The notes under the pieces are model-generated. The model worked only from the letters and a program-made list of their open reading frames with translations, did no database searches and was not told where the DNA came from. From a virus: 64,000 nt of DNA. This document shows positions 1-64,000 of this stretch, one piece after another (within the stretch, counting starts at the first letter, position 1; every line of letters starts with the position of its first letter). The DNA is taken from the IMG/VR virus record IMGVR_UViG_3300028571_000013, positions 1 through 64,000 of that record, one strand, 5' to 3'. A program made the translations under genes and the position numbers.

Positions 1-530
1 TGTTTGTCATACATGTATTTTCCGTAATCTATGATATGACAAACTGGAGGTCTGGCGTTGGGAGCAACTTCAACCAAATCTAAATCAAAACTTCTAGCCA
101 ATTGTAGGGCGGATCTACTTTGCATTACCCCTAAATTTTTCCCATCATGAATCACTAAAACCTGAGGTATTCTAATTTGTTCGTTGCATCTGATTCGATC
201 CTTTTTTGGATTATCATCAAACCTTGAATACCTTCCAAAATTACCATTTATAGCCATTAGGGCCTGCAAATCTTCAATTTTTTTCAACCATTGATCAAAA
301 AAATAATTCGGGGATCTTACACTTTTTTTAGACTCTGACATTCCGCCGCCGGAATCTCCTTGTTGGTCTGATCCCGTTGTTTCTTCTCCACTATGGTTAT
401 CGCCATAATAGGGATGATAATAACTTAAAAAGTTTATTGCAAACTTTTTATTTTTCTTTTTCTTTTTTCTTTTTTTAGATTTTGATTCTTTAAAAAGAAG
501 CCACTCTTCCCAATTAACAAATCGCCCCAT
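1..530 (-). CDS. Translation initiation factor IF-3-like protein (N-terminal domain), C-terminus outside window
   Basis: The reading frame opens with ATG at 530 and is still open at the window edge (176 codons visible). Residues 116-176 match the IF-3 N-terminal domain almost position by position: NEQIR, then DLDLVEVAPNARPPVC and IIDYGKYMYDK. In bacteria this domain binds the 30S platform and polices initiator-tRNA selection. The first ~115 residues are not part of normal IF-3: a lysine-rich tract (about 17-29), a Gly/Ser-rich stretch (about 43-65) and a helical segment. Whether the IF-3 C-domain follows cannot be seen. It overlaps the next upstream gene by 17 bases, so the two are probably cotranscribed. 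Family assignment is firm; the role in infection is inference. Confidence 0.85.
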   Translation of the reverse strand, partial: MGRFVNWEEWLLFKESKSKKRKKKKKNKKFAINFLSYYHPYYGDNHSGEETTGSDQQGDSGGGMSESKKSVRSPNYFFDQWLKKIEDLQALMAINGNFGRYSRFDDNPKKDRIRCNEQIRIPQVLVIHDGKNLGVMQSRSALQLARSFDLDLVEVAPNARPPVCHIIDYGKYMYDK

Positions 531-750
531 AAGATTTTAATTCCTTTTTAAGCAAAAATAACTTATTGGAATATGTATCGATGTCGGCTGAGATTTGATT
601 AATTTCTGGATAGGGGTCAAAATCTTCATTTAAAGAATCATTTTCAATTCTATTCTTTATTAAACAACATTTAGACTGAGCTTCATTAAGCATTCCCAAG
701 CAAGAAAAACCTTCTTGGATCAAACTTTGAATTTTTAAGAAATCACTCAT
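514..750 (-). CDS. Hypothetical protein, 78 aa
   Basis: Not recognised. It is a short, mostly helical, Leu/Lys-rich protein with a possible coiled coil in its second half (about 45-72). An AAAGGAGAAAT Shine-Dalgarno sits just before the ATG. It lies immediately upstream of the IF-3-like gene and overlaps it, which suggests translational coupling. Confidence 0.7.
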   Translation of the reverse strand: MSDFLKIQSLIQEGFSCLGMLNEAQSKCCLIKNRIENDSLNEDFDPYPEINQISADIDTYSNKLFLLKKELKSYGAIC

Positions 751-872
751 TTTATTTCTCCTTTTTTTAGTTTAGCTAAGTTTAATTTACCCGATTCAAT
801 TAAATTCAGAACTCGTAAACTTTCTTCGGTTATTTCTTTTTTTGATTTTTCATACAAAAAAGTTATGTCCAA
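747..872 (-). CDS. Possible short ORF, 41 aa, TTG start
   Basis: An open frame of 41 codons (Lys/Glu/Leu-rich, helical) fills the gap between two genes. Its TGA overlaps the downstream ATG as ATGA, a typical coupling arrangement. No ATG is available; TTG at 872 is the best start and lacks a clear ribosome site. It could instead be the out-of-frame remnant of the C-terminus of the upstream gene. Confidence 0.3.
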   Translation of the reverse strand: MDITFLYEKSKKEITEESLRVLNLIESGKLNLAKLKKGEIK

Positions 873-1246
873 ATATCTTTTACGAAATCTTTTGAGCAAA
901 GTGTGACTACAGTGAAAGCCTGTGTGATTTGTAAAAAAATAACTGCCTCAAATGTTGTTTCTACTCTAGGATCATATCCTTCCATGAATTCAAGAGCAGA
1001 GTATCCAAAGCCTTGGTTAGCAGCGTGGTCGCTAGGGGCTTCATCAAGTTTTTGTTCTACTGTTGCTTTTTGATAACAAACTTCGTGCCAACATGATGGA
1101 TCTTTTGAACACAACGATCCATCAAAACCTGAGCCTGGGACTCTTCCGTACCCATCATAAAATCCGACGCAACCATTCATTCGAACAAACTCATCTGTCT
1201 TAATTTCGTGACCGCAACCCTTGCAGCACCAAGAAAACATTCCCAT
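863..1246 (-). CDS. Cysteine-rich small protein, possible zinc binding
   Basis: The protein has 127 aa. The N-terminus carries CCKGCGHEI (about 7-15), with further Cys and His at about 26, 46, 52 and 57 (SCWHEVC), as in small zinc ribbons. The second half is featureless. GGAG precedes the ATG by about seven bases. The family is not recognised and the function is unknown. Confidence 0.7.
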   Translation of the reverse strand: MGMFSWCCKGCGHEIKTDEFVRMNGCVGFYDGYGRVPGSGFDGSLCSKDPSCWHEVCYQKATVEQKLDEAPSDHAANQGFGYSALEFMEGYDPRVETTFEAVIFLQITQAFTVVTLCSKDFVKDIWT

Positions 1247-1267
1247 GTTGTTTCTCCTTTGTTAAAT

Positions 1268-1477
1268 TTAAATATTGTTATCTTGTTTTTTAATGTCAAC
1301 AATCGTCTGTTGTGTTGGCAAACTTAGTTCAACTATGCATAAGTGGTATGGAGTGTTTTCGTAAGAAAAATGATTAGCAACCACTTCGGCATCATTTGTG
1401 GATTCATATGGACCAAAGTATCTAACTTTAGCATTATCGTGTTCACAAATTAAAACAAATTTGGGCTTGGTGTTCAT
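1268..1477 (-). CDS. Small 'YFGPF' family protein
   Basis: The start was set at the internal ATG (MNTKPKFVLI), because the upstream extension overlaps the neighbouring gene. The core FVLI...RYFGPYES...A...HF is repeated in the gene at 21953-22141 (FVLI...KYFGPFDD...A...HF), so the two are paralogues within this genome. The fold and function are unknown. Cys/His content is low, so a metal site is unlikely. Confidence 0.65.
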   Translation of the reverse strand: MNTKPKFVLICEHDNAKVRYFGPYESTNDAEVVANHFSYENTPYHLCIVELSLPTQQTIVDIKKQDNNI

Positions 1478-1499
1478 GTGTTTGTTTTCAATCTCTAAT

Positions 1500-1844
1500 T
1501 TAATTGTTTTGCAAAATATCTTGAAGTTGCTCCGGAGGAACAAACCAAAACTTAGGCTTTCCAGATTCAAAATCTAAAACAAAAACAACATCAAACTGAG
1601 AACCCAAGTCATGAGCATTCCACACGGCCAAATTTAAATTATCAGATTCGTGTTGTGATCCTACGAGATAAGGGCTAATTTTTGTTTTAAATCTCCCGTA
1701 AAACCAATCACTCCAAAGTTTGGCATCTTTGTGATTTAGAGCAATTACTAAACCAGTCACTTCGTTGCCGTCTGGTCCTTTTTGTTTCCAAAAAACTGGT
1801 TTGCTATTTTGAATTAAAATGTAAACACCATCAAGAACATACAT
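1500..1844 (-). CDS. Hypothetical protein, ~114 aa
   Basis: Not recognised. ATG at 1844 is preferred over the longer TTG start because GAGGAAA lies 8-14 bases before it. The protein is a mixed alpha/beta type rich in Trp and Phe (VFWKQK, LWSDWFYGRF, KFWFVPPEQ). Its start overlaps the 3' end of the UvdE-like gene, consistent with one operon. Confidence 0.65.
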   Translation of the reverse strand: MYVLDGVYILIQNSKPVFWKQKGPDGNEVTGLVIALNHKDAKLWSDWFYGRFKTKISPYLVGSQHESDNLNLAVWNAHDLGSQFDVVFVLDFESGKPKFWFVPPEQLQDILQNN

Positions 1845-2625
1845 AAGTTTTTTCCTCAAGTAACGAAGATTTAGCGAATTGTTCTGCGTATTTTTGAATC
1901 GCTTTATCTTTTGCTTTTAACTCAAAATCACAATCGAAGTCCAATCCATAAGTGTCAAATTTGTTAATCGCATAATCAGCGTGGGCACGAGGGTTATTGC
2001 CCTCTTTGCTTTCGCTGTAATGAAACAATGGCTTGGTGTCCCATGTATCGAAACACGCCTTGATTGCTTCTTCTTCAGTCATATTTTCGGGATGACAAGC
2101 ATGGTGAAGATAATCGAAAGTGATCGGCAAACGAGTTTTTTCATGAAACTCCATCAATTGTCGAACGCTCCAACAATTAAGTTTGTCATCATTTTCGACT
2201 ACTAAACGAGACTTGCAATTGTCATCAAGTTTTTCGAAGTTAGACAAAAACCGATCAATCACTTCATCATTTGAACCGGCTCTGTTGTTGATATGAAGGT
2301 TCATGGGGTTAACATGACTTGCTTCACAACCAATGCGATCAAAGAAACGACTATAAAAATTAAGTTCTTGAATCGTCTTGTCTACGGCAGCAGTGTTGGT
2401 TGAAGCCAATACATTATACTCGCTGGGATGCGCAGATATTCTTACTCCGCTTGTCAACACTGTATTTTTTAGCCGATCAAACGATTGCTCAATCTGTTCG
2501 TAATTTGGCAAATCTGATAGTGACGTTGAAACTTCATCACAAGTAATTAGCGGAAACAAATCGCTGCTAACTCTATAGCAATAGTCGTTCTCGGCACAAT
2601 ATTTAATGGCCTCGTCAGTGACCAC
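1831..2625 (-). CDS. uvdE-like: UV-damage endonuclease (UvdE/UvsE family), N-terminally short
   Basis: The enzyme nicks DNA 5' of UV photoproducts and abasic sites. Family motifs are visible in order: YRVSSDLFP (about 17-25), ISAHPSEYNVLAS (63-75), a central NPMNLHI (106-112), VVENDDK (142-148) and FDYLHHACHP (170-179), followed by FHYSESKEG (201-209). These are the metal-binding strands of the TIM barrel. The usual first beta strand (the RxGY start) and about 35-40 residues are missing: the frame begins with GTG within a copy of the 19-bp repeated motif that joins the preceding HTH gene. It may be a truncated but active enzyme or a decaying gene. Confidence 0.85.
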   Translation of the reverse strand: MVTDEAIKYCAENDYCYRVSSDLFPLITCDEVSTSLSDLPNYEQIEQSFDRLKNTVLTSGVRISAHPSEYNVLASTNTAAVDKTIQELNFYSRFFDRIGCEASHVNPMNLHINNRAGSNDEVIDRFLSNFEKLDDNCKSRLVVENDDKLNCWSVRQLMEFHEKTRLPITFDYLHHACHPENMTEEEAIKACFDTWDTKPLFHYSESKEGNNPRAHADYAINKFDTYGLDFDCDFELKAKDKAIQKYAEQFAKSSLLEEKTYVCS

Positions 2626-2644
2626 AATGTACCGGGAGGAAACT
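2626..2644 (-). promoter_or_regulatory. 19-bp repeated motif, copy 1 (divergent 3' end)
   Basis: On the - strand this reads AGTTTCCTCCCGGTACATT. It is the first of six copies of AGTTTCYTYNYGGTACGCT. It overlaps the stop codon of the HTH gene and touches the GTG of the UvdE-like gene. The last three bases differ from all other copies. Confidence 0.6.
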
Positions 2645-3174
2645 TACGAATCTAAGGCTCTATTAATTTTGTATATTGTTGTATCTAATTTTTCTGCTAA
2701 TTCTTGTTTTGATAAATTAAGGTTTTCATAGACCTCAATAATTAATTTATTTTCTTGATTTATTTCTTTGTACTGATTTAAATCTTTTTTTCTCCCAACA
2801 AGTTGATTTTTATTCGCCAGTTGTCTAGCTCTTTCTCTTGTTATGCCTAGTTCTCTAGCCCATTGACTAAGATTTTTACCTTCTATTAGACGACCAACCT
2901 TTGGAATAACACCAGTTTTAATAACCTTTTTAAATTCACCACTCTTAATTAACTTTATTATCTTTGATTTTGAAGTATTGAGCTTCTCAGCCCATTCTTT
3001 TGAAGAATGTCCAAAATATTTTGGATACTGTTTAATCTTAGGCTGCCAAACACCATCTATCACAGCTTCAAGCTGATTTATTTTTTTGAGCTGATATATA
3101 CGAGGAACAGAAAGATTTAATTCTTTTGCCCACTGTTTTGCAGACTTACCACGGACCAGATCTGTTTTTATCAT
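2644..3174 (-). CDS. Protein with tandem helix-turn-helix repeats
   Basis: The protein has 176 aa built of about four repeated HTH-like units: QWAKELNLSVPRIYQLKK, EWAEKLNTSKSKIIKLIK, QWARELGITRERARQLANK and ELAEKLDTTIYKINRAL. Two linker segments are also alike (IDGVWQPKIKQYPKYFG versus IKTGVIPKVGRLIEG). The third unit resembles sigma-70 region 4 and MerR recognition helices. It is probably a DNA-binding regulator or the DNA-reading part of a mobile element. No nuclease motif is present. Confidence 0.7.
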   Translation of the reverse strand: MIKTDLVRGKSAKQWAKELNLSVPRIYQLKKINQLEAVIDGVWQPKIKQYPKYFGHSSKEWAEKLNTSKSKIIKLIKSGEFKKVIKTGVIPKVGRLIEGKNLSQWARELGITRERARQLANKNQLVGRKKDLNQYKEINQENKLIIEVYENLNLSKQELAEKLDTTIYKINRALDS

Positions 3175-3176
3175 GA

Positions 3177-3929
3177 TTAATTTACAAAAGAACTGTTTTC
3201 AAAATCTATTTCGTTTCTTACTTCTTTAAACTTTAATCCAATCACAACATTCTTGGGATCGTAATATCTCATATCATACTCATCGCCATTCACAACATCA
3301 AAATCCCAAAATTTCTCTGGAACTATATCTTTAAAAACAACAGCTACCCTAGTGCTGTCTATATTCAAGGCGTTCAAACAATCTTCTTTATTTTCTCCGC
3401 TGTAGCTGAATGTTATGTCGTAATTAGAATACTTTTTAGCGAGATCTATTCTTCTGTATAGCTTTGTATAGTCATAGAATTGATTTTCATTAAAAATTTC
3501 TAATATATTTTTGTCACCCAAGACAAACTGCTCTGGCGATATATCGCTGGTATTATTCAGTCTAACCGAAAACCTTTGATTCTGTCTAGTGGCTTTTTCT
3601 CTTACCGCTTGGATTTCATCAATCATCCAACGCATAAAGAAATCTCTATTTTCAAAAAATAATTTAGTCTTAGCGATCCTGGATTTATTTATCTTGTTTG
3701 CTTTGACGTCTATTTTATTCAGTCCAGATTCATGCAAACAAGCTCTTGTGCAATCTTTTGTTCTGAGGGGACAAACTTCATAACCAGATATGTCTGCTGG
3801 GGCTAAATAAAGCGAATACGTAAGTTCATTATACTTATAGGCTTTTATGTGTTTTGCAGTAAGATTAACAGAGCCTAAATAAGAAATTCCAGTTTCTTTG
3901 ACTGCCTGGGATCGGTTTTTATAAATCAC
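3177..3929 (-). CDS. gp88-like phage protein
   Basis: The protein has 250 aa. Its N-terminus resembles the phage 'gene product 88' family: SLYLAPADISGYEVCP followed by a Cys cluster (CPLRTKDCTRACLHESG, about 53-69). A second, more diverged member lies at 32558-33271 (CPPSC...DGCYAEA). The family is common in phages and plasmids; function is not known. A metal or Fe-S site at the Cys cluster is a reasonable guess. Confidence 0.6.
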   Translation of the reverse strand: MIYKNRSQAVKETGISYLGSVNLTAKHIKAYKYNELTYSLYLAPADISGYEVCPLRTKDCTRACLHESGLNKIDVKANKINKSRIAKTKLFFENRDFFMRWMIDEIQAVREKATRQNQRFSVRLNNTSDISPEQFVLGDKNILEIFNENQFYDYTKLYRRIDLAKKYSNYDITFSYSGENKEDCLNALNIDSTRVAVVFKDIVPEKFWDFDVVNGDEYDMRYYDPKNVVIGLKFKEVRNEIDFENSSFVN

Positions 3930-3940
3930 TTTCTCACCTA

Positions 3941-3980
3941 AAAAATAAAAAGACGCCCAAGTTTTTCAACCAGAGCGTCC
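3941..3980 (-). terminator. Rho-independent terminator after the 4008-4226 gene
   Basis: On the - strand a GGACGC/GCGTC(T) stem is followed by TTTTTATTTTTT. It sits about 30 bases past the stop codon of the small gene upstream. Confidence 0.7.
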
Positions 3981-4007
3981 AATTTAGACCATTTTATAAA
4001 AAATAGA

Positions 4008-4226
4008 TCAGAGTTCAACAACGTTTGCGTAATCAGCAACGGTTTGAATAACGTCGGTGAATGTATCACCGTCTTTTAGTCTGCTGACCATTTTGTAACC
4101 GCTGTTCTTAACAAGAACCATATCCATTGTTCTTTGGATGCTGTTGCCATTGACAAGAACGTCTAAAGAACCTTCTGTCCCGAGGTTTACAACATCGGGA
4201 GTTAGTTTAACTGCATAGCTAGCCAT
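4008..4226 (-). CDS. Hypothetical protein, 72 aa
   Basis: The start is set at MASYAVKL because TAAGGAGAATAATT precedes this ATG; the longer frame has no ribosome site. The protein looks all-beta (VVNLGTEGSLDVLVNGNSI) with a Leu-containing tail. It has its own terminator, so it may be expressed alone and strongly. It is not recognised. Confidence 0.75.
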   Translation of the reverse strand: MASYAVKLTPDVVNLGTEGSLDVLVNGNSIQRTMDMVLVKNSGYKMVSRLKDGDTFTDVIQTVADYANVVEL

Positions 4227-4329
4227 AATTATTCTCCTTAATTTAAGATCTTTAGAAGAAAACATTTCTTCTATAAGTATATAGAATTCTTTTATTTAAA
4301 AAATTTACAATAAAATGGATAGCTAATGT

Positions 4330-4929
4330 ATGGGTGGGTTATTTTACTTCATTGTGTTTCTGCTTTTTTCCCCAATATTCTTAATTTATTTGATTTGTTG
4401 CTTGTTTTTACCGCTGTTTAAGAGCGGCAAAATCGATAAATCGAACGGCAGAAAAAAGATTTTTATAATAAAAGATGCTATTCATTCTGATTACGTTTTT
4501 GAATCAAAAGATTGGCTAAATGTATTCGAAACTGATAAGAGATACGTTTCAATAGGTTGGGGTGACAGGTCAATATTCTTGGAGACACAAAAGTGGTCAG
4601 ATCTAAAGATTGAAAATTTCGTCAAAGCTTTCTTTGGATTAAATAAAACCGTATTAAGAGTAGACTTTTTGGATGAAATTCCCGAAGAAAAAAGATCGAA
4701 AGAGTTCACTGTAAACAAAAAACAATTCAATATATTAAAGAAGCATGTAACAAATTCGCACAATAAACAAAAAATAAAAAAAGAAGATTGGCATTATCAA
4801 ACTGGCGACTTTTATGAGTCAAATCTAAAGTATAACTGTATCACAAACTGTAATAACTGGATTAATGCCGGATTAAGAAAGTGTGGTTTATCAAACAGAA
4901 TTTGGTGTCCGTTAAGCTTTTGGGTTTAA
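4330..4929 (+). CDS. DUF2459-family membrane-anchored protein
   Basis: This is the only + strand gene in the left third. Residues 3-31 form an N-terminal membrane segment. Family signatures follow: IFIIKDAIHSDYVF (about 44-57), VSIGWGDRSIFLET (about 72-85) and YNCITNCNNWINAGLRKCG near the C-terminus. DUF2459 proteins are bacterial proteins of unknown function; the His, Asp and Cys residues are conserved here. It may be a host-acquired gene that acts at the membrane. It is convergent with the gene at 4926-5285, with the stop codons overlapping by four bases. Confidence 0.75.
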   Translation: MGGLFYFIVFLLFSPIFLIYLICCLFLPLFKSGKIDKSNGRKKIFIIKDAIHSDYVFESKDWLNVFETDKRYVSIGWGDRSIFLETQKWSDLKIENFVKAFFGLNKTVLRVDFLDEIPEEKRSKEFTVNKKQFNILKKHVTNSHNKQKIKKEDWHYQTGDFYESNLKYNCITNCNNWINAGLRKCGLSNRIWCPLSFWV

Positions 4930-5285
4930 TTTTCAAAAGATCCAAGAACAACCAGTTTTTGAGCATTTTCTCTGGTTGTCAAAACAAAAAAACGACCAAT
5001 TGAATCACCATGAGCCGAATGATATTCCGTTCGAAAAATTATTTTATTTTTAATTCTATGCTGTTCTCTGTTGATTAGATTTAATAGTGTGATTTCTAGT
5101 TCGCCTGAATCACATATTGGTATTAGCTCTATGTTATTTTTATCAAGAAAACAAGACCAATTTTGCAAAATTTCACTACTTGTAACTTTTACTGATAAAT
5201 TTGATGAAATTAAATAAGCTTGCTGTATGTATTTTCTTTGCAAAATATCAGATAGGTCACCAATAAGCTTGTCTAAATTGTCCAT
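4926..5285 (-). CDS. Hypothetical protein, 119 aa
   Basis: Not recognised. It is mixed alpha/beta with a helical N-terminus (about 1-30). It begins at the stop codon of the ligase-like gene (ATG overlap), so it is probably translated with it. Confidence 0.65.
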   Translation of the reverse strand: MDNLDKLIGDLSDILQRKYIQQAYLISSNLSVKVTSSEILQNWSCFLDKNNIELIPICDSGELEITLLNLINREQHRIKNKIIFRTEYHSAHGDSIGRFFVLTTRENAQKLVVLGSFEN

Positions 5286-5914
5286 TAAAATTGATATTTC
5301 TTAGATGGGTGTCGAAACTTAATCTGCCAAGAGCTGTTGTTACTTGCAGAATAACAATCCTTGAGAATTGCATCCTTCTTTTTGAGAACAAAACCTTCGT
5401 CTACCGTTTTGTCTTCAATATTCTTAAACATATCATACATACCACCTTCAAAATTTCGAGCCAACAAAAACCTAGGCTCAATCTCATAATGGGAATACAT
5501 CTGCTGCTTGTGATCTGCCTGAAAGATTTCCTTAAGAAGATTTTGGCGATCCACGAACTTTGAGCCATAAAGTTCTTCAGAATTGTGCACAAGAATATCA
5601 AAAATATAAACTGTGTCCTTGATATTTACTGTCTTTGAATGAAGAACTTCACCCACAAGAACGTGCCACTTATTCGCAGGAAGATACTTGGCAAAACAAC
5701 CGTGGAAATACTCCGAAAATACCCACTGCTTATGCTTATCATTATGCCTTGTCATTGCAATAAAATCAGTAGGATGATTTATTGCAAAAATACTGCAAGT
5801 TCCATTCTTTTTGTATTGACCCACAAAACCATGCTTTTCATAGTATGAAATTCTGTCTGGGGTTAAAGCATTTTCTGGTCGTGGAGGATAGAGATACTTG
5901 AAGGAATTATACAT
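5285..5914 (-). CDS. ATP-dependent polynucleotide ligase, core domain only
   Basis: The protein has 209 aa. Nucleotidyltransferase motifs are present: motif I YKKNG with the likely adenylated Lys35, motif III GEV...IFDIL (88-108), motif IV EGFVLKK (173-179) and motif V WQIKF (196-200). The C-terminal OB domain of full-size ligases is absent. Small core-only DNA or RNA ligases are known in phages, so it probably seals nicks in DNA or repairs RNA. A second ligase lies at 18794-19879. A copy of the 19-bp motif lies 36 bases before the ATG. Confidence 0.8.
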   Translation of the reverse strand: MYNSFKYLYPPRPENALTPDRISYYEKHGFVGQYKKNGTCSIFAINHPTDFIAMTRHNDKHKQWVFSEYFHGCFAKYLPANKWHVLVGEVLHSKTVNIKDTVYIFDILVHNSEELYGSKFVDRQNLLKEIFQADHKQQMYSHYEIEPRFLLARNFEGGMYDMFKNIEDKTVDEGFVLKKKDAILKDCYSASNNSSWQIKFRHPSKKYQF

Positions 5915-5949
5915 ATATTTCTCTTGTTGGTGTTTCCTGCCACCAACAG

Positions 5950-5968
5950 AGCGTACCGGGAGGAAACT
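5950..5968 (-). promoter_or_regulatory. 19-bp repeated motif, copy 2
   Basis: The - strand reads AGTTTCCTCCCGGTACGCT. It lies between the lipoprotein stop and the ligase start. Here the preceding bases (CCGGGAG) pair with CTCCCGG to make a perfect 7-bp hairpin, which other copies lack. Confidence 0.65.
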
Positions 5969-5975
5969 CCCGGCA

Positions 5976-6155
5976 TCAATTTTTTAGTTTTCTACAAATA
6001 CATTTATCGCAACAAGGTTCGCCAGGAATACATCTAAGTCCATCGCATTGATTTTTGCATTCAGGACCGCATTTTTCGTCTCCACATTTACAAGAAACTT
6101 CTTTACATCCAATGCAAAATAATGATAAAAGTAAAATTAAAAAAAATGTTCTCAT
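5976..6155 (-). CDS. Small cysteine-rich lipoprotein, 59 aa
   Basis: Residues 1-16 form a hydrophobic signal segment and FCIGC (13-17) is a plausible lipobox, so Cys17 would be lipidated. The mature part carries ten more Cys residues in pairs (CKC, CC, CIC), as in a disulfide knot or metal-binding peptide. It presumably sits on the periplasmic side of a host membrane, a place where phages put superinfection-exclusion lipoproteins. The role is inferred. Confidence 0.75.
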   Translation of the reverse strand: MRTFFLILLLSLFCIGCKEVSCKCGDEKCGPECKNQCDGLRCIPGEPCCDKCICRKLKN

Positions 6156-6170
6156 GAAATATTTAGTATT

Positions 6171-7382
6171 TCAAGATCCATAATTGCTATAATTTATTTC
6201 ATATTCATTAAAAATATTATTTAACTGTTCTTTTTCGATATCTGACAGTTCTCTTTTTACAACAATATCAACTTTTAAATTATCAAATTTCACCTGGACG
6301 ATATCTTGCTTAAAACCCAGTTTAGAGACTTGTTGTTTTATAGATGTTAATTTTGTTGTTCCTTTTAAACCAAACGGTCTATTTTCAAGCATCTTAAAAG
6401 AACGATACAATCTACCACAATCACATCTTTGATAATCATCAGATATTTTACAAAGATCTCCATTCCAATAACGAATAAAAGGAGCGGGTAAAGAGAAGTA
6501 ATCTGTACTTATCATTTTATTATTTTCACCCTCTTCAACCCAACTTAAATTATCCATCAAATGATAAGTTCCAAATTTACATGTAAAAAATGTTGCTCCG
6601 CCATCCCAGCATCTCATATGATCACAAAAATTATCGATATATTCATTTTCTTTCAAATAATAAGCATCTTGCTTTATCAAAAACTCTCCTGTATGACTCA
6701 GTAATTTGCAGAGTTTGTTTGTATAATTAAATTTTTTTAAATAAAAACAAAGAGTGTTTATTGAAGGTCCGGTTGATATAATCACATCGAATGATTTGTT
6801 TTCTATGAATTCGAATAACTTTTTATGCCAAACATCTGGATTTTCGATATAATCATTAAAATTAACAAAATATCTTTTGCTACTTATAGATTTGTGAGTA
6901 TGCATTGTAAAATCAGAGTCACCATTCTGCTCTACACCAAACTCTTCTATTTTAGGGTTATAAGGCAGTTTCATTAAAACCAATATACTGATATCTTTTC
7001 TGGAGATATCAAACTCATCCAATATCATCCCGTATTGATGATCATCTTCTATATGACTTATATACTTGCTCCAAATGCTATATGAAAAGGGGTCGCCGGT
7101 TGTGCTACCACTTGTTGAAAAATTTTGTGATTGTTCTTTCAACTCTTCAACATACCAATCATCTTTATTCAACAAATCTTTTCTATTGTATGTTTTGACG
7201 CCATCATGATTTTTATAAACTAAGCTTTTATTTACTGCCCAATCTTCTACGTTATTCTTTAATTTCTCCACTACTCTTCTGACAATAATCTCTTCTGAAA
7301 ACATCAATCTATGAGCAAATTTAGAATAAGCTTCTATTGTTTGAATTGGACCTAGTTCGGTGTTTAAAAACTGTTCAATCAA
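6171..7382 (-). CDS. PaaK/CapK-like AMP-forming adenylate ligase
   Basis: The protein has 403 aa and belongs to the adenylate-forming (ANL) superfamily in the phenylacetate-CoA ligase/CapK branch. The phosphate loop is STSGSTTGDP (89-98). Further motifs are LLSHTGEFL, CWDGGATFF, the FIRYWNGDLCKI segment and a C-terminal CDCGR, all typical of the branch. CapK-type proteins are found in polysaccharide clusters. The next gene upstream is a glycosyltransferase and the two overlap by four bases, so they may act together on a cell-surface or virion glycan. The substrate is unknown. Confidence 0.8.
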   Translation of the reverse strand: MIEQFLNTELGPIQTIEAYSKFAHRLMFSEEIIVRRVVEKLKNNVEDWAVNKSLVYKNHDGVKTYNRKDLLNKDDWYVEELKEQSQNFSTSGSTTGDPFSYSIWSKYISHIEDDHQYGMILDEFDISRKDISILVLMKLPYNPKIEEFGVEQNGDSDFTMHTHKSISSKRYFVNFNDYIENPDVWHKKLFEFIENKSFDVIISTGPSINTLCFYLKKFNYTNKLCKLLSHTGEFLIKQDAYYLKENEYIDNFCDHMRCWDGGATFFTCKFGTYHLMDNLSWVEEGENNKMISTDYFSLPAPFIRYWNGDLCKISDDYQRCDCGRLYRSFKMLENRPFGLKGTTKLTSIKQQVSKLGFKQDIVQVKFDNLKVDIVVKRELSDIEKEQLNNIFNEYEINYSNYGS

Positions 7383-8644
7383 GATATGTCCTCCAGAGGA
7401 TAGTTTGTATATTCTGTTTCGTCATTAGGAACTATTTCTATTTTCTCGAGAATAACCGAAAGCCTTCTAACATCTTTGCTTTCACCAAGATCGATAGGAA
7501 CAAAACAATCCGAACTAATCATCAATACATTTGGATTTTCTATTTCTACAACATTCTTGCCTTCTTGAAATATAGAGAAAATCTCTTTATCGTTTAATAT
7601 TATTTTAAAGCTCTTTAATTGTCTGATCTTTCTCAGATGTAATTTTACCTTTGATATATTATTAAATATAAAACTATTATGATCCGAAAGCCACAATATA
7701 TCGTTTTCAACAGGATATCTGGAGCTGTTAATACATATGGAAGCTGTGTCTTTTATCTTAAAATCTTCTTTTCTTTCAACCAAATATTCTTTTAAATCAT
7801 TTTTCAATTTTTCGTTTGATACTATCTGGTATAAATCGTTTTTTTTCTTAAAATTCTTTTTAAATGTTATTTTGTTGATTATTCCGTATCTTGAATCGTA
7901 TTGTCTGTGTTTTATCATTCCGTGAAACAAATGAGTCAGAACAATATCTTTTAAATATGTTGCAGAACCCAAGCCGCTCTTTTTAATAAAATCAACGCAA
8001 TTATTTATGTAATCCAACGCTTCAGATCTAATGTCTGGGCATATTCTATTAAGAAAATCTAATTTGATAAAATTATCAGAAAAGAAAGGGATGATGTTTA
8101 TGGTATCCCCTCCACCCACAACGCATTTATCGAAAAGTCCACCAGCAGCCGTTAGATAGTCTCTCCTATACGCTACAAGAGCCCCAGGATTGCCAAAATC
8201 CACAACCCTACTCTTTTGCATATACGATACAATACCGGCGTAAAAACTGTCGTAGGAGCCTTCTACGGGCCCAAGATACTTTATTTTATCGTATGGTTGG
8301 ACAAACACATATTCGTTTAATAAATCGCTGGTCTTTTCAACCCAACCAGAATCATTAAAAATAAGATCGCAATCAGAAACTATAATTTTTGTATAGCTTT
8401 CTGGGATTTTTTTAAGTAAAAAATTTATAGCACATTCTTTGTGCCATAAATCATCTTCGCTCAACAACAAAAAATGATTTTTTGTTGGAGTCAATCTTGG
8501 CTGATCATTTTTTGTTATTTCACAAACAAAAAGATGATCTTCCATTCCGTTTGATTTAACGGAATCCAAGAATTTATAGAAATTCTGAGTTCGATTCTCA
8601 GAATTAGTGGGATTATAAAAACAAGTTAATATGCAAACATCCAT
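7379..8644 (-). CDS. GT-A fold glycosyltransferase with C-terminal extension
   Basis: The protein has 421 aa from ATG 8644. An N-terminal strand and helix (MDVCILTCFYNP) are followed by the DxD-type metal motif VSDCDLIF (about 89-96). GALVAYRRDYLTAAGGLFD and GGGDT (about 160-190) resemble the acceptor segment of family 2/7 enzymes. The last ~130 residues form a separate beta-rich domain. No Shine-Dalgarno is visible: the start codon lies inside one arm of a 17-bp perfect inverted repeat (8634-8674), which should hide it in mRNA that begins upstream. Confidence 0.75.
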   Translation of the reverse strand: MDVCILTCFYNPTNSENRTQNFYKFLDSVKSNGMEDHLFVCEITKNDQPRLTPTKNHFLLLSEDDLWHKECAINFLLKKIPESYTKIIVSDCDLIFNDSGWVEKTSDLLNEYVFVQPYDKIKYLGPVEGSYDSFYAGIVSYMQKSRVVDFGNPGALVAYRRDYLTAAGGLFDKCVVGGGDTINIIPFFSDNFIKLDFLNRICPDIRSEALDYINNCVDFIKKSGLGSATYLKDIVLTHLFHGMIKHRQYDSRYGIINKITFKKNFKKKNDLYQIVSNEKLKNDLKEYLVERKEDFKIKDTASICINSSRYPVENDILWLSDHNSFIFNNISKVKLHLRKIRQLKSFKIILNDKEIFSIFQEGKNVVEIENPNVLMISSDCFVPIDLGESKDVRRLSVILEKIEIVPNDETEYTNYPLEDIS

Positions 8645-8674
8645 AGTGTAAATAATATACACTATGGATGTTTG
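8634..8674. repeat. Perfect 17-bp inverted repeat over the glycosyltransferase start
   Basis: The arms are 8634-8650 and 8658-8674 with a 7-base AT loop. The ATG of the glycosyltransferase lies in the 3' arm on the - strand. No T-tract follows in the - direction, so it is not an ordinary terminator for the rIIB-like gene. Confidence 0.9.
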
Positions 8675-8689
8675 TTTTTCAACTGTGAA

Positions 8690-10021
8690 TTATTCCTTAA
8701 AAATCAATCCCTTTTCCATCAAGAGAGAGCAAACTTCTTTTTTCTCGGAAGGTGTTGCAGGACGATTGCCTCTTCCATTAAATTGAACAATGTTCTTGCT
8801 TGAAATTTCAACATTATAAATCATTTCGTTGGTATCTGTGGACATTAGTGCAAAAACAATACATCCTTTTTGAGCAACCTTTTTATCATATCCGGCCTTG
8901 CCAATACAATTTTGCATTAGGTTAGTCCATTCCTTCAAGTCATAGTTTGTCTTGGGGAAAAGGAATCTGAGCTTACCAACCTCAACATCATTGAGTTCCC
9001 AAAATTCTGGGAAATTTTTGTCAATATCAAGGTTGATCTCTGGATCACCGAGCTTTCTATGCTCAGACCTAAGATATTCAAAGATTGTCTGGCAATCGTT
9101 GCTGAATTGAATTCTTTGGATATCCAGATTGATCTTTTCTTTAAGATCAACAAAATAACCACCAATTTCAACAAGATGAACTTGTTCTTTTGCACTTGCC
9201 AAAAGATTTAGTATCTTCTTTTGGCTATAGGTTCCATTTTTCTCAACACTATATTCTTTGAGAAACGTATTGAAATTTCTATAGCTTGAAACGTCACCAT
9301 GAGTAATCTTGAAAAGCTTTTTCTCAAGAACTTCATAAAGATTATCTGGATGAAGAACGTCTTTGAAAGCATCTCCAAAAAGCAGAAAAGTATGATCGAC
9401 GAAATTGATTGCTGGCTTGAACATCTCTTGAATTGCAATCTTTTTCAGCTTTTTGGCGGAAAAGCCAAAAATAGAAGTTAAGATATCGTCAAGATTCTTT
9501 CTCTCGTAAAAGAAATTGCTGTATTCCTCAGGGACCGAAGCGACGTTATAGAAGTTGATGGAACCAACTTCTTGATTCCTTTTATTGAGAATACTCTTGG
9601 TTTGGTCTGCATTACCATTTCTGTAGACCAGATAAAAGCCATCTTCAGTAATAGGATATGCCCCATTCTCAACAAGAGCATTGATCATCTGGCTTGCAGT
9701 TTCATTGTCCACCCTGGTCTTAAGGTTGAACCAAAAATTGAGAAGACTCTTGAATACCCAACTGCTTTCCTTGTATTTCAGAAATTGATTGCCAAGAACG
9801 CTAGGGATTGGCTCTCCCTTGAAACATACCAAGCCATCTTCAACAACAAAACCATCCTTATCAAGATTCTTGGTGGGGTCTACGGCGACCTTTACAGAAT
9901 CAAAATCTTGATTTGAAAGAGCTTGCTTGATTCTGGCGTAACGATAATCATCCTTGCTGATGGTGTGAACTGTGCCATCAAAAGAAAGAACTATCGAGTT
10001 GTTGAGATTATAGTATTTCAT
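8690..10021 (-). CDS. rIIB-like: rIIB-like protein fused to a PcfJ-like C-terminal domain
   Basis: The protein has 443 aa. The start is set at MKYYNLNNS; the longer frame runs through the 19-bp motif. Residues 1-160 resemble the second half of T4 rIIB (FDGTVHTI, VVEDGLVCFKGEPIP, LVENGAYPITEDGFYLVYR). The C-terminus (about 370-440) carries LMQNCIGKAGYDKKV, FALMST and VQFNGRGNRPAT, which resemble PcfJ-family proteins of plasmids and phages. rIIA/rIIB control lysis timing and exclusion of other genetic elements in T4. The rIIA homologue is two small genes upstream. Confidence 0.75.
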   Translation of the reverse strand: MKYYNLNNSIVLSFDGTVHTISKDDYRYARIKQALSNQDFDSVKVAVDPTKNLDKDGFVVEDGLVCFKGEPIPSVLGNQFLKYKESSWVFKSLLNFWFNLKTRVDNETASQMINALVENGAYPITEDGFYLVYRNGNADQTKSILNKRNQEVGSINFYNVASVPEEYSNFFYERKNLDDILTSIFGFSAKKLKKIAIQEMFKPAINFVDHTFLLFGDAFKDVLHPDNLYEVLEKKLFKITHGDVSSYRNFNTFLKEYSVEKNGTYSQKKILNLLASAKEQVHLVEIGGYFVDLKEKINLDIQRIQFSNDCQTIFEYLRSEHRKLGDPEINLDIDKNFPEFWELNDVEVGKLRFLFPKTNYDLKEWTNLMQNCIGKAGYDKKVAQKGCIVFALMSTDTNEMIYNVEISSKNIVQFNGRGNRPATPSEKKEVCSLLMEKGLIFKE

Positions 10022-10059
10022 ATCCACTCGCTTATTGTAGATGATCCGTCTAAGAAGAA

Positions 10060-10078
10060 AGCGTACCAAGAAGAAACT
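10060..10078 (-). promoter_or_regulatory. 19-bp repeated motif, copy 3
   Basis: The - strand reads AGTTTCTTCTTGGTACGCT. It lies about 40 bases before the rIIB-like start and overlaps the stop codon of the preceding gene by two bases. Confidence 0.65.
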
Positions 10079-10361
10079 ACGGGGTTTTGTCGCCCATTAT
10101 AATCTTGATTTTATTGCTGTCTACAATACAAAAATAACTTTGTGTAATCTTGTTTTTATCAAAACCATCTTCTTGAACAACGGTCCAAATGTTTATTCGA
10201 TAACGATTTCCATAAACATTTGTAGCTTTGATCTTGATGCAATTTTTTGGCTTTTCAATTTGCTTTAAAAGCAAATCAATCACATCACTCTCGCTGATTT
10301 TCTTTTCAACGTCGATTGCAACATTCTCAGAGACATTTTTTTCTTTTACCATAGTCTTCAT
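10077..10361 (-). CDS. Small paralogue-family protein (NRYRIN motif)
   Basis: The protein has 94 aa. The segment EKPKNCIKIKATNVYGNRY and the following RINIWT are shared with the gene at 25524-25781 (RPKNLITCRAINLWDNRY, RINVYT), as are the D.G.D..KI and C-terminal I.I stretches. The two are clear paralogues. The fold appears beta-rich, as in small nucleic-acid binding domains. Function is unknown. Confidence 0.75.
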   Translation of the reverse strand: MKTMVKEKNVSENVAIDVEKKISESDVIDLLLKQIEKPKNCIKIKATNVYGNRYRINIWTVVQEDGFDKNKITQSYFCIVDSNKIKIIMGDKTP

Positions 10362-10642
10362 TTTTCTTCCTTTGAGTTGATATAAACAATTAATTCTTTA
10401 AGAAAAACAGCATTTTCACTTTCAGACATACTATGTGGAATTGCGTTTAGTAAAAGATACGTGGATTCTGCGTCTGTTTCAAGCTTATTTATCTCATCAA
10501 TTAAAGAATTTAGCTTCTTCTTTGCTTCGAGATATCTTTTAAACAAACCATCTGTAATCTTTTTTTCGTCATTTTCTTTTAAACGCTCTGCCCATTTACC
10601 GAGAGATCCTCGATAACAAATTTCCCACTTTTTATAGTTCAT
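10358..10642 (-). CDS. Hypothetical coiled-coil protein, 94 aa
   Basis: Not recognised. It is helical with heptad-like Leu spacing at about 37-65. It sits between rIIA-like and rIIB-like genes with 1-4 base overlaps on both sides, so it is translationally coupled to both. Confidence 0.7.
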   Translation of the reverse strand: MNYKKWEICYRGSLGKWAERLKENDEKKITDGLFKRYLEAKKKLNSLIDEINKLETDAESTYLLLNAIPHSMSESENAVFLKELIVYINSKEEK

Positions 10643-12813
10643 TACGATGCCGCCTTGCTATGCTTGGCATTAAGATAAAATACAAACTCATTCAACTCTC
10701 TCTGCTTATCTGAATGATTGCCATAGTATCCACCAACGATATAACTAAGTTGCTTCATTAGAGGATACTTTCGAGTAATCTCCTCTTCAAGCTTTGCAAC
10801 CTTCTTAACATTATCGTTAACTGCTGAGTAATAGGGATACATTGAAAGAATCCTATCGGGAATCGTGGTTGTATTCCTTCTATTATCAGCAGGCGCCTGA
10901 CCCTTGATTCGGAAATATTCTGCAATCTTATCACACTTGATCTTATCAAGAGACTTTCTCAACGGCTCAAAGGTATTGCTTGCCTGCTTGAAAACAAAGT
11001 CTTCAATAATCTTATTATCAATATCAACGTGATCGCTGATGGACTCGGCAACGTCAGAATATTCCATCACATTATCCAGAGTGTTTACAGCATCATAATC
11101 TCGCTTACTGAGCTTAATGATTTTGTAGTTACCATGCTCGATAAGAAACTTGATGTTTTCAATAAAGATGGGATTATCGAAATCATATTCCTCTGAGCCA
11201 GAGAAGGGAACAGAAATATAATTATGAGCACTTGACTCAATCCACTCAAGAGTTACATCTTCCTTGCTATCAGATTCAAGCTTGCCATGCCTATATCCGT
11301 AGCGATGATCAGCCGGCTTAATATACCTAATGCTGACAGTCCCGGACTCTTTCTTGGCTTTATAAGCAGGCTTGTCAAGCTGAATATCAGTGATGTAGAT
11401 AGCCTCAAGATGATCCTTGAGATTATTCTTCTGCTCTTCGGTATAATGATTGATCACATACACATAAGAAAGAATTTCATCATCAGAGAAAAGCTTCTTG
11501 ATCTTTTCCTTGAAAACATATTCAGGAACATGCCTTCCGTTCTTATCTTCATTTACAAGAACAAACTTTACCTTTTCTTCACCAAAGTGAATTTCGGCAT
11601 TTCCAACACGATTTAGAATTCGCCTAGTCTTTTGACGCTTAATATTGTATCGCTCAACAATACATCCGGTAAAGCTAGATGATTCAATCTTACCGTTAGG
11701 AAGAAGCTTATACGAACATCCGTTCTTCTTAAAAGCAACATCCAAAGTCTTAGGAAAATTCCCAAGATTGAATGTAGCCTTAAGCTTAAAGTAGAAGTTG
11801 ATGTAGGATGGAATATCCTTGAAGTCTTTTTCAAACTGATCTTCCACACAAGAATAAAGAGACTTTCTCGCCTCTTCGCAAATCTCATTAACTTTTTGCT
11901 TGCTGCCTTCCTTATCGGAAATGCTTTCCCTAGTGGCAGAAACTTCAAGAACACCATTACCAACTTCAATAAAGCTCATGTGAGCTGCATATGAAGCAGA
12001 CTTAAGCTTTTCAACCTCAGGACATTCCCGAGAAAACTTATTGATGCTGTATGGGATCTTATCAATCAGAACATAAATGTCCTGGTTGTATGAGTCGAAA
12101 AGACGCTTAACAAGATCGTCCTTTTCAAGAAGAAACCAATTATCCTTCTTGTAAAGAATCTTATCACTGCCTGCAAGCCATGATGCAGGAATTTCAATAT
12201 TTGTAATTCCCTTCAACTCAGGCTTAACATCCCAAAAATAAGTGCAACGATAAACAGCAGCCACAAACTGCTCAATATCACACTCTTTAACAGGAACCTG
12301 AATTTCAACGCCATTGGGTTCGGTTGAATCAACCTCACTAATGAGTTCAAGGGTGCCATTGCTATTCTTGCCAGTGTGAGCAATATAAGTTCGGCACTTA
12401 CCCTGGTGATGGCTTACAACAATAAAGCTATCGGTATAAGCCCACGCACTCTTTGCACCGATACCAAACCCACCAGTTTGAACATTGTCCTTACGCTTGG
12501 TGCTGCTTCCGTAAAGAACGAAAACATCCTTAACACGATCCGGAGACAAACCGGTTCCAAAATCTCTGATTTTAAGAACACTATCGAGCTTTGTTGGGAG
12601 AGTAACCCTTAAAGGAGTATTAGCATTACCTGCATCACGATGACTATCTCTGCCGTTACAAAGATATTCCTGAGTCAGAGTTCGAATTGGATTTGAATAA
12701 AGCCTGTTGCGAAGGATATCAATGATGGTGCTAACATCACCGATACCGAATTCGAGGCTATCTGCGTTATTGTTGTTGGTATCAAGAACAGAACCGTTAT
12801 TAGAAATCTTCAT
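10642..12813 (-). CDS. rIIA-like: rIIA-like protein with GHKL ATPase domain
   Basis: The protein has 723 aa, close to T4 rIIA (725). The N-terminus carries all three GHKL ATP-binding boxes: QEYLCNGRDSHRD (48-60), IRDFGTGLSPDRV (82-94) and GGFGIGAKSAW (114-124), plus LYGSSTKR (100-107), all typical of rIIA. The rest is a diverged large domain. With the rIIB-like partner it is expected to form a membrane-associated complex that affects lysis timing and competing prophages (known for T4; inferred here). Confidence 0.9.
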   Translation of the reverse strand: MKISNNGSVLDTNNNNADSLEFGIGDVSTIIDILRNRLYSNPIRTLTQEYLCNGRDSHRDAGNANTPLRVTLPTKLDSVLKIRDFGTGLSPDRVKDVFVLYGSSTKRKDNVQTGGFGIGAKSAWAYTDSFIVVSHHQGKCRTYIAHTGKNSNGTLELISEVDSTEPNGVEIQVPVKECDIEQFVAAVYRCTYFWDVKPELKGITNIEIPASWLAGSDKILYKKDNWFLLEKDDLVKRLFDSYNQDIYVLIDKIPYSINKFSRECPEVEKLKSASYAAHMSFIEVGNGVLEVSATRESISDKEGSKQKVNEICEEARKSLYSCVEDQFEKDFKDIPSYINFYFKLKATFNLGNFPKTLDVAFKKNGCSYKLLPNGKIESSSFTGCIVERYNIKRQKTRRILNRVGNAEIHFGEEKVKFVLVNEDKNGRHVPEYVFKEKIKKLFSDDEILSYVYVINHYTEEQKNNLKDHLEAIYITDIQLDKPAYKAKKESGTVSIRYIKPADHRYGYRHGKLESDSKEDVTLEWIESSAHNYISVPFSGSEEYDFDNPIFIENIKFLIEHGNYKIIKLSKRDYDAVNTLDNVMEYSDVAESISDHVDIDNKIIEDFVFKQASNTFEPLRKSLDKIKCDKIAEYFRIKGQAPADNRRNTTTIPDRILSMYPYYSAVNDNVKKVAKLEEEITRKYPLMKQLSYIVGGYYGNHSDKQRELNEFVFYLNAKHSKAAS

Positions 12814-13855
12814 TAGAAATAACTCCTTCGTTAGTATTAAGAAAATTAATTGCCTGAGTATTATCGCCAGAAATCATATGTTCAAAGAAATCTTCAATAT
12901 CTTTCGGATTCAACAAACTGATCTTCATGAGAAGATCAGGAATTGAAATCTTTCCAACCTCATCCTTATAAACCTTGATAAAAGCCAGAACCTTACGCCA
13001 AATTTCACTTGAGATTTGAATATACCTGGGTTCATCTACACGCTTGTCTGCGAAAGCATATATTGTTTTGAGCTCTTCCTCATCTAAATCCTTCAAACCA
13101 TTAAGATTAATCAGCTCAATAGCACCCTTGACAAGCTCTTGACAAAGAACAACAAACGTTCTAGCTTTTGCCACTACTTTTGGATTATCATTTTCATTCT
13201 CACCATACTCTACTTTTGAACTGCCTTGAACAAGCATATCCAAATTGTCAGAACTTTCAAGCATAGAGGAATAATCAATCTTCCAATATGTGTAAACAGT
13301 TCCAACACTTACCTCATCATAAATCCCAATTATATCTTCTGAAATCTTTTCCAAGTCATTTCTAACAAGGTGGTGCATCGTATAAAAAGCATGGATGCTT
13401 GCACCTTGAGTAATGCAATTCAAAAGAATTCTTTTGTTGATGCTATCTTTCAAAGATTGCGAAAGTGAATCATAATCATAATCTTCTTCTGGGAACGACT
13501 CATCTGTTGAATTAACATCAATGTCTTCTTTATTGAGATGAGCTTCCAAAATATCTTCTGGAATTTCAAAAGCCTCACTCACAGCCTTGATTGCAAGTTC
13601 CTTAAGAACATCCTCATTTCCGCTTTCTTCTTGAAGAGCGGCAATAAACTTGTTTGTCAAAGAATTGAAATCAAAATTGATCCCAAGATTCTTGATTCGA
13701 TCATCAACAAACTCATAGCTCTTCTTGGAAAGATCATCGCCAAAGTAAACAAGATTCCTGTTTTTCTTGAAAACATGAAACTTGCTTTCGTTCTTCTTCA
13801 AATCTTTCCAAAAATTTCTAATCTTTGGATTAACGTGCAAACTATTGCTATACAT
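12800..13855 (-). CDS. Hypothetical acidic protein, 351 aa
   Basis: Not recognised. An acidic patch (DIDVNSTDESFPEEDYDYDS, about 112-131) separates a Lys-rich N-terminus from a helical C-terminal half. It overlaps rIIA by 14 bases and starts at the stop of the proline-rich peptide, so it belongs to the rII operon and may work with it. Confidence 0.75.
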   Translation of the reverse strand: MYSNSLHVNPKIRNFWKDLKKNESKFHVFKKNRNLVYFGDDLSKKSYEFVDDRIKNLGINFDFNSLTNKFIAALQEESGNEDVLKELAIKAVSEAFEIPEDILEAHLNKEDIDVNSTDESFPEEDYDYDSLSQSLKDSINKRILLNCITQGASIHAFYTMHHLVRNDLEKISEDIIGIYDEVSVGTVYTYWKIDYSSMLESSDNLDMLVQGSSKVEYGENENDNPKVVAKARTFVVLCQELVKGAIELINLNGLKDLDEEELKTIYAFADKRVDEPRYIQISSEIWRKVLAFIKVYKDEVGKISIPDLLMKISLLNPKDIEDFFEHMISGDNTQAINFLNTNEGVISNEDF

Positions 13856-13965
13856 CAGTTCTTAGGCTCCGGCATTACCGCTGGGCGGGGTGCCTTAAAG
13901 GGGCTTGTTGGCGTCTGTGGCGTCTTTGCCGGGGTTTTAACCGGCGGCGGGGCGGTTGCTGGCAT
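13855..13965 (-). CDS. Proline-rich micro-protein, 36 aa
   Basis: ATAGGAGATAAG precedes the ATG. The product is 30% proline with repeated Thr-Pro and Ala-Pro steps (PATAPPPVKTPAKTPQTPTS), and its TGA overlaps the next ATG (TGATG). The good ribosome site and tight coupling argue for a real gene. It could be a ligand for SH3-like or chaperone surfaces, or a leader peptide. The local GC content is high compared with neighbours. Confidence 0.65.
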   Translation of the reverse strand: MPATAPPPVKTPAKTPQTPTSPFKAPRPAVMPEPKN

Positions 13966-14002
13966 CTTATCTCCTATTCTCGTTTCTCTCGCACAACCGA
14001 AC

Positions 14003-14021
14003 AGCGTACCACAAAGAAACT
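14003..14021 (-). promoter_or_regulatory. 19-bp repeated motif, copy 4
   Basis: The - strand reads AGTTTCTTTGTGGTACGCT. It lies 38 bases before the proline-rich ORF, the first gene of the rII operon. Confidence 0.65.
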
Positions 14022-14025
14022 TCTA

Positions 14026-14346
14026 TTAGTAATTCTTATATTCAGGAATATCGCCGTTCGATTCTATTTTTTCATTTTCATAAGTGCTAGCAAGTCTTCT
14101 ATACAGTTCTTGATTAATATTCTCAAGAACGCCTGTGACTACCGCAATTTTCTTATAAGACGGCGAGCCAATTAAACCAGCACAAATCCTGCTTATACAA
14201 TAATTCAAATCACCAGATATTTCCAATATTTGTTCTGGCGATAAAGCAGGATTTGTTTCTGTAGAGACCTGCTTCTCAATAGCAGATCTTAAATCTAAGA
14301 TAGCACCATCAAGTTTTTCTCGTCTTTTTTTATCAATATATGGCAT
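14026..14346 (-). CDS. Hypothetical helical protein, 106 aa
   Basis: Not recognised. It is predicted all-helical from its sequence pattern. A Lys/Arg-rich start (YIDKKRREKLDGAI) could bind nucleic acid. Its stop lies five bases before motif copy 4. Confidence 0.65.
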   Translation of the reverse strand: MPYIDKKRREKLDGAILDLRSAIEKQVSTETNPALSPEQILEISGDLNYCISRICAGLIGSPSYKKIAVVTGVLENINQELYRRLASTYENEKIESNGDIPEYKNY

Positions 14347-14398
14347 ATTAGCACTCCTTGCAAAGTATTGTACGTTTTTTCAAAAATTTGTCAAATGT

Positions 14399-14572
14399 TT
14401 ACTTTTTGCTAAACTTTTGAATATATCCTTCTTCATCATTACTGTATTCATCATATAGCACACAAGACTCATGCTCTTCACAAATATGATTTAGATATTC
14501 GATTTCTTCAATTTGAATTTTGGCTTTTTCAATATCTTCTTGTTTTGTATTTGATTCTTTTTCTTTTTTCAT
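14399..14572 (-). CDS. Hypothetical acidic protein, 57 aa
   Basis: The start is set at MKKEKESNTKQ, where GGAGGGGACAC precedes the ATG. The middle is a Glu-rich helix (EDIEKAKIQIEEIEYLNHICEE split over about 13-34). Motif copy 5 lies 20 bases upstream and a terminator insulates it from the HTH gene before it. Confidence 0.6.
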   Translation of the reverse strand: MKKEKESNTKQEDIEKAKIQIEEIEYLNHICEEHESCVLYDEYSNDEEGYIQKFSKK

Positions 14573-14591
14573 GTGTCCCCTCCGATCACCG

Positions 14592-14610
14592 AGCGTACCA
14601 CAAAGAAACA
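14592..14610 (-). promoter_or_regulatory. 19-bp repeated motif, copy 5
   Basis: The - strand reads TGTTTCTTTGTGGTACGCT. It lies directly between a rho-independent terminator and the next gene, the position expected of a promoter. Confidence 0.7.
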
Positions 14611-14616
14611 AAGGCA

Positions 14617-14657
14617 ATAAAAAACCCCTGCTGGACATTTTAGTTCCAGCAGGGGTT
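14617..14657 (-). terminator. Strong rho-independent terminator after the HTH gene
   Basis: On the - strand AACCCCTGCTGGA pairs with TCCAGCAGGGGTT (13 bp) around a short loop and is followed by TTTTTA. It ends the 14682-14942 transcript. Confidence 0.9.
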
Positions 14658-14681
14658 CAAGGACTGATTGTATCAGAAAAA

Positions 14682-14942
14682 TTACCTGCCGCGACGAATT
14701 TGAGCAAGAATTTCCTTGGCTTTTTCAACGACACTTGGACGACCACCACGGGGGAACTTTCTTAGCTCAACACCCTCTTTACGAAGCTTGCTTGCACGAA
14801 GGCTAACTGCTGGTGGTTTAATGCCTAACTTCTCTGCAACTTCTGATATAGACTCATTTCGAGTGTCCTCATATGCCCGAATGAAATCTTCTATCGAAAC
14901 ATATGACCTTTTTTCAGAATCAGCCTTTTTGACGGTTGCCAT
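14682..14942 (-). CDS. Small HTH DNA-binding protein, 86 aa
   Basis: The start is set at MATVKKAD because CTAGGAGAAACCAAG precedes it. The HTH is SISEVAEKLGIKPPAVSLRA (about 31-50), with a basic C-terminal wing (LRKFPRGGRPSVVEKAKEI). The strong terminator behind it suggests independent expression. It is probably a transcriptional regulator of the phage programme. Confidence 0.8.
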   Translation of the reverse strand: MATVKKADSEKRSYVSIEDFIRAYEDTRNESISEVAEKLGIKPPAVSLRASKLRKEGVELRKFPRGGRPSVVEKAKEILAQIRRGR

Positions 14943-15091
14943 CTTGGTTTCTCCTAGTTGGCGGTTTCTTTTCCGCAAGAACAACATTGATCTTGCTTCT
15001 GTTTCAAACATATACGATGAAAAACAAAAGGCAAGAGACTGGTGCACAATATTTTTGCAACATAGAATAATTTTATGTTTCTAAGATAAAT

Positions 15092-15370
15092 CTAGAGTTC
15101 CATAGGTTCTGCGTCATCTATTTCTATTTTGCCAAAATAATCTTCAGAGCGATTTTGAATTAAGCCCTCTTTGATTAGCAGGGACTTAACAAAATCAATT
15201 CTGCAACAAATTTCTTCAAAGGATTTTTTATCGCTACAGTTTTTAATAAACTTGAAATGATTTTCATATTTATTTGTTCTAAAAACTAGCTCTACAACCT
15301 CCATAGCCTCATTTTTTATATTATCTTTGAACACATTTTCAATAATGTGGTTCATTTCTTCTTTCAACAT
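15092..15370 (-). CDS. Hypothetical protein, 92 aa
   Basis: Not recognised. It is a helical protein with three cysteines (NCSD, ICCR). No recognisable motif is seen. About 150 bases without a gene lie between it and the HTH gene that follows it. Confidence 0.6.
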   Translation of the reverse strand: MLKEEMNHIIENVFKDNIKNEAMEVVELVFRTNKYENHFKFIKNCSDKKSFEEICCRIDFVKSLLIKEGLIQNRSEDYFGKIEIDDAEPMEL

Positions 15371-15394
15371 TTTTAATCTATCTTATTTTCTATA

Positions 15395-15964
15395 TCATCC
15401 TTTCAAAACAAGAGGAATGAGCTTTAACTTCAAATCACTTTCCAGATTGGAATCAATTATACACCTAACAAGATCCTGCATCTTATGAGTTGACTTTGTT
15501 TCAACAACTTTGACCGGCTTGACAGTAGAATTGATCTTGGTTGAAGTAGTCTTAACTGTGCTTCTTTCATTGTAGTGATGGTAAAAATCAACCAAGGTTT
15601 TTACCTTCCACTTGAAACCATTTGAATCCCTATATCCCTGCTTGTTGATATAAGAAGCTGCTTCCTTATACCCAGTTTTAAATCCTGGCTTCAACGGATT
15701 ATCTCTAATCATAGATTCAACCAGATTGTAAACTTCTTTTCTATTCTGAGCACCAGTAATTCCTCGTTTGCAAATCTTCAAAGCATTCATATTATCCTCG
15801 TTTGGGGTTTCTTTAATATCTTTGGCTCCTTTTTGGAGCAGATATTGTTTTACAAAAATCAAATCATTTTCGGAAAGCAAATCATTTAAATCTTGTTCGC
15901 TTTCCAAAACAACATCACTACAATCTACGGATAAGGATTTACCCAGTTCCGATAAAGTATTCAC
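15395..15964 (-). CDS. Hypothetical protein sharing a C-terminal domain with its neighbour
   Basis: The protein has 189 aa. Its end (LVRCIIDSNLESDLKLKLIP) resembles the end of the adjacent HTH protein (LVSAIIKCDMDANSKLELLK), which suggests a shared oligomerisation helix pair. The centre (LKPGFKTGYKEAASYINKQG, DSNGFKWKVKTLVDFYHHY) looks like a DNA-binding recombinase-type N-domain. A regulatory role is inferred. Confidence 0.6.
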   Translation of the reverse strand: MNTLSELGKSLSVDCSDVVLESEQDLNDLLSENDLIFVKQYLLQKGAKDIKETPNEDNMNALKICKRGITGAQNRKEVYNLVESMIRDNPLKPGFKTGYKEAASYINKQGYRDSNGFKWKVKTLVDFYHHYNERSTVKTTSTKINSTVKPVKVVETKSTHKMQDLVRCIIDSNLESDLKLKLIPLVLKG

Positions 15965-15984
15965 AGGAAATCCTTTCCTAAAAT

Positions 15985-16326
15985 TTAGAAGAAATTCTTC
16001 AAAAGTTCCAGCTTAGAATTAGCATCCATATCGCACTTAATAATAGCAGAAACAAGATGGTTCACACTGATTGGTCTAGCTTCGCCATTCTTAGCCATTT
16101 GCATTAAAGTCTGCTTATTCTTAAACGCAACCTCATCAATAACAGACAAAGCCTTTTTCTTCATGCTTTTGTAAGGCTTTTTATAATCAGAAAGTATTTG
16201 CCCGATTCTTGGGGCTGATACTCCGAACTTTTCTGCTATCTCATTTTGAGTAGCGCCATTCTTACGCATCTCAAAAATCTGCTTGTTTCGGGCTGTCATA
16301 TCGTTTTTGGAAAGCTTAGTCTTCAC
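15985..16326 (-). CDS. HTH protein with MAKNGEARP motif
   Basis: The protein has 113 aa. The HTH is ATQNEIAEKFGVSAPRIGQI (about 25-44), of the sigma-70 region 4/resolvase type. LMQMAKNGEARP (about 74-85) recurs in the repeat protein at 20600-21136 as LIRMANNGEAKP, so this is a genome-wide module. The C-terminus matches the neighbouring gene. It is probably a transcription factor. Confidence 0.75.
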   Translation of the reverse strand: MKTKLSKNDMTARNKQIFEMRKNGATQNEIAEKFGVSAPRIGQILSDYKKPYKSMKKKALSVIDEVAFKNKQTLMQMAKNGEARPISVNHLVSAIIKCDMDANSKLELLKNFF

Positions 16327-16397
16327 AATCGTCTCCTCGGGTTAGAACAAAACAAAAGAACACAAACGCACATACTAAGGTAGTAGGCAAGTAGTTG

Positions 16398-16604
16398 TCA
16401 AGCAAGTTTCTGGAACTTTTCTTGGTAGTCTTTCCACTTGCCTTGTGTTAGGTGGTTGAAAATATCTTTGGCTAAAGAGTCCACATCTTCTGAACGTGAA
16501 TATTCTTCGTCACCAATATATTTCCAGCTATATCCGCCTTCTTTGGAATTTTTGACATCATATTTCAAAGATTTAGCCCACTTTTTGATTTCGCCAATCA
16601 TCAT
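16398..16604 (-). CDS. Hypothetical protein, 68 aa
   Basis: Not recognised. It has a Trp/Lys-rich short alpha/beta sequence (IKKWAKSLKYDV, WKYIGDEEYSR). It looks like a small nucleic-acid or nucleotide binding fold but no signature is present. Confidence 0.6.
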   Translation of the reverse strand: MMIGEIKKWAKSLKYDVKNSKEGGYSWKYIGDEEYSRSEDVDSLAKDIFNHLTQGKWKDYQEKFQKLA

Positions 16605-16633
16605 GATAATATATTCTCGAAGATATATTTTTG

Positions 16634-17566
16634 CTATTTTACTGGGTAGAGAATGTAATTTGGAGAAAAATCTTTTAAGCCGTCTGAAGAGTAATTTTTA
16701 ACCGGTATTTGTTGCACAGCCAGCGGACCAAACAAAAACTCACTCAGCATAGATCTATTTGGTAAAACTTTATAATATGGTTGTTGTCCGCTATTGCCAT
16801 GACTATCTGCGAACTTCTTCAAAAATTGAGCTAGCGTTATTTCTTTGTTTTCTTTTACTGCATTGAATGTTGAAGATAGCCTTGAAGCAAAAACTCCTCT
16901 TGTCGAAAGATCTTCAACGCTTGAAGAACTGATGATAAGAATTTCTTCATAAGCACCACTATCTTCACAAAAATCTATCTCATCATTCTTTAAGCTAAAT
17001 ATCCCAGCAAATGGTTTGATTTTAAAAGAAAATCTATTGGGCATTTCTGGTAGATAATCTGTGGGTATGGCTATTTGAATTTCTCTCAATAGCTGTCCGT
17101 CTTCTTTTAAGCTTTCTTGAATACTTCCTGCAGCATGACAAGTATCAACTAAAAACACTAATCTTCTAACAGTTTTAACTTTAGCTATTGCCGCAATTGC
17201 TTTACTAAATCTAAAGTTTCCATCAGAAGAAGACATTATAAATCTATTTCCGCTTCCTCCTCCATGACTATTCAAATAAAGAAGAAGTGTTCCATTGTCA
17301 TCAAGCTTTGAAGCCATATCAGCCATTTTTGAATATATAAAATTGGATGGAACGTTGTGATATCTCTCGGCTTTAAATCCAAGAGAACGATCTTTGAAAA
17401 CGCCTTCCATCAAATCTAAATTTCTTAGTCTGCCATTTTCATCTGTCATTGTAAACAGACCGGCTATATTGTTTGCATTAACATCTATAGCAAAACCTGT
17501 TTTATCTTGTGCGAAAATAGGACTTGAAAAAATCAAGACAACAAAAATAATTAAAAACTTAAGCAT
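16634..17566 (-). CDS. Secreted caspase-like (clan CD, C14) cysteine peptidase
   Basis: The protein has 310 aa. A signal peptide is clear at 1-20 (hydrophobic core, cleavage near FAQ-D). The caspase-hemoglobinase fold is indicated by LLLYLNSHGGGSG with His101 and VFLVDTCHAAGS with Cys143: the His-Gly and Asp-x-Cys dyad spaced as in bacterial metacaspase-like enzymes. A beta strand with ILIISSSSVEDLS and a downstream GVFASRLS segment also fit. Bacterial homologues cleave after basic or acidic residues; the specificity here is unknown. Export to the periplasm is inferred. It is an unusual cargo for a phage. Confidence 0.85.
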   Translation of the reverse strand: MLKFLIIFVVLIFSSPIFAQDKTGFAIDVNANNIAGLFTMTDENGRLRNLDLMEGVFKDRSLGFKAERYHNVPSNFIYSKMADMASKLDDNGTLLLYLNSHGGGSGNRFIMSSSDGNFRFSKAIAAIAKVKTVRRLVFLVDTCHAAGSIQESLKEDGQLLREIQIAIPTDYLPEMPNRFSFKIKPFAGIFSLKNDEIDFCEDSGAYEEILIISSSSVEDLSTRGVFASRLSSTFNAVKENKEITLAQFLKKFADSHGNSGQQPYYKVLPNRSMLSEFLFGPLAVQQIPVKNYSSDGLKDFSPNYILYPVK

Positions 17567-17588
17567 GTCTTTATTTAGTAAATAAATA

Positions 17589-18134
17589 TCAATATTTCAA
17601 GACAGCAAAGGATTCCCAAGATTCCTGCTTATTATTAAACGTTTTTAGTAAACTCCACTTTTCTTTGTTTTTAGCTAATTTGGGGAAATCTTCTAGAAAA
17701 AAATAAAAGCCAATTTTTACTGGGTATTCATTGATTCTACCTGGGCATCCACCACCTGTGTGAAAACCTCTAAATCCATATCCATATAAATATGAACTGA
17801 ATAGCATATTTGATGCACAGTCTACATGTATATTCTTGTTGTTTTGTGCAAAAAAAGAAATTTGACCTTGCCAGCCGGGATAATTTCTTGGGGCGCCTTC
17901 TATTCTACCACCCCAATTAGTCACACCATTTATAGGGCATCCATGACTGTTTGAAACATGGTCATAATATTTAACATCTACTTCAAGGTTTGAAATATCT
18001 GTGTCGTAAAATTCTTTTGATTTCTCGATAAACATTTGTGGAAAATCACAAACACTCGACAAATTAAGACGAATATAATCAGAATTAAATTCTTTTGACA
18101 AGTTTACATGCCGATTGCTTTGGCATAACTCCAA
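17589..18134 (-). CDS. Hypothetical protein, up to 181 aa
   Basis: Not recognised. It is rich in Gly, Trp, Asn and aromatic residues in the centre (GCPINGVTNWGGRIEG, GWQGQISFF, FHTGGGCPG), like a compact beta-rich or secreted-type fold, but no signal peptide is seen. The start overlaps the NTase gene by 31 bases, so the true start could be a later TTG near 18099. Confidence 0.55.
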   Translation of the reverse strand: MELCQSNRHVNLSKEFNSDYIRLNLSSVCDFPQMFIEKSKEFYDTDISNLEVDVKYYDHVSNSHGCPINGVTNWGGRIEGAPRNYPGWQGQISFFAQNNKNIHVDCASNMLFSSYLYGYGFRGFHTGGGCPGRINEYPVKIGFYFFLEDFPKLAKNKEKWSLLKTFNNKQESWESFAVLKY

Positions 18135-18742
18135 ATAGTTTTTGCATCCATATCTTCGGGCAAATAGTCTTTTAGATTTTTGAGATGTGTTTTAAGTTCT
18201 TCTTTTGGAACTGTTTTCAGTAATTTAAAGGCATCACTCGTGTCTTTATCACGACCGATAACGAATTTCATTATAGTTAATACGGCGTTATTGATGATTG
18301 GAAATGTGACTCCACCGATTTGTGTGGAAACCGCCGTTTTCAAGATATAATGATTAAGAGGTGCATTACCCTCATCTGCATCAAGGAAATCAGCGTCTAA
18401 CTGTGGAACATAAATTCCACCAAATTCTCCATTAGAAGCAAGTGGTTGAAAAGCTATTCCCTTTTTTTGAAGAACTAACTTTATACTACTTATTTCTGAA
18501 GTCAAAAAATCAACGTCGGGCGTTAAAGCTCGATTATCGGAATAGTGACTCACAGCAATTCCACCGATGATAACACCGCTAATATTGTTGTCGTGGATGA
18601 ATTGCATTGCGCTTTGGGTTTTGTTAATCGCATTAGGGGTTAATACCGCCATTTCATTGAATAGCGAAGAAGAATCAAATGAGGAATGATCCCTCAGATT
18701 AACGATTGTTTTAGACACAAAGAATTCCTTGAATGTTTCCAT
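18104..18742 (-). CDS. Nucleotidyltransferase-fold protein (AbiEii/MNT-like)
   Basis: The protein has 212 aa. The pol-beta NTase signature is VIIGGIAVSHYSDNRALTPDVDFLTS (begins about residue 57), with GG and the D-x-D pair. A third acidic strand is QLDADFLDADEG. This layout is seen in AbiEii-type toxins, in MNT antitoxins and in many uncharacterised transferases. It could modify host tRNA or protein, or counter a host defence. Activity cannot be told from sequence. Confidence 0.7.
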   Translation of the reverse strand: METFKEFFVSKTIVNLRDHSSFDSSSLFNEMAVLTPNAINKTQSAMQFIHDNNISGVIIGGIAVSHYSDNRALTPDVDFLTSEISSIKLVLQKKGIAFQPLASNGEFGGIYVPQLDADFLDADEGNAPLNHYILKTAVSTQIGGVTFPIINNAVLTIMKFVIGRDKDTSDAFKLLKTVPKEELKTHLKNLKDYLPEDMDAKTIWSYAKAIGM

Positions 18743-18793
18743 GGATATATGTATGAATAAGATTCAGAATTTCTGACTTAGATATCACAGAGA

Positions 18794-19879
18794 TCATTCT
18801 TCTTCTGCTTTAAACTTAAGTTGAGTTTGCTGACATTCTTCTGAATTTATGTCTGTTCTTTTTCCAAGGTAGATAGGCTGATACAAAGCACCAGACTGCT
18901 TCCTTGCATAAAGATACTTTACCTCAACTACATCTCCAACTTCTGGAATATCAAAGTTTACAGAAATAGTGACGTTACCAGCCTTTACAAGCTTCTTGCC
19001 CTTATAAAGACCTAACGCAGCACTACGCTTTTTGTTAATGGCTGTTACAACGCAGCTACATGTGCTGTAGAATTTATGCTTGAGATACTTGCCACCACTT
19101 GCAGGGCGACCAACATAATAATGTGCATCAATATGCTTGAATACAACACCCTCTTGATTGCCTGCCAATAGATTTTCGTAGATTTTACGCTTTTCCTTTT
19201 TATCAGTATAAAAAGGAGTGAATACAATATGTTCAGAAGAGATATGCTTGAACAAAGCATTGAGATGCTTCATTCTTTCAATAAAGCTCTTTTTACGCAG
19301 ACACTCTCCTTGATGTTCAAGAATATCAAATACGTGAAAAGTTTCTCCAATCAATTCCCCATCAATAAAAAAGCTGTGCTGCAGACTGTTTATGGAGTTC
19401 CAAATAACAGTGGGAATATTGGTTCTCTTACCCTTGCGATTAAACGCATTGAGAGATTCTTTTTCTTTTTTACCAAGCATAAACCTAACTCCATCAAGCT
19501 TATGCTGCAAAGCCCAATCATCATTATCAATAAGCTGCTCTGCTTCATCCTGTTCAATGGGATTGAGCAACACACATTGAATTTCTGTGGGAGTATCGGG
19601 CAAATCATCACTCACAACATTGATTGCTTCGTTAGAAGCCTTGTCAATATATTGGTAGCCCTTTCCCGTCTTTTCCTTAATAAGACTGGTGAAAATAGAT
19701 TTTGCTTCATTTAGTGAAGTGGGCGAATTTGTCTTACTTCCGGTCTTTAAAGCACTTCCCCTTCGACCATAAGCAAAATTAACAACATAGTTACCACCAA
19801 TATCTTCAATGGTGGCATGATAAACTTTATCACTGGCGCCTTCTTTGTAATAAAGATTAGCAGATTCAATTACAGACAT
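18794..19879 (-). CDS. WGR-domain ATP-dependent DNA ligase
   Basis: The protein has 361 aa. An N-terminal WGR domain (1-75; NFAYGRRGSALKTG) is followed by the ligase core: motif I HKLDGVRF (126-133, Lys127 the adenylated residue), motif III FIDGELIGETFHVFDIL (171-187), motif IV EGVVFKH (243-249) and motif V YLKHKFY (265-271). An OB fold follows (VVEVKYLYARKQSG). WGR domains bind nicked or broken ends, so this is probably a repair or replication ligase. A core-only ligase is encoded at 5285-5914. Confidence 0.9.
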   Translation of the reverse strand: MSVIESANLYYKEGASDKVYHATIEDIGGNYVVNFAYGRRGSALKTGSKTNSPTSLNEAKSIFTSLIKEKTGKGYQYIDKASNEAINVVSDDLPDTPTEIQCVLLNPIEQDEAEQLIDNDDWALQHKLDGVRFMLGKKEKESLNAFNRKGKRTNIPTVIWNSINSLQHSFFIDGELIGETFHVFDILEHQGECLRKKSFIERMKHLNALFKHISSEHIVFTPFYTDKKEKRKIYENLLAGNQEGVVFKHIDAHYYVGRPASGGKYLKHKFYSTCSCVVTAINKKRSAALGLYKGKKLVKAGNVTISVNFDIPEVGDVVEVKYLYARKQSGALYQPIYLGKRTDINSEECQQTQLKFKAEEE

Positions 19880-19894
19880 TATATTATTCCTTTA

Positions 19895-20128
19895 TTATCG
19901 TTGAATACGTTGGTTCAAAACTTGATTAAGCATATATTGGCTTTCAACTTTTTTCAAGTCAGTTAGAAATTGTGGATCTGTATTAGGAGGACAATCAAGA
20001 TAAACACGCAACGCTGTCATTCGTGCAACGAGATTTTTAATCCAATCTCTTTCTTTAGAATAATCCCTTGGATCTTGCAAGTATTCTTCTATATCAGAAA
20101 TAGCCTCGGAAAGAACATCAGAAATCAT
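19895..20128 (-). CDS. Hypothetical helical protein, 77 aa
   Basis: Not recognised. It is all-helical (SEAISDIEEYLQDP, WIKNLVARMTALRVYL). It lies 15 bases before the WGR ligase gene and probably shares its mRNA, which would start near motif copy 6. Confidence 0.65.
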   Translation of the reverse strand: MISDVLSEAISDIEEYLQDPRDYSKERDWIKNLVARMTALRVYLDCPPNTDPQFLTDLKKVESQYMLNQVLNQRIQR

Positions 20129-20173
20129 CGTAAAACCTCAAGAGCCTTGTTACTGCTGCCTGCACAAGGAGAG

Positions 20174-20192
20174 AGCGTACCGGGAGGAAACT
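20174..20192 (-). promoter_or_regulatory. 19-bp repeated motif, copy 6
   Basis: The - strand reads AGTTTCCTCCCGGTACGCT, identical to copy 2. It lies between the ferredoxin stop and the start of the 77-aa gene, 45 bases before that ATG. Confidence 0.65.
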
Positions 20193-20201
20193 ACTTGCTT
20201 T

Positions 20202-20561
20202 CTATGCAATTCCCACAAGATTGTCCCAATTCTTTTCGATGTAATCAGGATGTCCGCCAATTTTAGCTACTACGTTGGCGGCTTCTTCCGTTGGAACCAT
20301 TTCAATTGCATCCCAAGGACAAACCTTTAATTCATAGGGATTAGTTTTTTTGCCAGGAATATGAACGCAAACTTCACATCCAACACATCTGTCTAAATCA
20401 ATCTGGCACCAGCTTTGTAGATTATGAAACTTGTCATGTTGTTGAATTTTGATAATGCAGTCAACAGGACAAACTTCCAAACAAGCCTCGCATCCGGTGC
20501 AATTATCTGCATTAATAATTGCAAGCTCTTTTGGAAGTTTTTTTCTGGGAAGTTGTTTCAT
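20202..20561 (-). CDS. 2[4Fe-4S] dicluster ferredoxin
   Basis: The protein has 119 aa. Cluster ligands are C21-x2-C24-x2-C27-x3-CP (CTGCEACLEVCPVDCI) and C59-x2-C62-x2-C65-x15-CP (CVGCEVC...VCPWDAI). The second motif has a long insert between the third and fourth Cys. Ferredoxins of this kind carry electrons to oxidoreductases. No partner enzyme is in the window, so it probably feeds a host enzyme or a phage enzyme encoded elsewhere. It is close to bacterial sequences and looks host-derived. Confidence 0.9.
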   Translation of the reverse strand: MKQLPRKKLPKELAIINADNCTGCEACLEVCPVDCIIKIQQHDKFHNLQSWCQIDLDRCVGCEVCVHIPGKKTNPYELKVCPWDAIEMVPTEEAANVVAKIGGHPDYIEKNWDNLVGIA

Positions 20562-20599
20562 ATAATTATTTATATCGGTTTAGTCTAAAAATTAAACAG

Positions 20600-21136
20600 C
20601 TATTTTACAAGAGTCCGCTTTTTTCTGAACCAGTCTGGTCTTAATTTACGGATAGTTTTGTTAAAATTTGGGCAGTAAGATGATCTAAGTTTATTTGTAT
20701 ATCTAGATAAAGTTATTCCTTCTTTTGTTTTCTGGCTCGGTTTAGCTTCGTCGTTTCTGGCAATTTGAATCAATTTTTGTTTTTTTTGATTAATCGCCTT
20801 TTTTTGAGATAAAAACCAATCAGGTCTAAGATCTCTGATTAATTTACTAAAAACTGGATCGTGTATCTGTGAAGATTTTTTTGTATAACTTACGAGTGAT
20901 TGTCCAATTTTTGTTTTCTGACTTGGCTTAGCCTCTCCATTATTTGCCATTCGGATTAATTCTTGTTTCTTTTGATTAGCAATTTGTGTTTGAGATAAAA
21001 ACCAATCAGGTCTAAGATCTCTGATTAATTTACTAAAAACTGGATCGTGTATCTGTGAAGATTTACTTATATAAGTACTAAGAGCCTGATATTCTTTTGT
21101 TTTATAATGTGGTTTATTTGCTCCGCTTTTCGCCAT
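20600..21136 (-). CDS. Three-repeat protein (RPDWF repeats), probable DNA binding
   Basis: The protein has 178 aa made of three units of about 58 residues, each with a basic segment, GEAKPSQKTK, a Y-T/S-K helix and FSKLIRDLRPDWF (third copy: FNKTIRKLRPDWF). Units 1 and 2 share long identical stretches, also at DNA level (20818-20881 and 20998-21061). The spacing resembles helicase-associated or homing-endonuclease DNA-recognition repeats. No catalytic motif is present. Confidence 0.7.
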   Translation of the reverse strand: MAKSGANKPHYKTKEYQALSTYISKSSQIHDPVFSKLIRDLRPDWFLSQTQIANQKKQELIRMANNGEAKPSQKTKIGQSLVSYTKKSSQIHDPVFSKLIRDLRPDWFLSQKKAINQKKQKLIQIARNDEAKPSQKTKEGITLSRYTNKLRSSYCPNFNKTIRKLRPDWFRKKRTLVK

Positions 21137-21141
21137 CTCTA

Positions 21142-21372
21142 TTAATTTCTGCTTTTTATAAGCAACAGAAGATCACTTAGTTTTTGTAATGCTTCTAATC
21201 TTTTTTCTCTGAGAGTATATCCTTGATTCAATCCTGCCACAAATCCACACTCAAAATAATAATAATCGTTTTTGTTACCCTCGTTATCCATACTTATCCA
21301 AAGCTCTTTGGCTAAATGTCGGGCTTCGCTATAGTGTTGTCTCATCTTTTCTAAGAGTTCTTCACTAGGCAT
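21142..21372 (-). CDS. Hypothetical protein, 76 aa
   Basis: Not recognised. It is helical with a short aromatic centre (NDYYYFECGFVAGLNQGY). It overlaps the next gene by eight bases, as part of a chain of small coupled genes. Confidence 0.6.
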   Translation of the reverse strand: MPSEELLEKMRQHYSEARHLAKELWISMDNEGNKNDYYYFECGFVAGLNQGYTLREKRLEALQKLSDLLLLIKSRN

Positions 21373-21571
21373 GAGTCACCACAATCTTTACCCCATCAAA
21401 TTCATGACGATCACAAGCATCGTGAATCCCACATGGATATGGTTTATTGATAACAACAAAATCAAAGTTAAAATCCCCACTCAACTTATGTTCTTTAGTC
21501 AAATGGTCAAATAAAATATCTTGAATATCTTGGACGCTAAGAGCAATTTCTTTCTTATTTTGAATTTTCAT
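21365..21571 (-). CDS. Hypothetical protein, 68 aa
   Basis: Not recognised. The C-terminal half has Cys/His residues (CGIHDACDRHEF) that could bind a metal ion. It overlaps genes on both sides by a few bases. Confidence 0.6.
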   Translation of the reverse strand: MKIQNKKEIALSVQDIQDILFDHLTKEHKLSGDFNFDFVVINKPYPCGIHDACDRHEFDGVKIVVTHA

Positions 21572-21756
21572 AATAGGTCATGTTCTTTAAGAGTTTGATA
21601 TAGATTTTTTACTTCTTTTTCATCCAGACGTAGTTCACTGGGATCAGTATTATTATATGAAAAAACCCTCACCAAGTAAGGTTTATTTTTCAAAAGCTCA
21701 TTATAATGAATCTCAACAAGATCATATTCAAGAATCAAAGTTCTCAGTAGAGTCAT
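21568..21756 (-). CDS. Hypothetical protein, 62 aa
   Basis: The start is set at MTLLRTLILEYD, within the 3' end of the gene upstream, because the longer frame would overlap that gene almost completely. The sequence is alpha/beta (VEIHYNELLKNKPYLVRVF). Not recognised. Confidence 0.5.
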   Translation of the reverse strand: MTLLRTLILEYDLVEIHYNELLKNKPYLVRVFSYNNTDPSELRLDEKEVKNLYQTLKEHDLL

Positions 21757-21946
21757 TATCAAAATCCAATAAATCAGGATTAATAAGGTCAATAATATAG
21801 TCTTTCGCCGCATCAAACATAATTTCACCGCCCACATCAACTAGAAGATCACTAAGATCAAATACTATTTTATCTGCCAGCTTACAAACTGCCATAAAAT
21901 CATTATGATCAAGATTTTGTAGTTCTTTTTTAAGGTTGACTTCCAT
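21728..21946 (-). CDS. Hypothetical acidic protein, 72 aa
   Basis: Not recognised. It has two helices followed by an acidic tail (LLDFDNDSTENFDS). It is part of the coupled run of small genes. Confidence 0.6.
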   Translation of the reverse strand: MEVNLKKELQNLDHNDFMAVCKLADKIVFDLSDLLVDVGGEIMFDAAKDYIIDLINPDLLDFDNDSTENFDS

Positions 21947-21952
21947 TTTTAT

Positions 21953-22141
21953 TCAAATATTAGGATTGTACAATGTGGTTGAAGTTAGAAAATAGTCAAT
22001 ACTATTAAAGTGTTTTTCGCCCCATTCTATTGCTTCCTCGCCGTCATCAAATGGTCCGAAATATTTTGTTTTTTCATTTGAATCAACAACAATTAGAACA
22101 AATTTCCAATCTTTTTCTAAAGTCTTTTCATCTTTGTTCAT
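21953..22141 (-). CDS. Small 'YFGPF' family protein, second copy
   Basis: The protein has 62 aa. WKFVLIVVDSNEKTKYFGPF followed by A..W...HF matches the core of the gene at 1268-1477. Two paralogues 20 kb apart point to duplication or separate acquisition of the same module. Function is unknown. Confidence 0.7.
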   Translation of the reverse strand: MNKDEKTLEKDWKFVLIVVDSNEKTKYFGPFDDGEEAIEWGEKHFNSIDYFLTSTTLYNPNI

Positions 22142-22329
22142 AGCATTCTTTCAATCTTTAATGGTTTATTTTCGATAATCTCAATAAGAACATCAGTAGA
22201 TTCATTCATACCATAAATAAATGCTGCTATAATTGGATCATCTGCTTCTCTACATTTAGCAAATACCGTACAAGTTTCCTTCATAGTTTTCAATACAGTA
22301 AGACAAGCTTCTTTATCTTCATTAGTCAT
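22138..22329 (-). CDS. Hypothetical protein, 63 aa
   Basis: The start is set at MTNEDKEACL (GGGGAG precedes). It is a helical protein with two Cys residues. Its ATG overlaps the stop of the upstream membrane micro-protein (TAATG). Confidence 0.6.
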   Translation of the reverse strand: MTNEDKEACLTVLKTMKETCTVFAKCREADDPIIAAFIYGMNESTDVLIEIIENKPLKIERML

Positions 22330-22418
22330 TAAAATAACTCCCCATATCCATTCCACAAATCATAAATTCGTATACAAGCCATATATCCTAATATACCAAA
22401 CAATACAAGAGCAGTCAT
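22329..22418 (-). CDS. Membrane micro-protein, 29 aa
   Basis: Residues 2-16 form a transmembrane segment (TALVLFGILGYMACI) followed by a short polar tail. GGGAGAATCTCTA precedes the ATG and the stop overlaps the next start. It is one of at least five such peptides in the early region, so expression is likely though unproven. Confidence 0.55.
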   Translation of the reverse strand: MTALVLFGILGYMACIRIYDLWNGYGELF

Positions 22419-22570
22419 TAGAGATTCTCCCAATTTTTCTCGATAATATTAGCGGGCCGCTTTAATAATAGGATATTTGGAACTATTATTTCACGATTCG
22501 GTCTGGTTTAGTCTCCCGTAGGTAAGGATACGCCTTATCATCATGGAAAGTCCCATGCGACTCATTATAA

Positions 22571-22789
22571 TCAATAATCATCATATTTAAAATAACATTC
22601 TTCACTACAAAACCAACCAAGCAAACTTTGAACACCACCCTTATGAATGGGGCATCTATAATCATTGGGAATTTTATAGGGAATCAACCCATCTTTGCCC
22701 CACTCTTGTTTTTCGCATGTATAGACCGCACCACCACACACCACACATTTCTCAATAGGAGCGGTAGGATCACAACATTCAAGTTTCAT
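22571..22789 (-). CDS. Small zinc-ribbon-like protein, 72 aa
   Basis: Cys pairs CC (5-6), CVVC (15-18), CEK, CPIH (46-49) and FCSEECYF (61-68) suggest one or two zinc sites. The final CSEEC resembles FCS/MYM-type zinc fingers. It probably contacts nucleic acid or protein. It overlaps the next upstream gene by one base. Confidence 0.65.
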   Translation of the reverse strand: MKLECCDPTAPIEKCVVCGGAVYTCEKQEWGKDGLIPYKIPNDYRCPIHKGGVQSLLGWFCSEECYFKYDDY

Positions 22790-23025
22790 TAGTGTTTTTC
22801 CAAATACCCAAGAATAAACTTTACTACATCTTGTAGTTCATATCTATCAACAAACACAACATGATTATTGGTTTCGTCAGTAAATCCAGAAGCAAAATAA
22901 TTAAAAGAATTAGGAGTACCTTTGTACCATCCTTCACCTACCCATACTGGCTGAATATTCTTTTGATACTTTTCATATTCACTGATAATAATTTCTTGTA
23001 TAAAGTCCTTAGTAATGGCGTCCAT
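22789..23025 (-). CDS. Hypothetical protein, 78 aa
   Basis: Not recognised. It is alpha/beta, with a Trp/Gly-rich middle (VWVGEGWYKGTPNSFNYFAS). It shares one base with the genes on both sides. Confidence 0.6.
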   Translation of the reverse strand: MDAITKDFIQEIIISEYEKYQKNIQPVWVGEGWYKGTPNSFNYFASGFTDETNNHVVFVDRYELQDVVKFILGYLEKH

Positions 23026-23273
23026 TAATTATTCTCCTTCTCAAGCCTATTCTTTCTCAGATAATCAATAATACCATTGGCCGCATTATTTACACTGTCA
23101 TTAGTCATGTAATGAAGTCTGATAACATTAGTAACAGTATTCTTTTCATGGTCTGTTATCGAGGCTTTTATCATATTCAAATCACTATCCGAACCCCCAT
23201 ATTCCATCTCTATATAATTGGTTACTTTGATAGCATATCTCTTCCAGCCATTAGTATTTGATTTCTTTTTCAT
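23025..23273 (-). CDS. Hypothetical protein, 82 aa
   Basis: Not recognised. The N-terminus is basic and a C-terminal helix follows (NNAANGIIDYLRKNRLEKE). It is cotranscribed with its neighbours. Confidence 0.6.
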   Translation of the reverse strand: MKKKSNTNGWKRYAIKVTNYIEMEYGGSDSDLNMIKASITDHEKNTVTNVIRLHYMTNDSVNNAANGIIDYLRKNRLEKENN

Positions 23274-23291
23274 TTGTTAAATAGAATGGGT

Positions 23292-23477
23292 TCATTTACC
23301 ATAGAAGGCTATTTGATTAGCCCCTTGATGGGCCTTAATCCCACTAATATGACGTAAAATAATGTGAGCATTATTGATTTGGAAGCCCGGTTTATCCTGT
23401 TTTTGGTCAATATAATACTGGATCATAGAGGCTAAAAGCTCTAGTTCCTTATTGGTTAATTGAATCTGCTTATACAT
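23292..23477 (-). CDS. Hypothetical protein, 61 aa
   Basis: Not recognised. It is helical (LTNKELELLASMIQYYIDQK). It is the first gene behind the promoter at 23535-23563, so it probably leads a run of small genes reaching to about 21.1 kb. Confidence 0.6.
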   Translation of the reverse strand: MYKQIQLTNKELELLASMIQYYIDQKQDKPGFQINNAHIILRHISGIKAHQGANQIAFYGK

Positions 23478-23534
23478 CTCAAAACCTCAAATTTCCCCCG
23501 TTTTATTACTATTTCTACCACTACTCATAGTACC

Positions 23535-23563
23535 AGTATACCAAACAAGTAACGCTGTGTCAA
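23535..23563 (-). promoter_or_regulatory. Sigma-70-like promoter
   Basis: The - strand has TTGACA, 17 bases, then TATACT. It reads into the gene at 23292-23477. Confidence 0.75.
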
Positions 23564-23580
23564 GTATCGGATAATGGGGG

Positions 23581-23609
23581 TTGACAACTTTATTCAAATC
23601 CTGTAGAAT
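23581..23609 (+). promoter_or_regulatory. Sigma-70-like promoter on the + strand
   Basis: TTGACA, 17 bases, then TAGAAT. It points rightward, back-to-back with the - strand promoter at 23535-23563. The first thing in its path is the antisense of the membrane-protein gene 23705-23884. No + strand gene follows closely. Confidence 0.6.
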
Positions 23610-23704
23610 AGTCCTGTTAGCCTTAAATTTCACCACCGGCTAATGCAATAAGCGAATTTTAATCACTTTAGACGCAAAATAAGGTTTAATAGATAAGAAA
23701 AGCC

Positions 23705-23884
23705 TTAATCGGGGTTGATCTGGGAACTGGTATGTGTTATAATGGGGGTATTTGTCATGGTTGGAAGGTAAGAAAATAGAAAATATCTTACTGAAATCAT
23801 AGAAACTATAGTAACTAGCCCCACAAAAACCAGATTCTTAATGAAAGGGATGTGAAAATCTTCTTTTTTTGAAATTTTACTCAT
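23705..23884 (-). CDS. Small membrane protein, 59 aa
   Basis: The start is MSKISKKEDF. One transmembrane segment (about 14-37) is followed by a Thr-rich tail. The role is unknown; small phage membrane proteins often act in superinfection exclusion or lysis control. A + strand promoter faces it from its 3' side. Confidence 0.55.
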   Translation of the reverse strand: MSKISKKEDFHIPFIKNLVFVGLVTIVSMISVRYFLFSYLPTMTNTPIITHTSSQINPD

Positions 23885-24023
23885 TATAGTCCTCATACAA
23901 AAAATACTCTAAATACCAGATCAACAGTGATCGAATTATTATGCAGGAAAGAATGATATGTGGGCCAGGGCTTAGTGCCTCAAAGCGTGAATGAGTCATC
24001 GCTTGCGTCTAAGAATCAAATAA

Positions 24024-24066
24024 GGTAAAGTGGCTTTATCTCTTTATGGTAAAGTGGCTTTATCTC
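24024..24066. repeat. 19-bp direct repeat, two copies with 24-bp period
   Basis: GGTAAAGTGGCTTTATCTC occurs at 24024-24042 and 24048-24066. The second copy runs directly into the GC-rich ATPase fragment. Confidence 0.9.
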
Positions 24067-24077
24067 ACGGGGACGAC

Positions 24078-24185
24078 ATGGCCGACTGGAAATTCTACGG
24101 ACGAAGGGAGCAGCTTGCGGATTTGGAGCGAATGCTCGACCGCAAACGCTGGTTCTTTGCCAAGGTCACGGGTCGTCGCCGATAG
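24078..24185 (+). pseudogene. N-terminal fragment of a bacterial AAA-type (archaeal ATPase family) gene
   Basis: ATG opens a 35-codon frame: FYGRREQLADLERML (6-20) then FFAKVTGRRR (26-35) and stop. This is the start of the 'FYGR...L..L...VTGRRRIGKT' ATPase family. It is cut just before the Walker A lysine. The segment is GC-rich (about 60%) inside AT-rich phage DNA, and on the opposite strand to the local genes. A GGCCGGCC palindrome follows. It looks like captured bacterial DNA or an assembly chimera. Confidence 0.6.
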
Positions 24186-24436
24186 TACCTTGGGCCGGCC
24201 ATTAGCAATAAGTAATAATTCGGCGAATTTAGTGAAAACTATAAGCTATTAGGCTTTAAAACCCCTTATTCAAGCTCATACATATTTGCCCTAAACTTAA
24301 AATGACCATATTTTATTGACCCAGTAGAAGATAAGATACTATTGGGCGGACTATTACCATTAGGGATAGTGTTATTATGGCTACAAATAGTAATTCTGGT
24401 AGAAAAATGATGATTTTCTTACTATTTTAGTATTCT

Positions 24437-24651
24437 TCAAGATTCGTTATTCTCTGGAGGTTTTATGAAAAGATATCGTATATAATCAAAAAATCCTGTG
24501 GTCTTTGGTCGAATAGGTTCTGGTGGCAATGAAACTACCTGAGTCTCAACGGGTTTTTTGTGACTCTTTTAGCCGATTTCTTTTTGTCAGAAGATTTAGT
24601 ATTCTTAACAGGAGGCTTAACTTTTTTCTTACTAATTTTTTTGGGACTCAT
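24437..24651 (-). CDS. Basic small protein with a possible programmed -1 frameshift
   Basis: The zero frame from ATG 24651 gives 38 residues (Lys-rich, MSPKKISKKKVKPPVKNTKS...) and stops at 24535. Exactly at A AAA AAC (24553-24559, in the correct phase for a -1 slip) the -1 frame is open for another ~40 codons: KPVETQVVSLPPEPIRPKTT, then GFFDYIRYLFIKPP, stop at 24437. The joined product of 71 aa reads as one natural protein. A sequencing or real indel in the A-run would give the same picture. Confidence 0.5.
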
Positions 24652-24653
24652 AA

Positions 24654-24842
24654 TTACTTTCTTAGTGAACACTTGCCGTTCTTACAACCATTATGAACAA
24701 AAGTTTTAATTGGCTTAATGACTTTATTAGTAACAGTAGCAACAGGTTTATTTGATAGTATCTTACACTTACCATTTACACAATCATTAGCAAAAGTTTG
24801 TGCAGAAAGAAAGGTCAACATAATGATAAGAATATATTTCAT
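24654..24842 (-). CDS. Secreted small protein with CxNGKC repeats, 62 aa
   Basis: The start is MKYILIIMLTF with AAAAGGATTT before it. A signal peptide covers 1-18 (cleavage near TFA-N). The mature chain has DCVNGKCKI near its start and GCKNGKCSL near its end, two matching Cys pairs joined by a basic linker. It is probably exported to the periplasm. The target is unknown. It is cotranscribed with the frameshift gene three bases downstream. Confidence 0.7.
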   Translation of the reverse strand: MKYILIIMLTFLSAQTFANDCVNGKCKILSNKPVATVTNKVIKPIKTFVHNGCKNGKCSLRK

Positions 24843-24898
24843 AATTAAAATCCTTTTGTTAAAAGTAATCAATAGCCCGATATGTTTTCTCATGGTTT

Positions 24899-24927
24899 AT
24901 ACTATTAGAGGGGATAGTGATTGTCAA
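24899..24927 (-). promoter_or_regulatory. Sigma-70-like promoter
   Basis: TTGACA, 17 bases, TAGTAT on the - strand, before the secreted-protein gene. Confidence 0.65.
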
Positions 24928-25106
24928 TGATTTTCGATATTTAGAATCTGGTCTTGAATAGTTCCATCTGAGAATTGGGTAATATTAATATTTAATAGGG
25001 CGTTAGTTAAGCTTCCATTTTCCTTTGCATAACTATTAACTAAATTCTGTATTAGCTTACAAATATTTTCACAGGCTATATCTTTGTCTAACCTTATACC
25101 AATCAT
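24924..25106 (-). CDS. Hypothetical protein, 60 aa
   Basis: Not recognised. It is a helical protein (ACENICKLIQNLVNSYAKE). Its stop codon overlaps the -35 box of the next promoter. Confidence 0.55.
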   Translation of the reverse strand: MIGIRLDKDIACENICKLIQNLVNSYAKENGSLTNALLNINITQFSDGTIQDQILNIENH

Positions 25107-25120
25107 AAGACCTCTATTTT

Positions 25121-25166
25121 TCGCTGACTAAGTTCAACCGGGGCAAACCTATAGGATAAGCTAAGA
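25121..25166. repeat. Type II hairpin element (AGTCAGC), copy 1
   Basis: Read on the - strand, a CTTATCCTATAGG-type hairpin is followed about 18 bases later by AGTCAGC. It lies just upstream of a small gene. Five related copies are listed elsewhere. Confidence 0.6.
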
Positions 25167-25177
25167 CAAGTGTTTTC

Positions 25178-25372
25178 TTATAGTTCATTAGTATAGAAAT
25201 CATATGTTGTAATGTATAGCTCATCATGAATAGATGTTTTTATCTCCGGCTTTTCGTCTTCAATATATTCTATTTCTTCAAAATCCTTTTCAAAGAATGA
25301 TATACATATGGATAATAATCCAAATCCTGATATTGAACCCAATATTAATGTTAAAATAACGCTCTCGTTCAT
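25178..25372 (-). CDS. Small membrane protein, 64 aa
   Basis: An N-terminal transmembrane segment (about 5-27, LTLILGSISGFGLLSICISF) is followed by an acidic tail (KDFEEIEYIEDEKPE). Function is unknown. Confidence 0.6.
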   Translation of the reverse strand: MNESVILTLILGSISGFGLLSICISFFEKDFEEIEYIEDEKPEIKTSIHDELYITTYDFYTNEL

Positions 25373-25458
25373 CTTTGTTCCTCGTATCCTTATGATACTG
25401 AAAGGCTCTAAGATGACAAGAAACCAATCCTTATGTAAAACTCAAAGACCTCCACCAT

Positions 25459-25505
25459 TCGCTGACTATGAGCAACTAACGCAACCTTATATGTTAAGGT
25501 AACAC
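25459..25505. repeat. Type II hairpin element (AGTCAGC), copy 2
   Basis: On the - strand CCTTAACATATAAGG forms the hairpin, followed by AGTCAGCG. It precedes the membrane-protein gene. Confidence 0.6.
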
Positions 25506-25523
25506 AAATAGTGTTAACCTAAT

Positions 25524-25781
25524 CTAGAATTTTGGTTTAATAGTTTCTGTTTGAGAAATAATAGTCAGTTCGTTATCGTCAAGTTTAGCAAAACAACTAT
25601 ATGATATCTTTCTACTATCAATACCATCTACTATATATTTAGTATAAACATTGATACGATATCGGTTATCCCACAGGTTGATCGCTCTGCACGTTATTAA
25701 GTTCTTGGGGCGACCGATAGTCTTCATTAAAAGATCGCACACCAGACCATCAGCCTCGATGCTCAAAGGGTCTTTTTTCAT
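25524..25781 (-). CDS. Small paralogue-family protein (NRYRIN motif), second copy
   Basis: The start is set at MKKDPLSIEA because CAGGAGGAGACA precedes it. The core (RPKNLITCRAINLWDNRY, then RINVYT, DGIDSRKISYSCF) matches the gene at 10077-10361. The two copies lie in what seem to be different expression classes, which suggests separate early and later versions. Confidence 0.75.
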   Translation of the reverse strand: MKKDPLSIEADGLVCDLLMKTIGRPKNLITCRAINLWDNRYRINVYTKYIVDGIDSRKISYSCFAKLDDNELTIISQTETIKPKF

Positions 25782-25865
25782 TGTCTCCTCCTGGTGCTTC
25801 TGCGGTTTGGTTTTTGTTTTATAAGAATTCATCCTAATGGCCTTTTTGTTATAGAGTTTGTTGGC

Positions 25866-25893
25866 TTGACAACTTCAAATAGAGACATATAAT
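25866..25893 (+). promoter_or_regulatory. Perfect-consensus promoter on the + strand
   Basis: TTGACA, 16 bases, TATAAT. It fires rightward, antisense to the micro-genes at 25918-26126. No + strand ORF follows, so it may make an antisense RNA. Confidence 0.6.
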
Positions 25894-25917
25894 TAGTGCA
25901 GGACCGGGGATGATATA

Positions 25918-26040
25918 CTATACAATACACCCTTTTAGTCCCCAAGTAGTACCAGAACAAGAAGCAACACTATCATGGTTTTCCTCAAAAAATTTCTTGT
26001 TGACTAGAATAAGACTCACGATACAATAGATTAGACCCAC
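25918..26040 (-). CDS. Membrane micro-protein, 40 aa, GTG start
   Basis: ACGAGGAAGCAAGAGA precedes GTG. A hydrophobic segment (GLIYCIVSLILV, 2-13) is followed by a basic/acidic tail with two Cys. It overlaps the upstream ORF by ten bases. A consensus + strand promoter points at it from its 3' side. Confidence 0.45.
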   Translation of the reverse strand: MGLIYCIVSLILVNKKFFEENHDSVASCSGTTWGLKGCIV

Positions 26041-26126
26041 TCTCTTGCTTCCTCGTAGTTTATTTTTATGAGAGATGGGTTTATTAGAGTAAGATAATAT
26101 AAATCAAAGATAAGACTGTAATCCAT
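26031..26126 (-). CDS. Micro-protein, 31 aa
   Basis: AAGGGAGAACTTAA precedes the ATG. The product is hydrophobic/aromatic at first (DYSLIFDLYYLTLI), then charged. It is the first ORF behind the promoter at 26175-26203. Confidence 0.45.
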   Translation of the reverse strand: MDYSLIFDLYYLTLINPSLIKINYEEAREWV

Positions 26127-26174
26127 TTAAGTTCTCCCTTGCATAACTAACATGACCATGTCTACCATATTGGT

Positions 26175-26203
26175 ATTATATCCGATGGGCGACTACTGGT
26201 CAA
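26175..26203 (-). promoter_or_regulatory. Sigma-70-like promoter
   Basis: TTGACC, 17 bases, TATAAT on the - strand, upstream of the 31-aa ORF. Confidence 0.65.
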
Positions 26204-26244
26204 TGAGTGGATATTACAGGACTAGACTATTAAATCAAACCATC

Positions 26245-26454
26245 TCAATCGGTAGTAATTATTGACTCTGGAAAATTACAAATAGCAATAGTTTTGATAT
26301 TATCTGTTAGATTCAAATCAGACATCTGATACCAGATATAGTCAATACAATTTTCATAAGGAATTTCATAAGGAACTAAAACCATCTGAGTATCCCAGGT
26401 ATTATCATTTTTAATACGATAATATTCAACATTTCTAAAGTCTCTTAGTGGCAT
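26245..26454 (-). CDS. Hypothetical protein, 69 aa
   Basis: Not recognised. It is beta-rich with Tyr/Trp (VEYYRIKNDNTWDTQMVLVP). It forms an operon with the three micro-genes directly upstream. Confidence 0.6.
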   Translation of the reverse strand: MPLRDFRNVEYYRIKNDNTWDTQMVLVPYEIPYENCIDYIWYQMSDLNLTDNIKTIAICNFPESIITTD

Positions 26455-26457
26455 ATT

Positions 26458-26535
26458 TTATTTACTCTCATATAGTGTCATATAACATATTAAAATAATA
26501 CAGAAAAGGGAGACCATCATGAAAACATAAGTCAT
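26458..26535 (-). CDS. Membrane micro-protein, 25 aa
   Basis: Almost the whole peptide is a transmembrane helix (YVFMMVSLFCIILICYM). It starts at the stop of the upstream ORF (TAAATG) behind a GGGGGA ribosome site. Confidence 0.5.
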   Translation of the reverse strand: MTYVFMMVSLFCIILICYMTLYESK

Positions 26536-26682
26536 TTATTCCCCCTTAATTACTTCTTTGAGTTTTTTAGAGATACTATCAAAAGTTTTATGAACAGTTC
26601 CGGTAACAGTATAATCCTTCATATATGCTTTAACAGCATCTATTAGCTTCCATGCTTCTTGCTTTGTAATATCAATTTCCAT
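26536..26682 (-). CDS. Hypothetical protein, 48 aa
   Basis: CTGGAGAACTA precedes the ATG. It is a helical, Lys-rich protein (TKQEAWKLIDAVKAYMKDY). Not recognised. Confidence 0.6.
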   Translation of the reverse strand: MEIDITKQEAWKLIDAVKAYMKDYTVTGTVHKTFDSISKKLKEVIKGE

Positions 26683-26801
26683 TAGTTCTCCAGAATTAAG
26701 AATACATCAAAAGAAAAGTAATCCACAAGAATAGTATGGTTATATGCCAGAAGTTTCTTGGACTTTGCAAGAGTATCATAATACATCTCCCGTAAGGACA
26801 T
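26682..26801 (-). CDS. Hypothetical protein, 39 aa, ending in LEN
   Basis: The ORF ends with FLILEN like the next two genes upstream (LLEN and ILEN), just before a TAATG junction. The ribosome site is weak. It may be a shortened member of the same tandem family. Confidence 0.4.
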   Translation of the reverse strand: MSLREMYYDTLAKSKKLLAYNHTILVDYFSFDVFLILEN

Positions 26802-26818
26802 ATTATAATACACTAATC

Positions 26819-27007
26819 TTATTCAGAGTCAGGATAGATGGCTATACTAGAGTTGTCAAAACTTTGAAATAATCCGTCCACATCTTCTTCAGAGTAAGGA
26901 TAGATATCTGGTAGACCAAACATTTTTCTGTTTTTAATACTGTCGCTCAAGAGTTCCAGAGCATCTAGAATCATTTCCATATCATGTTTTTCAATAAAAT
27001 AGTTCAT
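26819..27007 (-). CDS. Hypothetical acidic protein, 62 aa
   Basis: The start is set at MNYFIEKHDM, right after the upstream gene. It is a helical start with an acidic second half (PYSEEDVDGLFQSFDN). Not recognised. Confidence 0.6.
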   Translation of the reverse strand: MNYFIEKHDMEMILDALELLSDSIKNRKMFGLPDIYPYSEEDVDGLFQSFDNSSIAIYPDSE

Positions 27008-27008
27008 A

Positions 27009-27200
27009 TTAATTTTCCAGCAAAGAAGGATAAGTATCATTAATCTCAGCAATTAGAGCAACATTACTCATTTTGCTTTTTTCATCATAAATATAATCAG
27101 TAAGAAGACTTTTAATCTCACTATCAGTAAGCTCATTAATAATAAGCTCAACATAATCTTCAATCAAAGTTACTCTATTAGACTCATTAACAGTAATCAT
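27009..27200 (-). CDS. Tandem-duplicate acidic protein A, 63 aa
   Basis: It shares plan and ending with the gene upstream: a helical centre, a short Lys-Ser-x-x-[ST]-N segment, then INDTYPSLLEN (the neighbour ends IADYYPDILEN). The pair is a local duplication. Function is unknown. Confidence 0.65.
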   Translation of the reverse strand: MITVNESNRVTLIEDYVELIINELTDSEIKSLLTDYIYDEKSKMSNVALIAEINDTYPSLLEN

Positions 27201-27383
27201 TTAGTTCTCCAGAATATCAGGGTAGTAATCAGCAATCTGGTCTTCCAACATTTTATTAGTCAACCCACTCTTATTATCCCTCAACATATCATAAGCAAAA
27301 TTGTAAAGAGTATCAAAGTCCATGTCATCCAAAAGTCTACTGCAATAGACACTAGTAATATCTGGCCTATTATTATCGGTCAC
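27201..27383 (-). CDS. Tandem-duplicate acidic protein B, 60 aa
   Basis: It is the upstream partner of the duplicate pair. It is acidic and helical (LDDMDFDTLYNFAYDMLRD) and ends YYPDILEN. It is the first gene behind the promoter at 27523-27551. Confidence 0.65.
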   Translation of the reverse strand: MTDNNRPDITSVYCSRLLDDMDFDTLYNFAYDMLRDNKSGLTNKMLEDQIADYYPDILEN

Positions 27384-27422
27384 AATAATCTTTCCTTCTG
27401 CATCACAAGGGCTCCCGGTTTG

Positions 27423-27456
27423 GCCTGACTATGAGATTAGATAACAATATCTAACC
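27423..27456. repeat. Type II hairpin element, short copy
   Basis: On the - strand GGTTAGATATTGTTATCTAA forms an 8-bp hairpin, followed by AGTCAGG. It lies upstream of the tandem acidic genes but downstream of their promoter. Confidence 0.5.
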
Positions 27457-27522
27457 TTCTTTATCTATTGAGAATTAGTCTCAACAATCATCATCTTTGT
27501 TACTATCGTTGTTACACTCTCT

Positions 27523-27551
27523 AGTATACCACACTCTAAGACTGTACGCAA
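27523..27551 (-). promoter_or_regulatory. Sigma-70-like promoter
   Basis: TTGCGT, 17 bases, TATACT on the - strand, before the tandem acidic genes. Confidence 0.6.
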
Positions 27552-27608
27552 GTGGTTGGCTCATAAGAACTTACAAACAGTGACTCATGTTATTATAGCC
27601 ACCATTCT

Positions 27609-27654
27609 CGCTGACTATCAGCAACGTCAGCAATCCGGCGGGATTAGGCGATAC
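27609..27654. repeat. Type II hairpin element (AGTCAGC), copy 3
   Basis: On the - strand CCTAATCCCGCCGGATTG forms a hairpin, followed by a second small GCTGAC repeat and AGTCAGCG. It is upstream of the promoter at 27523. Confidence 0.65.
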
Positions 27655-27807
27655 AAATTCGGGCTTGAAAAATATACAACCCATTATTATAATTCTATTA
27701 CTATTTTAACCTAAACCCTTGCCACCAAACACTTTACGTCCATATACAGTATATCGGTATCCTAACCCATTGACAACACACATCTTATGAGATTCTTTGA
27801 CTAAATT

Positions 27808-27896
27808 GACGTAAGTCGTTGGTACCAAATAACTTAGAGAAAATTCGGCCGGCCCGCCTTGTCGTAAGTCCTTTGCTGATAAGGGTTTACGTCAAG
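27808..27896. repeat. Type I double-hairpin cassette, copy 1
   Basis: The left arm is GACGTAAGT...ACTTAG, the right arm CGTAAGTCCTT...AAGGGTTTACG, around a GC core with CGGCCGGCCCG. It lies past the terminator of the DUF932 gene. Confidence 0.85.
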
Positions 27897-27903
27897 TGGC
27901 CTA

Positions 27904-27943
27904 GAAATAAAAAGAACCGCCACCCATTGCTGAGTGGCGGCTC
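27904..27943 (-). terminator. Rho-independent terminator of the DUF932 gene
   Basis: On the - strand AGCCGCCAC pairs with GTGGCGGTT and is followed by CTTTTTATTT. It lies 25 bases past the stop codon. Confidence 0.9.
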
Positions 27944-27968
27944 CCGTGTCAACCCCCATGACGAGGGA

Positions 27969-28925
27969 TTACAGTGCTTGGGCGAACTGCATAGCTTTTT
28001 CCAAAGCCTTGACATTGTCGTTCGCGTTCAGTCCGAACCACAGGCTGTCGAGCCGATTGTCTTCGGTGCGACCCTTGTGATAATTTAGATACTCATTATA
28101 TCCGTTCATTGCGGCCCACCATGTGCCTCTCACGCCCGTAGCACTCTGCTTCGGGCCTTCGACCAGATTCAAAATCTCGTCCATAATATTACGGGTACGA
28201 GTCTTGATCTGATCGTCCGGCGTACCGTCGATGTCGAGCATCACCTTGACATAGCGACGAACGTCGGCCTGATTGAAGTTCTTTGACGCGAGGAACCTGA
28301 ATTGCTCCGCAGTCGCTTCAAACTCCATGTTGATGTTGTCCATGATATCTCGCACATTTTCCAGATTGGTCTTGCTGGAACGTGTGTGACGAATCCGAAT
28401 CAGCTTGGAACCACTACTCTTGCTATGGGCCATTGCCATTGTGTTTGCACACACAACCCGAATCGGCGTATAGCCAACCCGGATAGCGGTCGTGCCATCG
28501 TGCGAGTTGCTGAGGAGAATAAACTTCCCAACCTCGTCACCCTTCACGATTTCGCTATTGCTCCGATTCAACTGGGCAAGCACCCACACCTTCTGACCAC
28601 TGTGGAGAGAACCCGCAGTATGCAGATTGCACTCACCAGCGTCGAGAAACGGCTGGAACCAATCGAATGCCTCGCTGTTTTGCAGGGGAGTATACCGTGG
28701 GCCGACAACGCCCAAAATGCTATCGTCAGTCTTTCGGTAGGTAGCACGAGCCGGGACGGGCTGGCCGTCAGTCGTGACCAAATCCTTCAAGCCGACTTCC
28801 CAATCCAAACCAGCAGCAGTGATTGCTTCCGAAATCGTGGGAGCTTGGTCGAGTTCATTACCCAGACCGTGCCACGGGGTCGCACCAACAAACATCATCT
28901 GTTCAACTGCATGAGCCATTTTCAT
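27969..28925 (-). CDS. DUF932 phage/plasmid-like protein
   Basis: The protein has 318 aa. The N-terminus (MFVGATPWHGLGNEL) and the central ILLSNSHDGTTAIRVGYTPI, VCANTM are signatures of the DUF932 (TIGR03299) family found on phages and plasmids across bacteria. The biochemical role is not established; some members occur near replication genes. The GC content is well above that of the AT-rich neighbours. It has its own promoter and terminator, so it is expressed alone and probably highly. Confidence 0.9.
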   Translation of the reverse strand: MKMAHAVEQMMFVGATPWHGLGNELDQAPTISEAITAAGLDWEVGLKDLVTTDGQPVPARATYRKTDDSILGVVGPRYTPLQNSEAFDWFQPFLDAGECNLHTAGSLHSGQKVWVLAQLNRSNSEIVKGDEVGKFILLSNSHDGTTAIRVGYTPIRVVCANTMAMAHSKSSGSKLIRIRHTRSSKTNLENVRDIMDNINMEFEATAEQFRFLASKNFNQADVRRYVKVMLDIDGTPDDQIKTRTRNIMDEILNLVEGPKQSATGVRGTWWAAMNGYNEYLNYHKGRTEDNRLDSLWFGLNANDNVKALEKAMQFAQAL

Positions 28926-28961
28926 ATCCTCTTAGTGTTTTTCAATCGTTCCTATGCTAGC

Positions 28962-28990
28962 ATTCTACAGTATGTTATCGTCACTGTCAA
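28962..28990 (-). promoter_or_regulatory. Early promoter with conserved CGATA spacer
   Basis: TTGACA, 17-base spacer gtgaCGATAacatactg, TAGAAT on the - strand; drives the DUF932 gene. Confidence 0.85.
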
Positions 28991-29015
28991 GCGAAAACTT
29001 TGGAAAAATTCTTTT

Positions 29016-29099
29016 CGTCGTAAGTGGTTGGTAGATAAGGACTTACGGCGACCGGGGCCGGGCGGCTTTGCCCTAAGTCCTTTGTGGAAAGGAGTTTAG
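29016..29099. repeat. Type I double-hairpin cassette, copy 2
   Basis: Arms CGTAAGTGG...ACTTACG and CTAAGTCCTT...AAGGAGTTTAG around core ACCGGGGCCGGGCGG. It overlaps the 3' end of the phosphoribosyltransferase gene and sits upstream of the DUF932 promoter. Confidence 0.85.
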
Positions 29100-29564
29100 A
29101 GCAGGGAAGCCGAAGTCCCGTTTAAAGAGCTTAGAGCCTTCTTTACCAAAATAATTACATTCATCTGGTAAGTAGAAGTAAGCTCCCACGCATATAGAGC
29201 GTGGACATTCATTGTGTAGAGTATTCTGAATTAGTTTTACAGTGGTTCCTGAACAAGTAAGATCATCAACAATAATATAATGATAAGGTGCTACTCCTTC
29301 TATATCAAAAACTGAATAACGTTTATCATCTGGTTTACGAACTACTACTATATGCTTATCTAGTACCTCAGCTATTTGTGGAACAACCATTAATCCACTA
29401 GTACCACAACAAGCAATGCTATCAAAATTATAGTTACGCAGGTCCTTCACTGCGTCCATAATAATCTTATTTCTATACTGATGATTCAGTATAATAGATG
29501 TGTGAGAGGAACCCTGAATTACTTTACCATCGTTAGTCTTTCTGTGGCTATCAATGGTAAACAT
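29073..29564 (-). CDS. Phosphoribosyltransferase-fold protein
   Basis: The protein has 163 aa. The PRPP-binding loop is IIVDDLTCSGTT (97-108). An upstream strand ACCGTSGLMVVP (51-62) corresponds to the pyrophosphate loop region. Such proteins use PRPP to make nucleotides or act as regulators. The base specificity is not clear. Its stop codon lies inside a type I cassette. Confidence 0.85.
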   Translation of the reverse strand: MFTIDSHRKTNDGKVIQGSSHTSIILNHQYRNKIIMDAVKDLRNYNFDSIACCGTSGLMVVPQIAEVLDKHIVVVRKPDDKRYSVFDIEGVAPYHYIIVDDLTCSGTTVKLIQNTLHNECPRSICVGAYFYLPDECNYFGKEGSKLFKRDFGFPALNSFPQRT

Positions 29565-29568
29565 AAAA

Positions 29569-29649
29569 GTGGATGGTACGATTCGAACGTACAGCTAATT
29601 AAGAAAGAAATAAAGAATATATAGTCTAGACCCACCTAGAAGCATCCAC
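29569..29649 (-). tRNA. tRNA-like sequence with a degenerate anticodon arm
   Basis: The acceptor stem (GTGGATG/CATCCAC, 7 bp) and T arm (GTACG-TTCGAAT-CGTAC) are perfect and a D-arm-like TCTA...TAGA is present. The middle is a 32-base pyrimidine/AT run with no acceptable anticodon stem. It could be a decayed tRNA, a tRNA with an insertion in the anticodon, or a tRNA mimic. Confidence 0.5.
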
Positions 29650-29653
29650 GATA

Positions 29654-29828
29654 TTAATCGTCATCATCTTCCGAAATTCCTGGATAATAATTCTTTCCAT
29701 AGGACGGAACTTCATCATCCTCTTCTGCATCTTGCATCCAAGGTTCTTCATCTATACCAAGATCCTCAGTATTCTCTTAAGAGATCGTCGTAGTTATAAT
29801 TATATCCATCATAATCTTCATATCGCAT
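29654..29828 (-). pseudogene. Acidic small gene with a +1 frameshift
   Basis: ATG 29828 opens MRYEDYDGYNYNYDDLLREY then a stop. Removing one base near CTCTTAAGAG restores a 57-residue acidic protein ending EDDEVPSYGKNYYPGISEDD(DD). It has a good promoter (29851-29879). It is either a damaged gene, a sequence error or a recoded one; no canonical slip site is visible. Confidence 0.5.
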
Positions 29829-29850
29829 AGCAAATCCTTTTCTTATCCCT

Positions 29851-29879
29851 ATTCTACACTAACTAACAACAATTGTCAA
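29851..29879 (-). promoter_or_regulatory. Sigma-70-like promoter
   Basis: TTGACA, 17 bases, TAGAAT on the - strand, before the acidic frameshifted gene. Confidence 0.75.
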
Positions 29880-29881
29880 GT

Positions 29882-29953
29882 GGGCCCTCGGGGACTCGAA
29901 CCCCGAACCTAAGAGTTAAAAGCTCCTTGCTCTGCCAATTGAGCTAAAGGCCC
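29882..29953 (-). tRNA. trnK: tRNA-Lys (UUU)
   Basis: Full cloverleaf: acceptor GGGCCTT/AGGGCCC, D loop with TTGG, anticodon loop CTTTTAA, T arm CGGGG-TTCGAGT-CCCCG. CCA is not encoded. Confidence 0.95.
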
Positions 29954-29959
29954 GCCGTA

Positions 29960-30133
29960 TTATTCGGTTACGGTAATTTCTTCGTAGGAATAACTTTGAA
30001 TATTCTCAGTTGTAAAATCATATAGCTTATCGAATACATCAGCCCAATCAAAATCCTCTTGCATGGACAGTTGAATGTCGGCCAGAGTCTTACCATCCTC
30101 AGTCAAAATATCATAGATGCGAAGGTTCTTCAT
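29960..30133 (-). CDS. Hypothetical acidic protein, 57 aa
   Basis: The start is set at MKNLRIYDIL (AGAAAGGAAAG upstream). It is an alpha/beta acidic protein (EDFDWADVFDKLYDFTTE). The tRNA-Lys gene follows directly, so both may be made from one transcript. Confidence 0.65.
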   Translation of the reverse strand: MKNLRIYDILTEDGKTLADIQLSMQEDFDWADVFDKLYDFTTENIQSYSYEEITVTE

Positions 30134-30158
30134 CGTCACTTTCCTTTCTTGTTCCAAC

Positions 30159-30187
30159 AGTCTACCATACTCTTATTGGCTTGTCAA
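30159..30187 (-). promoter_or_regulatory. Sigma-70-like promoter
   Basis: TTGACA, 17 bases, TAGACT on the - strand, before the 57-aa gene and tRNA-Lys. Confidence 0.75.
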
Positions 30188-30207
30188 GGATTCAGAGTTG
30201 AAAAATT

Positions 30208-30414
30208 TTATTTTTCTAGTCCTATATAGTTAATAGGCTTAACTCTTTGACTCATAACAGGATAGCTATCACAAGATTCTTGTTCAGATGTCTTGTCTAT
30301 AAAATTAACATAATACCCATCGACATTAGTTCCAGTAATTCTTGCTCTGCTAGCAGAATATTCTGTAGTTTCTACCCATACCATATCGCCAACATCATGC
30401 CTAATATGAAACAT
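30208..30414 (-). CDS. Small SH3/KOW-like protein, 68 aa
   Basis: The pattern HDVGDMVWVETTE...ARITGTNVDGYYVNFID resembles short beta-barrel SH3/KOW/Tudor domains that bind nucleic acid or protein. Similar small barrels occur at 39305 and 40883. It lies eight bases from the tRNA-Glu gene. Confidence 0.6.
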   Translation of the reverse strand: MFHIRHDVGDMVWVETTEYSASRARITGTNVDGYYVNFIDKTSEQESCDSYPVMSQRVKPINYIGLEK

Positions 30415-30421
30415 TATTAAA

Positions 30422-30493
30422 TGACCCTATTGAGAATCGAACTCAAATCTACAGCGTGAAAGGCTGTCGTCCTAGCCGTTAGACTATAGGGCC
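30422..30493 (-). tRNA. trnE: tRNA-Glu (UUC)
   Basis: Acceptor GGCCCTA/TAGGGTC, anticodon loop CTTTCAC with stem ACAGC/GCTGT, T loop TTCGATT. Complete cloverleaf. Confidence 0.95.
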
Positions 30494-30524
30494 AGCCATC
30501 ATAACCCAAACATCAGCCTCCGAG

Positions 30525-30600
30525 TAGGGCGTGTACGAGTCGAACGTACCTATGATCACCTTATAAGAGTGACGGATGCTACCGGCTTACCTTACGCCCC
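30525..30600 (-). tRNA. trnI: tRNA, probably Ile (UAU)
   Basis: Acceptor GGGGCGT/ACGCCCT, anticodon loop CTTATAA in stem TCACT/GGTGA and T arm GTACG/CGTAC are sound. The D stem is weak. The anticodon would read the AUA codon, which is common in AT-rich genomes. Confidence 0.75.
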
Positions 30601-30610
30601 GTGTTGTTCA

Positions 30611-30639
30611 ATCATACTCTGTGTATCGACAAGAGTCAA
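30611..30639 (-). promoter_or_regulatory. Early promoter with CGATA spacer
   Basis: TTGACT, 17-base spacer with CGATA, TATGAT on the - strand; lies directly before the tRNA-Ile gene. Confidence 0.75.
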
Positions 30640-30658
30640 GACCAACCTTTAAAAAATC

Positions 30659-30738
30659 CTAAGTCGTTATGGGGTAAGCACTTACGTCAAACGCGGCCCG
30701 CCACATTCGTTCTAAGTCCTTTCATACCAACAACTTAG
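30659..30738. repeat. Type I double-hairpin cassette, copy 3
   Basis: Arms CTAAGTCGTT...ACTTACG and CTAAGTCCTT...AACTTAG, core ACGCGGCCCGCCAC. It separates the five-tRNA cluster from tRNA-Ile and its promoter. Confidence 0.85.
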
Positions 30739-30821
30739 TGGTAGATGCTGGGTTCGAACCAGCGAAGGCGATAGCCAGCAGATTTACAGTCTGCCCTCGT
30801 TGTCCACTTGAGTAATCTACC
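30739..30821 (-). tRNA. trnY: tRNA-Tyr (GUA)
   Basis: Type II tRNA with a long variable arm, anticodon loop CTGTAAA, acceptor GGTAGAT/ATCTACC, T loop TTCGAAC. Confidence 0.93.
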
Positions 30822-30824
30822 TAA

Positions 30825-30911
30825 CGGAATACGAAAGAATCGAACTTTCACCGGGTTTATCCGGACAGCTTTAGCAAAGCTGCGTAACAAGCCAGTATTT
30901 ACCTGTATTCC
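30825..30911 (-). tRNA. trnS: tRNA-Ser (GCU)
   Basis: Type II tRNA. Anticodon loop TTGCTAA in stem CAGCT/AGCTG, long variable arm, acceptor GGAATAC/GTATTCC, discriminator G. Confidence 0.93.
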
Positions 30912-30924
30912 ATTTTATTATAAG

Positions 30925-30996
30925 CTGTGAGGGTCAGAGTCGGACTGACATTGACCAAATTAACAGTTTGGGGCATTACCATTATGCTACCTCACA
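30925..30996 (-). tRNA. trnN: tRNA-Asn (GUU)
   Basis: Acceptor TGTGAGG/CCTCACA, anticodon loop CTGTTAA in stem CCAAA/TTTGG, T loop TCCGACT. The 5' U-A first pair is unusual. Confidence 0.9.
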
Positions 30997-31001
30997 TCAA
31001 G

Positions 31002-31072
31002 TTCCGGGACTACGACTTGAACGTAGAAAAAAAGAATCAAAATCTTTTGTGATACCATTTCACCATCCCGGA
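31002..31072 (-). tRNA. trnQ: tRNA-Gln (UUG)
   Basis: Acceptor TCCGGGA/TCCCGGA, anticodon loop TTTTGAT in stem AAAGA/TCTTT, T arm CTACG-TTCAAGT-CGTAG. Confidence 0.93.
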
Positions 31073-31073
31073 G

Positions 31074-31146
31074 AGCTCCTGGCCGGGTACGATCCGGCGA
31101 CATTTAGTTCACAAAACTAACACTCTACCAACTGAGTTACAGGAGC
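31074..31146 (-). tRNA. trnT: tRNA-Thr (UGU)
   Basis: Acceptor GCTCCTG/CAGGAGC, anticodon loop TTTGTGA in stem TTAGT/ACTAA, T stem GCCGG/CCGGC. It is separated by a single base from tRNA-Gln, so the cluster must be processed from one precursor. Confidence 0.93.
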
Positions 31147-31155
31147 CTACTAACT

Positions 31156-31184
31156 ATTATAATCAATACTCCCCACTATCGCAA
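31156..31184 (-). promoter_or_regulatory. Promoter of the five-tRNA cluster
   Basis: TTGCGA, 17 bases, TATAAT on the - strand, ten bases before tRNA-Thr. Confidence 0.7.
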
Positions 31185-31196
31185 GCCCGCCTATTT

Positions 31197-31592
31197 TCAG
31201 CGGATCGGGTTCGTGTTCGCTTGGGGCGATTGTCCATAACGGTGTGACGGTGTTCCTTGTGTCCCGTAGGAACCTGCCACTGCGGACGAACCTTGATTTT
31301 GATATGGTTGCGGCGTGGTCTGGTATCGTCGTTGTTGTGGAGCGTAATCATGCCAAATTCCGGTTTCATGTAAGTAAAAAACTTTGTCAATATTAGGATC
31401 GTAACCCATTAAGCAATATTGTATCGGGTAGACTGGTTTTGTCAAGACTTGTTTTTGTGGAAGTCTGGATAATTTTATATCACCTTTTTGATAATCTTTT
31501 ACACCATTATAAGCCAATCCTAAAACAGCAATCAGAATCCCAACCCACTGGATCATCTGTCCGTTCCTTTTTGGTTCTCTCTTCGTTTCCAT
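31197..31592 (-). CDS. Membrane-anchored proline/glutamine-rich protein, 131 aa
   Basis: A cytoplasmic basic start, one transmembrane segment (about 14-30, IQWVGILIAVLGLAYNG), a middle domain (QYCLMGYDPNIDKVFYLHET) and a low-complexity Gln/Gly/Pro/Ser tail from about 83. It would sit in the inner membrane with the tail outside. The role is unknown. Confidence 0.7.
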   Translation of the reverse strand: METKREPKRNGQMIQWVGILIAVLGLAYNGVKDYQKGDIKLSRLPQKQVLTKPVYPIQYCLMGYDPNIDKVFYLHETGIWHDYAPQQRRYQTTPQPYQNQGSSAVAGSYGTQGTPSHRYGQSPQANTNPIR

Positions 31593-31645
31593 ACCATATT
31601 ATCGACCAATCCAGCAGGGAAACTTTAGAAGATTTTTGAATTTAC

Positions 31646-31732
31646 TCTAAAGTGTTGTGGAATAAGGACTTACGTCAAAGTCGGGCGGCCCCGCTCGCCC
31701 TAAGTGCTTACGCAGTAAGGGTTTGCGGAAAG
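31646..31732. repeat. Type I double-hairpin cassette, copy 4
   Basis: Arms CTAAAGTGTT...ACTTACG and CTAAGTGCTTACG...AAGGGTTTGCG, core GTCGGGCGGCCCCGC. It abuts the stop of the 76-aa gene upstream. Confidence 0.85.
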
Positions 31733-31734
31733 TC

Positions 31735-31965
31735 TTATTCGATACTCCATCCTGCATCTTTTAGAATATGAGTAGTATGCAATACACAAGTATGTCCATC
31801 AGCATTTTTATAGTCTCTATATCCACGTTCATCAAGATAGATATGCTCATCTAGTGTATCATTTTCATTTGTTTCCCAGATAGCATCCATCGCAGCATCC
31901 CGTGGACATTTATTACAAGAGTAAATTATTTCTAGAGTTCCACACTTGATATAATACTTTGCCAT
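31735..31965 (-). CDS. Hypothetical protein, 76 aa
   Basis: Not recognised. A CNKCP motif (17-21) and C/H residues near HTCVLHTTH may bind metal. It ends three bases before cassette copy 4. Confidence 0.65.
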   Translation of the reverse strand: MAKYYIKCGTLEIIYSCNKCPRDAAMDAIWETNENDTLDEHIYLDERGYRDYKNADGHTCVLHTTHILKDAGWSIE

Positions 31966-31967
31966 TA

Positions 31968-32546
31968 TTATCCCCTGTCTCTAAATTGTTGGCAGCGAAC
32001 ACAATTACAAACCCCATAACTATCAACATAGTTGTCATCATCAGCATCGTAATCAAACTCTCCATAAATATCTGCAACCCATGAACTGAAACTTTCAACC
32101 CCAAGGTCGATAGCAACCGGAACCCATGAACCCCTGCGTCGAACATAACCAAAATTACCCTTATGGCTATCGTTATAGTCTAGTCCATGTTCATTCAAGT
32201 CATAAACTAATTCAGAAATAGTAGTACCATTACTACATTCACTCTGAAAACATTCACCATCACAATTTTCATCATCATGACACACCGGCATAGGTTTAGC
32301 AACTTCGGTCAAATAACCATAAGCAGTTAATTCCCCATCGTGTCTACGAATCATACCAACATCCCCATATACCATAGGGGCCAAATCAAATTGAGCCAGA
32401 TGCTTTTGAACCCGATGGGCAAACTCGGCCTCTTGTTTATTCTCAAACTCTTTGAAGCCCACACGCTTCCGGCCAATCTTCTTATCTTTGATAATATAGA
32501 AAGCATTTTTACTTCCTGCATCATCATACAATCCAACGTAGCTCAT
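31968..32546 (-). CDS. Protein-kinase-like fold protein
   Basis: The protein has 192 aa from MSYVGLYDD. VGFKEF (30-35) corresponds to the ATP-lysine strand. GLDYNDSHKGNFG (121-133) resembles a catalytic loop with Asp126 and Asn131, and VAIDLG (145-150) an Asp-Leu-Gly metal motif. A Cys-rich insert (CHDDENCDGECFQSEC) precedes the loop. Small phage kinases phosphorylate host RNA polymerase or ribosomal proteins in T7; activity here is inferred and the fold is reduced. Confidence 0.65.
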   Translation of the reverse strand: MSYVGLYDDAGSKNAFYIIKDKKIGRKRVGFKEFENKQEAEFAHRVQKHLAQFDLAPMVYGDVGMIRRHDGELTAYGYLTEVAKPMPVCHDDENCDGECFQSECSNGTTISELVYDLNEHGLDYNDSHKGNFGYVRRRGSWVPVAIDLGVESFSSWVADIYGEFDYDADDDNYVDSYGVCNCVRCQQFRDRG

Positions 32547-32557
32547 ACCAATTCCTT

Positions 32558-33271
32558 TCAATGATTTAAAAACAAAACATTCGCAAGCCCCTTGACGCAG
32601 AGATTACATTCTATCGAATCTTTCGTCCCGGTGCAAGTGACACCACCAGCTTGTCGGCCCCGTCGCATTTCTGGACAAGTGACATATCGTTCATCGTCGA
32701 TAATAGCAAGTTTGGGGAGAGATTTTCTCCACGCTTCGATCTTAGCTTTTCCTCTTGGCTTTTTGGTACTGTAGACATTAGCAGTGTCACACCATGCGAA
32801 ATATTTGAATCCCGCTCGACTTGCTGCCTCTTTATGATCTCGATTATGAACACTAGCATATACCACCATATACTTTCCAAGCATGGTAATAATCCGTTCA
32901 TCGTAGATATGAGTATAGACCCACATCTCTGGGAGAGTCTTACCATCGGCAAGAATACTCTCACAAGCCCACACGATATTCTGGACATATTCAATATCCA
33001 GTTCATTGTTTTTCATGAAATCTCCGCGTTCGTGATAGCGGATAGCAACATTTTTCTTGATAGCTTCCAGAATCATAGCACGAATCAGATTCTTGTCTGT
33101 AATGATATTTCGCAAACCAACAGCCCGACTATTCTTGAAAAGATTTTCCGTAGCTTCGGCATAACAGCCGTCGCCCAAGAAATCGCAAGATGGAGGACAA
33201 GTATCGCCCACCGCACGACTCACGACCAAACAACCGTCACCCAACTTCTCATTACCCTTACTGAACTGCAT
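32558..33271 (-). CDS. gp88-like protein, second copy
   Basis: The protein has 237 aa. CPPSCDFLGDGCYAEATENL (about 25-44) and RYHERGDFM, VYASVHNRDH segments place it near the gp88-like family, a diverged relative of the 3177-3929 gene. The C-terminus has a second Cys group (CTGTKDSIECNLC). The pattern of paired Cys could hold an Fe-S cluster. GC content is higher than in the paralogue. Confidence 0.6.
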   Translation of the reverse strand: MQFSKGNEKLGDGCLVVSRAVGDTCPPSCDFLGDGCYAEATENLFKNSRAVGLRNIITDKNLIRAMILEAIKKNVAIRYHERGDFMKNNELDIEYVQNIVWACESILADGKTLPEMWVYTHIYDERIITMLGKYMVVYASVHNRDHKEAASRAGFKYFAWCDTANVYSTKKPRGKAKIEAWRKSLPKLAIIDDERYVTCPEMRRGRQAGGVTCTGTKDSIECNLCVKGLANVLFLNH

Positions 33272-33297
33272 AGCGTTTTCTCCTAGTGATACCTGGA

Positions 33298-33326
33298 TTG
33301 TATACCATTAGTATCGGAGTGTCAAG
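33298..33326 (-). promoter_or_regulatory. Early promoter with CGATA spacer
   Basis: TTGACA, spacer ctcCGATActaatggta, TACAAT on the - strand; drives 32558-33271. Confidence 0.75.
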
Positions 33327-33359
33327 AGATAATCTTGAAGAAATTATGTTTTGATGCAA

Positions 33360-33438
33360 ACCCTTGTGGCATAAGCACTTACGACGCGGCGGGCCGCCCG
33401 GCTTTGCTCTAAGTCTTTACTGGCAAAGAGTTTACAAC
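33360..33438. repeat. Type I double-hairpin cassette, copy 5
   Basis: Arms TGGCATAAGCACTTACG (left arm shortened) and CTAAGTCTTT...AAAGAGTTTAC, core CGGCGGGCCGCCCGGC. It lies next to tRNA-Asp. Confidence 0.8.
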
Positions 33439-33441
33439 AAA

Positions 33442-33515
33442 CGAGAGTGACGGGACTCGAACCCGCAACCTTCGGCTTGACAAGCCGACGATCTAACCAA
33501 TTGATCTACACCCCC
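33442..33515 (-). tRNA. trnD: tRNA-Asp (GUC)
   Basis: Anticodon loop TTGTCAA in stem TCGGC/GCCGA, T arm GCGGG-TTCGAGT-CCCGT, acceptor GGGGGTG/CACTCTC with G-U pairs. Confidence 0.92.
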
Positions 33516-33520
33516 AACAA

Positions 33521-33594
33521 TAACCCCGGAGGGACTCGAACCCCCAACCTAGCGGATAGAAGCCGCTCGCTCTATCCAATTGAGCTACGGAGTC
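33521..33594 (-). tRNA. trnR: tRNA-Arg (UCU)
   Basis: Anticodon loop CTTCTAT in stem AGCGG/CCGCT, T loop TTCGAGT, acceptor GACTCCG/CGGGGTT. It decodes AGA, a codon common in AT-rich phage genes and rare in many hosts. Confidence 0.92.
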
Positions 33595-33608
33595 GTCTCG
33601 TCAATACC

Positions 33609-33640
33609 GCAAGCCCCCACAGCGTCCTGTGGAGGCTCGC
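33609..33640 (-). repeat. 14-bp RNA hairpin upstream of tRNA-Arg
   Basis: On the - strand GCGAGCCTCCACAG pairs with CTGTGGGGGCTTGC around GACG. Two positions are G-U pairs on the - strand but mismatches on the + strand, so the structure fits an RNA made leftward. No T-tract follows; it may be a processing or attenuation structure. Confidence 0.7.
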
Positions 33641-33665
33641 AGTCATTATAACTCCTTAGAGTCTA

Positions 33666-33926
33666 TCACGCAACCGCTTCCGCTGTTGCCTTACCAGACT
33701 TCGTTGCCTTGTGGCCGTCACCGGCCTCCTTGACACCGATCCCGAACTTACGGTTACGGGCAACCTTCCAACCCTGCTCACTATACTCCTTCACGCCATC
33801 GGCCTTGACGAGAGCAAGAGTCTCGCTCGGCAGACCATCAGCAAGAGCCTGACGCAGCGTATCTTCCACCACATCCGTATCAAGAACATCCGAAGCAATC
33901 GTCACGTTGAAACTAAAAGCCTTCAT
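33666..33926 (-). CDS. Hypothetical protein, 86 aa
   Basis: The N-terminus (FSFNVTIASDVLDTDVVEDT) is a beta strand and helix; the tail is Lys/Ala-rich. The gene is GC-rich compared with its surroundings. It has two promoters in series upstream, so strong expression is likely. Not recognised. Confidence 0.7.
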   Translation of the reverse strand: MKAFSFNVTIASDVLDTDVVEDTLRQALADGLPSETLALVKADGVKEYSEQGWKVARNRKFGIGVKEAGDGHKATKSGKATAEAVA

Positions 33927-33976
33927 AATATAAAACCTCCAAAGTAATTGTAAAACTAACTCAATCGTACGGTATC

Positions 33977-34005
33977 AGTATACGCTACTAATACTCACTT
34001 GTCAA
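33977..34005 (-). promoter_or_regulatory. Sigma-70-like promoter, proximal
   Basis: TTGACA, 17 bases, TATACT on the - strand, before 33666-33926. Confidence 0.75.
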
Positions 34006-34066
34006 GTCCGTCGTGATGGTTTCTTATGTTGTGCATCGTCGTGGGGTCTTGACTTGTGATACTCTC

Positions 34067-34095
34067 ATTCTACAGTATAGTATCGTCATTGTCAA
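34067..34095 (-). promoter_or_regulatory. Early promoter with CGATA spacer, distal
   Basis: TTGACA, spacer atgaCGATActatactg, TAGAAT on the - strand. It is the second promoter before 33666-33926. A 13-codon ATG frame lies between the two. Confidence 0.8.
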
Positions 34096-34134
34096 GGGCG
34101 AACTTGAGCGTTGTTGAAAGATTTTTGATTTTGT

Positions 34135-34221
34135 CCTAAGTTGTTTGGTAGTAAGGACTTACGTCAAATTCGGCCGCCCCGCCTCGCCCTAAGTTCTTTA
34201 GGGACAAGGCTTTAGGTCAAG
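34135..34221. repeat. Type I double-hairpin cassette, copy 6
   Basis: Arms CTAAGTTGTT...ACTTACG and CTAAGTTCTTT...AAGGCTTTAGG, core TTCGGCCGCCCCGCC. It overlaps the stop codon of the L12-like gene. Confidence 0.85.
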
Positions 34222-34591
34222 AGAGAAAACCCTCGCAACCCAAGGTGGTCAACTCACGAAGCAAAGCCTCTGCCGCTTCTGGCGTTTTCAGAGTCATACT
34301 CTGCTTGGTGTTCTCTGGGGCAGGATACCACTTGTCGTACTTCCAGCCACCAACCAGATAATCACTCCAATCTTTGGCCTCTTTGAGACCCCATCCGGTG
34401 TGCAGTCGGATAGCCTTGATGCAGTGGATACGGTTATCCAGAGTCATACCGCCCGTGATGGTCACCATACGACGCTGGTTCACACCCAGTGCCACTTCCA
34501 ACGAACAAACAATCTTCTCGAACATATCCAGACTGCAACCATTAGCAATCATGTTCAACGACTCACGCACGCTCATTTCGATTTTGATCAT
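34217..34591 (-). CDS. Protein with ribosomal L7/L12 C-terminal-like domain
   Basis: The protein has 124 a.a. from MIKIEMSV. Residues 53-81 (RIHCIKAIRLHTGWGLKEAK, then DW) match the factor-binding helix segment of bL12 (K.I.VIK.IR..TGLGLKEAKDLV), followed by a spacer and a last helix (EAAEALLRELTTLGCE). In ribosomes this domain recruits IF2, EF-Tu and EF-G. The N-terminal dimerisation part of bL12 is replaced by an unrelated ~50-residue helical region. It may bind translation GTPases or mimic the stalk; this is inference. Confidence 0.7.
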   Translation of the reverse strand: MIKIEMSVRESLNMIANGCSLDMFEKIVCSLEVALGVNQRRMVTITGGMTLDNRIHCIKAIRLHTGWGLKEAKDWSDYLVGGWKYDKWYPAPENTKQSMTLKTPEAAEALLRELTTLGCEGFLS

Positions 34592-35072
34592 AAATTCCAA
34601 AACTTTCTGTATACTTAGGGTCTATGTCGTAAACGCTGTCAAAATTTTCTTCGTGTTCTTCCAGAATATGCACCTGTCGCCCATCCGTCACCAGACTAGC
34701 ATACTCACTATCATCCCACACAAACTGTCCATCGTCACTTTCCCTACGCCAATGTATATCTTTGATTGGGTTATAATACAACTTTTCAAGATTGTCAATA
34801 GGCAAAGTTGGATAAAAATCCTTGCGAATCATCACTTCTTCACACTGCACCCACCCACTCACATTCTTCTTCTGTTTTTTGTTCACATACCTTGCCCGAG
34901 CAACCTTATTGACCAGCTTACAGCCCCTCATCTCCAACTGGTATTCGGTCGGATCGACATAAAATTGGTCAACCCTTTTCTTTCCTTGCATAACATTAAC
35001 TTGCCATTTCCGGTAATTTTTACCGTTAAGCAAATGAAACCGTACTTCAGCGTGTGGTTCAACCTTTTTCAT
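34563..35072 (-). CDS. Hypothetical protein, 169 aa
   Basis: The start is MKKVEPHAEV with GGGAGAGGAAA before it. Mixed alpha/beta, rich in aromatic and charged residues, with an acidic C-terminus. Not recognised. It overlaps the L12-like gene by 29 bases and may work with it. Confidence 0.65.
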   Translation of the reverse strand: MKKVEPHAEVRFHLLNGKNYRKWQVNVMQGKKRVDQFYVDPTEYQLEMRGCKLVNKVARARYVNKKQKKNVSGWVQCEEVMIRKDFYPTLPIDNLEKLYYNPIKDIHWRRESDDGQFVWDDSEYASLVTDGRQVHILEEHEENFDSVYDIDPKYTESFGIYDQNRNERA

Positions 35073-35308
35073 TTTCCTCTCCCGATAACAATGCAATTGA
35101 CAGGCTGATCTCCAACCATATCGCTATAATATGCTGCGTGTCGTCCATTATACCAATAAAACTTCTCTTGTCCATCCCAGTTGTCGTTTTCAACAAGCGT
35201 GGAAGTACAGATATTTGGGTTGTCGTAACCACCCTCGTAGCCAGGAATCACCACCATGCTATCCTGTGGCACCATCTTCAGTTCTTCGATCAGTTCAGCA
35301 ACAGTCAT
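35069..35308 (-). CDS. Conserved phage small protein (MTVAELIEEL type), 79 aa
   Basis: The plan MTVAELIEEL, DSMVVIPGYEGGYDN and a C-terminal NCIVIG matches a family of small proteins widespread in tailed phages. Function is unknown. It overlaps the next gene by four bases. Confidence 0.75.
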   Translation of the reverse strand: MTVAELIEELKMVPQDSMVVIPGYEGGYDNPNICTSTLVENDNWDGQEKFYWYNGRHAAYYSDMVGDQPVNCIVIGRGK

Positions 35309-35332
35309 CATATTCCCTTTCGTGTTACCACT

Positions 35333-35361
35333 ATCTTACACTACTATTATCGACAAGTCAA
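35333..35361 (-). promoter_or_regulatory. Early promoter with CGATA spacer
   Basis: TTGACT, spacer tgtCGATAatagtagtg, TAAGAT on the - strand; drives the 35069-34217 operon. Confidence 0.8.
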
Positions 35362-35388
35362 GAGATAATCTTGAAAAAATATGGCTAA

Positions 35389-35476
35389 ACGTAAAGTCTT
35401 TGTAGATAAGGACTTATGACGAATCCGGCCGGTCGCCCTTGAGCTAAGTACTTTAGCAGCAAGGACTTATGTCAAC
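35389..35476. repeat. Type I double-hairpin cassette, copy 7
   Basis: Arms CGTAAAGTCTTT...ACTTATG and CTAAGTACTTT...AAGGACTTATG, core ATCCGGCCGGTCGCC. The stop codon of the upstream gene lies within it. Confidence 0.85.
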
Positions 35477-35726
35477 CACTAGGATAATCGGGTGGGTAAG
35501 GCTGTTCTGGTGGAGGCGGTTTGGTCTGTCCCTCATCGGACTGCCACCAAGGGGCATCCATACGATCTACGACACCGGGAGCTTCATGACAGAATATACG
35601 GTGTGGACTAAAAGGATCGTTCTCACAGTAAGAATACTCACCAGCCCACACGCCAATATACTCACCATAATACCAGATACCTTGACCATGTTCTGGTTTA
35701 CGATCAAAGAAACTAATCCATTCCAT
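35472..35726 (-). CDS. Hypothetical Trp/Pro-rich protein, 84 aa
   Basis: The start is MEWISFFDRKP. The pattern MEWISFFDRKPEHGQGIWYY is the common phage DUF551-like 'W-I-S..DR.P..G' opening. A proline-rich tail (KPPPPEQPYPPDYPSG) follows. Function is unknown. Confidence 0.65.
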   Translation of the reverse strand: MEWISFFDRKPEHGQGIWYYGEYIGVWAGEYSYCENDPFSPHRIFCHEAPGVVDRMDAPWWQSDEGQTKPPPPEQPYPPDYPSG

Positions 35727-35728
35727 TA

Positions 35729-35893
35729 TTATATCCTCATTGCCATCTTTTCCCAAACTTCGATCAAATCTCTAACAGTTATACCATGAACTTCTGCTAA
35801 AGTCAATGCTTCTTCTTTATTGGGCTTACACACAACCATCATGGCACTTTTCAAAACCTTCAAAACCTTAATGATTGCCTCATCTTTAGTCAT
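35729..35893 (-). CDS. Hypothetical helical protein, 54 aa
   Basis: AAAGGAGAAGAG precedes the ATG. It is Lys/Val-rich with helical halves (DEAIIKVLKVLKSAMMVV, LAEVHGITVRDLIEVW), the second HTH-like. The TAATAATGG junction couples it to the next gene. Confidence 0.65.
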   Translation of the reverse strand: MTKDEAIIKVLKVLKSAMMVVCKPNKEEALTLAEVHGITVRDLIEVWEKMAMRI

Positions 35894-35972
35894 CTCTTCT
35901 CCTTTGTATTAAACGTGGCGAGGACGCGACCCCCATAAATTGGCATTACTATCTAGTGCGTAACCAGCACCA

Positions 35973-36164
35973 TCAGCCCCATCGCTGCCGCGACATGCGG
36001 GGCTTATCGTAATGAGTTACCCAACCTAGTCCAAGGCATAGACCCACGAGTTTTGTATTGTAAAGCAGATAGGGTTGAGCCATACTCGACAGCCATTTAA
36101 CCGTGGCTTCTTTGATATCATTCTGCCAGCGGCCCTCATCTGCTTGTTTTTTAAATATACCCTA
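35973..36164 (-). other. Open frame continuing past the amber stop, 62 codons
   Basis: After TAG (36162-36164) the frame reads GIFKKQADEGRWQNDIKEAT then VKWLSSMAQPYLLYNTKLVG and a hydrophobic end, finishing with TGA. The sequence looks protein-like, but it has no ATG, GTG or TTG near its start. It is either translated by amber readthrough, begins at a rare start such as AUA, or is the remains of another gene. Confidence 0.4.
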
Positions 36165-36368
36165 TAGTTTTCCTTTGTCAAGCCCTCTTCGCCTAATTTC
36201 ATCTGCACAATAGCAGATTTCATCCGTATAGTATCCATAATTGGATTGATCAGGCCATGCTTTTAAAACTTCCTTACAGTCATTAATAGTGAACAAAAGC
36301 TCAGAATGGGTCATTTTCTTGACCTTGCGAGCATAAGCAGCATGATCCATAAACTTAGTAGCAAACAT
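36162..36368 (-). CDS. Conserved phage small protein (KFMDHAAYARK), 68 aa
   Basis: GGAGGATTT precedes the ATG. Two helices with MTHSELLFTINDCKEVLKA, then YYTDEICYCADEIRRRG. It ends with an amber codon, after which the same frame stays open for 62 more codons (see the next entry). Confidence 0.75.
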   Translation of the reverse strand: MFATKFMDHAAYARKVKKMTHSELLFTINDCKEVLKAWPDQSNYGYYTDEICYCADEIRRRGLDKGKL

Positions 36369-36388
36369 AAATCCTCCAGTGTTTCTGA

Positions 36389-36417
36389 ATTCTACCCTAT
36401 CAAAGACTCTTTGTCAA
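36389..36417 (-). promoter_or_regulatory. Sigma-70-like promoter
   Basis: TTGACA, 17 bases, TAGAAT on the - strand, before 36162-36368. Confidence 0.8.
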
Positions 36418-36429
36418 GCCCCGACTATT

Positions 36430-36475
36430 GGCTGACTAAACCCATCCAGCCCGACCCCGTAGGGTTAGGCGGGAC
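36430..36475. repeat. Type II hairpin element (AGTCAGC), copy 4
   Basis: On the - strand CCTAACCCTACGGGGTCGGG then AGTCAGCC, 13 bases before the -35 box of the promoter at 36389. Confidence 0.7.
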
Positions 36476-36614
36476 AAACACGAGAGATGCGTTCAAGCAT
36501 CAAATTCTTCCCGTATAGCTTTTCGGCCATAGCCAGGGCATGATAAGTGCTATATGCTTCCACATAGCCCACAATCTTATTACCCTTCATTACCATATAG
36601 GTATCGGTATTCAT
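36465..36614 (-). CDS. Hypothetical protein, 49 aa
   Basis: The start is MNTDTYMVMKG (GAGGAGGAAGT upstream). It is alpha/beta; the end (KNLMLERISRVCPA) overlaps the type II element. Not recognised. Confidence 0.6.
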   Translation of the reverse strand: MNTDTYMVMKGNKIVGYVEAYSTYHALAMAEKLYGKNLMLERISRVCPA

Positions 36615-36880
36615 ACTTCCTCCTCCTCTGATCCTGCAAACATCTCTTCCCAATCTTGAGCATCAAACCCTGTTTTGAGAATCTCACGATCATCAGCACC
36701 AAGATACGGGAAGCAATTCTGAATCAAACCACCATTCAGCCACTCGTTAGCATCACTGAGTTTGGTTGCAATACAGAATGGACGACCACCAACACTGTAG
36801 CCGCTGAACCTAATCATATCGCCTTCCACAGTGCGAGTCACAGTATCTCTCAAAGCATACGGTTTACCGAGCATAAACAT
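36611..36880 (-). CDS. Hypothetical protein, 89 aa
   Basis: Beta-rich start (RFSGYSVGGRPFCIATKL), Trp and an acidic tail (GSEEEEV). It overlaps the next gene by four bases. Not recognised. Confidence 0.65.
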   Translation of the reverse strand: MFMLGKPYALRDTVTRTVEGDMIRFSGYSVGGRPFCIATKLSDANEWLNGGLIQNCFPYLGADDREILKTGFDAQDWEEMFAGSEEEEV

Positions 36881-36907
36881 CTTCTTTTTCTCCTTTTGAT
36901 TCCCTGT

Positions 36908-36936
36908 ATTCTACACTACTATTATCGGCCTGTCAA
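36908..36936 (-). promoter_or_regulatory. Early promoter with CGATA spacer
   Basis: TTGACA, spacer ggcCGATAatagtagtg, TAGAAT on the - strand; the best match to the early consensus. Confidence 0.88.
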
Positions 36937-36963
36937 GAGGAAAAACTTGAGGAATAAAAGATT

Positions 36964-37048
36964 GTCGTAAAGTGTTGGGGCATAAAGACTTACGACGACG
37001 CGGGCCGGCCGACCTCGCCCTAAGTCCTTTGGTGCCAAAGGGTTAGGG
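36964..37048. repeat. Type I double-hairpin cassette, copy 8
   Basis: Arms GTCGTAAAGTGTT...ACTTACGAC and CCTAAGTCCTTTGG...CCAAAGGGTTAGG, core CGCGGGCCGGCCGACC. Confidence 0.88.
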
Positions 37049-37081
37049 GTTGGTCAGTTAGTAGGCAGAGACTGCTAGTTT

Positions 37082-37486
37082 TTAGAACAGGTTAGCAAAC
37101 CCGCTCTTGAACAAAGCACCAGCCAGCAACGGCTTTCGGCACTTCGTTACACGCTCTGCATAGAAATTACGCACCTTACCATCCGCAGTCCGACACGTTA
37201 CCAGATTACTGGTACGGATAAACTCAGGATCATTGATACGATACCGACTCTTGCGATTCAGTCTCGCAATCTGGTCAGCAGTCAACGTCTGCTTACCGAT
37301 CACCTTAGCAAGAAAACGCTCATGCGTTCCGTGCAACGGCTGCTCGTAAACAAAGTTATAGACTTGACCCTCTTGAGCATTCGCCAAACTAGCCTTCGAT
37401 CCACCATAGACCGAATAGAAGACGAAACCCACAACAGCAGCGGCAACAGCCGCAAGAATCGAACCAAACAAAATCACATCGTTCAT
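37082..37486 (-). CDS. Membrane-anchored protein, 134 aa
   Basis: The start is MNDVILFGS (GAAAGGGTTTCT upstream). Residues 4-27 are a transmembrane segment, followed by a soluble basic domain (FLAKVIGKQTLTADQIARLN, RTADGKVRNFYAERVTKCR). GC-rich for the region. Not recognised. Two promoters in series precede it. Confidence 0.7.
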   Translation of the reverse strand: MNDVILFGSILAAVAAAVVGFVFYSVYGGSKASLANAQEGQVYNFVYEQPLHGTHERFLAKVIGKQTLTADQIARLNRKSRYRINDPEFIRTSNLVTCRTADGKVRNFYAERVTKCRKPLLAGALFKSGFANLF

Positions 37487-37531
37487 AGAAACCCTTTCAA
37501 ATTGAAAATCGATCACAACATCCATACGCCA

Positions 37532-37560
37532 AGTCTACACTAATTATCGTCATTTGTCAA
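37532..37560 (-). promoter_or_regulatory. Early promoter with CGATA spacer, proximal
   Basis: TTGACA, spacer aatgaCGATAattagtg, TAGACT on the - strand. Confidence 0.8.
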
Positions 37561-37603
37561 GCGGGAACTTTAGAAAAATTTTCTTCCCTTTCTTGTATAC
37601 GTC

Positions 37604-37632
37604 ATTCTACTATAGAGTATCGTCAATTGCAA
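37604..37632 (-). promoter_or_regulatory. Early promoter with CGATA spacer, distal
   Basis: TTGCAA, spacer ttgaCGATActctatag, TAGAAT on the - strand. Second promoter before 37082-37486. Confidence 0.75.
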
Positions 37633-37666
37633 GGGGTAATCTTGAATCTTACAAGATTGTAAGGAT

Positions 37667-37754
37667 CGACGTAAAGTGTTGATGCATAAGGACTTACGTC
37701 AAATGAGGCCCGCCCCGTCGGCCCTAAGTGCTTACGCACAAAGGGTTTACGACG
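37667..37754. repeat. Type I double-hairpin cassette, copy 9
   Basis: Arms CGACGTAAAGTGTT...ACTTACGTC and CCTAAGTGCTTACG...AAGGGTTTACG, core TGAGGCCCGCCCCGTC. Confidence 0.88.
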
Positions 37755-37769
37755 AGGGATGAGAGATGT

Positions 37770-38000
37770 TTACTCAAAATCAACAAAGATGATTTGAGCA
37801 TAGCCACGAGGCTTAACGGTATAGCCGTCGCCATAGTCATAGGTTTCAGACTTGACCGCTGTCATACCGGCCAGAGCCTTAGCCTTACGAACAACACTAC
37901 GCTGAGAAGCATTCTTCTTGGGAATGAACTCATAACGATTCACCCAACCAAAGTTAGCTTCACCACCATAGGTATCGGTATGTGTAACGACGCACTTCAT
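37770..38000 (-). CDS. Hypothetical protein, 76 aa
   Basis: Beta-rich ends (KCVVTHTDTYGGEANF, PRGYAQIIFVDFE) around a basic helix (NASQRSVVRKAKALAG). Not recognised. It starts in the stop of the upstream ORF (ATGA). Confidence 0.7.
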   Translation of the reverse strand: MKCVVTHTDTYGGEANFGWVNRYEFIPKKNASQRSVVRKAKALAGMTAVKSETYDYGDGYTVKPRGYAQIIFVDFE

Positions 38001-38134
38001 TTAACAAGTTCCTTTGCTTTCATGGTTTCAAGATACAACTGTTCCAACATCTTCACACGATTCATCGCACGAACAGCTTCACGATTCATAAGTATAACCG
38101 CTTTCTGGTGTGCTGTCAATGGTTTCTTTTTCAT
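37997..38134 (-). CDS. Basic helical small protein, 45 aa
   Basis: It is a Lys/Arg-rich amphipathic helix (AHQKAVILMNREAVRAMNRV). The ribosome site is weak. The stop overlaps the next ATG. Possibly nucleic-acid binding. Confidence 0.55.
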   Translation of the reverse strand: MKKKPLTAHQKAVILMNREAVRAMNRVKMLEQLYLETMKAKELVK

Positions 38135-38147
38135 CTTACTAACTCTC

Positions 38148-38399
38148 TCAATCTTCATAAGGCCCATCCTCGTTATAGTCTACGAATCCTACAGCCTCAT
38201 CGGCGTGGAAATCTTCTACTCCGTCGTCACCATAGTAGCCATATGATTCGTCCAAACCCCATCCACATGACTCGAACGCAGATTCAGCATCACCATCCAT
38301 ACTATCATCAAACGAATCATCCTCAACCTCATAATCAGAAAGGTCGGTGTCCATGCACTCGCCGTAGAAATCTTCAACATCGTCATACTCGTAGCTCAT
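38148..38399 (-). CDS. Highly acidic protein, 83 aa
   Basis: GTGAGGGATTGACC precedes the ATG. More than a third of residues are Asp or Glu (DDSFDDSMDGDAES, YGDDGVEDFHADEA), with Tyr and Gly. It looks like a DNA mimic of the Ocr/ArdA kind in composition only; no homology is seen. Confidence 0.65.
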   Translation of the reverse strand: MSYEYDDVEDFYGECMDTDLSDYEVEDDSFDDSMDGDAESAFESCGWGLDESYGYYGDDGVEDFHADEAVGFVDYNEDGPYED

Positions 38400-38401
38400 G
38401 G

Positions 38402-38473
38402 TCAATCCCTCACAATGGTAGTAACGTAGAACAAACCGACATAACCCACAACAAAAGCAATTGCACTAAGCAT
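38402..38473 (-). CDS. Membrane micro-protein, 23 aa
   Basis: CGAGGAGTATACTA precedes the ATG. The product is one hydrophobic helix (LSAIAFVVGYVGLFYVTTIV) with RD at its end. It is flanked by coupled genes, which supports it being real. Confidence 0.55.
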   Translation of the reverse strand: MLSAIAFVVGYVGLFYVTTIVRD

Positions 38474-38627
38474 TAGTATACTCCTCGGGAACAAATTCGT
38501 CAATGACACCCACAACATCGGCCCAATCCCAAAAATTGACTTCTACGCTCGGGTCACCGATAGGCTCAACAATACCCGCTTCGGCCATGTCATTCAGAAT
38601 AGCATTGATCTCGTCGAAGTTCAGCAT
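38466..38627 (-). CDS. Acidic protein, 53 aa
   Basis: AAGGAACAGAATC precedes the ATG. It is acidic with hydrophobic patches (NFDEINAILNDMAEAG, FWDWADVVGVIDEF). First gene behind the promoter at 38666. Not recognised. Confidence 0.65.
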   Translation of the reverse strand: MLNFDEINAILNDMAEAGIVEPIGDPSVEVNFWDWADVVGVIDEFVPEEYTNA

Positions 38628-38665
38628 GATTCTGTTCCTTGGTGGTTTCCGTTCGTGATGTTGGT

Positions 38666-38694
38666 ATTCTACACTTATTATCGGCTAGTGTCAA
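38666..38694 (-). promoter_or_regulatory. Early promoter with CGATA spacer
   Basis: TTGACA, spacer ctagcCGATAataagtg, TAGAAT on the - strand. Confidence 0.85.
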
Positions 38695-38753
38695 GCAGCA
38701 ACTTGGGAAATTCCAGAATATAATTTCATGCCAAAGATGAAAAATCTTTTAGT

Positions 38754-38842
38754 TGACGTAAAGTGTTGTGGGATAAGCACTTAGGACACGGCGGGCCGGC
38801 CGGTCTCGACGTAAGTCCTTACTGGTGAAGGAGATACGTCAA
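38754..38842. repeat. Type I double-hairpin cassette, copy 10
   Basis: Arms GACGTAAAGTGTT...ACTTAG and CGTAAGTCCTTAC...GAAGGAGATACG, core CGGCGGGCCGGCCGG. The 3' end of the upstream membrane gene runs into it. Confidence 0.85.
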
Positions 38843-39007
38843 GCCACACCCTAGAAGAAAACACATCCCTAATAGAATATAATCACTGATTTTCATCATT
38901 TTCCTCCATATACATGATATTTGACATACTAGCATAAAGAATAATGCCGCAAATATAACCAAAGGCAACACTGATAAAATCAAACTGATACATCCCTGTA
39001 TCTCCAT
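38819..39007 (-). CDS. Small membrane protein, 62 aa (or two micro-proteins)
   Basis: Two hydrophobic segments: CISLILSVLPLVIFAALFFM (about 5-24) and YILLGMCFLLGCGLTYLL (about 42-59). A strong GGAGGAAA site lies before an internal ATG at 38899, so the second half could be made alone as a 26-aa membrane peptide. Function is unknown. Confidence 0.5.
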   Translation of the reverse strand: MEIQGCISLILSVLPLVIFAALFFMLVCQISCIWRKMMKISDYILLGMCFLLGCGLTYLLHQ

Positions 39008-39020
39008 TTTGTTTAAGTGG

Positions 39021-39194
39021 TCAATCCCCGTATCCGACCCAGAAATCATCACCCTTATCATTCTTCATAAGAGTATAACCCCTAGACTTCATATTCTCAT
39101 ACTCATTGATTCGTTGCCAAACTTCACAGAGAGTTTCCATAACTTTAAGGAAAGCCCCCATAACCCACACAAACGGATATTCGATCATTCTCAT
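39021..39194 (-). CDS. Hypothetical protein, 57 aa
   Basis: The start is MRMIEYPFVWVMG (AAGGAGCAAATT upstream). A hydrophobic N-terminal half could be membrane-associated; the rest is polar. Not recognised. Confidence 0.6.
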   Translation of the reverse strand: MRMIEYPFVWVMGAFLKVMETLCEVWQRINEYENMKSRGYTLMKNDKGDDFWVGYGD

Positions 39195-39214
39195 AATTTG
39201 CTCCTTCTGCACCA

Positions 39215-39243
39215 TTCTATACTATTGTTATCGGTTCGTCAAG
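39215..39243 (-). promoter_or_regulatory. Early promoter with CGATA spacer
   Basis: TTGACG, spacer aacCGATAacaatagta, TAGAAT on the - strand. Confidence 0.8.
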
Positions 39244-39257
39244 GGCTCTGACTTTAG

Positions 39258-39303
39258 GCTGACTATACCCACCTTACCCAAATCCGGAGGATTAGGAGAG
39301 ACT
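39258..39303. repeat. Type II hairpin element (AGTCAGC), copy 5
   Basis: On the - strand CCTAATCCTCCGGATTTGGG then AGTCAGCC, about 15 bases before the -35 box of the promoter at 39215. Confidence 0.7.
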
Positions 39304-39304
39304 G

Positions 39305-39481
39305 TCAATTCCCTTTATTTTTGCTCAGAGCAGCATGAGATACGATCTGATCAAACGTATACCAGCTACCATCATCGTATCGGCCAGAAAGTAGAATTTT
39401 GATATTCTTTCCGACAATTTGCTGGACACTACCATATCCATCGACTACTTGAACCACATCACCAACTTTAATTTTTTGCAT
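39305..39481 (-). CDS. Small SH3/KOW-like protein, 58 aa
   Basis: IKVGDVVQVVDGYGSVQQIV is a typical start of a KOW-type barrel. The start is MQKIKVGD. Likely nucleic-acid or protein binding; function unknown. Confidence 0.6.
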   Translation of the reverse strand: MQKIKVGDVVQVVDGYGSVQQIVGKNIKILLSGRYDDGSWYTFDQIVSHAALSKNKGN

Positions 39482-39498
39482 CTTTTCCTCTTTCAAGT

Positions 39499-39527
39499 AT
39501 TCTACCAGACTTTTTTGCTGCCGTCAA
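39499..39527 (-). promoter_or_regulatory. Promoter, second subtype (spacer ends CTGG)
   Basis: TTGACG, 17 bases, TAGAAT on the - strand. A CCCCC...GGGGG hairpin ends directly at the -35 box. Confidence 0.75.
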
Positions 39528-39532
39528 CCCCC

Positions 39533-39751
39533 TCATACGGGGGTCGGTTGTGAACGATAATATTTTGCCCACAATTCATCCATCACAAATTGGACAATCC
39601 GATCATGACTACCACGACAAACGTAGTATCCCATGTGAATGTCGAACAGAGCAAACGTTCCATCCTCTTTCGGATGATAGGTAAACCCACACTTGTAGGC
39701 ATAACCATTGATTTTACCCTTGACAGTCTCAATCTTAGGAGGCTTTCTCAT
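39533..39751 (-). CDS. Hypothetical protein, 72 aa
   Basis: The start is set at the ATG (39751) behind AAAAGGAATGAAA. Mixed alpha/beta with a C-terminal helix (DRIVQFVMDELWAKYYRS). Not recognised. Confidence 0.6.
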   Translation of the reverse strand: MRKPPKIETVKGKINGYAYKCGFTYHPKEDGTFALFDIHMGYYVCRGSHDRIVQFVMDELWAKYYRSQPTPV

Positions 39752-39779
39752 TTTCATTCCTTTTCTTTCTTGTTCTATC

Positions 39780-39808
39780 ATTATACCAGTATTATCGTCC
39801 AATGTCAA
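39780..39808 (-). promoter_or_regulatory. Early promoter with CGATA spacer
   Basis: TTGACA, spacer ttggaCGATAatactgg, TATAAT on the - strand. Confidence 0.8.
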
Positions 39809-39849
39809 TAGCCTAGACTAGAAAATCTTTCCTTACATTTTCGTAAGGT

Positions 39850-40059
39850 TCAGATTCTCCACTCCAGAAAAACCAGTGTGAAGTTTTGGTTAGGATACTT
39901 TTCGGAAATATACCTTTCGGCAGTTTCTTTCCTATTGTCACTAGCTGACACACCCTGAACAACTTTCCCATCTATCATAACTTGCCAAATTTTACGCTTC
40001 CGAATTTTGGGAAGCGAACCGATGAAACCATTCACACTCATTGTCTTTTCCATTTTCAT
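39850..40059 (-). CDS. Paralogous small protein A (SLP..K.W.V motif), 69 aa
   Basis: It aligns with the gene at 41132-41356 over its whole length: MSVNGFIGSLPKI, KIWQV, GVSASDNRKETAERYI and a final beta strand. Fold predicted beta-beta-alpha-beta. The two copies have near-identical leaders (GAATGAAAATGGAAAA), so the duplication included regulatory DNA. Confidence 0.7.
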   Translation of the reverse strand: MKMEKTMSVNGFIGSLPKIRKRKIWQVMIDGKVVQGVSASDNRKETAERYISEKYPNQNFTLVFLEWRI

Positions 40060-40099
40060 TCTCTCTTTTCTTTCTTTCTGTCTTACTTCTTATATCGAC

Positions 40100-40127
40100 A
40101 TTATACCAAAGTTTCTTTAGTTTGCAA
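40100..40127 (-). promoter_or_regulatory. Promoter, second subtype (AAACTTTGG-TATAAT)
   Basis: TTGCAA, 16 bases ending CTTTGG, TATAAT, then GTCGATATAA on the - strand. Confidence 0.7.
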
Positions 40128-40191
40128 GAAAAAAAAATATGGAATTTTCCAAGAATATTTTATAGTGATTGGCACAACATTTGCTAGATGC

Positions 40192-40280
40192 GACGTAAGT
40201 CGTTGTGGCGTAAGCACTTACGTCAAAAATGCGGGCGCCCCCTCGTCGTAAGTCCTTTAGCAGTAAGGGTTTACGTCAAG
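40192..40280. repeat. Type I double-hairpin cassette, copy 11
   Basis: The most regular copy. Left arm GACGTAAGT/ACTTACGTC is a perfect 9-bp inverted repeat. Right arm GTAAGTCCTT/AAGGGTTTAC. Core TGCGGGCGCCCCC. Confidence 0.9.
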
Positions 40281-40419
40281 CTTTACGTTTGCGCCTATAC
40301 ACACGTTCAGTACCCACCCAAACGGGGAGGTAGAGTTTAGGATACAAGTGCACATATGTGCTCTTTACCCATCGCTCAGTCTCTAGTATAACATCGTACA
40401 CTAGTATACAATAGTTCAT
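40276..40419 (-). CDS. Hypothetical basic protein, 47 aa
   Basis: The ATG overlaps the stop of the upstream gene (ATGA) behind GGGAGAAG. Val/Tyr/Leu-rich with a basic end (YRRKRKA); its TGA lies inside cassette copy 11. Confidence 0.55.
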   Translation of the reverse strand: MNYCILVYDVILETERWVKSTYVHLYPKLYLPVWVGTERVYRRKRKA

Positions 40420-40799
40420 TCATCTTCTCCCTTGAAGCTGAACGGACTGATTTCTTCACCGCAGGCTGCGATGGCCGCATACTGCCTTGCCAATTCTTCC
40501 ACACGTTCACGGCTACCGGGCTTACCTACCGGAACGATCATGGTATCCTCACCCCCTACATAGCGGGGATCGGCCTTTTCCTTGCGAACCTTTCCGATAT
40601 TCTTCAAGGCAGTACGATTGAACTTGAGAACCTTTTTGGTCACAACGTAACGCTTCTGATCATCCACACCGTAGACGTAATCGGTATCTTCCGTGATTCG
40701 ATCATCGGGAATCTCGACCAGCATAGGGATTGCAATACCCTTGAAAATCATACGGGCTTGACGCTTGGCATTTTCGATGATGGGGAACTTGGTTTTCAT
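40416..40799 (-). CDS. Hypothetical protein, 127 aa
   Basis: Mixed alpha/beta; a helix-rich basic start (NAKRQARMIFKGIAI) and MIVPVGKPGSRERVEELARQ near the end. GC-rich for the region. Not recognised. Confidence 0.7.
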   Translation of the reverse strand: MKTKFPIIENAKRQARMIFKGIAIPMLVEIPDDRITEDTDYVYGVDDQKRYVVTKKVLKFNRTALKNIGKVRKEKADPRYVGGEDTMIVPVGKPGSRERVEELARQYAAIAACGEEISPFSFKGEDE

Positions 40800-40841
40800 T
40801 GTCTTTTTCTCTCTTAGGGTCTATCGTTCTCTTGTTCGTGT

Positions 40842-40869
40842 ATTATACCAAACTGTTTTTCAATTTCAA
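40842..40869 (-). promoter_or_regulatory. Promoter, second subtype
   Basis: TTGAAA, 16 bases ending GTTTGG, TATAAT on the - strand. Confidence 0.7.
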
Positions 40870-40882
40870 GAGAAAAGTTTCC

Positions 40883-41068
40883 TTACAATATCGCAAGGAT
40901 ACCATTTTCTTTTTCGTAGCAGTCTAAATAAATGAACTGATCGACCCTATCTTGGTATTCAGTTTTGATAGTCCAAACATGACCTTCATCGTAATGATAG
41001 GAAACAATTTTTCCAGAAATTTCACGACCATCATCATTCACCACAACATTTTCACCAACTTCAAACAT
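40883..41068 (-). CDS. Small SH3-like protein, 61 aa
   Basis: VGENVVVNDDGREISGKIVS is the opening of a small beta barrel. Related in pattern to 30208 and 39305 proteins. Function unknown. Confidence 0.6.
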   Translation of the reverse strand: MFEVGENVVVNDDGREISGKIVSYHYDEGHVWTIKTEYQDRVDQFIYLDCYEKENGILAIL

Positions 41069-41094
41069 TTTTTCTCTCTTTTCTTTCTTCTAGT

Positions 41095-41122
41095 ATTCTA
41101 CCAAAGTTTTTCTTTTCTTCAA
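41095..41122 (-). promoter_or_regulatory. Promoter, second subtype
   Basis: TTGAAG, 16 bases ending CTTTGG, TAGAAT on the - strand; a CCCTCTAATAGAGGG hairpin ends at the -35 box. Confidence 0.7.
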
Positions 41123-41131
41123 CCCCCTCTA

Positions 41132-41356
41132 TTAGAGGGTCATCAATCCCTTGAAGTGCGAGAACGTCAGGGTCAAGGATTGTCCGACATATTTGTCGTC
41201 AATGTAATCTTGTGCAGTGCTTTTCCGATTATCGGTAGCACCAACATACTGAACAACCGTACCATTCTGATCGGTTACTTTCCATACTTTCTTCTGAACA
41301 ATCCTAGGCAGGCTGTTGATGAAATCGTTTGTTGAAATTGCTTTTTCCATTTTCAT
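41132..41356 (-). CDS. Paralogous small protein B, 74 aa
   Basis: Paralogue of 39850-40059: ISTNDFINSLPRI, KVWKV, YVGATDNRKSTAQDYI. Same leader and promoter subtype. Function unknown. Confidence 0.7.
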   Translation of the reverse strand: MKMEKAISTNDFINSLPRIVQKKVWKVTDQNGTVVQYVGATDNRKSTAQDYIDDKYVGQSLTLTFSHFKGLMTL

Positions 41357-41384
41357 TCTCTCTTTTCTTTTTCTTTATATCGAC

Positions 41385-41412
41385 ATTATACACTCTGTAT
41401 CTTGATTGGCAA
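41385..41412 (-). promoter_or_regulatory. Promoter, second subtype
   Basis: TTGCCA, 16 bases, TATAAT, then GTCGATATAA on the - strand, as at 40100. Confidence 0.65.
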
Positions 41413-41464
41413 GAAAAAAAAATATGGCAAAAAAATATTTTTTATGGCACGATATTTGCTCATG

Positions 41465-41553
41465 CGACGTAAGTCGTTGGTACATAAGCACTTACGTCAA
41501 AAAAGCGGGCGCGTTTTCGTTGTAAGTCCTTTGGTAGCAAGGGTTTATGTCGA
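41465..41553. repeat. Type I double-hairpin cassette, copy 12
   Basis: Arms GACGTAAGTCGTT...ACTTACGTC and TGTAAGTCCTTT...AAGGGTTTATG, core AGCGGGCGCG. It is the last copy before the GalE gene. Confidence 0.88.
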
Positions 41554-41579
41554 ATCGTTGTACAGTAGTGTACGGGTGA

Positions 41580-41789
41580 TCACCCCCTCTTACTAGGGGA
41601 GCTACCCTTACCAATCGTCATCCAGCCATCATTTACGGCTTGAATCGTAAACTTTGCATGATTGATCATTTCAGACTCAGTGAACGTATGACCATTACGA
41701 TACACACGAACAATCTGAATTTCCTTACCGATCATTTGGTAATCAGCATAAACACCACCTACTGCAATCATCATCGTTTTCATATTCAT
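41580..41789 (-). CDS. Hypothetical protein, 69 aa
   Basis: The start is MNMKTMMIAVGG. Alpha/beta (VYADYQMIGKEIQIVRVYRN). It ends in a CCCCTAGTAAGAGGGG hairpin. Not recognised. Confidence 0.6.
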   Translation of the reverse strand: MNMKTMMIAVGGVYADYQMIGKEIQIVRVYRNGHTFTESEMINHAKFTIQAVNDGWMTIGKGSSPSKRG

Positions 41790-41840
41790 TCTCTTTTTTC
41801 TATTGAACATTCTATCAAGTTTTCGCCGCCTCAACCTAGT

Positions 41841-42152
41841 CTACCGATACCGGCGACTAGGACGGACACCATACTTGACCAGACTATTATCTTTCAAGGC
41901 ATCATATCCATCATCGGTATTCTTAAAGGCCGGACGGACATTGTAGAACATAACGTCTTGAGCTTTTTCAAAGTAAATGGAACGGAAGCCGTCTACGGTC
42001 TCAATGACCAGCAGATTACCCTTACCCTCAATTTTACGTTGACTCTTGACGATACCCTCAATTTTGAGGGGGGAAGGATCCTTGACACCCTGATAGGTGC
42101 AAACAATCTTGCAACCGACAACATTCTTACCATTTTTGCTTACTGTAATCAT
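41841..42152 (-). CDS. Hypothetical beta-rich protein, 103 aa
   Basis: Probably an all-beta fold (GCKIVCTYQGVKDPSPLKIE, GNLLVIETVDGFRSIYFE) with a basic tail ending PSRRYR. Not recognised. Confidence 0.65.
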   Translation of the reverse strand: MITVSKNGKNVVGCKIVCTYQGVKDPSPLKIEGIVKSQRKIEGKGNLLVIETVDGFRSIYFEKAQDVMFYNVRPAFKNTDDGYDALKDNSLVKYGVRPSRRYR

Positions 42153-42275
42153 TTTCTTTCTCTTTTCTTTCTTTCTTTGTCTTTCGTTTCACCGATTATA
42201 CATTATAGTATCGTCAAAGCAACAAAAAAAAATTAGAAAAAGAAATATTTTATATGGCATGGCATTTGCTACCAG

Positions 42276-42314
42276 CTTCCCCCACAAGTAGGGGGGTTTT
42301 TCTGTTTTTCGATG
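42276..42314 (+). terminator. Hairpin with T-tract in the gap before GalE
   Basis: CCCCCACAAGTAGGGGGG followed by TTTTTCTGTTTTT on the + strand. No + gene precedes it; it may stop antisense or read-around transcripts. Confidence 0.6.
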
Positions 42315-42400
42315 GTATTGAGAATAAATCTCAAAAAGCGCCGGGTGGTCCAAAAACAATAAGCTCACTATAAATCAAATGTATTACCTAAACTTCCTTC

Positions 42401-43414
42401 TTAGCCCATCAACTTATTAGATACCAGATACTTGTGCCAAGTATACGAGCTTTCTAAACTATGTTCCAATGGTATGATGCACTCAAAATCCATATCTCTT
42501 TTGATTTTACTTCCACTAGCATATATCTTATCAATATCGCCCAACCTTCTTGGCCCAGTTTCCACCACCTTATTCTTAATACTATTAACTTCCAGATATT
42601 TATTCACTAATTGTTTAACAGATATTCCGCTCCCAGTCCCCACATTATACTTATCATAAAACCCACCTTTCTGCATAACAAATTCTAAGCATTTGACATG
42701 ACATCTTGATAAATCCCCCACATCCAAATAGTCCCTGATTGCACTGCCGTCTTCCGTATCATAGTCGTCTCCGTATATTTTAAAATCATCCAACCCAAAG
42801 ACCCACCTATTTAAACGACTCATTAGACTCTCATAGCCCCCTGGTGGATTTTCCCCTATTGGTATGCTATCGTAACCCCCTATGGGATTAAAATATCTTA
42901 AACTCACAATATTTACCCACCCATTTCTTGCATAAAAATCTTCTAATATTCTTTCACATATAATTTTACTTTGACCATATGGACTAGAACTATTTTTAAT
43001 ACTTTCATTTTCCCCCACAGGAACAGAATCAGGCCACCCATAAACTGTGCAACTACTAGAAAAAATCAGATTCGGTATTTTATATCTTTCAACATATTCC
43101 AACACTCTTAATAAACTATTAATATTATTATTATAATACTTTAAAGGATCCCTCACACTTTCCCCCACATTCTTAGATGCCGCAAAATGAATTATTCCAC
43201 TAACATCGCGCGGCTCAAATCTTTCAATATTCTCACAATCCCCGTAATATACAAACATTTTCTGCATAAATTTTCTACTAATATTATCCAGATTTAAAGT
43301 TGAACTATTACTTAAATTATCTAACACTATAACATTATAATTTTTATTTAACAGATCATAAGTAACATGAGATCCTATATAGCCAGCTCCGCCGGTAACA
43401 ATGATTTTGCTCAT
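42401..43414 (-). CDS. galE-like: UDP-glucose 4-epimerase / NAD-dependent sugar epimerase
   Basis: The protein has 337 aa from MSKIIVTGG. NAD-binding GGAGYIGSH (8-16), the catalytic SSSCTVYG...SPYGQSKIICE (Ser and YxxxK) and NPIGGYDSIPIGENPPG are typical of GalE. It interconverts UDP-Glc and UDP-Gal (or the N-acetyl forms). With the glycosyltransferase and PaaK-like genes it suggests that the phage modifies a glycan. It is the last - strand gene before the structural block. Confidence 0.95.
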   Translation of the reverse strand: MSKIIVTGGAGYIGSHVTYDLLNKNYNVIVLDNLSNSSTLNLDNISRKFMQKMFVYYGDCENIERFEPRDVSGIIHFAASKNVGESVRDPLKYYNNNINSLLRVLEYVERYKIPNLIFSSSCTVYGWPDSVPVGENESIKNSSSPYGQSKIICERILEDFYARNGWVNIVSLRYFNPIGGYDSIPIGENPPGGYESLMSRLNRWVFGLDDFKIYGDDYDTEDGSAIRDYLDVGDLSRCHVKCLEFVMQKGGFYDKYNVGTGSGISVKQLVNKYLEVNSIKNKVVETGPRRLGDIDKIYASGSKIKRDMDFECIIPLEHSLESSYTWHKYLVSNKLMG

Positions 43415-43509
43415 AATAATTCTTTCTTTACTTGACATTGGGCCACAATATATTATATTAATAATAACCGGTTAGTCATCTTTTTGATCCTAGAAAAAAA
43501 GGGAAAATT

Positions 43510-44112
43510 ATGAAACTTAATACTACAATAAATGTTTTGCCGCCGCCATTTTCTGATAATAGCGGCAATGTTACACGACCAGAAGCTATAGTTGCTGATA
43601 CTCTTAATGTGGCTTTTAATATTGATGTTAAGGGCAAATATATTAGTGGTCAGATAGAGCAATTTCCTAATCCACTATATTTATATACTGGTCAGGCATT
43701 TGAAGACCTTAATGGATTTTGGAATCAGGAACTTTTAGAAAGACGAGTTCTTCAATTATTAGGAGATAATCCTAGCGCCACATTACGATCATTATTTCCT
43801 AAAACTATGGAAGAAGAACCATATGGGCCAGGAACAGTATTATCAACCATGATCAAGAGTCTTGGTATTCAAATGAGCGATAGTTGTTCGTGCAGACGAC
43901 ATGCCCTGACCATGAATGAAAAGGGTAATGACTGGTGTGAACAAAATCTTGATACCGTGGTGGGTTGGCTAAGAGAAGAGGCTACTCGCAGAGGATTACC
44001 ATTTGTTGATATGATTGGGAGAGTTATGGTTAATAGGGCAGTTAAAAAGTCACGAAAGTTATTGGCCAATCAGCCAGTACCAGAAAATGACGAAGAGTTA
44101 GATAAAGAATAA
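43510..44112 (+). CDS. Hypothetical protein with CxCxxHA motif, 200 aa
   Basis: First + strand gene of the right half. The C-terminal half has SLGIQMSDSCSCRRHA (about 118-133) followed by MNEKGNDWCEQNLDTVVGWL, a Cys-rich helical pattern. The N-terminus is beta-rich. It is followed by a strong terminator. Possibly a virion or late regulatory protein; not recognised. Confidence 0.65.
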   Translation: MKLNTTINVLPPPFSDNSGNVTRPEAIVADTLNVAFNIDVKGKYISGQIEQFPNPLYLYTGQAFEDLNGFWNQELLERRVLQLLGDNPSATLRSLFPKTMEEEPYGPGTVLSTMIKSLGIQMSDSCSCRRHALTMNEKGNDWCEQNLDTVVGWLREEATRRGLPFVDMIGRVMVNRAVKKSRKLLANQPVPENDEELDKE

Positions 44113-44148
44113 TATTCTTTTAATCTATAATTCTTAGAAACTAAGATT

Positions 44149-44186
44149 AAACCGCATCAATAATACTGGTGCGGTTTATTTTTTTG
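44149..44186 (+). terminator. Rho-independent terminator
   Basis: AAACCGCA pairs with TGCGGTTT and is followed by ATTTTTTT. Confidence 0.9.
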
Positions 44187-44197
44187 GTGTATGTAAT
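44186..44197 (+). promoter_or_regulatory. Putative late-promoter motif, copy 1
   Basis: GGTGTATGTAAT directly after a terminator and 40 bases before the next start codon. See the finding on this motif. Confidence 0.45.
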
Positions 44198-44237
44198 GGA
44201 TAATATTGTATTATCATTATAAATTTTAAGGTGTACT

Positions 44238-45329
44238 ATGGCCGATAATCTTTTACGTGGTGACAAAACTGTCGAAATTGCTAGAGCTAAAAAAGTTGTT
44301 GATTGTTCAAAAGGCTCTCCAGAGTGTGAAGGGCCTAACATTATATGCAAAGTTATAAGAGATGGAAATGCTCCGGGAGTAGCTACTGTTGTATATAATC
44401 CTGAAGATATAGCTAATGGGCTTCCAATTAGAAGAAACAGCGGGCCACGGCTCATAGGAATTACAGATGTTGGTCCCATTCCTTGTCAGATGTGCGCCGA
44501 TAATACATTATCCAATGGTAGAACTGTGGCTATGGATAATCTATTACATCCAGCCATAAGAGATCAGGATGACCAAACATTTAGAAACAATCATGATGGT
44601 CAGTCCAAAGCAGAATATTTACAACAGGATATGCTTAGGGCTTGTATGGAATGGATGGGAGGAAGCGAGAGTGCAATAAAAGCATTTTATGATTTGGTTA
44701 ATCCTAATTTTAATAGTCAATGTGGAACACCCTATATTTTTGAAACAGCAGCTTTAAGAATTGTAATTACAGTATCTATGAATGTTTACTGGTTTACTAA
44801 TAATTGTGTAAGACAAGAAAAGACCATTACTGCTAATAGAACCGTTAGCATAGGGCGTAGGACTTTTGCATTAGATACATTAAAAGGGGCTAGGGTAAGT
44901 TATGCTGGTAATAGAGGTAAGGGTGTCAGATATGGTATCGAGTATGACTGTTCACAACATAAAGCGACTTTAATGTGTGGTACATGTTATTATACTAAAG
45001 ATGCAGGAGGTTTCCTACAACCAAATTGTTTTGAGCCAGATGGAGTTAGGTTTTTAGAAACTGTAGCTAGACGAGCGGATGCCGACCTTTTTGATAAAAA
45101 CGGAGCACCTACTAGGCCTTTTGACGACGCTAAAAGGACTAGGGATAGTATTGCATCAGAAATTGAAGCAGAATTACCAGCCAAAGTAAGAAGTGCTGCT
45201 CTGCAACTGGTCGAAACGGCTTCGACAATGGCGGCTGGTGGATACATAGACTGTACTCCTGTGTGTGGTCTTGGATATGAATTAGCTGATGATATAGAAG
45301 TTGAGTATAGACTAATTGGCAATAGTTAA
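44238..45329 (+). CDS. Putative virion protein, 363 aa
   Basis: Not recognised. It contains 15 or more Cys (CSKGSPECEGPNIICK at the start; CGTCYY; CTPVCG at the end). The position among late genes and the length suggest a structural or virion-associated protein. Disulfide or metal stabilisation is possible. Confidence 0.6.
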   Translation: MADNLLRGDKTVEIARAKKVVDCSKGSPECEGPNIICKVIRDGNAPGVATVVYNPEDIANGLPIRRNSGPRLIGITDVGPIPCQMCADNTLSNGRTVAMDNLLHPAIRDQDDQTFRNNHDGQSKAEYLQQDMLRACMEWMGGSESAIKAFYDLVNPNFNSQCGTPYIFETAALRIVITVSMNVYWFTNNCVRQEKTITANRTVSIGRRTFALDTLKGARVSYAGNRGKGVRYGIEYDCSQHKATLMCGTCYYTKDAGGFLQPNCFEPDGVRFLETVARRADADLFDKNGAPTRPFDDAKRTRDSIASEIEAELPAKVRSAALQLVETASTMAAGGYIDCTPVCGLGYELADDIEVEYRLIGNS

Positions 45330-45354
45330 ACTTAAAAATAATAAATAATAAATA

Positions 45355-46575
45355 ATGAATCATATATATAATCCTATCAATTTAAATAGTATTCCACCAA
45401 AACTATCCATGTATGGTCTATCTGACGATGTATTCACAGTATATGATAATGGTAATAATTTTACTCTTGATACGAGATTAGTTTTTCCTGATTTTAAGCC
45501 AGGACTACCATCAGAAACTGTGCTTCTGTTAAGAATTAATAATGATACCTCAAAAATTTTATTCTTTACCGACACAGTATGGTTACAAAATATTACTAAA
45601 TTTTATCATATCATATATGATGCAAATGCTATTGTTAGTCAATATACATCTGATAGAGTAGCCTGTGTAGAATATACATATAATAATAGTACCAAGGTAT
45701 TAAATTCTAATATTATTTCTAGTGGTAAGCTGACAGCTAATAAATATTTATTTGATCAAGAACTATGGAATATATACCAAGGCTCTCCTATAAGTTCTTC
45801 GGATCTGGATAATGAAATAAAAGAACATAATAGTTCTCATGCTTATTTTAATAATACTATAGGATATAGTGTACAAAATGTTAATGTTTTTGGATCAGGT
45901 GCTGGATATAAATTAAATAGCACCTTTTTCTTACGCAGATCAGAGTTGATGAGCGAAGTATTACCAGATAACTGTGTTCTCTCAGCACCCTTACAGCTGT
46001 GCTCAGGCACTGTCGTAATTACTGGGGGCGTTAATTATAAAGTAGGAGATACTTTTACTATCAATAACGTAAATGCTGCAGGTTGTTTTGGTTTGGTACA
46101 AGTTATAGAAACCAATCGGACAGGAAGTATTTTACGTACACAATTAATTAATCCTGGTTGTAATTTTACGTCTTTACCAACGGCAACAGACAATAGTTCC
46201 ACTGGTTCTGGAGCCCTAATATCTATTAATAATTCATTTGGCATAGATGTTTGTCGAATTATAGACGGTGGCAATGGATATATCCCAGGAGAACATACTA
46301 TAGGATGTAAACTGAGCGGTACAGAATATGAGCCTAGTGTCTATGCCAAGGCAATTACACAAATAAATCAATTAGATATAGTACCACTATTAAAAAATAA
46401 TTTTTCAATAGACTCAGTATCTGTTATAGCTGCTGGTAATAATGTTTCAGAAGTTCAATTTGATTTGATAAATAATAATCATATTATAGATAATAACTAT
46501 ATTTCAATAGATAATAATAATTTAATTAAAACTCAAAATACAGGCGTTTCTAATAGACCAAGATTTTTTATCTGA
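45355..46575 (+). CDS. Putative virion/adhesin protein, 406 aa
   Basis: Beta-rich, with two similar repeat units around GYKLNSTF / VNYKVGDTFTINNV and GAGYK / GGNGYIPGEH, and many Asn. Resembles phage tail-fibre or neck-appendage repeats in style. No domain can be named. Confidence 0.6.
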   Translation: MNHIYNPINLNSIPPKLSMYGLSDDVFTVYDNGNNFTLDTRLVFPDFKPGLPSETVLLLRINNDTSKILFFTDTVWLQNITKFYHIIYDANAIVSQYTSDRVACVEYTYNNSTKVLNSNIISSGKLTANKYLFDQELWNIYQGSPISSSDLDNEIKEHNSSHAYFNNTIGYSVQNVNVFGSGAGYKLNSTFFLRRSELMSEVLPDNCVLSAPLQLCSGTVVITGGVNYKVGDTFTINNVNAAGCFGLVQVIETNRTGSILRTQLINPGCNFTSLPTATDNSSTGSGALISINNSFGIDVCRIIDGGNGYIPGEHTIGCKLSGTEYEPSVYAKAITQINQLDIVPLLKNNFSIDSVSVIAAGNNVSEVQFDLINNNHIIDNNYISIDNNNLIKTQNTGVSNRPRFFI

Positions 46576-46594
46576 TATAAGAGAAACATAAACT

Positions 46595-47584
46595 ATGGGT
46601 ACATGTTGTAGTCAAGATTGTTGTCCAACAAAAGACATGAAGAGTGGCTGGGGGGGAGGGCGCGTTCCTCCTAACTATGCTTCTGGATATGTATACAATG
46701 ATATTGATCCTAGTGAAAATTGTTGCAAGTGTGTTTTTACTAATGCTTTTTGTAGGGGTATAGACTCCAAATATCCTCATGCCGGGAGTGATTGTGGTCC
46801 GTGTAATTGTGACTATAAAAAAGTTATGACACAGAGAGCTGGTTTCGACAACTGCTTAAAGCCCGTTCCTCCAGCTACCTGGAGATGTCCGCCAGATAAA
46901 CCGGTATGGAAAGATCCAAATGATGATATGTGTGAATGCGTTTGCGATAAATCACCAGGTGATTGTCAACCATATGAAACATTTAGGGCTGATTTTTGTA
47001 GATGCATATGTGAAAAAGATCTTATAGTATGTGATGGTGGAGATCCTTGTAGCAGCGCACCATTTTTAGAGAATCCTACTCCAAATTACCATCCAGAAGA
47101 TTGTAGCTGTAAGTGTGATCTTGATGTTGCTAATGGTGGACCTGGATGTACTGGCAACCCAAGAAAACCACAATTTAATTCTGCTAAGTGTGAGTGTGAA
47201 TGTATATACGATGTTGGTCCTGATAAATGCTCAGAGCGTTATCCTTATATTATGAAAGATGCTTGTGATTGTGAATGTCCAGATAGTGTAGCAGAGTCTT
47301 GTACATCTGATCAAGAATTTGATACGGATACTTGCTCATGCAAACCATGTCCTGAACCCTGTAAATTTGCACAAACAAGAAAACCTGGTAGTTGTGATTG
47401 CGAATGCCTTAAGAAAAGATCCGATTGTCCTAAAGATCAACCAATTTTCGATGATGTTAGTTGCGAATGTTATTGTCCATTATCAATTCAGATGTGGTGT
47501 ACTGGACGCCATAAGCGCTATGATTCTTCAAAATGCGAATGTGTATATGATGCTAGTGTAATGTCAATTTTATTGGAGCCATAA
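46595..47584 (+). CDS. CXCXC-repeat cysteine-rich protein, 329 aa
   Basis: It has more than 50 Cys residues. About seven units follow the pattern C-x(4-8)-P-x-F/Y-x(5-8)-C-x-C-x-C (CECVC, CRCIC, CSCKC, CECEC, CDCEC, CDCEC, CECYC). This resembles CXCXC (Balbiani-ring/VEGF-C type) repeats of eukaryotic secreted proteins. In a phage it may form a disulfide-rich or metal-binding stalk on the virion. Function is inferred. Confidence 0.7.
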   Translation: MGTCCSQDCCPTKDMKSGWGGGRVPPNYASGYVYNDIDPSENCCKCVFTNAFCRGIDSKYPHAGSDCGPCNCDYKKVMTQRAGFDNCLKPVPPATWRCPPDKPVWKDPNDDMCECVCDKSPGDCQPYETFRADFCRCICEKDLIVCDGGDPCSSAPFLENPTPNYHPEDCSCKCDLDVANGGPGCTGNPRKPQFNSAKCECECIYDVGPDKCSERYPYIMKDACDCECPDSVAESCTSDQEFDTDTCSCKPCPEPCKFAQTRKPGSCDCECLKKRSDCPKDQPIFDDVSCECYCPLSIQMWCTGRHKRYDSSKCECVYDASVMSILLEP

Positions 47585-47588
47585 TTTT

Positions 47589-47762
47589 ATGAATATATTA
47601 TATGCGAGTATTTTAAAAAGTAGATTAAAAACAAAAAATATTGAAAGAAATAATACTAATACAACAAAAGCATTAGACGGAGTCACATATCCATCTAAAG
47701 TAGATAGTAGAATTTTTGTACCAATTTTAAATAAAGCAGTATTAGCTTTAGCAAATGATTAG
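47589..47762 (+). CDS. Hypothetical protein, 57 aa
   Basis: ATTGGAGCC precedes the ATG by about twelve bases. The sequence is Asn/Thr/Lys-rich (KTKNIERNNTNTTKALDG). It converges with the - strand AT-hook gene, overlapping by four bases. Not recognised. Confidence 0.55.
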   Translation: MNILYASILKSRLKTKNIERNNTNTTKALDGVTYPSKVDSRIFVPILNKAVLALAND

Positions 47763-47956
47763 ATGCTAGTTTTAGGTCTTCCACGCTTTCTTCCAAGCTG
47801 TAGCTTGCGTCTTTGTCGTCGTATCATACTAATACTAATACTTTGTCCAGAAATCTTAGCCATCGTTTCTGACATCTCTTTATCGGTCATTTTATCATAA
47901 TTATTCTTGATAAAGTCCAAATCAGAATCGTCCCATTTCTTATATGTTTTGTTCAT
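47759..47956 (-). CDS. Small DNA-binding protein with AT-hook-like tail, 65 aa
   Basis: The only - strand gene inside the late block. A Myb/HTH-like helix set (WDDSDLDFIKNNYDKMTDKE, SISISMIRRQRRKLQL) ends with GRKRGRPK, the AT-hook core. It could act as a regulator against the late operon direction. No good promoter is identified. Confidence 0.7.
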   Translation of the reverse strand: MNKTYKKWDDSDLDFIKNNYDKMTDKEMSETMAKISGQSISISMIRRQRRKLQLGRKRGRPKTSI

Positions 47957-48048
47957 TATTAGTTACTTCCTTTACATTGGTGTAATTATACCTATAATAG
48001 ATATATTATAGACCATTTTTTCTAACAGGCAACACGCCCAAGGCTTTT

Positions 48049-48213
48049 ATGAAAGATATTAAATTTAATGTTGTTGGATCAACAATGAAGGTTGTAGCAT
48101 CCTCTAAGGTTAATATTGAAAAAGATTTAGAGCAGGATAATGATCAGGAACATAAAACTATAGCAGAATTACTTGATGAGCAAAAAACAAAACAAGAAAC
48201 CACAGATAAATAA
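48049..48213 (+). CDS. Hypothetical protein, 54 aa
   Basis: Beta start (IKFNVVGSTMKVVASSKVNI) and a charged helical tail. It overlaps the sigma-factor gene by 38 bases, a sign of translational coupling. Confidence 0.5.
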   Translation: MKDIKFNVVGSTMKVVASSKVNIEKDLEQDNDQEHKTIAELLDEQKTKQETTDK

Positions 48214-48802
48214 AGAAGTTTCTGAAGAGGATTTTCTAAAGACACTAGAGATTATTACTAAAAAATTAGTATATAAATTTAAGTTTGGATATCACGACGT
48301 TGATGATATGAGACAGCAAGCAGCAATATTTGCTTTGGAGGGTTTAGACCATTATGACTATTCTAGACCTTTAGAAAACTTCTTATGGACACATGTAAGA
48401 AATCGTTTATTTAATTACAAAAGAGATAATTACCAGAGACCAGACAAGCCGTGTCTTACCTGTCCATTATATAGACCAAATAGTGAAGGTTCTGATTGTG
48501 CACAGTTTAAGGATAAATTAAATTGTAATGCTTACAAGGTTTGGTTTAAGCGTAATAATAGTAAAAAAAATATAATGAAACCAGGATACATCGAGGATTA
48601 CGATCCTGAACAATCTAATAATAATTTTATAGAATCTATTTCTAATCAAGAAATTATAGATTATTTAGAAGATAATTTACCAACCAAATATAGAGAGATT
48701 TATTTAAAGCTAAAACATGGAACTAAAATCTCTAAGAACGATAAAACCAAATTACAGAACTATATAAAAAATAATATTTTACCTAAATTTAAAAAAGACT
48801 AA
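48176..48802 (+). CDS. gp55-like late sigma factor with Cys cluster
   Basis: The protein has 208 aa from ATG 48176. Sigma-70 region 2 is visible: YHDVDDMRQQAAIFALEGLD (39-58), then YDYSRPLENFLWTHVRNRLF (60-79), as in T4 gp55. A Cys group (C93, C96, C108, C117) follows, like a zinc clip. The C-terminus is a short helical region. gp55-type sigma factors direct host polymerase to late promoters, so it probably reads the capsid and tail genes. Confidence 0.8.
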   Translation: MSKKQNKKPQINKEVSEEDFLKTLEIITKKLVYKFKFGYHDVDDMRQQAAIFALEGLDHYDYSRPLENFLWTHVRNRLFNYKRDNYQRPDKPCLTCPLYRPNSEGSDCAQFKDKLNCNAYKVWFKRNNSKKNIMKPGYIEDYDPEQSNNNFIESISNQEIIDYLEDNLPTKYREIYLKLKHGTKISKNDKTKLQNYIKNNILPKFKKD

Positions 48803-48803
48803 C

Positions 48804-49619
48804 ATGACTAAAAAACGTGGACAACTAAGTTTAGAAGAAGAAAAATATATCAGAGAGAATATAGAGCAGCAAACTGTGGAAGATATAGCTTCTTCTTTGA
48901 ATCGTAATCCTGATCCTATTAAAAAATATATAGAGTCAGAAAATTCATTTCCCCCAAAAGGAGAGCAACACGAAAACGAAATTCTAAAACTTAAATTACG
49001 ATCCAAGTCATTCTGGCAAGAAGTATGTAAGCAGTTTGATAAAGAAACTGGAGAATTACAGTATTTTGAAAATACATGGGTTAATTTAGTTAAACAGTTC
49101 CGTGAGGACGTTTTACCAGCAGAAGAATTACAAATCAAACAATTTATTACTATCGATATTCTAATTAACCGAAGTATGAAAGAAAGAAAAAGACATATCG
49201 CAGAAACGGAGAAGCTCCAAAAACAAGTCGATAAAGAATATGATAAACCAGAAGACCAAAGAGATATTGCTAGATTAGCTAATATGGAAACTCAATTAAG
49301 TTTTGCTAGGAATAGTATAGCAAGTTATACAAATGAGTATACTAAATTATTATCAGAACAACAAAAAATTAGTAAGGATCTTAAGGCTACCAGAGAGCAG
49401 CGTATTAAAAGAATTGAGGACGGTAAAAGCTCTTGGACTGGACTTATTCGTATGCTAGAAGAAGAAGAGATAAGAGAAAAAGAAGGTAGACAGCTTGAGA
49501 TTCTTAAAATGGCAACTGATAAATCCAGAGCTACTTTATATGACTTACATTCGTACCAGGATGGTCAGTTAGATAGACCCATACTTAATCATGAATCGGT
49601 ATTAGAAGATGACTCGTAG
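48804..49619 (+). CDS. Possible small terminase subunit
   Basis: The protein has 271 aa. The N-terminus has an HTH-like segment (YIRENIEQQTVEDIASSLNR) and the rest is a long coiled coil (about 125-225). Position before nucleases and TerL and the HTH plus coiled-coil plan fit TerS. No direct sequence signature is seen. Confidence 0.5.
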   Translation: MTKKRGQLSLEEEKYIRENIEQQTVEDIASSLNRNPDPIKKYIESENSFPPKGEQHENEILKLKLRSKSFWQEVCKQFDKETGELQYFENTWVNLVKQFREDVLPAEELQIKQFITIDILINRSMKERKRHIAETEKLQKQVDKEYDKPEDQRDIARLANMETQLSFARNSIASYTNEYTKLLSEQQKISKDLKATREQRIKRIEDGKSSWTGLIRMLEEEEIREKEGRQLEILKMATDKSRATLYDLHSYQDGQLDRPILNHESVLEDDS

Positions 49620-49887
49620 ATATTATGATAGACAATATAAACAATGGATTAAAAGTATTTTTGAAAGAGACAATCATGGTTGTCAGTGGCCTCATTGTGT
49701 ACAGCCGCATAAAAAACTTAATGCTCACCATATAAAAAAGTGGGCAGACTATCCAGGCTTACGTTTTCATTTATCCAATGGTATTACTCTGTGTAAATAT
49801 CATCATGATCTAATTAAAAACAATGAAGAAAACTACGAGCTTTTTTTCTTAAAACTTTTATTAAACAAAAATGATGACAACAAGTAA
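49609..49887 (+). CDS. HNH endonuclease
   Basis: The protein has 92 aa. The motif is CQWPHC...LNAHHIKKWADYPG...LSNGITLCKYHHDLI: HH, Asn and His of the HNH plus two Cys pairs for structural zinc. HNH nucleases next to terminase genes often take part in genome packaging cuts (known for HK97-type phages). It overlaps genes on both sides. Confidence 0.9.
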   Translation: MTRRYYDRQYKQWIKSIFERDNHGCQWPHCVQPHKKLNAHHIKKWADYPGLRFHLSNGITLCKYHHDLIKNNEENYELFFLKLLLNKNDDNK

Positions 49888-50560
49888 TAATGCCTATTTA
49901 TATAATTTAATATTATCATCATCATTAATAAACTATGATGATCAATATACAGCCATATCTGGCATGGATGCTTCGCTAGCATTATATTTATTGAGCTATT
50001 CTAGAGAACTATTTTTCTCCTATATTACTAAGTTTAATGAGTGTTCTATAGTTGCCGATACTGATTTATTTTTTAATGTTTGTCTTGGTATTATACATAC
50101 TATACCGTCGGTTTCTCATATAGTTTATAATAACGAGCGTATTAGGTTTCAGTATTTAAATAGATTCAATTTTAATATTTATAGTCCTAGTAATTTATCT
50201 CCATTTAATATACTATATAATTCTAATGAACCTATCGAATATCTTTATAATGGTATTTTATTTAGAGTTCCTAGTATAGAGTCTGTAATCACTTATTGTA
50301 TTTATCAATATGGAGAGCTAAACAAAAATTTAGAATATTTAACCAATGTTGCTGTGTTATCTACCATTTATAAGTCATCTATTATAACTAATAATATACT
50401 GATTAATATACTTAAACTTAATATTAATATACAAAAAACCATTAAGAGTATGATTAAAGATATATCATCTGATAAAATAATGCCTGTTCCTTTTTTAAAC
50501 TTTTCTAACAATGTTGTAAAAAAAAGAACAGTAGAAATATTAGAGTTTTGTTATGGATAG
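49871..50560 (+). CDS. Hypothetical protein, 229 aa
   Basis: Not recognised. Ile/Asn/Tyr-rich and AT-driven in composition. A helical N-domain is followed by YLYNGILFRVPSIESVITYC, which has the look of a substrate-binding strand. Tight packing between HNH and ERCC4 nuclease genes suggests a packaging or recombination role. Confidence 0.55.
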   Translation: MMTTSNNAYLYNLILSSSLINYDDQYTAISGMDASLALYLLSYSRELFFSYITKFNECSIVADTDLFFNVCLGIIHTIPSVSHIVYNNERIRFQYLNRFNFNIYSPSNLSPFNILYNSNEPIEYLYNGILFRVPSIESVITYCIYQYGELNKNLEYLTNVAVLSTIYKSSIITNNILINILKLNINIQKTIKSMIKDISSDKIMPVPFLNFSNNVVKKRTVEILEFCYG

Positions 50561-51026
50561 TAAATATAGTTTTAATATTGTTGTTGATACTAGAGAACAA
50601 AAACCATGGGCTTTTGCTGAGTGTAATACTATTCATAAAAAGCTTGATACTGGAGACTATTCAATTGAAGGTCTCGAAAATTTCTTATGTATTGAGCGTA
50701 AGAATTCAGTAAGTGAAATAGCTAATAATATTTCAGAACAAAGATTCAGGGATGAGATCGAAAGGATGTCAAACTATTTATATAAGTTTATTTTGTTAGA
50801 ATTTAGTTTACAGGATGTTTTAGACTATCCTAAAGGTTCTAATGTTCCTCCTAAGATGTGGTCCAAAATTAAAATTAGACCACTGTATATTTTAAAATTT
50901 TTAACAGAATTACAGATCAAAGATAATATACATGTCATCTTTTGTGATCGTCCAGCAGCAGCTGAACAGATGGCATTTTCTATAATTAAACGAGTAAATG
51001 AGATGCATACTAATGGTAAACTATAA
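50553..51026 (+). CDS. ERCC4-family nuclease
   Basis: The protein has 157 aa. VDTREQKPW (11-19), DTGDYSI (33-39) and CIERKNS (46-52) are the catalytic strands (ERK-x3-D type) of XPF/Mus81-like nucleases. It lacks the HhH domains of full enzymes. Probably cuts branched DNA before packaging or in repair. Confidence 0.85.
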   Translation: MDSKYSFNIVVDTREQKPWAFAECNTIHKKLDTGDYSIEGLENFLCIERKNSVSEIANNISEQRFRDEIERMSNYLYKFILLEFSLQDVLDYPKGSNVPPKMWSKIKIRPLYILKFLTELQIKDNIHVIFCDRPAAAEQMAFSIIKRVNEMHTNGKL

Positions 51027-53037
51027 TCAACTTGATAATGCTTGGTTGGGGCTGGGAGATACAAATATCCTATCTCTACCTAAGAATTTAATGATTAATA
51101 GGTCGCAAAAAGACATAGAAAATCCTGATAGATTTTTAATCAAGCTTATGCGAGACCCAGCTAACTTTAGTACAACAGTAAAGCTACTGATGGATATAGA
51201 ATTACATCCTATACAGATAGCTATCATACAAGAATTTTGGGATAGGCCATTTCCAATGTTTATTGCTAGTCGTGGTTTTGGTAAATCTTTTTTATTAGCA
51301 TTATATTGTACCTTAAAATGTATTTTTGTACCAGGAACTAAGATAGTAGTTGTTGGCGCTGCTTTTAGACAGAGTAAAGTGGTTTTTGAATATATGGAAA
51401 ATATATGGCGAAAATCATCTATTATGAGAACGATTTTCAATGGTAATGATGATGGTCCTAGAAGAGATGTTGATAGATGTACTATGAGATATGGAGATAG
51501 TTGGACTATTGCTATTCCTCTTGGTGACGGTAGCAAAATTAGAGGTTTAAGAGCGCACATTATTATTGCTGACGAATTTGCTTCCATATCTCCAGAAGTT
51601 TATGAAACAGTAGTCTCAGGTTTCGCTGCTGTATCTGCTGATCCTATTGGTAATGTTAAAGCAGAGGCTAAAAAAGATCTTATGAAAGAACTAGGGATAT
51701 GGTCTGAAGAATTAGAGGATTTACAATATCGTCGTAGCAATCAAGCTATTGTTGCTGGTACAGCAGACTACTCTTTCAAGCACTTTGCCTCTTACTGGGA
51801 AAGATATAAAGCAATTATCCATAGTCGTGGTGATGATAGAGTACTAGCTGATCTTTTCAAAGGAGAAGTTCCATTAAATTTTAATTGGAAAGACTACAGT
51901 ATAGTTAGAATGCCCTATGAGCTTATTCCTAAGGGATTTATGGATGATAGACAGGTGGCTAGAGCTAAAGCTACCATTCATAGTGGTATATATAATATGG
52001 AATATGCCGCATGTTTTACTAAAGATAGTAGTGGTTTTTTTCGCAGGAGTTTAATAGAAAGCTGTGTCTCTGATGTTAAAAATCCTATATTAATTAATAA
52101 TCAACCTATTATTTTTGATGCTAAGGTGGTTGGAGATCCTAATAGAAAATATATTTATGGAATTGACCCTGCTAGTGAACAAGATAATTTTAGTATTATT
52201 ATTTTAGAAATTCATCCTAATCATACTAGGATAGTATATTGCTGGACCACCAATCGAGCTAATTTTAAACAGAGGCAGCAAACTGGCTTAGTCAATGAGA
52301 ATGATTTTTATGGATTTTGCGCTAGAAAAATTCGCAATCTAATGAAAGTATTTCCTTGTGAGCGAATAGGCCTTGACGCTCAGGGTGGAGGAGTAGCTAT
52401 TGAAGAAGCTTTACATGATACTACAAAAATTAATGCAGATGAGATTCCAATTTGGCCTATCATTAACGAAGCTAAAGATAAAGACACAGACAGTAAACCA
52501 GGACTACATATACTAGAACTTGTTCAGTTTGCTAGGGCCGAGTGGACAAGCCATGCTAATCATGGTCTCAGAAAAGACTTTGAGGATAAAGTATTATTAT
52601 TCCCAACGTTCGATAATTTAACTCTTGGACTAGCTCTAGCTAATGAATCACAAGATATTTTATCTACTAATTTAGACCCTATTTATGATACTGTAAGTGA
52701 GTGCATATTGGAAATCGAAGAGCTTAAAAATGAATTAACTACTATAGTCATGACACAAACTAGCAATAGTTCTGGAGCTAGAGAAAGATGGGATACTCCA
52801 GAAATTAAAGGATCTAACGGCAGAAGAGGAAGATTACGAAAAGACCGATATAGCGCACTAGTTATAGCTAATACTTTAGCAAGATCTCTTATCAGAGCTG
52901 ATACCCCAATTACTTATGACGTAATCGGTTCAACCAAGAATTCCTCTTTAAGCAAAGAGAAAATCTTATACAGAGGACCATCTTGGTTTACAGAAGCTGC
53001 TAATGAAGATTTATACCTTGGTATTTATAAAAAATAG
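50998..53037 (+). CDS. terL: Terminase large subunit (TerL)
   Basis: The protein has 679 aa. Walker A is ASRGFGKS (90-97) and Walker B HIIIADEFAS (187-196), with coupling motif VVAGTA-like AIVAGTADY (250-258). The RNase H-type nuclease shows IYGIDPASEQDN (386-397) and IGLDAQGGG near 460. It packages DNA into the prohead and cuts it. The start could also be the second ATG (MVNYNQLDNAW). It overlaps the ERCC4 gene by 29 bases. Confidence 0.95.
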   Translation: MRCILMVNYNQLDNAWLGLGDTNILSLPKNLMINRSQKDIENPDRFLIKLMRDPANFSTTVKLLMDIELHPIQIAIIQEFWDRPFPMFIASRGFGKSFLLALYCTLKCIFVPGTKIVVVGAAFRQSKVVFEYMENIWRKSSIMRTIFNGNDDGPRRDVDRCTMRYGDSWTIAIPLGDGSKIRGLRAHIIIADEFASISPEVYETVVSGFAAVSADPIGNVKAEAKKDLMKELGIWSEELEDLQYRRSNQAIVAGTADYSFKHFASYWERYKAIIHSRGDDRVLADLFKGEVPLNFNWKDYSIVRMPYELIPKGFMDDRQVARAKATIHSGIYNMEYAACFTKDSSGFFRRSLIESCVSDVKNPILINNQPIIFDAKVVGDPNRKYIYGIDPASEQDNFSIIILEIHPNHTRIVYCWTTNRANFKQRQQTGLVNENDFYGFCARKIRNLMKVFPCERIGLDAQGGGVAIEEALHDTTKINADEIPIWPIINEAKDKDTDSKPGLHILELVQFARAEWTSHANHGLRKDFEDKVLLFPTFDNLTLGLALANESQDILSTNLDPIYDTVSECILEIEELKNELTTIVMTQTSNSSGARERWDTPEIKGSNGRRGRLRKDRYSALVIANTLARSLIRADTPITYDVIGSTKNSSLSKEKILYRGPSWFTEAANEDLYLGIYKK

Positions 53038-53047
53038 TGTATTATAA
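53036..53047 (+). promoter_or_regulatory. Putative late-promoter motif, copy 2
   Basis: AGTGTATTATAA right at the TerL stop, 45 bases before the portal gene. Confidence 0.4.
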
Positions 53048-53091
53048 GTATAAATTGAATAATACCATTACAATGGGAATACAATACTATT

Positions 53092-55317
53092 ATGGCTAGA
53101 AAACGAACAAAAAATAACGCGATTCCTGATGCCCAGCCCAATAATGAAAAATTAGAAGCTTATGTAACATGGGGGGACGATCTAGAATCTAAGAAAAACG
53201 CACTAAATGAATCATCAGCTTCTTTAGATGAGTATAGCGGTATCCAGAAAACTACGGGTTATGCTAGGTATAGTAGGGATTTTTCTAATCTATCAGGAGA
53301 CACATCTGGTAGGCCAGGATTAACAAGATCGGATTATGACTATTTTAGACCAAGTGAATCTGTACCCCAACAAATCAAGAATGTTATCAGAACTGCTGAT
53401 GTTGTATATCAGAGGGTGGGTTTGGTAAAAAACGTTATTGATCTCATGGGAGATTTTGCTAGTCAAGGTATTAGACTAGTACATAGAAATAAAAGAATTG
53501 AAAGATTTTATCGTAATTGGTTTAATAAAGTGCGTGGACAAGAAAGATCAGAAAGATTTTTAAATAATATTTATCGTGTTGGTAATGTTGTGATAAATAG
53601 ACAAACAGCAAAAATTACTAAAAAGGTTGCAGATAATCTATACAAGGCATCTGGTAAAGCGGATATTATTTTATCTGAAGACGAGTTGATCGTAGAAAAA
53701 AAAGAAATTCCATGGAGATATACTTTTATCGATCCTTTCTATGTTGATGTTGTTGGAGATAGTTTATCTTCTTTTGTTGGTAAAAGAATTTATGAGATAG
53801 CTCTTCCCGGACAATTACGTAAAACTATCAACAGTCCTAAAAATGATTTGGAAAGAAATATAATTTCTCAATTACCAGATGATATTCTTCAAGCAGCTAA
53901 AAATAAAACCTCATATCTATTAAATGCTGATAAGACTTTAGTCTTTCACTATAAAAAAGATGACTGGCAGATATGGGCTTATCCCATGATTTATGCCATT
54001 ATGGATGATATTAATATTATTGAAAAGCTTAAGTTAGCAGACTTAGCAGCTCTTGATGGAGCCATTTCTAATCTTCGTATTTTTAAACTAGGAAGTTTAG
54101 AGCACAAGATAGCTCCTACAAAAGCGGCAGCTTCTAAATTATCTAGTATACTACAAAATAATGTTGGTGGCGGAACAATGGATTTAATTTGGGGTCCAGA
54201 TATTGAGTTAATAGAAAGTAAAACACAAGTACATCAGTTTCTTGGAGAAGGTAAATACACCCCTCACTTAAATAGTATTTATGCTGGGTTAGGTATTCCC
54301 CCAACACTAACTGGTACATATGGAGCAGCCGGAACAACCAATAATTTTATCAGTCTAAAGACATTAACACAAAGACTTCAGTATGGTCGCAGTATACTTT
54401 TGGATTTTTGGACAAAAGAAATTGAAATTGTTCAGAAGGCTATGGGATTCACATATCCAGCCAAATTAGAATTTGATACAATGGATTTGAGTAATGAAGA
54501 TACTGAAAAAGCATTATTAATACAGTTGGTTGATCGTAATTTAATTAGTGATGAATTTATTCAAACTAGATTTGGTTGTGATCCAGATATTGAGAAAACC
54601 AGAATTAATCGTGAAGACAGAGAGAGATCGTCACAGAGAAGAACTCAAAAAGCAGGTCCATGGTACGATCCTCAGTTTGATAATAGTCTTAAGAAAATAG
54701 TACTACAAACTGGCGTAGCTACACCTAGCCAAGTTGGTCTAGAACTTGACTCAAAGAAAAAGGGAGAAAAAACTTTATATGACCTTAAACTTGAGACGGC
54801 CCCTAAGCCAATTGGAGCACCACCTTCCGGTGGCCCCACAACGAAGTTGGTAAAAGATTTGCAAGAATCTTTACCTGGTGTTCCAGGTCAGGGTAGACCC
54901 AAAAACTCAAAAGACTCAGAGAAACGAAAAGAAAAAACATTTAAACCCCGTACAGGCGCTACCCTAAATGTTTGGGCGCAACAAGCTCAAGATAAAATTA
55001 GTGATATCATAAATCCACTTATTTTAGAATTCTTTGAAAAGAAAAATCTAAGATCTTTGTCTAATGAAGAAAGTAAATACTTAGAAAATTTAAAAACTCA
55101 AGTGCTATTTTCTATTAAGCCATACTCTAATATCGATGATAATCAAATTAGTCTTAATATTAAAGCTTCCATAAATCAAGACAAAAGTACCATATCGGGG
55201 TATGAGTATTGGTTAAGGTCTATATCGAATGATTTGAATAGACCATTGACCACGGACGAACAAAAAACTGTTAAGTCAATGTATTATTCAACAATTCATA
55301 CAACACTAGAGATTTAA
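53092..55317 (+). CDS. Portal protein
   Basis: The protein has 741 aa. Portal features are seen: VIRTADVVYQRVGLVKNVID (clip and wing region), a long central domain with NVGGGTMDLIWGPDIEL (about 355-371), IYAGLGIPPTLTGTYGAAGT (about 398-417) and TLTQRLQYGRSILLDFW. The C-terminal 150 residues are basic and low in order. It sits between TerL and the protease, as usual. Confidence 0.85.
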   Translation: MARKRTKNNAIPDAQPNNEKLEAYVTWGDDLESKKNALNESSASLDEYSGIQKTTGYARYSRDFSNLSGDTSGRPGLTRSDYDYFRPSESVPQQIKNVIRTADVVYQRVGLVKNVIDLMGDFASQGIRLVHRNKRIERFYRNWFNKVRGQERSERFLNNIYRVGNVVINRQTAKITKKVADNLYKASGKADIILSEDELIVEKKEIPWRYTFIDPFYVDVVGDSLSSFVGKRIYEIALPGQLRKTINSPKNDLERNIISQLPDDILQAAKNKTSYLLNADKTLVFHYKKDDWQIWAYPMIYAIMDDINIIEKLKLADLAALDGAISNLRIFKLGSLEHKIAPTKAAASKLSSILQNNVGGGTMDLIWGPDIELIESKTQVHQFLGEGKYTPHLNSIYAGLGIPPTLTGTYGAAGTTNNFISLKTLTQRLQYGRSILLDFWTKEIEIVQKAMGFTYPAKLEFDTMDLSNEDTEKALLIQLVDRNLISDEFIQTRFGCDPDIEKTRINREDRERSSQRRTQKAGPWYDPQFDNSLKKIVLQTGVATPSQVGLELDSKKKGEKTLYDLKLETAPKPIGAPPSGGPTTKLVKDLQESLPGVPGQGRPKNSKDSEKRKEKTFKPRTGATLNVWAQQAQDKISDIINPLILEFFEKKNLRSLSNEESKYLENLKTQVLFSIKPYSNIDDNQISLNIKASINQDKSTISGYEYWLRSISNDLNRPLTTDEQKTVKSMYYSTIHTTLEI

Positions 55318-55319
55318 CT

Positions 55320-56930
55320 ATGCATATATATCAAGATGAGTATAAAGCTAACATAGCTGATAAAATCTTAGCCAATACAACACTGGCTTATTCCACAGAA
55401 GCTTTACTCTGCACAAAAAAAGATATAAGCTTTGCCAAGGCTAATTTAACAGATAATAAAACAATAAGTAGTTTTGATGATGAGGATCTCTACTATGTTC
55501 AATCAATTTTAGTTTCATCTTCTTGGAATAAGAATGATGATATTTTTGATAAAAAAGAAGTTTGGGCAGCAAGATATACTCCAGAAGATAAGCCCACAAA
55601 CTTAGAACATGATGAAGATCAGATTGTAGGACATATTATTTCTAATTGGCCAATTGATATGGATGGTATCACATTGGCAGAGAATATGGATATTAATGAG
55701 CTACCAGATAAATTTCATATCGTAACCGGATCTGTAATATATCGCAATTTTACATCACCAGAACTTAGAGATAGATCAGAAAATTTAATTAAAGAAATTG
55801 AGGCAGGACAAAAGTATGTTAGTATGGAATGTTTTTTTGATAATTTTGATTATGGTTTAGTTGATAAGAGTACTGGAGAATATAAAATATTAACAAGAGA
55901 TGATAAGACTTCATACTTAAGTAAACATCTAAGAGCTTATGGTGGGCTTGGAGAATATGATAACTATAAAGTTGGTAGAGTATTAAGAAATATTAATTTT
56001 TCTGGCAAGGGTTTTGTTAATAAACCAGCAAATCCGGAGAGTATAATTTTTGATATAGATGTGACTAAAAAAATATTAACCAAAAAAAATGTCCATTTTG
56101 ATAATAATAGTGTATCTAGTATAACAGAATCCCTTAACCAGGAGACAGATAAAATGAGTTTAGAAAAAGATATTCAATCACTGAAAGAAAAGGTCGAAGC
56201 CATGAGCGATTGTGGAACTATTGTAAAAGAAGCCTATAGTCGTATTAATGAGCTAGAGACCAAGATGCTTGAAACAGAATCGGCTATGAAAAAATATCAA
56301 GAAGATATGAACATGAAAGATAAAGAAATGGCCGAAAAAGATAAATTCTTAGAAGAATATAAGAATAAGATGCAATATGACGTAGCTTCTGCTGAAGCGG
56401 GTAAAGCTAATGAACTACAATCATTACAGACCGTTCATGAAGAAGTGGTTAAGGCTAAAGATTTAGAAATCGAAACACTTAAGAACGAACTTTCTGCCAC
56501 GAGTGAGGTCATTGATGCATATAAGACTAAAGAAGTCGAAATGATCAAACAGGCTAAAATTATGAGTAGAGTTTCTGAACTTGTTCAAGCTGGTGTAGAT
56601 TCTACTGTAGCAGAAGCTACGGTGAGCAAATTCGAAACACTAGATGACGAGGCATTTGCTACAATTAAATCTTTGGTACTCTCTCATATGCCAGAGTGGA
56701 TTAAACCAGTTGCTACTAGCGAAGTAACAACTGAATCAACCACTGAGGCTTCTGAAGAGAAAACTGGCTCCGCTGTTATAGAAGATGTTTTAGAAAACGC
56801 TGAAGTTGAACCAGGTGTTGATCTCAGTGTTGGTAGTGAAGATGACTCGGAAGTACAAAATACTAGAGCATCACTAATAGATTTTGTATATTCTAGACTA
56901 GGCAAACCACAACTTAATAAGGGAGAATGA
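55320..56930 (+). CDS. Prohead protease fused to scaffold domain
   Basis: The protein has 536 aa. The N-domain (1-265) has NLEHDEDQIVGHIISNWP, YVSMECFFDNF (candidate His/Ser region of an S78/S14-like protease) and GKGFVNKPANPES. From about 278 a long coiled coil (KDIQSLKEKVEAMSD to about 420) and an acidic tail resemble an internal scaffold. A second in-frame start with AGGAG lies at 56154. The catalytic triad is not certain. Confidence 0.75.
   Translation: MHIYQDEYKANIADKILANTTLAYSTEALLCTKKDISFAKANLTDNKTISSFDDEDLYYVQSILVSSSWNKNDDIFDKKEVWAARYTPEDKPTNLEHDEDQIVGHIISNWPIDMDGITLAENMDINELPDKFHIVTGSVIYRNFTSPELRDRSENLIKEIEAGQKYVSMECFFDNFDYGLVDKSTGEYKILTRDDKTSYLSKHLRAYGGLGEYDNYKVGRVLRNINFSGKGFVNKPANPESIIFDIDVTKKILTKKNVHFDNNSVSSITESLNQETDKMSLEKDIQSLKEKVEAMSDCGTIVKEAYSRINELETKMLETESAMKKYQEDMNMKDKEMAEKDKFLEEYKNKMQYDVASAEAGKANELQSLQTVHEEVVKAKDLEIETLKNELSATSEVIDAYKTKEVEMIKQAKIMSRVSELVQAGVDSTVAEATVSKFETLDDEAFATIKSLVLSHMPEWIKPVATSEVTTESTTEASEEKTGSAVIEDVLENAEVEPGVDLSVGSEDDSEVQNTRASLIDFVYSRLGKPQLNKGE
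56154..56930 (+). CDS. Nested in-frame scaffold protein
   Basis: CAGGAGACAGATAAA precedes ATG at 56154, in frame with the protease. The product (258 aa) would hold the coiled coil and acidic tail alone, as in lambda C/Nu3. It would be an assembly scaffold removed later by the protease. Confidence 0.7.
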   Translation: MSLEKDIQSLKEKVEAMSDCGTIVKEAYSRINELETKMLETESAMKKYQEDMNMKDKEMAEKDKFLEEYKNKMQYDVASAEAGKANELQSLQTVHEEVVKAKDLEIETLKNELSATSEVIDAYKTKEVEMIKQAKIMSRVSELVQAGVDSTVAEATVSKFETLDDEAFATIKSLVLSHMPEWIKPVATSEVTTESTTEASEEKTGSAVIEDVLENAEVEPGVDLSVGSEDDSEVQNTRASLIDFVYSRLGKPQLNKGE

Positions 56931-56932
56931 AC

Positions 56933-57391
56933 ATGGCTTTAAAAGCAGATCGCGTTGAAAGTTTCACAGATATTTCCTACTTCATGAATACGACCGGCGA
57001 CAGAGGTGGCATTGTTGTGTTTAGTACTGGCGGCGTTGGATCGGCTATGGACGATGCTGATGCTGTTGTACGTTATCCAACAAGTGGTCCATCTGGTACT
57101 GTACCAGCTGGTGTTTTACTAAACGACGTTGTGAATCTTGATCTAACAAGACAGCACATCAATTGGCACAAAGACGAGACTCAAGTTGGCGGCAAGGTGT
57201 CAATTCTCCGTAGAGGTCAGGTCAGTACAGACATGATTGTTACTGGTCAAACCCCAGCTGCTGGCAATGCTGCTTACTATGGTACTGACGGAAAATTTAC
57301 TACCGTTTCAACCAATAGTGTTAAAGTTGGCACCTTCTTGAGTAGTAAAGATACCGAAGGTTACGTTAAAGTAGACATCAATATTACCTGA
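56933..57391 (+). CDS. Capsid decoration-like protein
   Basis: The protein has 152 aa from MALKADRVESF (GGGAGAATGAAC upstream). Beta-rich, with GGKVSILRRGQVSTD and YYGTDGKFTTVS..KVGTFLS, a pattern of DUF2190-type decoration/head proteins. Immediate neighbour of the major capsid gene. Confidence 0.7.
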   Translation: MALKADRVESFTDISYFMNTTGDRGGIVVFSTGGVGSAMDDADAVVRYPTSGPSGTVPAGVLLNDVVNLDLTRQHINWHKDETQVGGKVSILRRGQVSTDMIVTGQTPAAGNAAYYGTDGKFTTVSTNSVKVGTFLSSKDTEGYVKVDINIT

Positions 57392-57409
57392 AACTAGGAG
57401 ATAAAAATA

Positions 57410-58414
57410 ATGGCAAATACTAGATTTGAACCGACATCAGAACTTACAGAACTTTTAGTGCGCAGCGGCTCTGCTGAAAAAGATCAGTCTTTATCAGCAA
57501 ATAGAGAGTTTGCTAAAGCACTAGAGCTTCCTCTACGTCAGGCTCTCCTTAATGGAGATATTCTGAATGGTATTTTTGAGCCAATCAAGTTAGCTCAAAG
57601 TGCTACTCCAGAATTTCCATTAGACTTTTTAGCTCCTGGTACTGAGAAAGACTTTGTTGCTTATACAATTCCAAACCACGGTTATATTCCAGAGCGTCAT
57701 GTCGAGGGTGATTACGTGATGGTGCCAACATATGATATTGGCGCTAGCATTGATTATCTTCTCAAATATGCTCGTGATGCCCGCTGGGACGTTGTTGGCA
57801 GAGCAATGGAAGTCCTAGAGGCCCAGTTTGTTAAGAAGATGAACGACGACGGCTGGCACACACTATTGGCTGCTGGCGTTGATCGTAATATTGTTGTTTA
57901 TGATAGCGATGCTGCTGCTGGTCAGTTTACAAAGAGATTAGTTTCTCTTATGAAAACTGTAATGCGTAGAAATGGTGGAGGTAACTCTGCTAGTAATAAC
58001 AGAGGCATCCTCACTGATCTCTATGTTTCTCCAGAAGCAATGGAAGATATCAGAAACTGGGGTATTGATCAGGTTGACGAGATTACTCGTCGTGAGATTT
58101 ATACCGCTGCTGATGGTACTCTCAACAGAGTTTTCGGTATTAACCTACATGATCTTGATGAACTTGGCGAAGGTCAAGAATATCAAGAGTTCTATGACAA
58201 TGTTCTTAGCGGCACATTGCCCGGTGGCGATACTGAAGTCGTTGTTGGTCTTGATCTTCGTAAGAGAGACAGTTTCATTATGCCAGTTCGTCAAGAAGTT
58301 CAGATTTTTGAAGATGATACCCTTCATCGTCAGAAGCGAGCTGGCTTTTACGGCTGGAGTGAGCAAGGCTTTGCTGTTCTAGATAACAGAAGAGTAGTAC
58401 TCGGCTCTCTTTGA
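57410..58414 (+). CDS. Major capsid protein (HK97 fold)
   Basis: The protein has 334 aa. Order fits an HK97-type shell protein: helical start, long E-loop/backbone (RWDVVGRAMEVLEAQFVKKM), the P-domain strands, GILTDLYVSPEAMEDIRNWG and a C-terminal DTLHRQKRAGFYGWSEQGFA. Codon use and GC are higher than neighbours, as expected for a very highly expressed gene. A strong terminator follows. Confidence 0.9.
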   Translation: MANTRFEPTSELTELLVRSGSAEKDQSLSANREFAKALELPLRQALLNGDILNGIFEPIKLAQSATPEFPLDFLAPGTEKDFVAYTIPNHGYIPERHVEGDYVMVPTYDIGASIDYLLKYARDARWDVVGRAMEVLEAQFVKKMNDDGWHTLLAAGVDRNIVVYDSDAAAGQFTKRLVSLMKTVMRRNGGGNSASNNRGILTDLYVSPEAMEDIRNWGIDQVDEITRREIYTAADGTLNRVFGINLHDLDELGEGQEYQEFYDNVLSGTLPGGDTEVVVGLDLRKRDSFIMPVRQEVQIFEDDTLHRQKRAGFYGWSEQGFAVLDNRRVVLGSL

Positions 58415-58443
58415 TTTAAAGCTGTGTTGTTGTTCCAAAAGAA

Positions 58444-58472
58444 AAGGCTGGCCTTCTGGCCGGCCTTTTTTT
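58444..58472 (+). terminator. Strong terminator of the major capsid gene
   Basis: AAGGCTGGCC-TTCT-GGCCGGCCTT stem, then a run of seven T. Confidence 0.95.
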
Positions 58473-58474
58473 AT

Positions 58475-58486
58475 GGTGTATATAAT
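58475..58486 (+). promoter_or_regulatory. Putative late-promoter motif, copy 3
   Basis: GGTGTATATAAT directly after the capsid terminator and about 33 bases before the next gene. Confidence 0.45.
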
Positions 58487-58519
58487 ATTATTATTCATAA
58501 TTAACTACTGGATATAACT

Positions 58520-58921
58520 ATGGCAGCAAGTAAATACGATTTTTCTATAGAACAAGGCACGTCTTTTAGAATTGCTCTCACATATAAAGATGATAAAAAA
58601 AATCCAATAGATATCACGGGCTATTGCTCAAGACTAATATGGACCACCAACACCGGTCAAATTCAGGTATTTTCTACAGAAAACACTGATCCCAGTTTAT
58701 ATAGATTTACTATTGGTGGAGTAGATGGTAAGATTACTTTAATGTTACCGGCAACTATAACTAATACATTTAATTTTACTTTAGCAAAATATGATTTGGA
58801 ATTAAGGTCTGATACTGATTTATATATTGGAGGAGGCAAAGAAATTTCTAGAATACTTTATGGCACTATTACTATAGTAAAAAGAAACAGTAAGATAATA
58901 TCTGAAATTAACTGTCAATGA
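58520..58921 (+). CDS. Tail/baseplate-associated beta protein (BppU-N-like)
   Basis: The protein has 133 aa. FSIEQGTSFRIALTYKDD, PIDITGYCSRLIW, GKITLMLPATIT and AKYDLELRSD follow the pattern of baseplate upper-protein N-domains seen in many phages. It probably connects receptor-binding proteins to the virion. Confidence 0.65.
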   Translation: MAASKYDFSIEQGTSFRIALTYKDDKKNPIDITGYCSRLIWTTNTGQIQVFSTENTDPSLYRFTIGGVDGKITLMLPATITNTFNFTLAKYDLELRSDTDLYIGGGKEISRILYGTITIVKRNSKIISEINCQ

Positions 58922-58932
58922 GGTGTATGATA
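58922..58932 (+). promoter_or_regulatory. Putative late-promoter motif, weak copy
   Basis: GGTGTATGATA followed by TATATAAATTTATAA, before the gene at 58981. Confidence 0.3.
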
Positions 58933-58980
58933 CTATATAAATTTATAATTTTGTCCATAATACTTTTAAGAAAATTTTAA

Positions 58981-59259
58981 ATGGCTTTATCCCAACAATC
59001 TATAACAACAGTAGAAAGCTCAGATAAAAAAAACTATATCTTAGTTATTGATACTTTTTCAGAATCTGATTTGGGAAGTGTTGTTATAGAGCAATATGAT
59101 ACATATAATTTGGAAATTATTAATACTAATGGTATTATTCAATATGTTCTACCATACAATTTAACTTTAGAGAGTTTAGCTGGCAACTTACCTGTTTCCA
59201 GAATAAGTGGACTTGATGAATATTTAGATTCTTATATATTCGACTGCGGTACGCCATAA
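58981..59259 (+). CDS. Hypothetical protein, 92 aa
   Basis: Beta-rich with a short C-terminal helix (RISGLDEYLDSYIFDCG). Between tail genes, so probably a small virion or chaperone protein. Not recognised. Confidence 0.6.
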   Translation: MALSQQSITTVESSDKKNYILVIDTFSESDLGSVVIEQYDTYNLEIINTNGIIQYVLPYNLTLESLAGNLPVSRISGLDEYLDSYIFDCGTP

Positions 59260-59275
59260 ATAAAGGAGAAAAATT

Positions 59276-61642
59276 ATGCCAGCATTAACTACTATTCAAC
59301 TTAGAAGAGGCACCTCTGCTGAGTGGTCAGCTTCTATTAGTCCATTAGCTATGGGTGAAGTTGGATATGATACAATATTAAAGAAATTTAAGATAGGCGA
59401 TGGAACCAGTTTATGGGGCAGTTTAGCTTTTGCTAATATATTACCATCAGAACTTGATGAGTTGGTAGACGATAGGGTTGCTTCTTTAATTGTTGCTGGT
59501 TCAGGTATTACCACATCATATAATGATGCTAGTAATACGTTAACAATTAATTCTTCTCTAGATACTGAAAGCGTTCAGGATATTATTGGCGCTATGGTAA
59601 CTGCTGGTAGTGGAATTAGTGTCAACTACAACGATCCTTCTGGTACTTTGACTGTATCTCTTAGTGATCCAACAATACAATCTACAGATATTACAGATTT
59701 TAATACCGCAGTAAGTGGACTATTAGGTGTTAAGAGTCTGGTTCAAGGTACTGGTATAGATATTTCGAATGTTGCAGGAAATCATACAATTAGTGTTACT
59801 GGTATAACAACATCTTTAATTACTAACTTTGCTAGTGGCGTTAATACTCTTATTGATAATGCTGTTAGTACAAGTATTGTTGGTGGTAGTGGTGTTGACA
59901 TTATATATAGCAGTGGAACTAATACTCTTACTATTAGTAGTGCCTTAACAGCAGGAAGTGGTATCTCTCTTACTCAAAATAGTGGTAACTATACTATTAC
60001 CTTAACTGATCCTACTATCCAACTAGCAGATATTACTGATTTACCATCAGACGCTAGAACTTTTTTAACTACCTCAAGTAGTAGTAATTTAAGAGCCTTA
60101 GTAACAGATGAAACAGGATCCGGGAATCTAGTATTTTCTGATAGTCCAACATTAGTTAGTCCAACCTTAGGCGCAGCCAGTGCTACTACTGTAAATAAGC
60201 TTACTATTACTGCTCCAGCAACTGGATCGACATTAACTGTTGCTGATGGAAAAACTCTTACTGCTAATAATACTTTAACATTTACTGGTACAGATTCTAG
60301 TTCTGTTGCTTTCGGAGCAGGCGGAACGGTAGTTTATACTAGTAATAAACTAAGTTCACTATCGTCTACAACTTCGTCTGAACTAGCCGGGGTTATTAGC
60401 GATGAAACGGGAACAGGAGCATTAGTATTTGCAAATAATCCAACAATGAGTGGGGTTATTGTTAATGGTGATCTTACTGTTAGTGGAAGTGGTCTAGTTG
60501 CTAGTAACATTAATGACTTTAATACCTCCGTAAGAACTAATCGTTTAGATCAAATGGCTGTTCCTACAAGTGACGTATCCTTTAATAGCTTTAAGATTAC
60601 TAGCTTGGCAGACCCAGTTAGTGCTCAAGATGCTGCTACAAAGGCCTATGTTGATGCTGCGCGAATGGGTCTTGATGTTAAACAAAGTGTTCGGGCTGCC
60701 ACCACAGCTAGCATAACTCTATCTGGGACACAAACTATCGACGGGGTTGCTGTTGCAGCTGGTGACAGGGTATTAGTGAAAAACCAAAGCACAGCTAGCC
60801 AAAACGGTATCTATACAGTAGCTGTTGGATCTTGGAGCAGAGCATCTGATGCTGATTCTGATTCTGAAGTTACTGCTGGGCTATTTACTTTCGTGTCTGA
60901 AGGTGCTGCTAATGCTGATAGTGGATGGGTATTGACTACGAATGATACTATCACTCTTGGAACAACGGGTCTAGCCTTTGCTCAATTCTCTGGTGCCGGT
61001 CAAATAACTGCTGGTGCTGGTCTAACAAAGAATGGTAATACTATAGATGCTGTTGGTACAGCTGGTCGTATAGTTGTTAATGCTGATAGTATCGATCTTG
61101 ATACTGTGAGTCAAACAGACGGTAGTGGTTCAGCTGGTACCAGTTTTATACAGAGTGTTACAAGAGACTCTTATGGGCGAGTAACAGGAGTAACATCAGC
61201 TTCGGTACAAGATGCCACGACTTCAGCTAAAGGTATAGCTAGTTTTGATAGTGGAGATTTTAGTGTTTCTTCTGGCGCCGTTAGTATCAAAGCTAGTGGC
61301 GTTGATAATTCTCAATTAGTTAATAGTTCTTTTACAATTGGTTCAACATTAGTTAGTCTTGGCGGAATCGCCACTTCTGTATCAGGATTAACTAGTGTCT
61401 CTAGCACATCATTTGTTGGTGATTTAAGTGGTACAGCTACCAATGCCTTGAATATTGAGGTGGATGTAGCAACTAGTGGAACTAATAATCTGGTTTTTGT
61501 AAATGGTACTGACGGGAATTTAAAGCCAGTCGTTAATGATAAATTAAGAATTAATTTGAATGCTAATGAACTATTAGGCTCTTCAAATACTACCCCAACA
61601 ATGACTCTCAAATACTTTATTATAGATGGTGGAATGCCATAA
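59276..61642 (+). CDS. Tail-fibre / receptor-binding protein
   Basis: The protein has 788 aa. The N-terminus is an Mtd-N-type domain: IQLRRGTSAEWSASISPL, MGEVGYDTILKKFKIGDGTS. Then many copies of AGSGI...(Y/N)LTI.. beta repeats (about 70-420), a DAATKAYVDAARMG segment (about 455-468) typical of fibre shafts, and a Ser/Thr-rich end. Similar but distinct from the gene at 62145. Confidence 0.85.
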   Translation: MPALTTIQLRRGTSAEWSASISPLAMGEVGYDTILKKFKIGDGTSLWGSLAFANILPSELDELVDDRVASLIVAGSGITTSYNDASNTLTINSSLDTESVQDIIGAMVTAGSGISVNYNDPSGTLTVSLSDPTIQSTDITDFNTAVSGLLGVKSLVQGTGIDISNVAGNHTISVTGITTSLITNFASGVNTLIDNAVSTSIVGGSGVDIIYSSGTNTLTISSALTAGSGISLTQNSGNYTITLTDPTIQLADITDLPSDARTFLTTSSSSNLRALVTDETGSGNLVFSDSPTLVSPTLGAASATTVNKLTITAPATGSTLTVADGKTLTANNTLTFTGTDSSSVAFGAGGTVVYTSNKLSSLSSTTSSELAGVISDETGTGALVFANNPTMSGVIVNGDLTVSGSGLVASNINDFNTSVRTNRLDQMAVPTSDVSFNSFKITSLADPVSAQDAATKAYVDAARMGLDVKQSVRAATTASITLSGTQTIDGVAVAAGDRVLVKNQSTASQNGIYTVAVGSWSRASDADSDSEVTAGLFTFVSEGAANADSGWVLTTNDTITLGTTGLAFAQFSGAGQITAGAGLTKNGNTIDAVGTAGRIVVNADSIDLDTVSQTDGSGSAGTSFIQSVTRDSYGRVTGVTSASVQDATTSAKGIASFDSGDFSVSSGAVSIKASGVDNSQLVNSSFTIGSTLVSLGGIATSVSGLTSVSSTSFVGDLSGTATNALNIEVDVATSGTNNLVFVNGTDGNLKPVVNDKLRINLNANELLGSSNTTPTMTLKYFIIDGGMP

Positions 61643-61722
61643 TTTATCTTCAAAGTTTTATACTTTAAACTATTGTTTTTACATAATCATAACTAAATTC
61701 CTTTTTTTGAAATAGATATAAC

Positions 61723-62115
61723 ATGAAAAATGGTAAAGTATTTATTAAAAATGGTCAAGCTTTAATACCACCAGTTCGTTTAGAGAATGGTGTTTGGGTA
61801 GCTTATGTTGATGGAGTTACGGCTACCACAACAACCACGGCCGCTCCGACCACCACCACAACAACAGCTGCGCCCACAACAACCACCACCACAACGGCCG
61901 CTCCTACGACGACTACGACAACAACCACAACAGCTGCTCCTACAACAACCACTACAACAATACCGCCTAACACATATAATGTAACCAATAATGGTTTTGG
62001 AAACTATTTAATAAATGGTAGTTCAAACCCAACACTAACCTTAACAGCGGGTCAAACATATACATTTAATATAAACGCTGCCGGCGGGTGTATTAACAGT
62101 TATCATACCGTATAG
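61723..62115 (+). CDS. Adhesin-like protein with Thr/Ala/Pro linker, 130 aa
   Basis: After an N-terminal 30 residues comes a run of TTTTAAP units (about 33-84), a flexible low-complexity stalk. The C-terminus (YNVTNNGFGNYLINGSSN, PTLTLTAGQTYTFNINAAG) matches the first half of a cupredoxin-like phage domain, but the usual GHPF continuation is missing; the frame ends with GCINSYHTV. It is probably truncated by a frameshift or is a short variant. Confidence 0.6.
   Translation: MKNGKVFIKNGQALIPPVRLENGVWVAYVDGVTATTTTTAAPTTTTTTAAPTTTTTTTAAPTTTTTTTTTAAPTTTTTTIPPNTYNVTNNGFGNYLINGSSNPTLTLTAGQTYTFNINAAGGCINSYHTV
61822..61960. repeat. Thr/Ala/Pro codon repeat array
   Basis: Degenerate repeats of ACNACNACNGCNGCNCC type. 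Its length is likely to vary between isolates and could be mis-assembled. Confidence 0.8.
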
Positions 62116-62144
62116 TATTCATAAAAATAGGACTACTTTCCAAG

Positions 62145-64000
62145 ATGGCCGTAAATGATCTTATTACATTTCGCAAAGGACCAGCATCTCAATGGATATC
62201 GGTCAATCCCGTATTAGCTAGTGGTGAGCCAGGATATGATTTAACAAATAGTATTCTTAAGATAGGGGATGGAGTTTCAAATTGGGTAGCTCTTAGTGGA
62301 ATTGGGTCAACAAGCGTTGGCGGGTCATCATCTTCCTCTGTTGGAGTTAGAGGAACAATAAGCACAACGGGCACATTGAGCAGCTTCTCTGTATCAGGAG
62401 GTTACTCCCCTGGGTATTTAGATTTGTTTCAGAATGGCGTGAAACTATTAAATAACAGCGATTTTATAGCAACTAACGGTACTTCAGTCACACTAACTAA
62501 TAGTGTACCATCTGGAACAGTATTAGAGTATATTAGTTTGGGAACCTCAGTATCCTCCTCTGATTATACTAAATTAGATAGTATTAGTTCATCTTTTAAT
62601 GGATCGTCTACGTCATTCGGATTAGCAGTTAGTGGAACACCATATTATCCTGTTAGTGCTAATACTTTGGGGATTTATGTGGGCGGCGTTGCTCAAGAAC
62701 CCATTTCTTCATATAGTGTTAGCGGATCTAATATAATTTTTACTGAAGCTCCAGCTAGTGGTTTAACTTTCTGGGGAGTTGGCTATGGAACAACAGCTGT
62801 GGCCACTTTGAATGGTATAGCTCCAGGCTCAGTATCGTCTCCAGCCATTAGTTCATCAAATGATCTGAGTACAGGGTTTTATTTTCCATCTAGTGGATCA
62901 TTAGCAATAGCTAGTTCTGGAGTTGATAGATTTAAGATTGATAATAAAGGAGATATTTTTGTTGGTGGAGAAAATATTAATAGTTTAAGATATTTAGACA
63001 TTAATAATATTAACTCTGGTTCAAATGCTGGAAGTATTTTAAGACTTATTACTGCTAATGTTTCTGGTGTGAGTAATGTCTCAGCAGATATTATTAAACG
63101 TAAAAATGGTCAATTTTCTATCAACAACAGCGAAACAGACTCTGCTGCTTTTACAAGTTTTGATGTTGGTAATTCAGAACACTTACGAATAACGTCTTCA
63201 GGAAATGTTGGAATTGGCACCACGACACCAACAACTAAGCTTCATGTTGTGGGTGGTATTAGTGCTACTAGTGGTAATTTTACTAATACTTTACAAGTTA
63301 ATAATGTTAATGTTAGCGTTAGTGGTCATACCCATACATCTTCTGATATAACTAATTTTAATACTAGTGTTAGTGGTTTATTACCAATTACTAATATAAT
63401 TGCTGGAAGTGGAATTAATGTTGCTATTAGTGGAACAACAGCTATTATAACTGGTGATGATATTAGGTGGAATTTTTTATTACCGTCCGCGCCTACGGCC
63501 TTGACCGCAACTGTCGGAAACGCGCAAGTATCGCTGACGTGGACGGCACCGACCGGCGTGATTGCTCAGGCGCCGATCACGGACTACGTTGTTCAGTTCA
63601 GCAGTAACTCTGGATCGTCATGGACTACGTTCAGCGACGGAACATCCACGGCGACGAGTGCCACCGTGACGGGGCTGACAAACGGCACGGCGCATGTGTT
63701 CCGAGTCGCGGGCATCAACGGGATCGGCACTGGGGCGTATAGCACGGCGAGTGCTGCGGTGACGCCATTTGTTCCGGCACCCGTAACACTAAGCACTCCG
63801 TTTGGTGCTGTCACTGGCAACGGCACAGTAGGCTCCAAGTGGGCGTGGCAGTCTGGTTCTAGTGGCGCTACCGACGGAGGCTTCAAACTGCTGACAGTTA
63901 ATGATTCAATTACGTTGCAGGCAACGCTCAGTCAGACAGGAGGCGGAAACTGCGACAACGGCGAGGCCTTGAGCCTTGTGATTTACTCCGCATCAAATGT
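62145..64000 (+). CDS. Tail-fibre protein with GC-rich fibronectin-III module (runs off window)
   Basis: The frame opens at ATG 62145 and is still open at the window end (618 codons). The N-terminus is again Mtd-like (ITFRKGPASQW, EPGYDLTNSILKIGDGVS). SSNDLSTGFYFPSSG, GNVGIGTTTPTTKLHVVGG (about 360) are typical phage fibre segments. At about residue 445 (base ~63,480) the composition jumps from about 37% to about 60% GC and a fibronectin type III domain begins (PSAPTALTATVGNAQVSLTW, ITDYVVQFSSNSG, VTGLTNGTAHVFRV). This module was very probably taken from another, GC-rich genome. Confidence 0.85.
   Translation, partial: MAVNDLITFRKGPASQWISVNPVLASGEPGYDLTNSILKIGDGVSNWVALSGIGSTSVGGSSSSSVGVRGTISTTGTLSSFSVSGGYSPGYLDLFQNGVKLLNNSDFIATNGTSVTLTNSVPSGTVLEYISLGTSVSSSDYTKLDSISSSFNGSSTSFGLAVSGTPYYPVSANTLGIYVGGVAQEPISSYSVSGSNIIFTEAPASGLTFWGVGYGTTAVATLNGIAPGSVSSPAISSSNDLSTGFYFPSSGSLAIASSGVDRFKIDNKGDIFVGGENINSLRYLDINNINSGSNAGSILRLITANVSGVSNVSADIIKRKNGQFSINNSETDSAAFTSFDVGNSEHLRITSSGNVGIGTTTPTTKLHVVGGISATSGNFTNTLQVNNVNVSVSGHTHTSSDITNFNTSVSGLLPITNIIAGSGINVAISGTTAIITGDDIRWNFLLPSAPTALTATVGNAQVSLTWTAPTGVIAQAPITDYVVQFSSNSGSSWTTFSDGTSTATSATVTGLTNGTAHVFRVAGINGIGTGAYSTASAAVTPFVPAPVTLSTPFGAVTGNGTVGSKWAWQSGSSGATDGGFKLLTVNDSITLQATLSQTGGGNCDNGEALSLVIYSASN

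What the first reader, a model, noticed from the sequence alone, without database searches (positions are those of the whole stretch)
16634..17566. Phage-encoded secreted caspase-like peptidase
A clear signal peptide precedes a caspase-type His101/Cys143 dyad. Caspase-like enzymes in bacteria act in defence-related cell death (for example CHAT/caspase effectors); a phage exporting one is unusual. It might cut envelope proteins for lysis or exclusion, or inactivate a host system.
Basis: partly seen in the sequence, partly recalled or inferred. Interest (0 to 1): 0.78.

Follow-up and report, generated by a model that had tools for sequence, protein, structure and literature searches.

The report
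Exported caspase-like protease of huge phages
A gene carried by very large viruses of bacteria encodes a protein-cutting enzyme of the caspase kind with a tag for export from the cell; at least 24 such viral sequences share it under strong selection and it was not found in bacterial genomes, so these viruses probably use it to cut proteins in the host's cell envelope.

Summary
The ORF at 16634-17566 (-) encodes a 310-aa protein with an N-terminal export signal and a His101/Cys143 dyad. Both residues are invariant in all 17 aligned relatives, spaced 42-43 residues apart. An AlphaFold2 model (pLDDT 77) matches caspases and MALT1 best. The window protein itself scores below Pfam cut-offs; members L024 and L026 pass the caspase domain PF00656.

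The gene is one of a family found in 24 IMG/VR virus contigs up to 459 kb, under strong purifying selection (dN/dS about 0.035). It was not found in 84,980 prokaryote genomes, 50,697 phage records or PHROGs, within the limits of those searches.

The window is a chimera. Bases 1 to about 21.2 kb, including this gene, match huge phages (187 and 323 kb). The rest matches a different phage at 99-100%. The gene's own phage is therefore not the one whose capsid genes lie in this window.

Best explanation: a Sec-exported cysteine peptidase, probably preferring basic P1 residues, that cuts host envelope proteins during infection. Fold, dyad, export signal and selection are well supported; activity, substrate, timing and benefit are inferred. 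No link to defence-related cell death was found.

The parts
16634..17566 (-). CDS of the exported caspase-like peptidase (310 aa)
   Evidence: 24 homologous records each with one copy; dN/dS 0.035 against L001
17510..17566 (-). predicted export signal, residues 1-19 (MLKFLIIFVVLIFSSPIFA|Q)
   Evidence: rule-based: K3, hydrophobic core, small residue at the predicted cleavage site; hydrophobic N-terminus kept in 17/17 members; SignalP not available
17117..17494 (-). p20-like catalytic core, residues 25-150 (about)
   Evidence: AF2 order strand-helix-strand-helix-strand-His-helix-strand-Cys; Foldseek to caspases/MALT1
17264..17266 (-). catalytic His101 (NSHGGG)
   Evidence: invariant 17/17; aligns with His164 of the GPI transamidase chain 7w72_K
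17138..17140 (-). catalytic Cys143 (DTCHAAG)
   Evidence: invariant 17/17; aligns with Cys206 of 7w72_K; the only cysteine conserved in the family
17144..17146 (-). Asp141, Cys minus 2, probable S1-pocket acid
   Evidence: invariant 17/17; corresponds to TbMC2 Asp211 by motif (PMC6426788)
16727..16957 (-). p10-like half, residues 204-280 (about)
   Evidence: AF2 strand 206-213, helices 225-237 and 245-254, strand 264-268; conserved EILIISSSSVEDLSxRG and QQPxxK
17589..18134 (-). upstream neighbour of unknown function, 22 bp away, kept next to the gene in L001 but not elsewhere
   Evidence: no Pfam or PHROG hit
1..21215 (.). segment of the contig derived from a huge phage of the G001/G007 lineage, which holds the gene
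   Evidence: matches G001 at about 71-93% nucleotide identity and 77-98% amino-acid identity for most shared genes

Best explanation
The gene encodes a Sec-exported cysteine endopeptidase of the caspase fold (clan CD, nearest to Peptidase C14). It is made by huge phages and sent into the host envelope, where its His101/Cys143 dyad cuts one or more host envelope or surface proteins during infection. This most likely helps release of progeny or blocks receptors against re-infection. Shown or strongly supported: the reading frame, family, fold, invariant dyad, N-terminal export signal and purifying selection. Inferred: proteolytic activity, preference for basic residues before the cut, location after export, target and benefit.
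For: Fold: the AF2 model from a 17-member alignment has pLDDT 77 and pTM 0.77; the best PDB matches are MALT1, caspase-1, CED-3 and caspase-4/11 (E about 1e-5); in BFVD, giant-virus caspases. Sequence: PF00656 matches 14 of 17 members, best 3.9e-12; L026 scores 41.4 bits and L024 26.5, against a cut-off of 21.4. Dyad: invariant at near-constant spacing and aligned to the catalytic His/Cys of GPI transamidase. Export: hydrophobic N-terminus in 17/17 and no second segment of that strength; L021 and possibly L026 look like lipoproteins. The catalytic Cys is the only cysteine conserved in the family, and in 5 members the only cysteine in the chain, which suits an oxidising compartment; L011 has a secreted thioredoxin gene just upstream. 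Selection: dN/dS 0.024-0.043 in four close pairs. S1 pocket: Asp141 is invariant, and an invariant Glu43 lies where caspases have the P1-Asp-binding Arg (alignment; inferred).
Against: No activity data. The signal peptide is judged by rule, not by SignalP. TM-scores are moderate (about 0.4-0.6). Hosts are unknown, so the compartment after export (periplasm, outer surface, medium) is not known. No lysis gene is consistently beside it. The gene lies in different genome places in different phages, so context does not name the target.
Confidence: 0.55

Rival explanations
1. Counter-defence: the exported peptidase inactivates a membrane or envelope-located host defence or stress sensor rather than helping lysis or exclusion.
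For: In seven loci the gene lies in an accessory region with an ArdC-like anti-restriction protein (domain tested in L017; cluster C3), and in ten it is next to a conserved protein with an HExxH motif.
Against: ArdC acts in the cytoplasm (established knowledge); no defence-related partner is conserved across the whole family; most known defences are cytoplasmic.
Confidence: 0.2
2. It matures a phage-encoded exported or virion protein (processing protease) instead of attacking the host.
For: In G003 it lies between terminase and portal genes; in L013 it is about 2.4 kb from a virion structural protein gene, with the same layout in L014.
Against: Phage prohead proteases are cytoplasmic; an export signal argues against capsid processing; in the window and G001 it sits between DNA ligase and rIIA genes.
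Confidence: 0.12
3. It is a ligase/transpeptidase like GPI transamidase or legumain, joining proteins at the surface.
For: The best PDB sequence match of the single window protein is GPI-anchor transamidase (E 0.002); Peptidase C13 hits 15 of 17 members at E<=0.1.
Against: All C13 scores seen are below the Pfam cut-off; C14 scores are far better in the family; the fold search favours caspases.
Confidence: 0.06
4. It is a host gene recently picked up or assembled in by mistake, with no phage function.
For: The contig is chimeric.
Against: The gene is on 23 other virus contigs, some with terminase, portal or rIIA genes, was not found in 84,980 prokaryote genomes, and is under strong purifying selection between phages.
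Confidence: 0.03

Closest known systems
Peptidase C14 / orthocaspases and metacaspases (C14B)
   Same: Caspase fold, HG and DxC dyad, Asp two before Cys; family members pass PF00656
   Different: HGGG motif; a distinct family with an export signal, carried by phages; window protein below the Pfam cut-off; specificity untested
Animal caspases (C14A) and MALT1
   Same: Best structural matches
   Different: Caspases have QAC and an S1 Arg; here DTC and a Glu at the aligned place, so cleavage after Asp is not expected. MALT1 is multidomain and cytoplasmic
GPI transamidase / legumain (Peptidase C13)
   Same: Dyad residues and spacing align
   Different: Below the Pfam cut-off; no sign of transamidation
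Caspase-like proteins of giant eukaryotic viruses (Yasminevirus, cedratvirus, pithovirus)
   Same: Structural match in BFVD
   Different: About 11% identity; viruses of eukaryotes; no shared ancestry shown
Caspase-like proteases of bacterial gasdermin and CRISPR (Craspase) defence
   Same: Caspase-like peptidases in phage-bacterium conflict (PMC9612521)
   Different: Those are host-encoded defence enzymes; this one is phage-encoded and exported

Membership tests
Peptidase_C14 (PF00656, caspase domain) | score over the Pfam cut-off (21.4 bits) | tested here: inconclusive
   window protein: no hit; relatives L026 41.4 and L024 26.5 bits pass; 14 of 17 members match at E<=0.1
Peptidase_C14 (PF00656, caspase domain) | His/Cys dyad after strands 3 and 4 of a caspase fold | tested here: met
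Animal caspases (C14A) | QACxG motif and S1 Arg for cleavage after Asp | tested here: not met
   DTCHA invariant; Glu43 at the aligned Arg position
Metacaspases/orthocaspases (C14B) | acidic S1 pocket with Asp at Cys-2 and a second Asp (TbMC2 Asp95, Asp211) | tested here: inconclusive
   Asp141 invariant; the second acid is not clearly the same residue, possibly Glu43
Metacaspases/orthocaspases (C14B) | cleavage after Arg/Lys | not testable with these tools
   needs an enzyme assay
Peptidase C13 | score over the Pfam cut-off (22.8 bits) | tested here: not met
   17.1 bits in the window protein, 18.9 and 20.3 in L024 and L026
CHAT effectors | match to a CHAT family | tested here: not met
   no CHAT match in Pfam for any of 17 members
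EACC1-associated caspases (NF047832) | NCBIfam cut-off 140 bits | tested here: not met
   12.1 bits in the window protein; best member E 9.4e-6
Known phage protein families (PHROGs) | match to any PHROG | tested here: not met

The most novel reading that the evidence does not exclude
Huge phages carry a dedicated exported caspase-type effector, evolved within phages, that cuts a specific host envelope protein to block rival phages or a surface-located defence: a phage counterpart, acting outside the cytoplasm, of the caspase-like enzymes that bacteria use against phages.
Probability: 0.2. Interest if true: 0.82.

Novelty: new variant of a known kind. Interest (0 to 1): 0.55.

Why it matters
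Caspase-like enzymes are known in bacteria mainly as candidates in cell death and phage defence. A phage-borne, exported family with an invariant dyad, strong selection and no close cellular relative found would put this enzyme class on the attacking side and outside the cytoplasm. It is a single-gene, easily assayed handle on how huge phages, whose biology is mostly unknown, act on the host envelope. The family is absent from PHROGs and the window member falls below Pfam cut-offs, so automatic annotation misses it.

Tried and rejected
Chance pattern: rejected. CHAT or PADLOC defence effector: no support. Relatives in named phages: none with the window protein at E<=0.01, and with L024 only spurious hits at E 0.3-0.7. 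Relatives in prokaryote genomes: none by two pattern-based scans, which would miss distant homologues. A first structure model from three sequences was poor (pLDDT 55) and was replaced. I first read the gene as shared between phages with unrelated terminases; this was withdrawn when the contig proved chimeric. A search for the closest bacterial caspases in a phylum could not be run. Host inference from ribosome-binding sites was uninformative. The upstream neighbour 17589-18134 as an obligate partner: rejected, since three of its homologues have no peptidase within 6 kb and most peptidase loci lack it. Literature searches for a phage-encoded caspase or metacaspase found no described case of this family; subscription papers and preprints are largely not held.

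Full report
WHAT IS THERE. The minus-strand ORF 16634-17566 starts at an ATG and encodes 310 aa. It begins MLKFLIIFVVLIFSSPIFAQDKTG: a short basic start, a hydrophobic core and a small residue before a plausible cut site. His101 lies in LNSHGGGSG and Cys143 in FLVDTCHAAGS. Pfam sees only Peptidase C13, below its cut-off (17.1 against 22.8 bits). PHROGs and PADLOC see nothing. The best solved-structure match by sequence is GPI-anchor transamidase (E 0.002), with H101 and C143 aligned to its His164 and Cys206.

THE FAMILY. A motif scan and profile-guided scans of IMG/VR gave 23 further contigs. All 24 records, this one included, have one copy. Identity to the window protein runs from 96 to about 41%. 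In the 17-member alignment A3, H101, C143, D141, E43, R46, E174, R223 and the QxP of the C-terminal half are invariant. His-Cys spacing is 42 or 43 throughout, and the catalytic Cys is the only conserved cysteine. Four close pairs give dN/dS 0.024-0.043, two of them with near-saturated dS. No relative was found in 84,980 prokaryote genomes or in 50,697 phage records; these searches reach close to moderate relatives only.

FOLD. With A3 the AlphaFold2 model has mean pLDDT 77 and pTM 0.77. Its 50 best PDB matches are all caspases or the paracaspase MALT1. Viral matches are led by caspase proteins of giant viruses of eukaryotes and include one unnamed protein of a myovirus, ctWaE18. PF00656 matches 14 of 17 members, best E 3.9e-12, and the two members scanned singly pass its cut-off. 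The case for a C14-type caspase fold therefore rests on family, model and motifs together, not on the window sequence alone.

EXPORT. All 17 members keep a hydrophobic N-terminus, and none has another segment of that strength. L021 has a lipobox-like LILGC. In L011 a secreted thioredoxin-like gene lies just upstream, which could keep the catalytic Cys reduced after export; this is a suggestion only.

SPECIFICITY (inferred). Caspases recognise Asp at P1 through an Arg after strand 1 and have QAC at the active site (established knowledge). Here the profile alignment to an ancestral caspase puts invariant Glu43 at that Arg, and DTC replaces QAC. Metacaspases use Asp95 and Asp211 for basic P1 residues (PMC6426788). 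Asp141 fits Asp211 by motif; the second acid is not clearly the same. Cleavage after Arg or Lys is the prediction.

THE WINDOW IS A CHIMERA. Genes from 1 to 20.6 kb have homologues in G001 (187 kb), mostly in the same order, and 14 have homologues in G007 (323 kb); almost nothing beyond that point does. From 21,548 on, the contig is 99-100% identical to another contig, G024 (105,876 bp), which does not continue into the left block. Tetranucleotide signatures change at the same place. Relatives of the right-hand phage carry a different rIIA and lack the 351-aa rIIA neighbour found in the left block and in the huge phages. None of 19 such relatives has the peptidase. Misassembly is most likely; real recombination is not excluded. 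The terminase, capsid and tail genes identified in this record should therefore not be used to classify this gene's phage.

WHICH PHAGES. Six family contigs have terminases at least 48% identical to each other, and the nearest named-collection record of two of them is a 595-kb uncultured phage. Five contigs exceed 200 kb: 204, 226, 251, 323 and 459 kb. So the peptidase belongs to a huge-phage group. Hosts are unknown. The rIIA family occurs in 7 of 23 records searched.

CONTEXT. Neighbours vary: between DNA ligase and rIIA-linked genes in G000 and G001, but over 130 kb from that block in G007; between terminase and portal in G003; alone between opposite-strand genes in L013, L014, L016 and L023. 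Ten loci have an HExxH protein next to it, seven an ArdC-like protein, nine a patatin-like phospholipase within 7 kb, and four an MscL channel gene within 2 kb. The gene itself, not an operon, is what selection keeps.

MECHANISM. The simplest reading is an exported cysteine endopeptidase that cuts host envelope proteins during infection, for lysis or against re-infection. Counter-defence in the envelope is the main rival, then processing of a phage protein. None has been tested.

LITERATURE. Searches of open papers found prokaryotic metacaspases, some with probable signal peptides and some in phage-related operons of Clostridium botulinum (PMC3501461), but no phage family of this kind. The huge-phage paper does not mention caspases or proteases in its main text (PMC7162821).

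VERDICT. A real, conserved, exported caspase-like peptidase family of huge phages; a new variant of a known kind; function open.

Noticed in passing
window 21136-21548: Junction of two different phages in one contig; the right part is 99-100% identical to IMGVR_UViG_3300028569_000016, the left part is of another, huge-phage lineage. Any other finding in this window should be read with this in mind.
   Followed up: yes
L013:7427-7897, L014:7427-7897, L016:7417-7923, L023:10631-11089: Phage-encoded MscL mechanosensitive channel gene (PF01741, E 3.8e-18 in L013) beside or near the peptidase; could act in lysis or osmotic control.
   Followed up: partly
L012, L013-L019, L029, L030, next to the peptidase: Conserved 209-239 aa protein with HEL[AC]H and DE[IV]QAYM motifs and no meaningful Pfam or PHROG match; a possible new metallopeptidase.
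   Followed up: partly
L009, L011, L015, L017-L019, L023, L029, L030: Patatin-like phospholipase genes (PF01734) within 7 kb of the peptidase.
   Followed up: partly
L012, L015, L017-L019, L029, L030: Proteins with an ArdC N-terminal domain (tested in L017) and an HE[VL]AH motif. A short FxxWLxxE-type N-terminus recurs in many proteins of these phages (for example in L009, L011, L012, L013), perhaps a capsid-targeting tag.
   Followed up: no
window 20202-20561: Ferredoxin-like 4Fe-4S protein gene, absent from the matching place in L001.
   Followed up: no
window 18104-18742: Nucleotidyltransferase (DUF2204) gene present here but absent between ligase and the next gene in L001.
   Followed up: no
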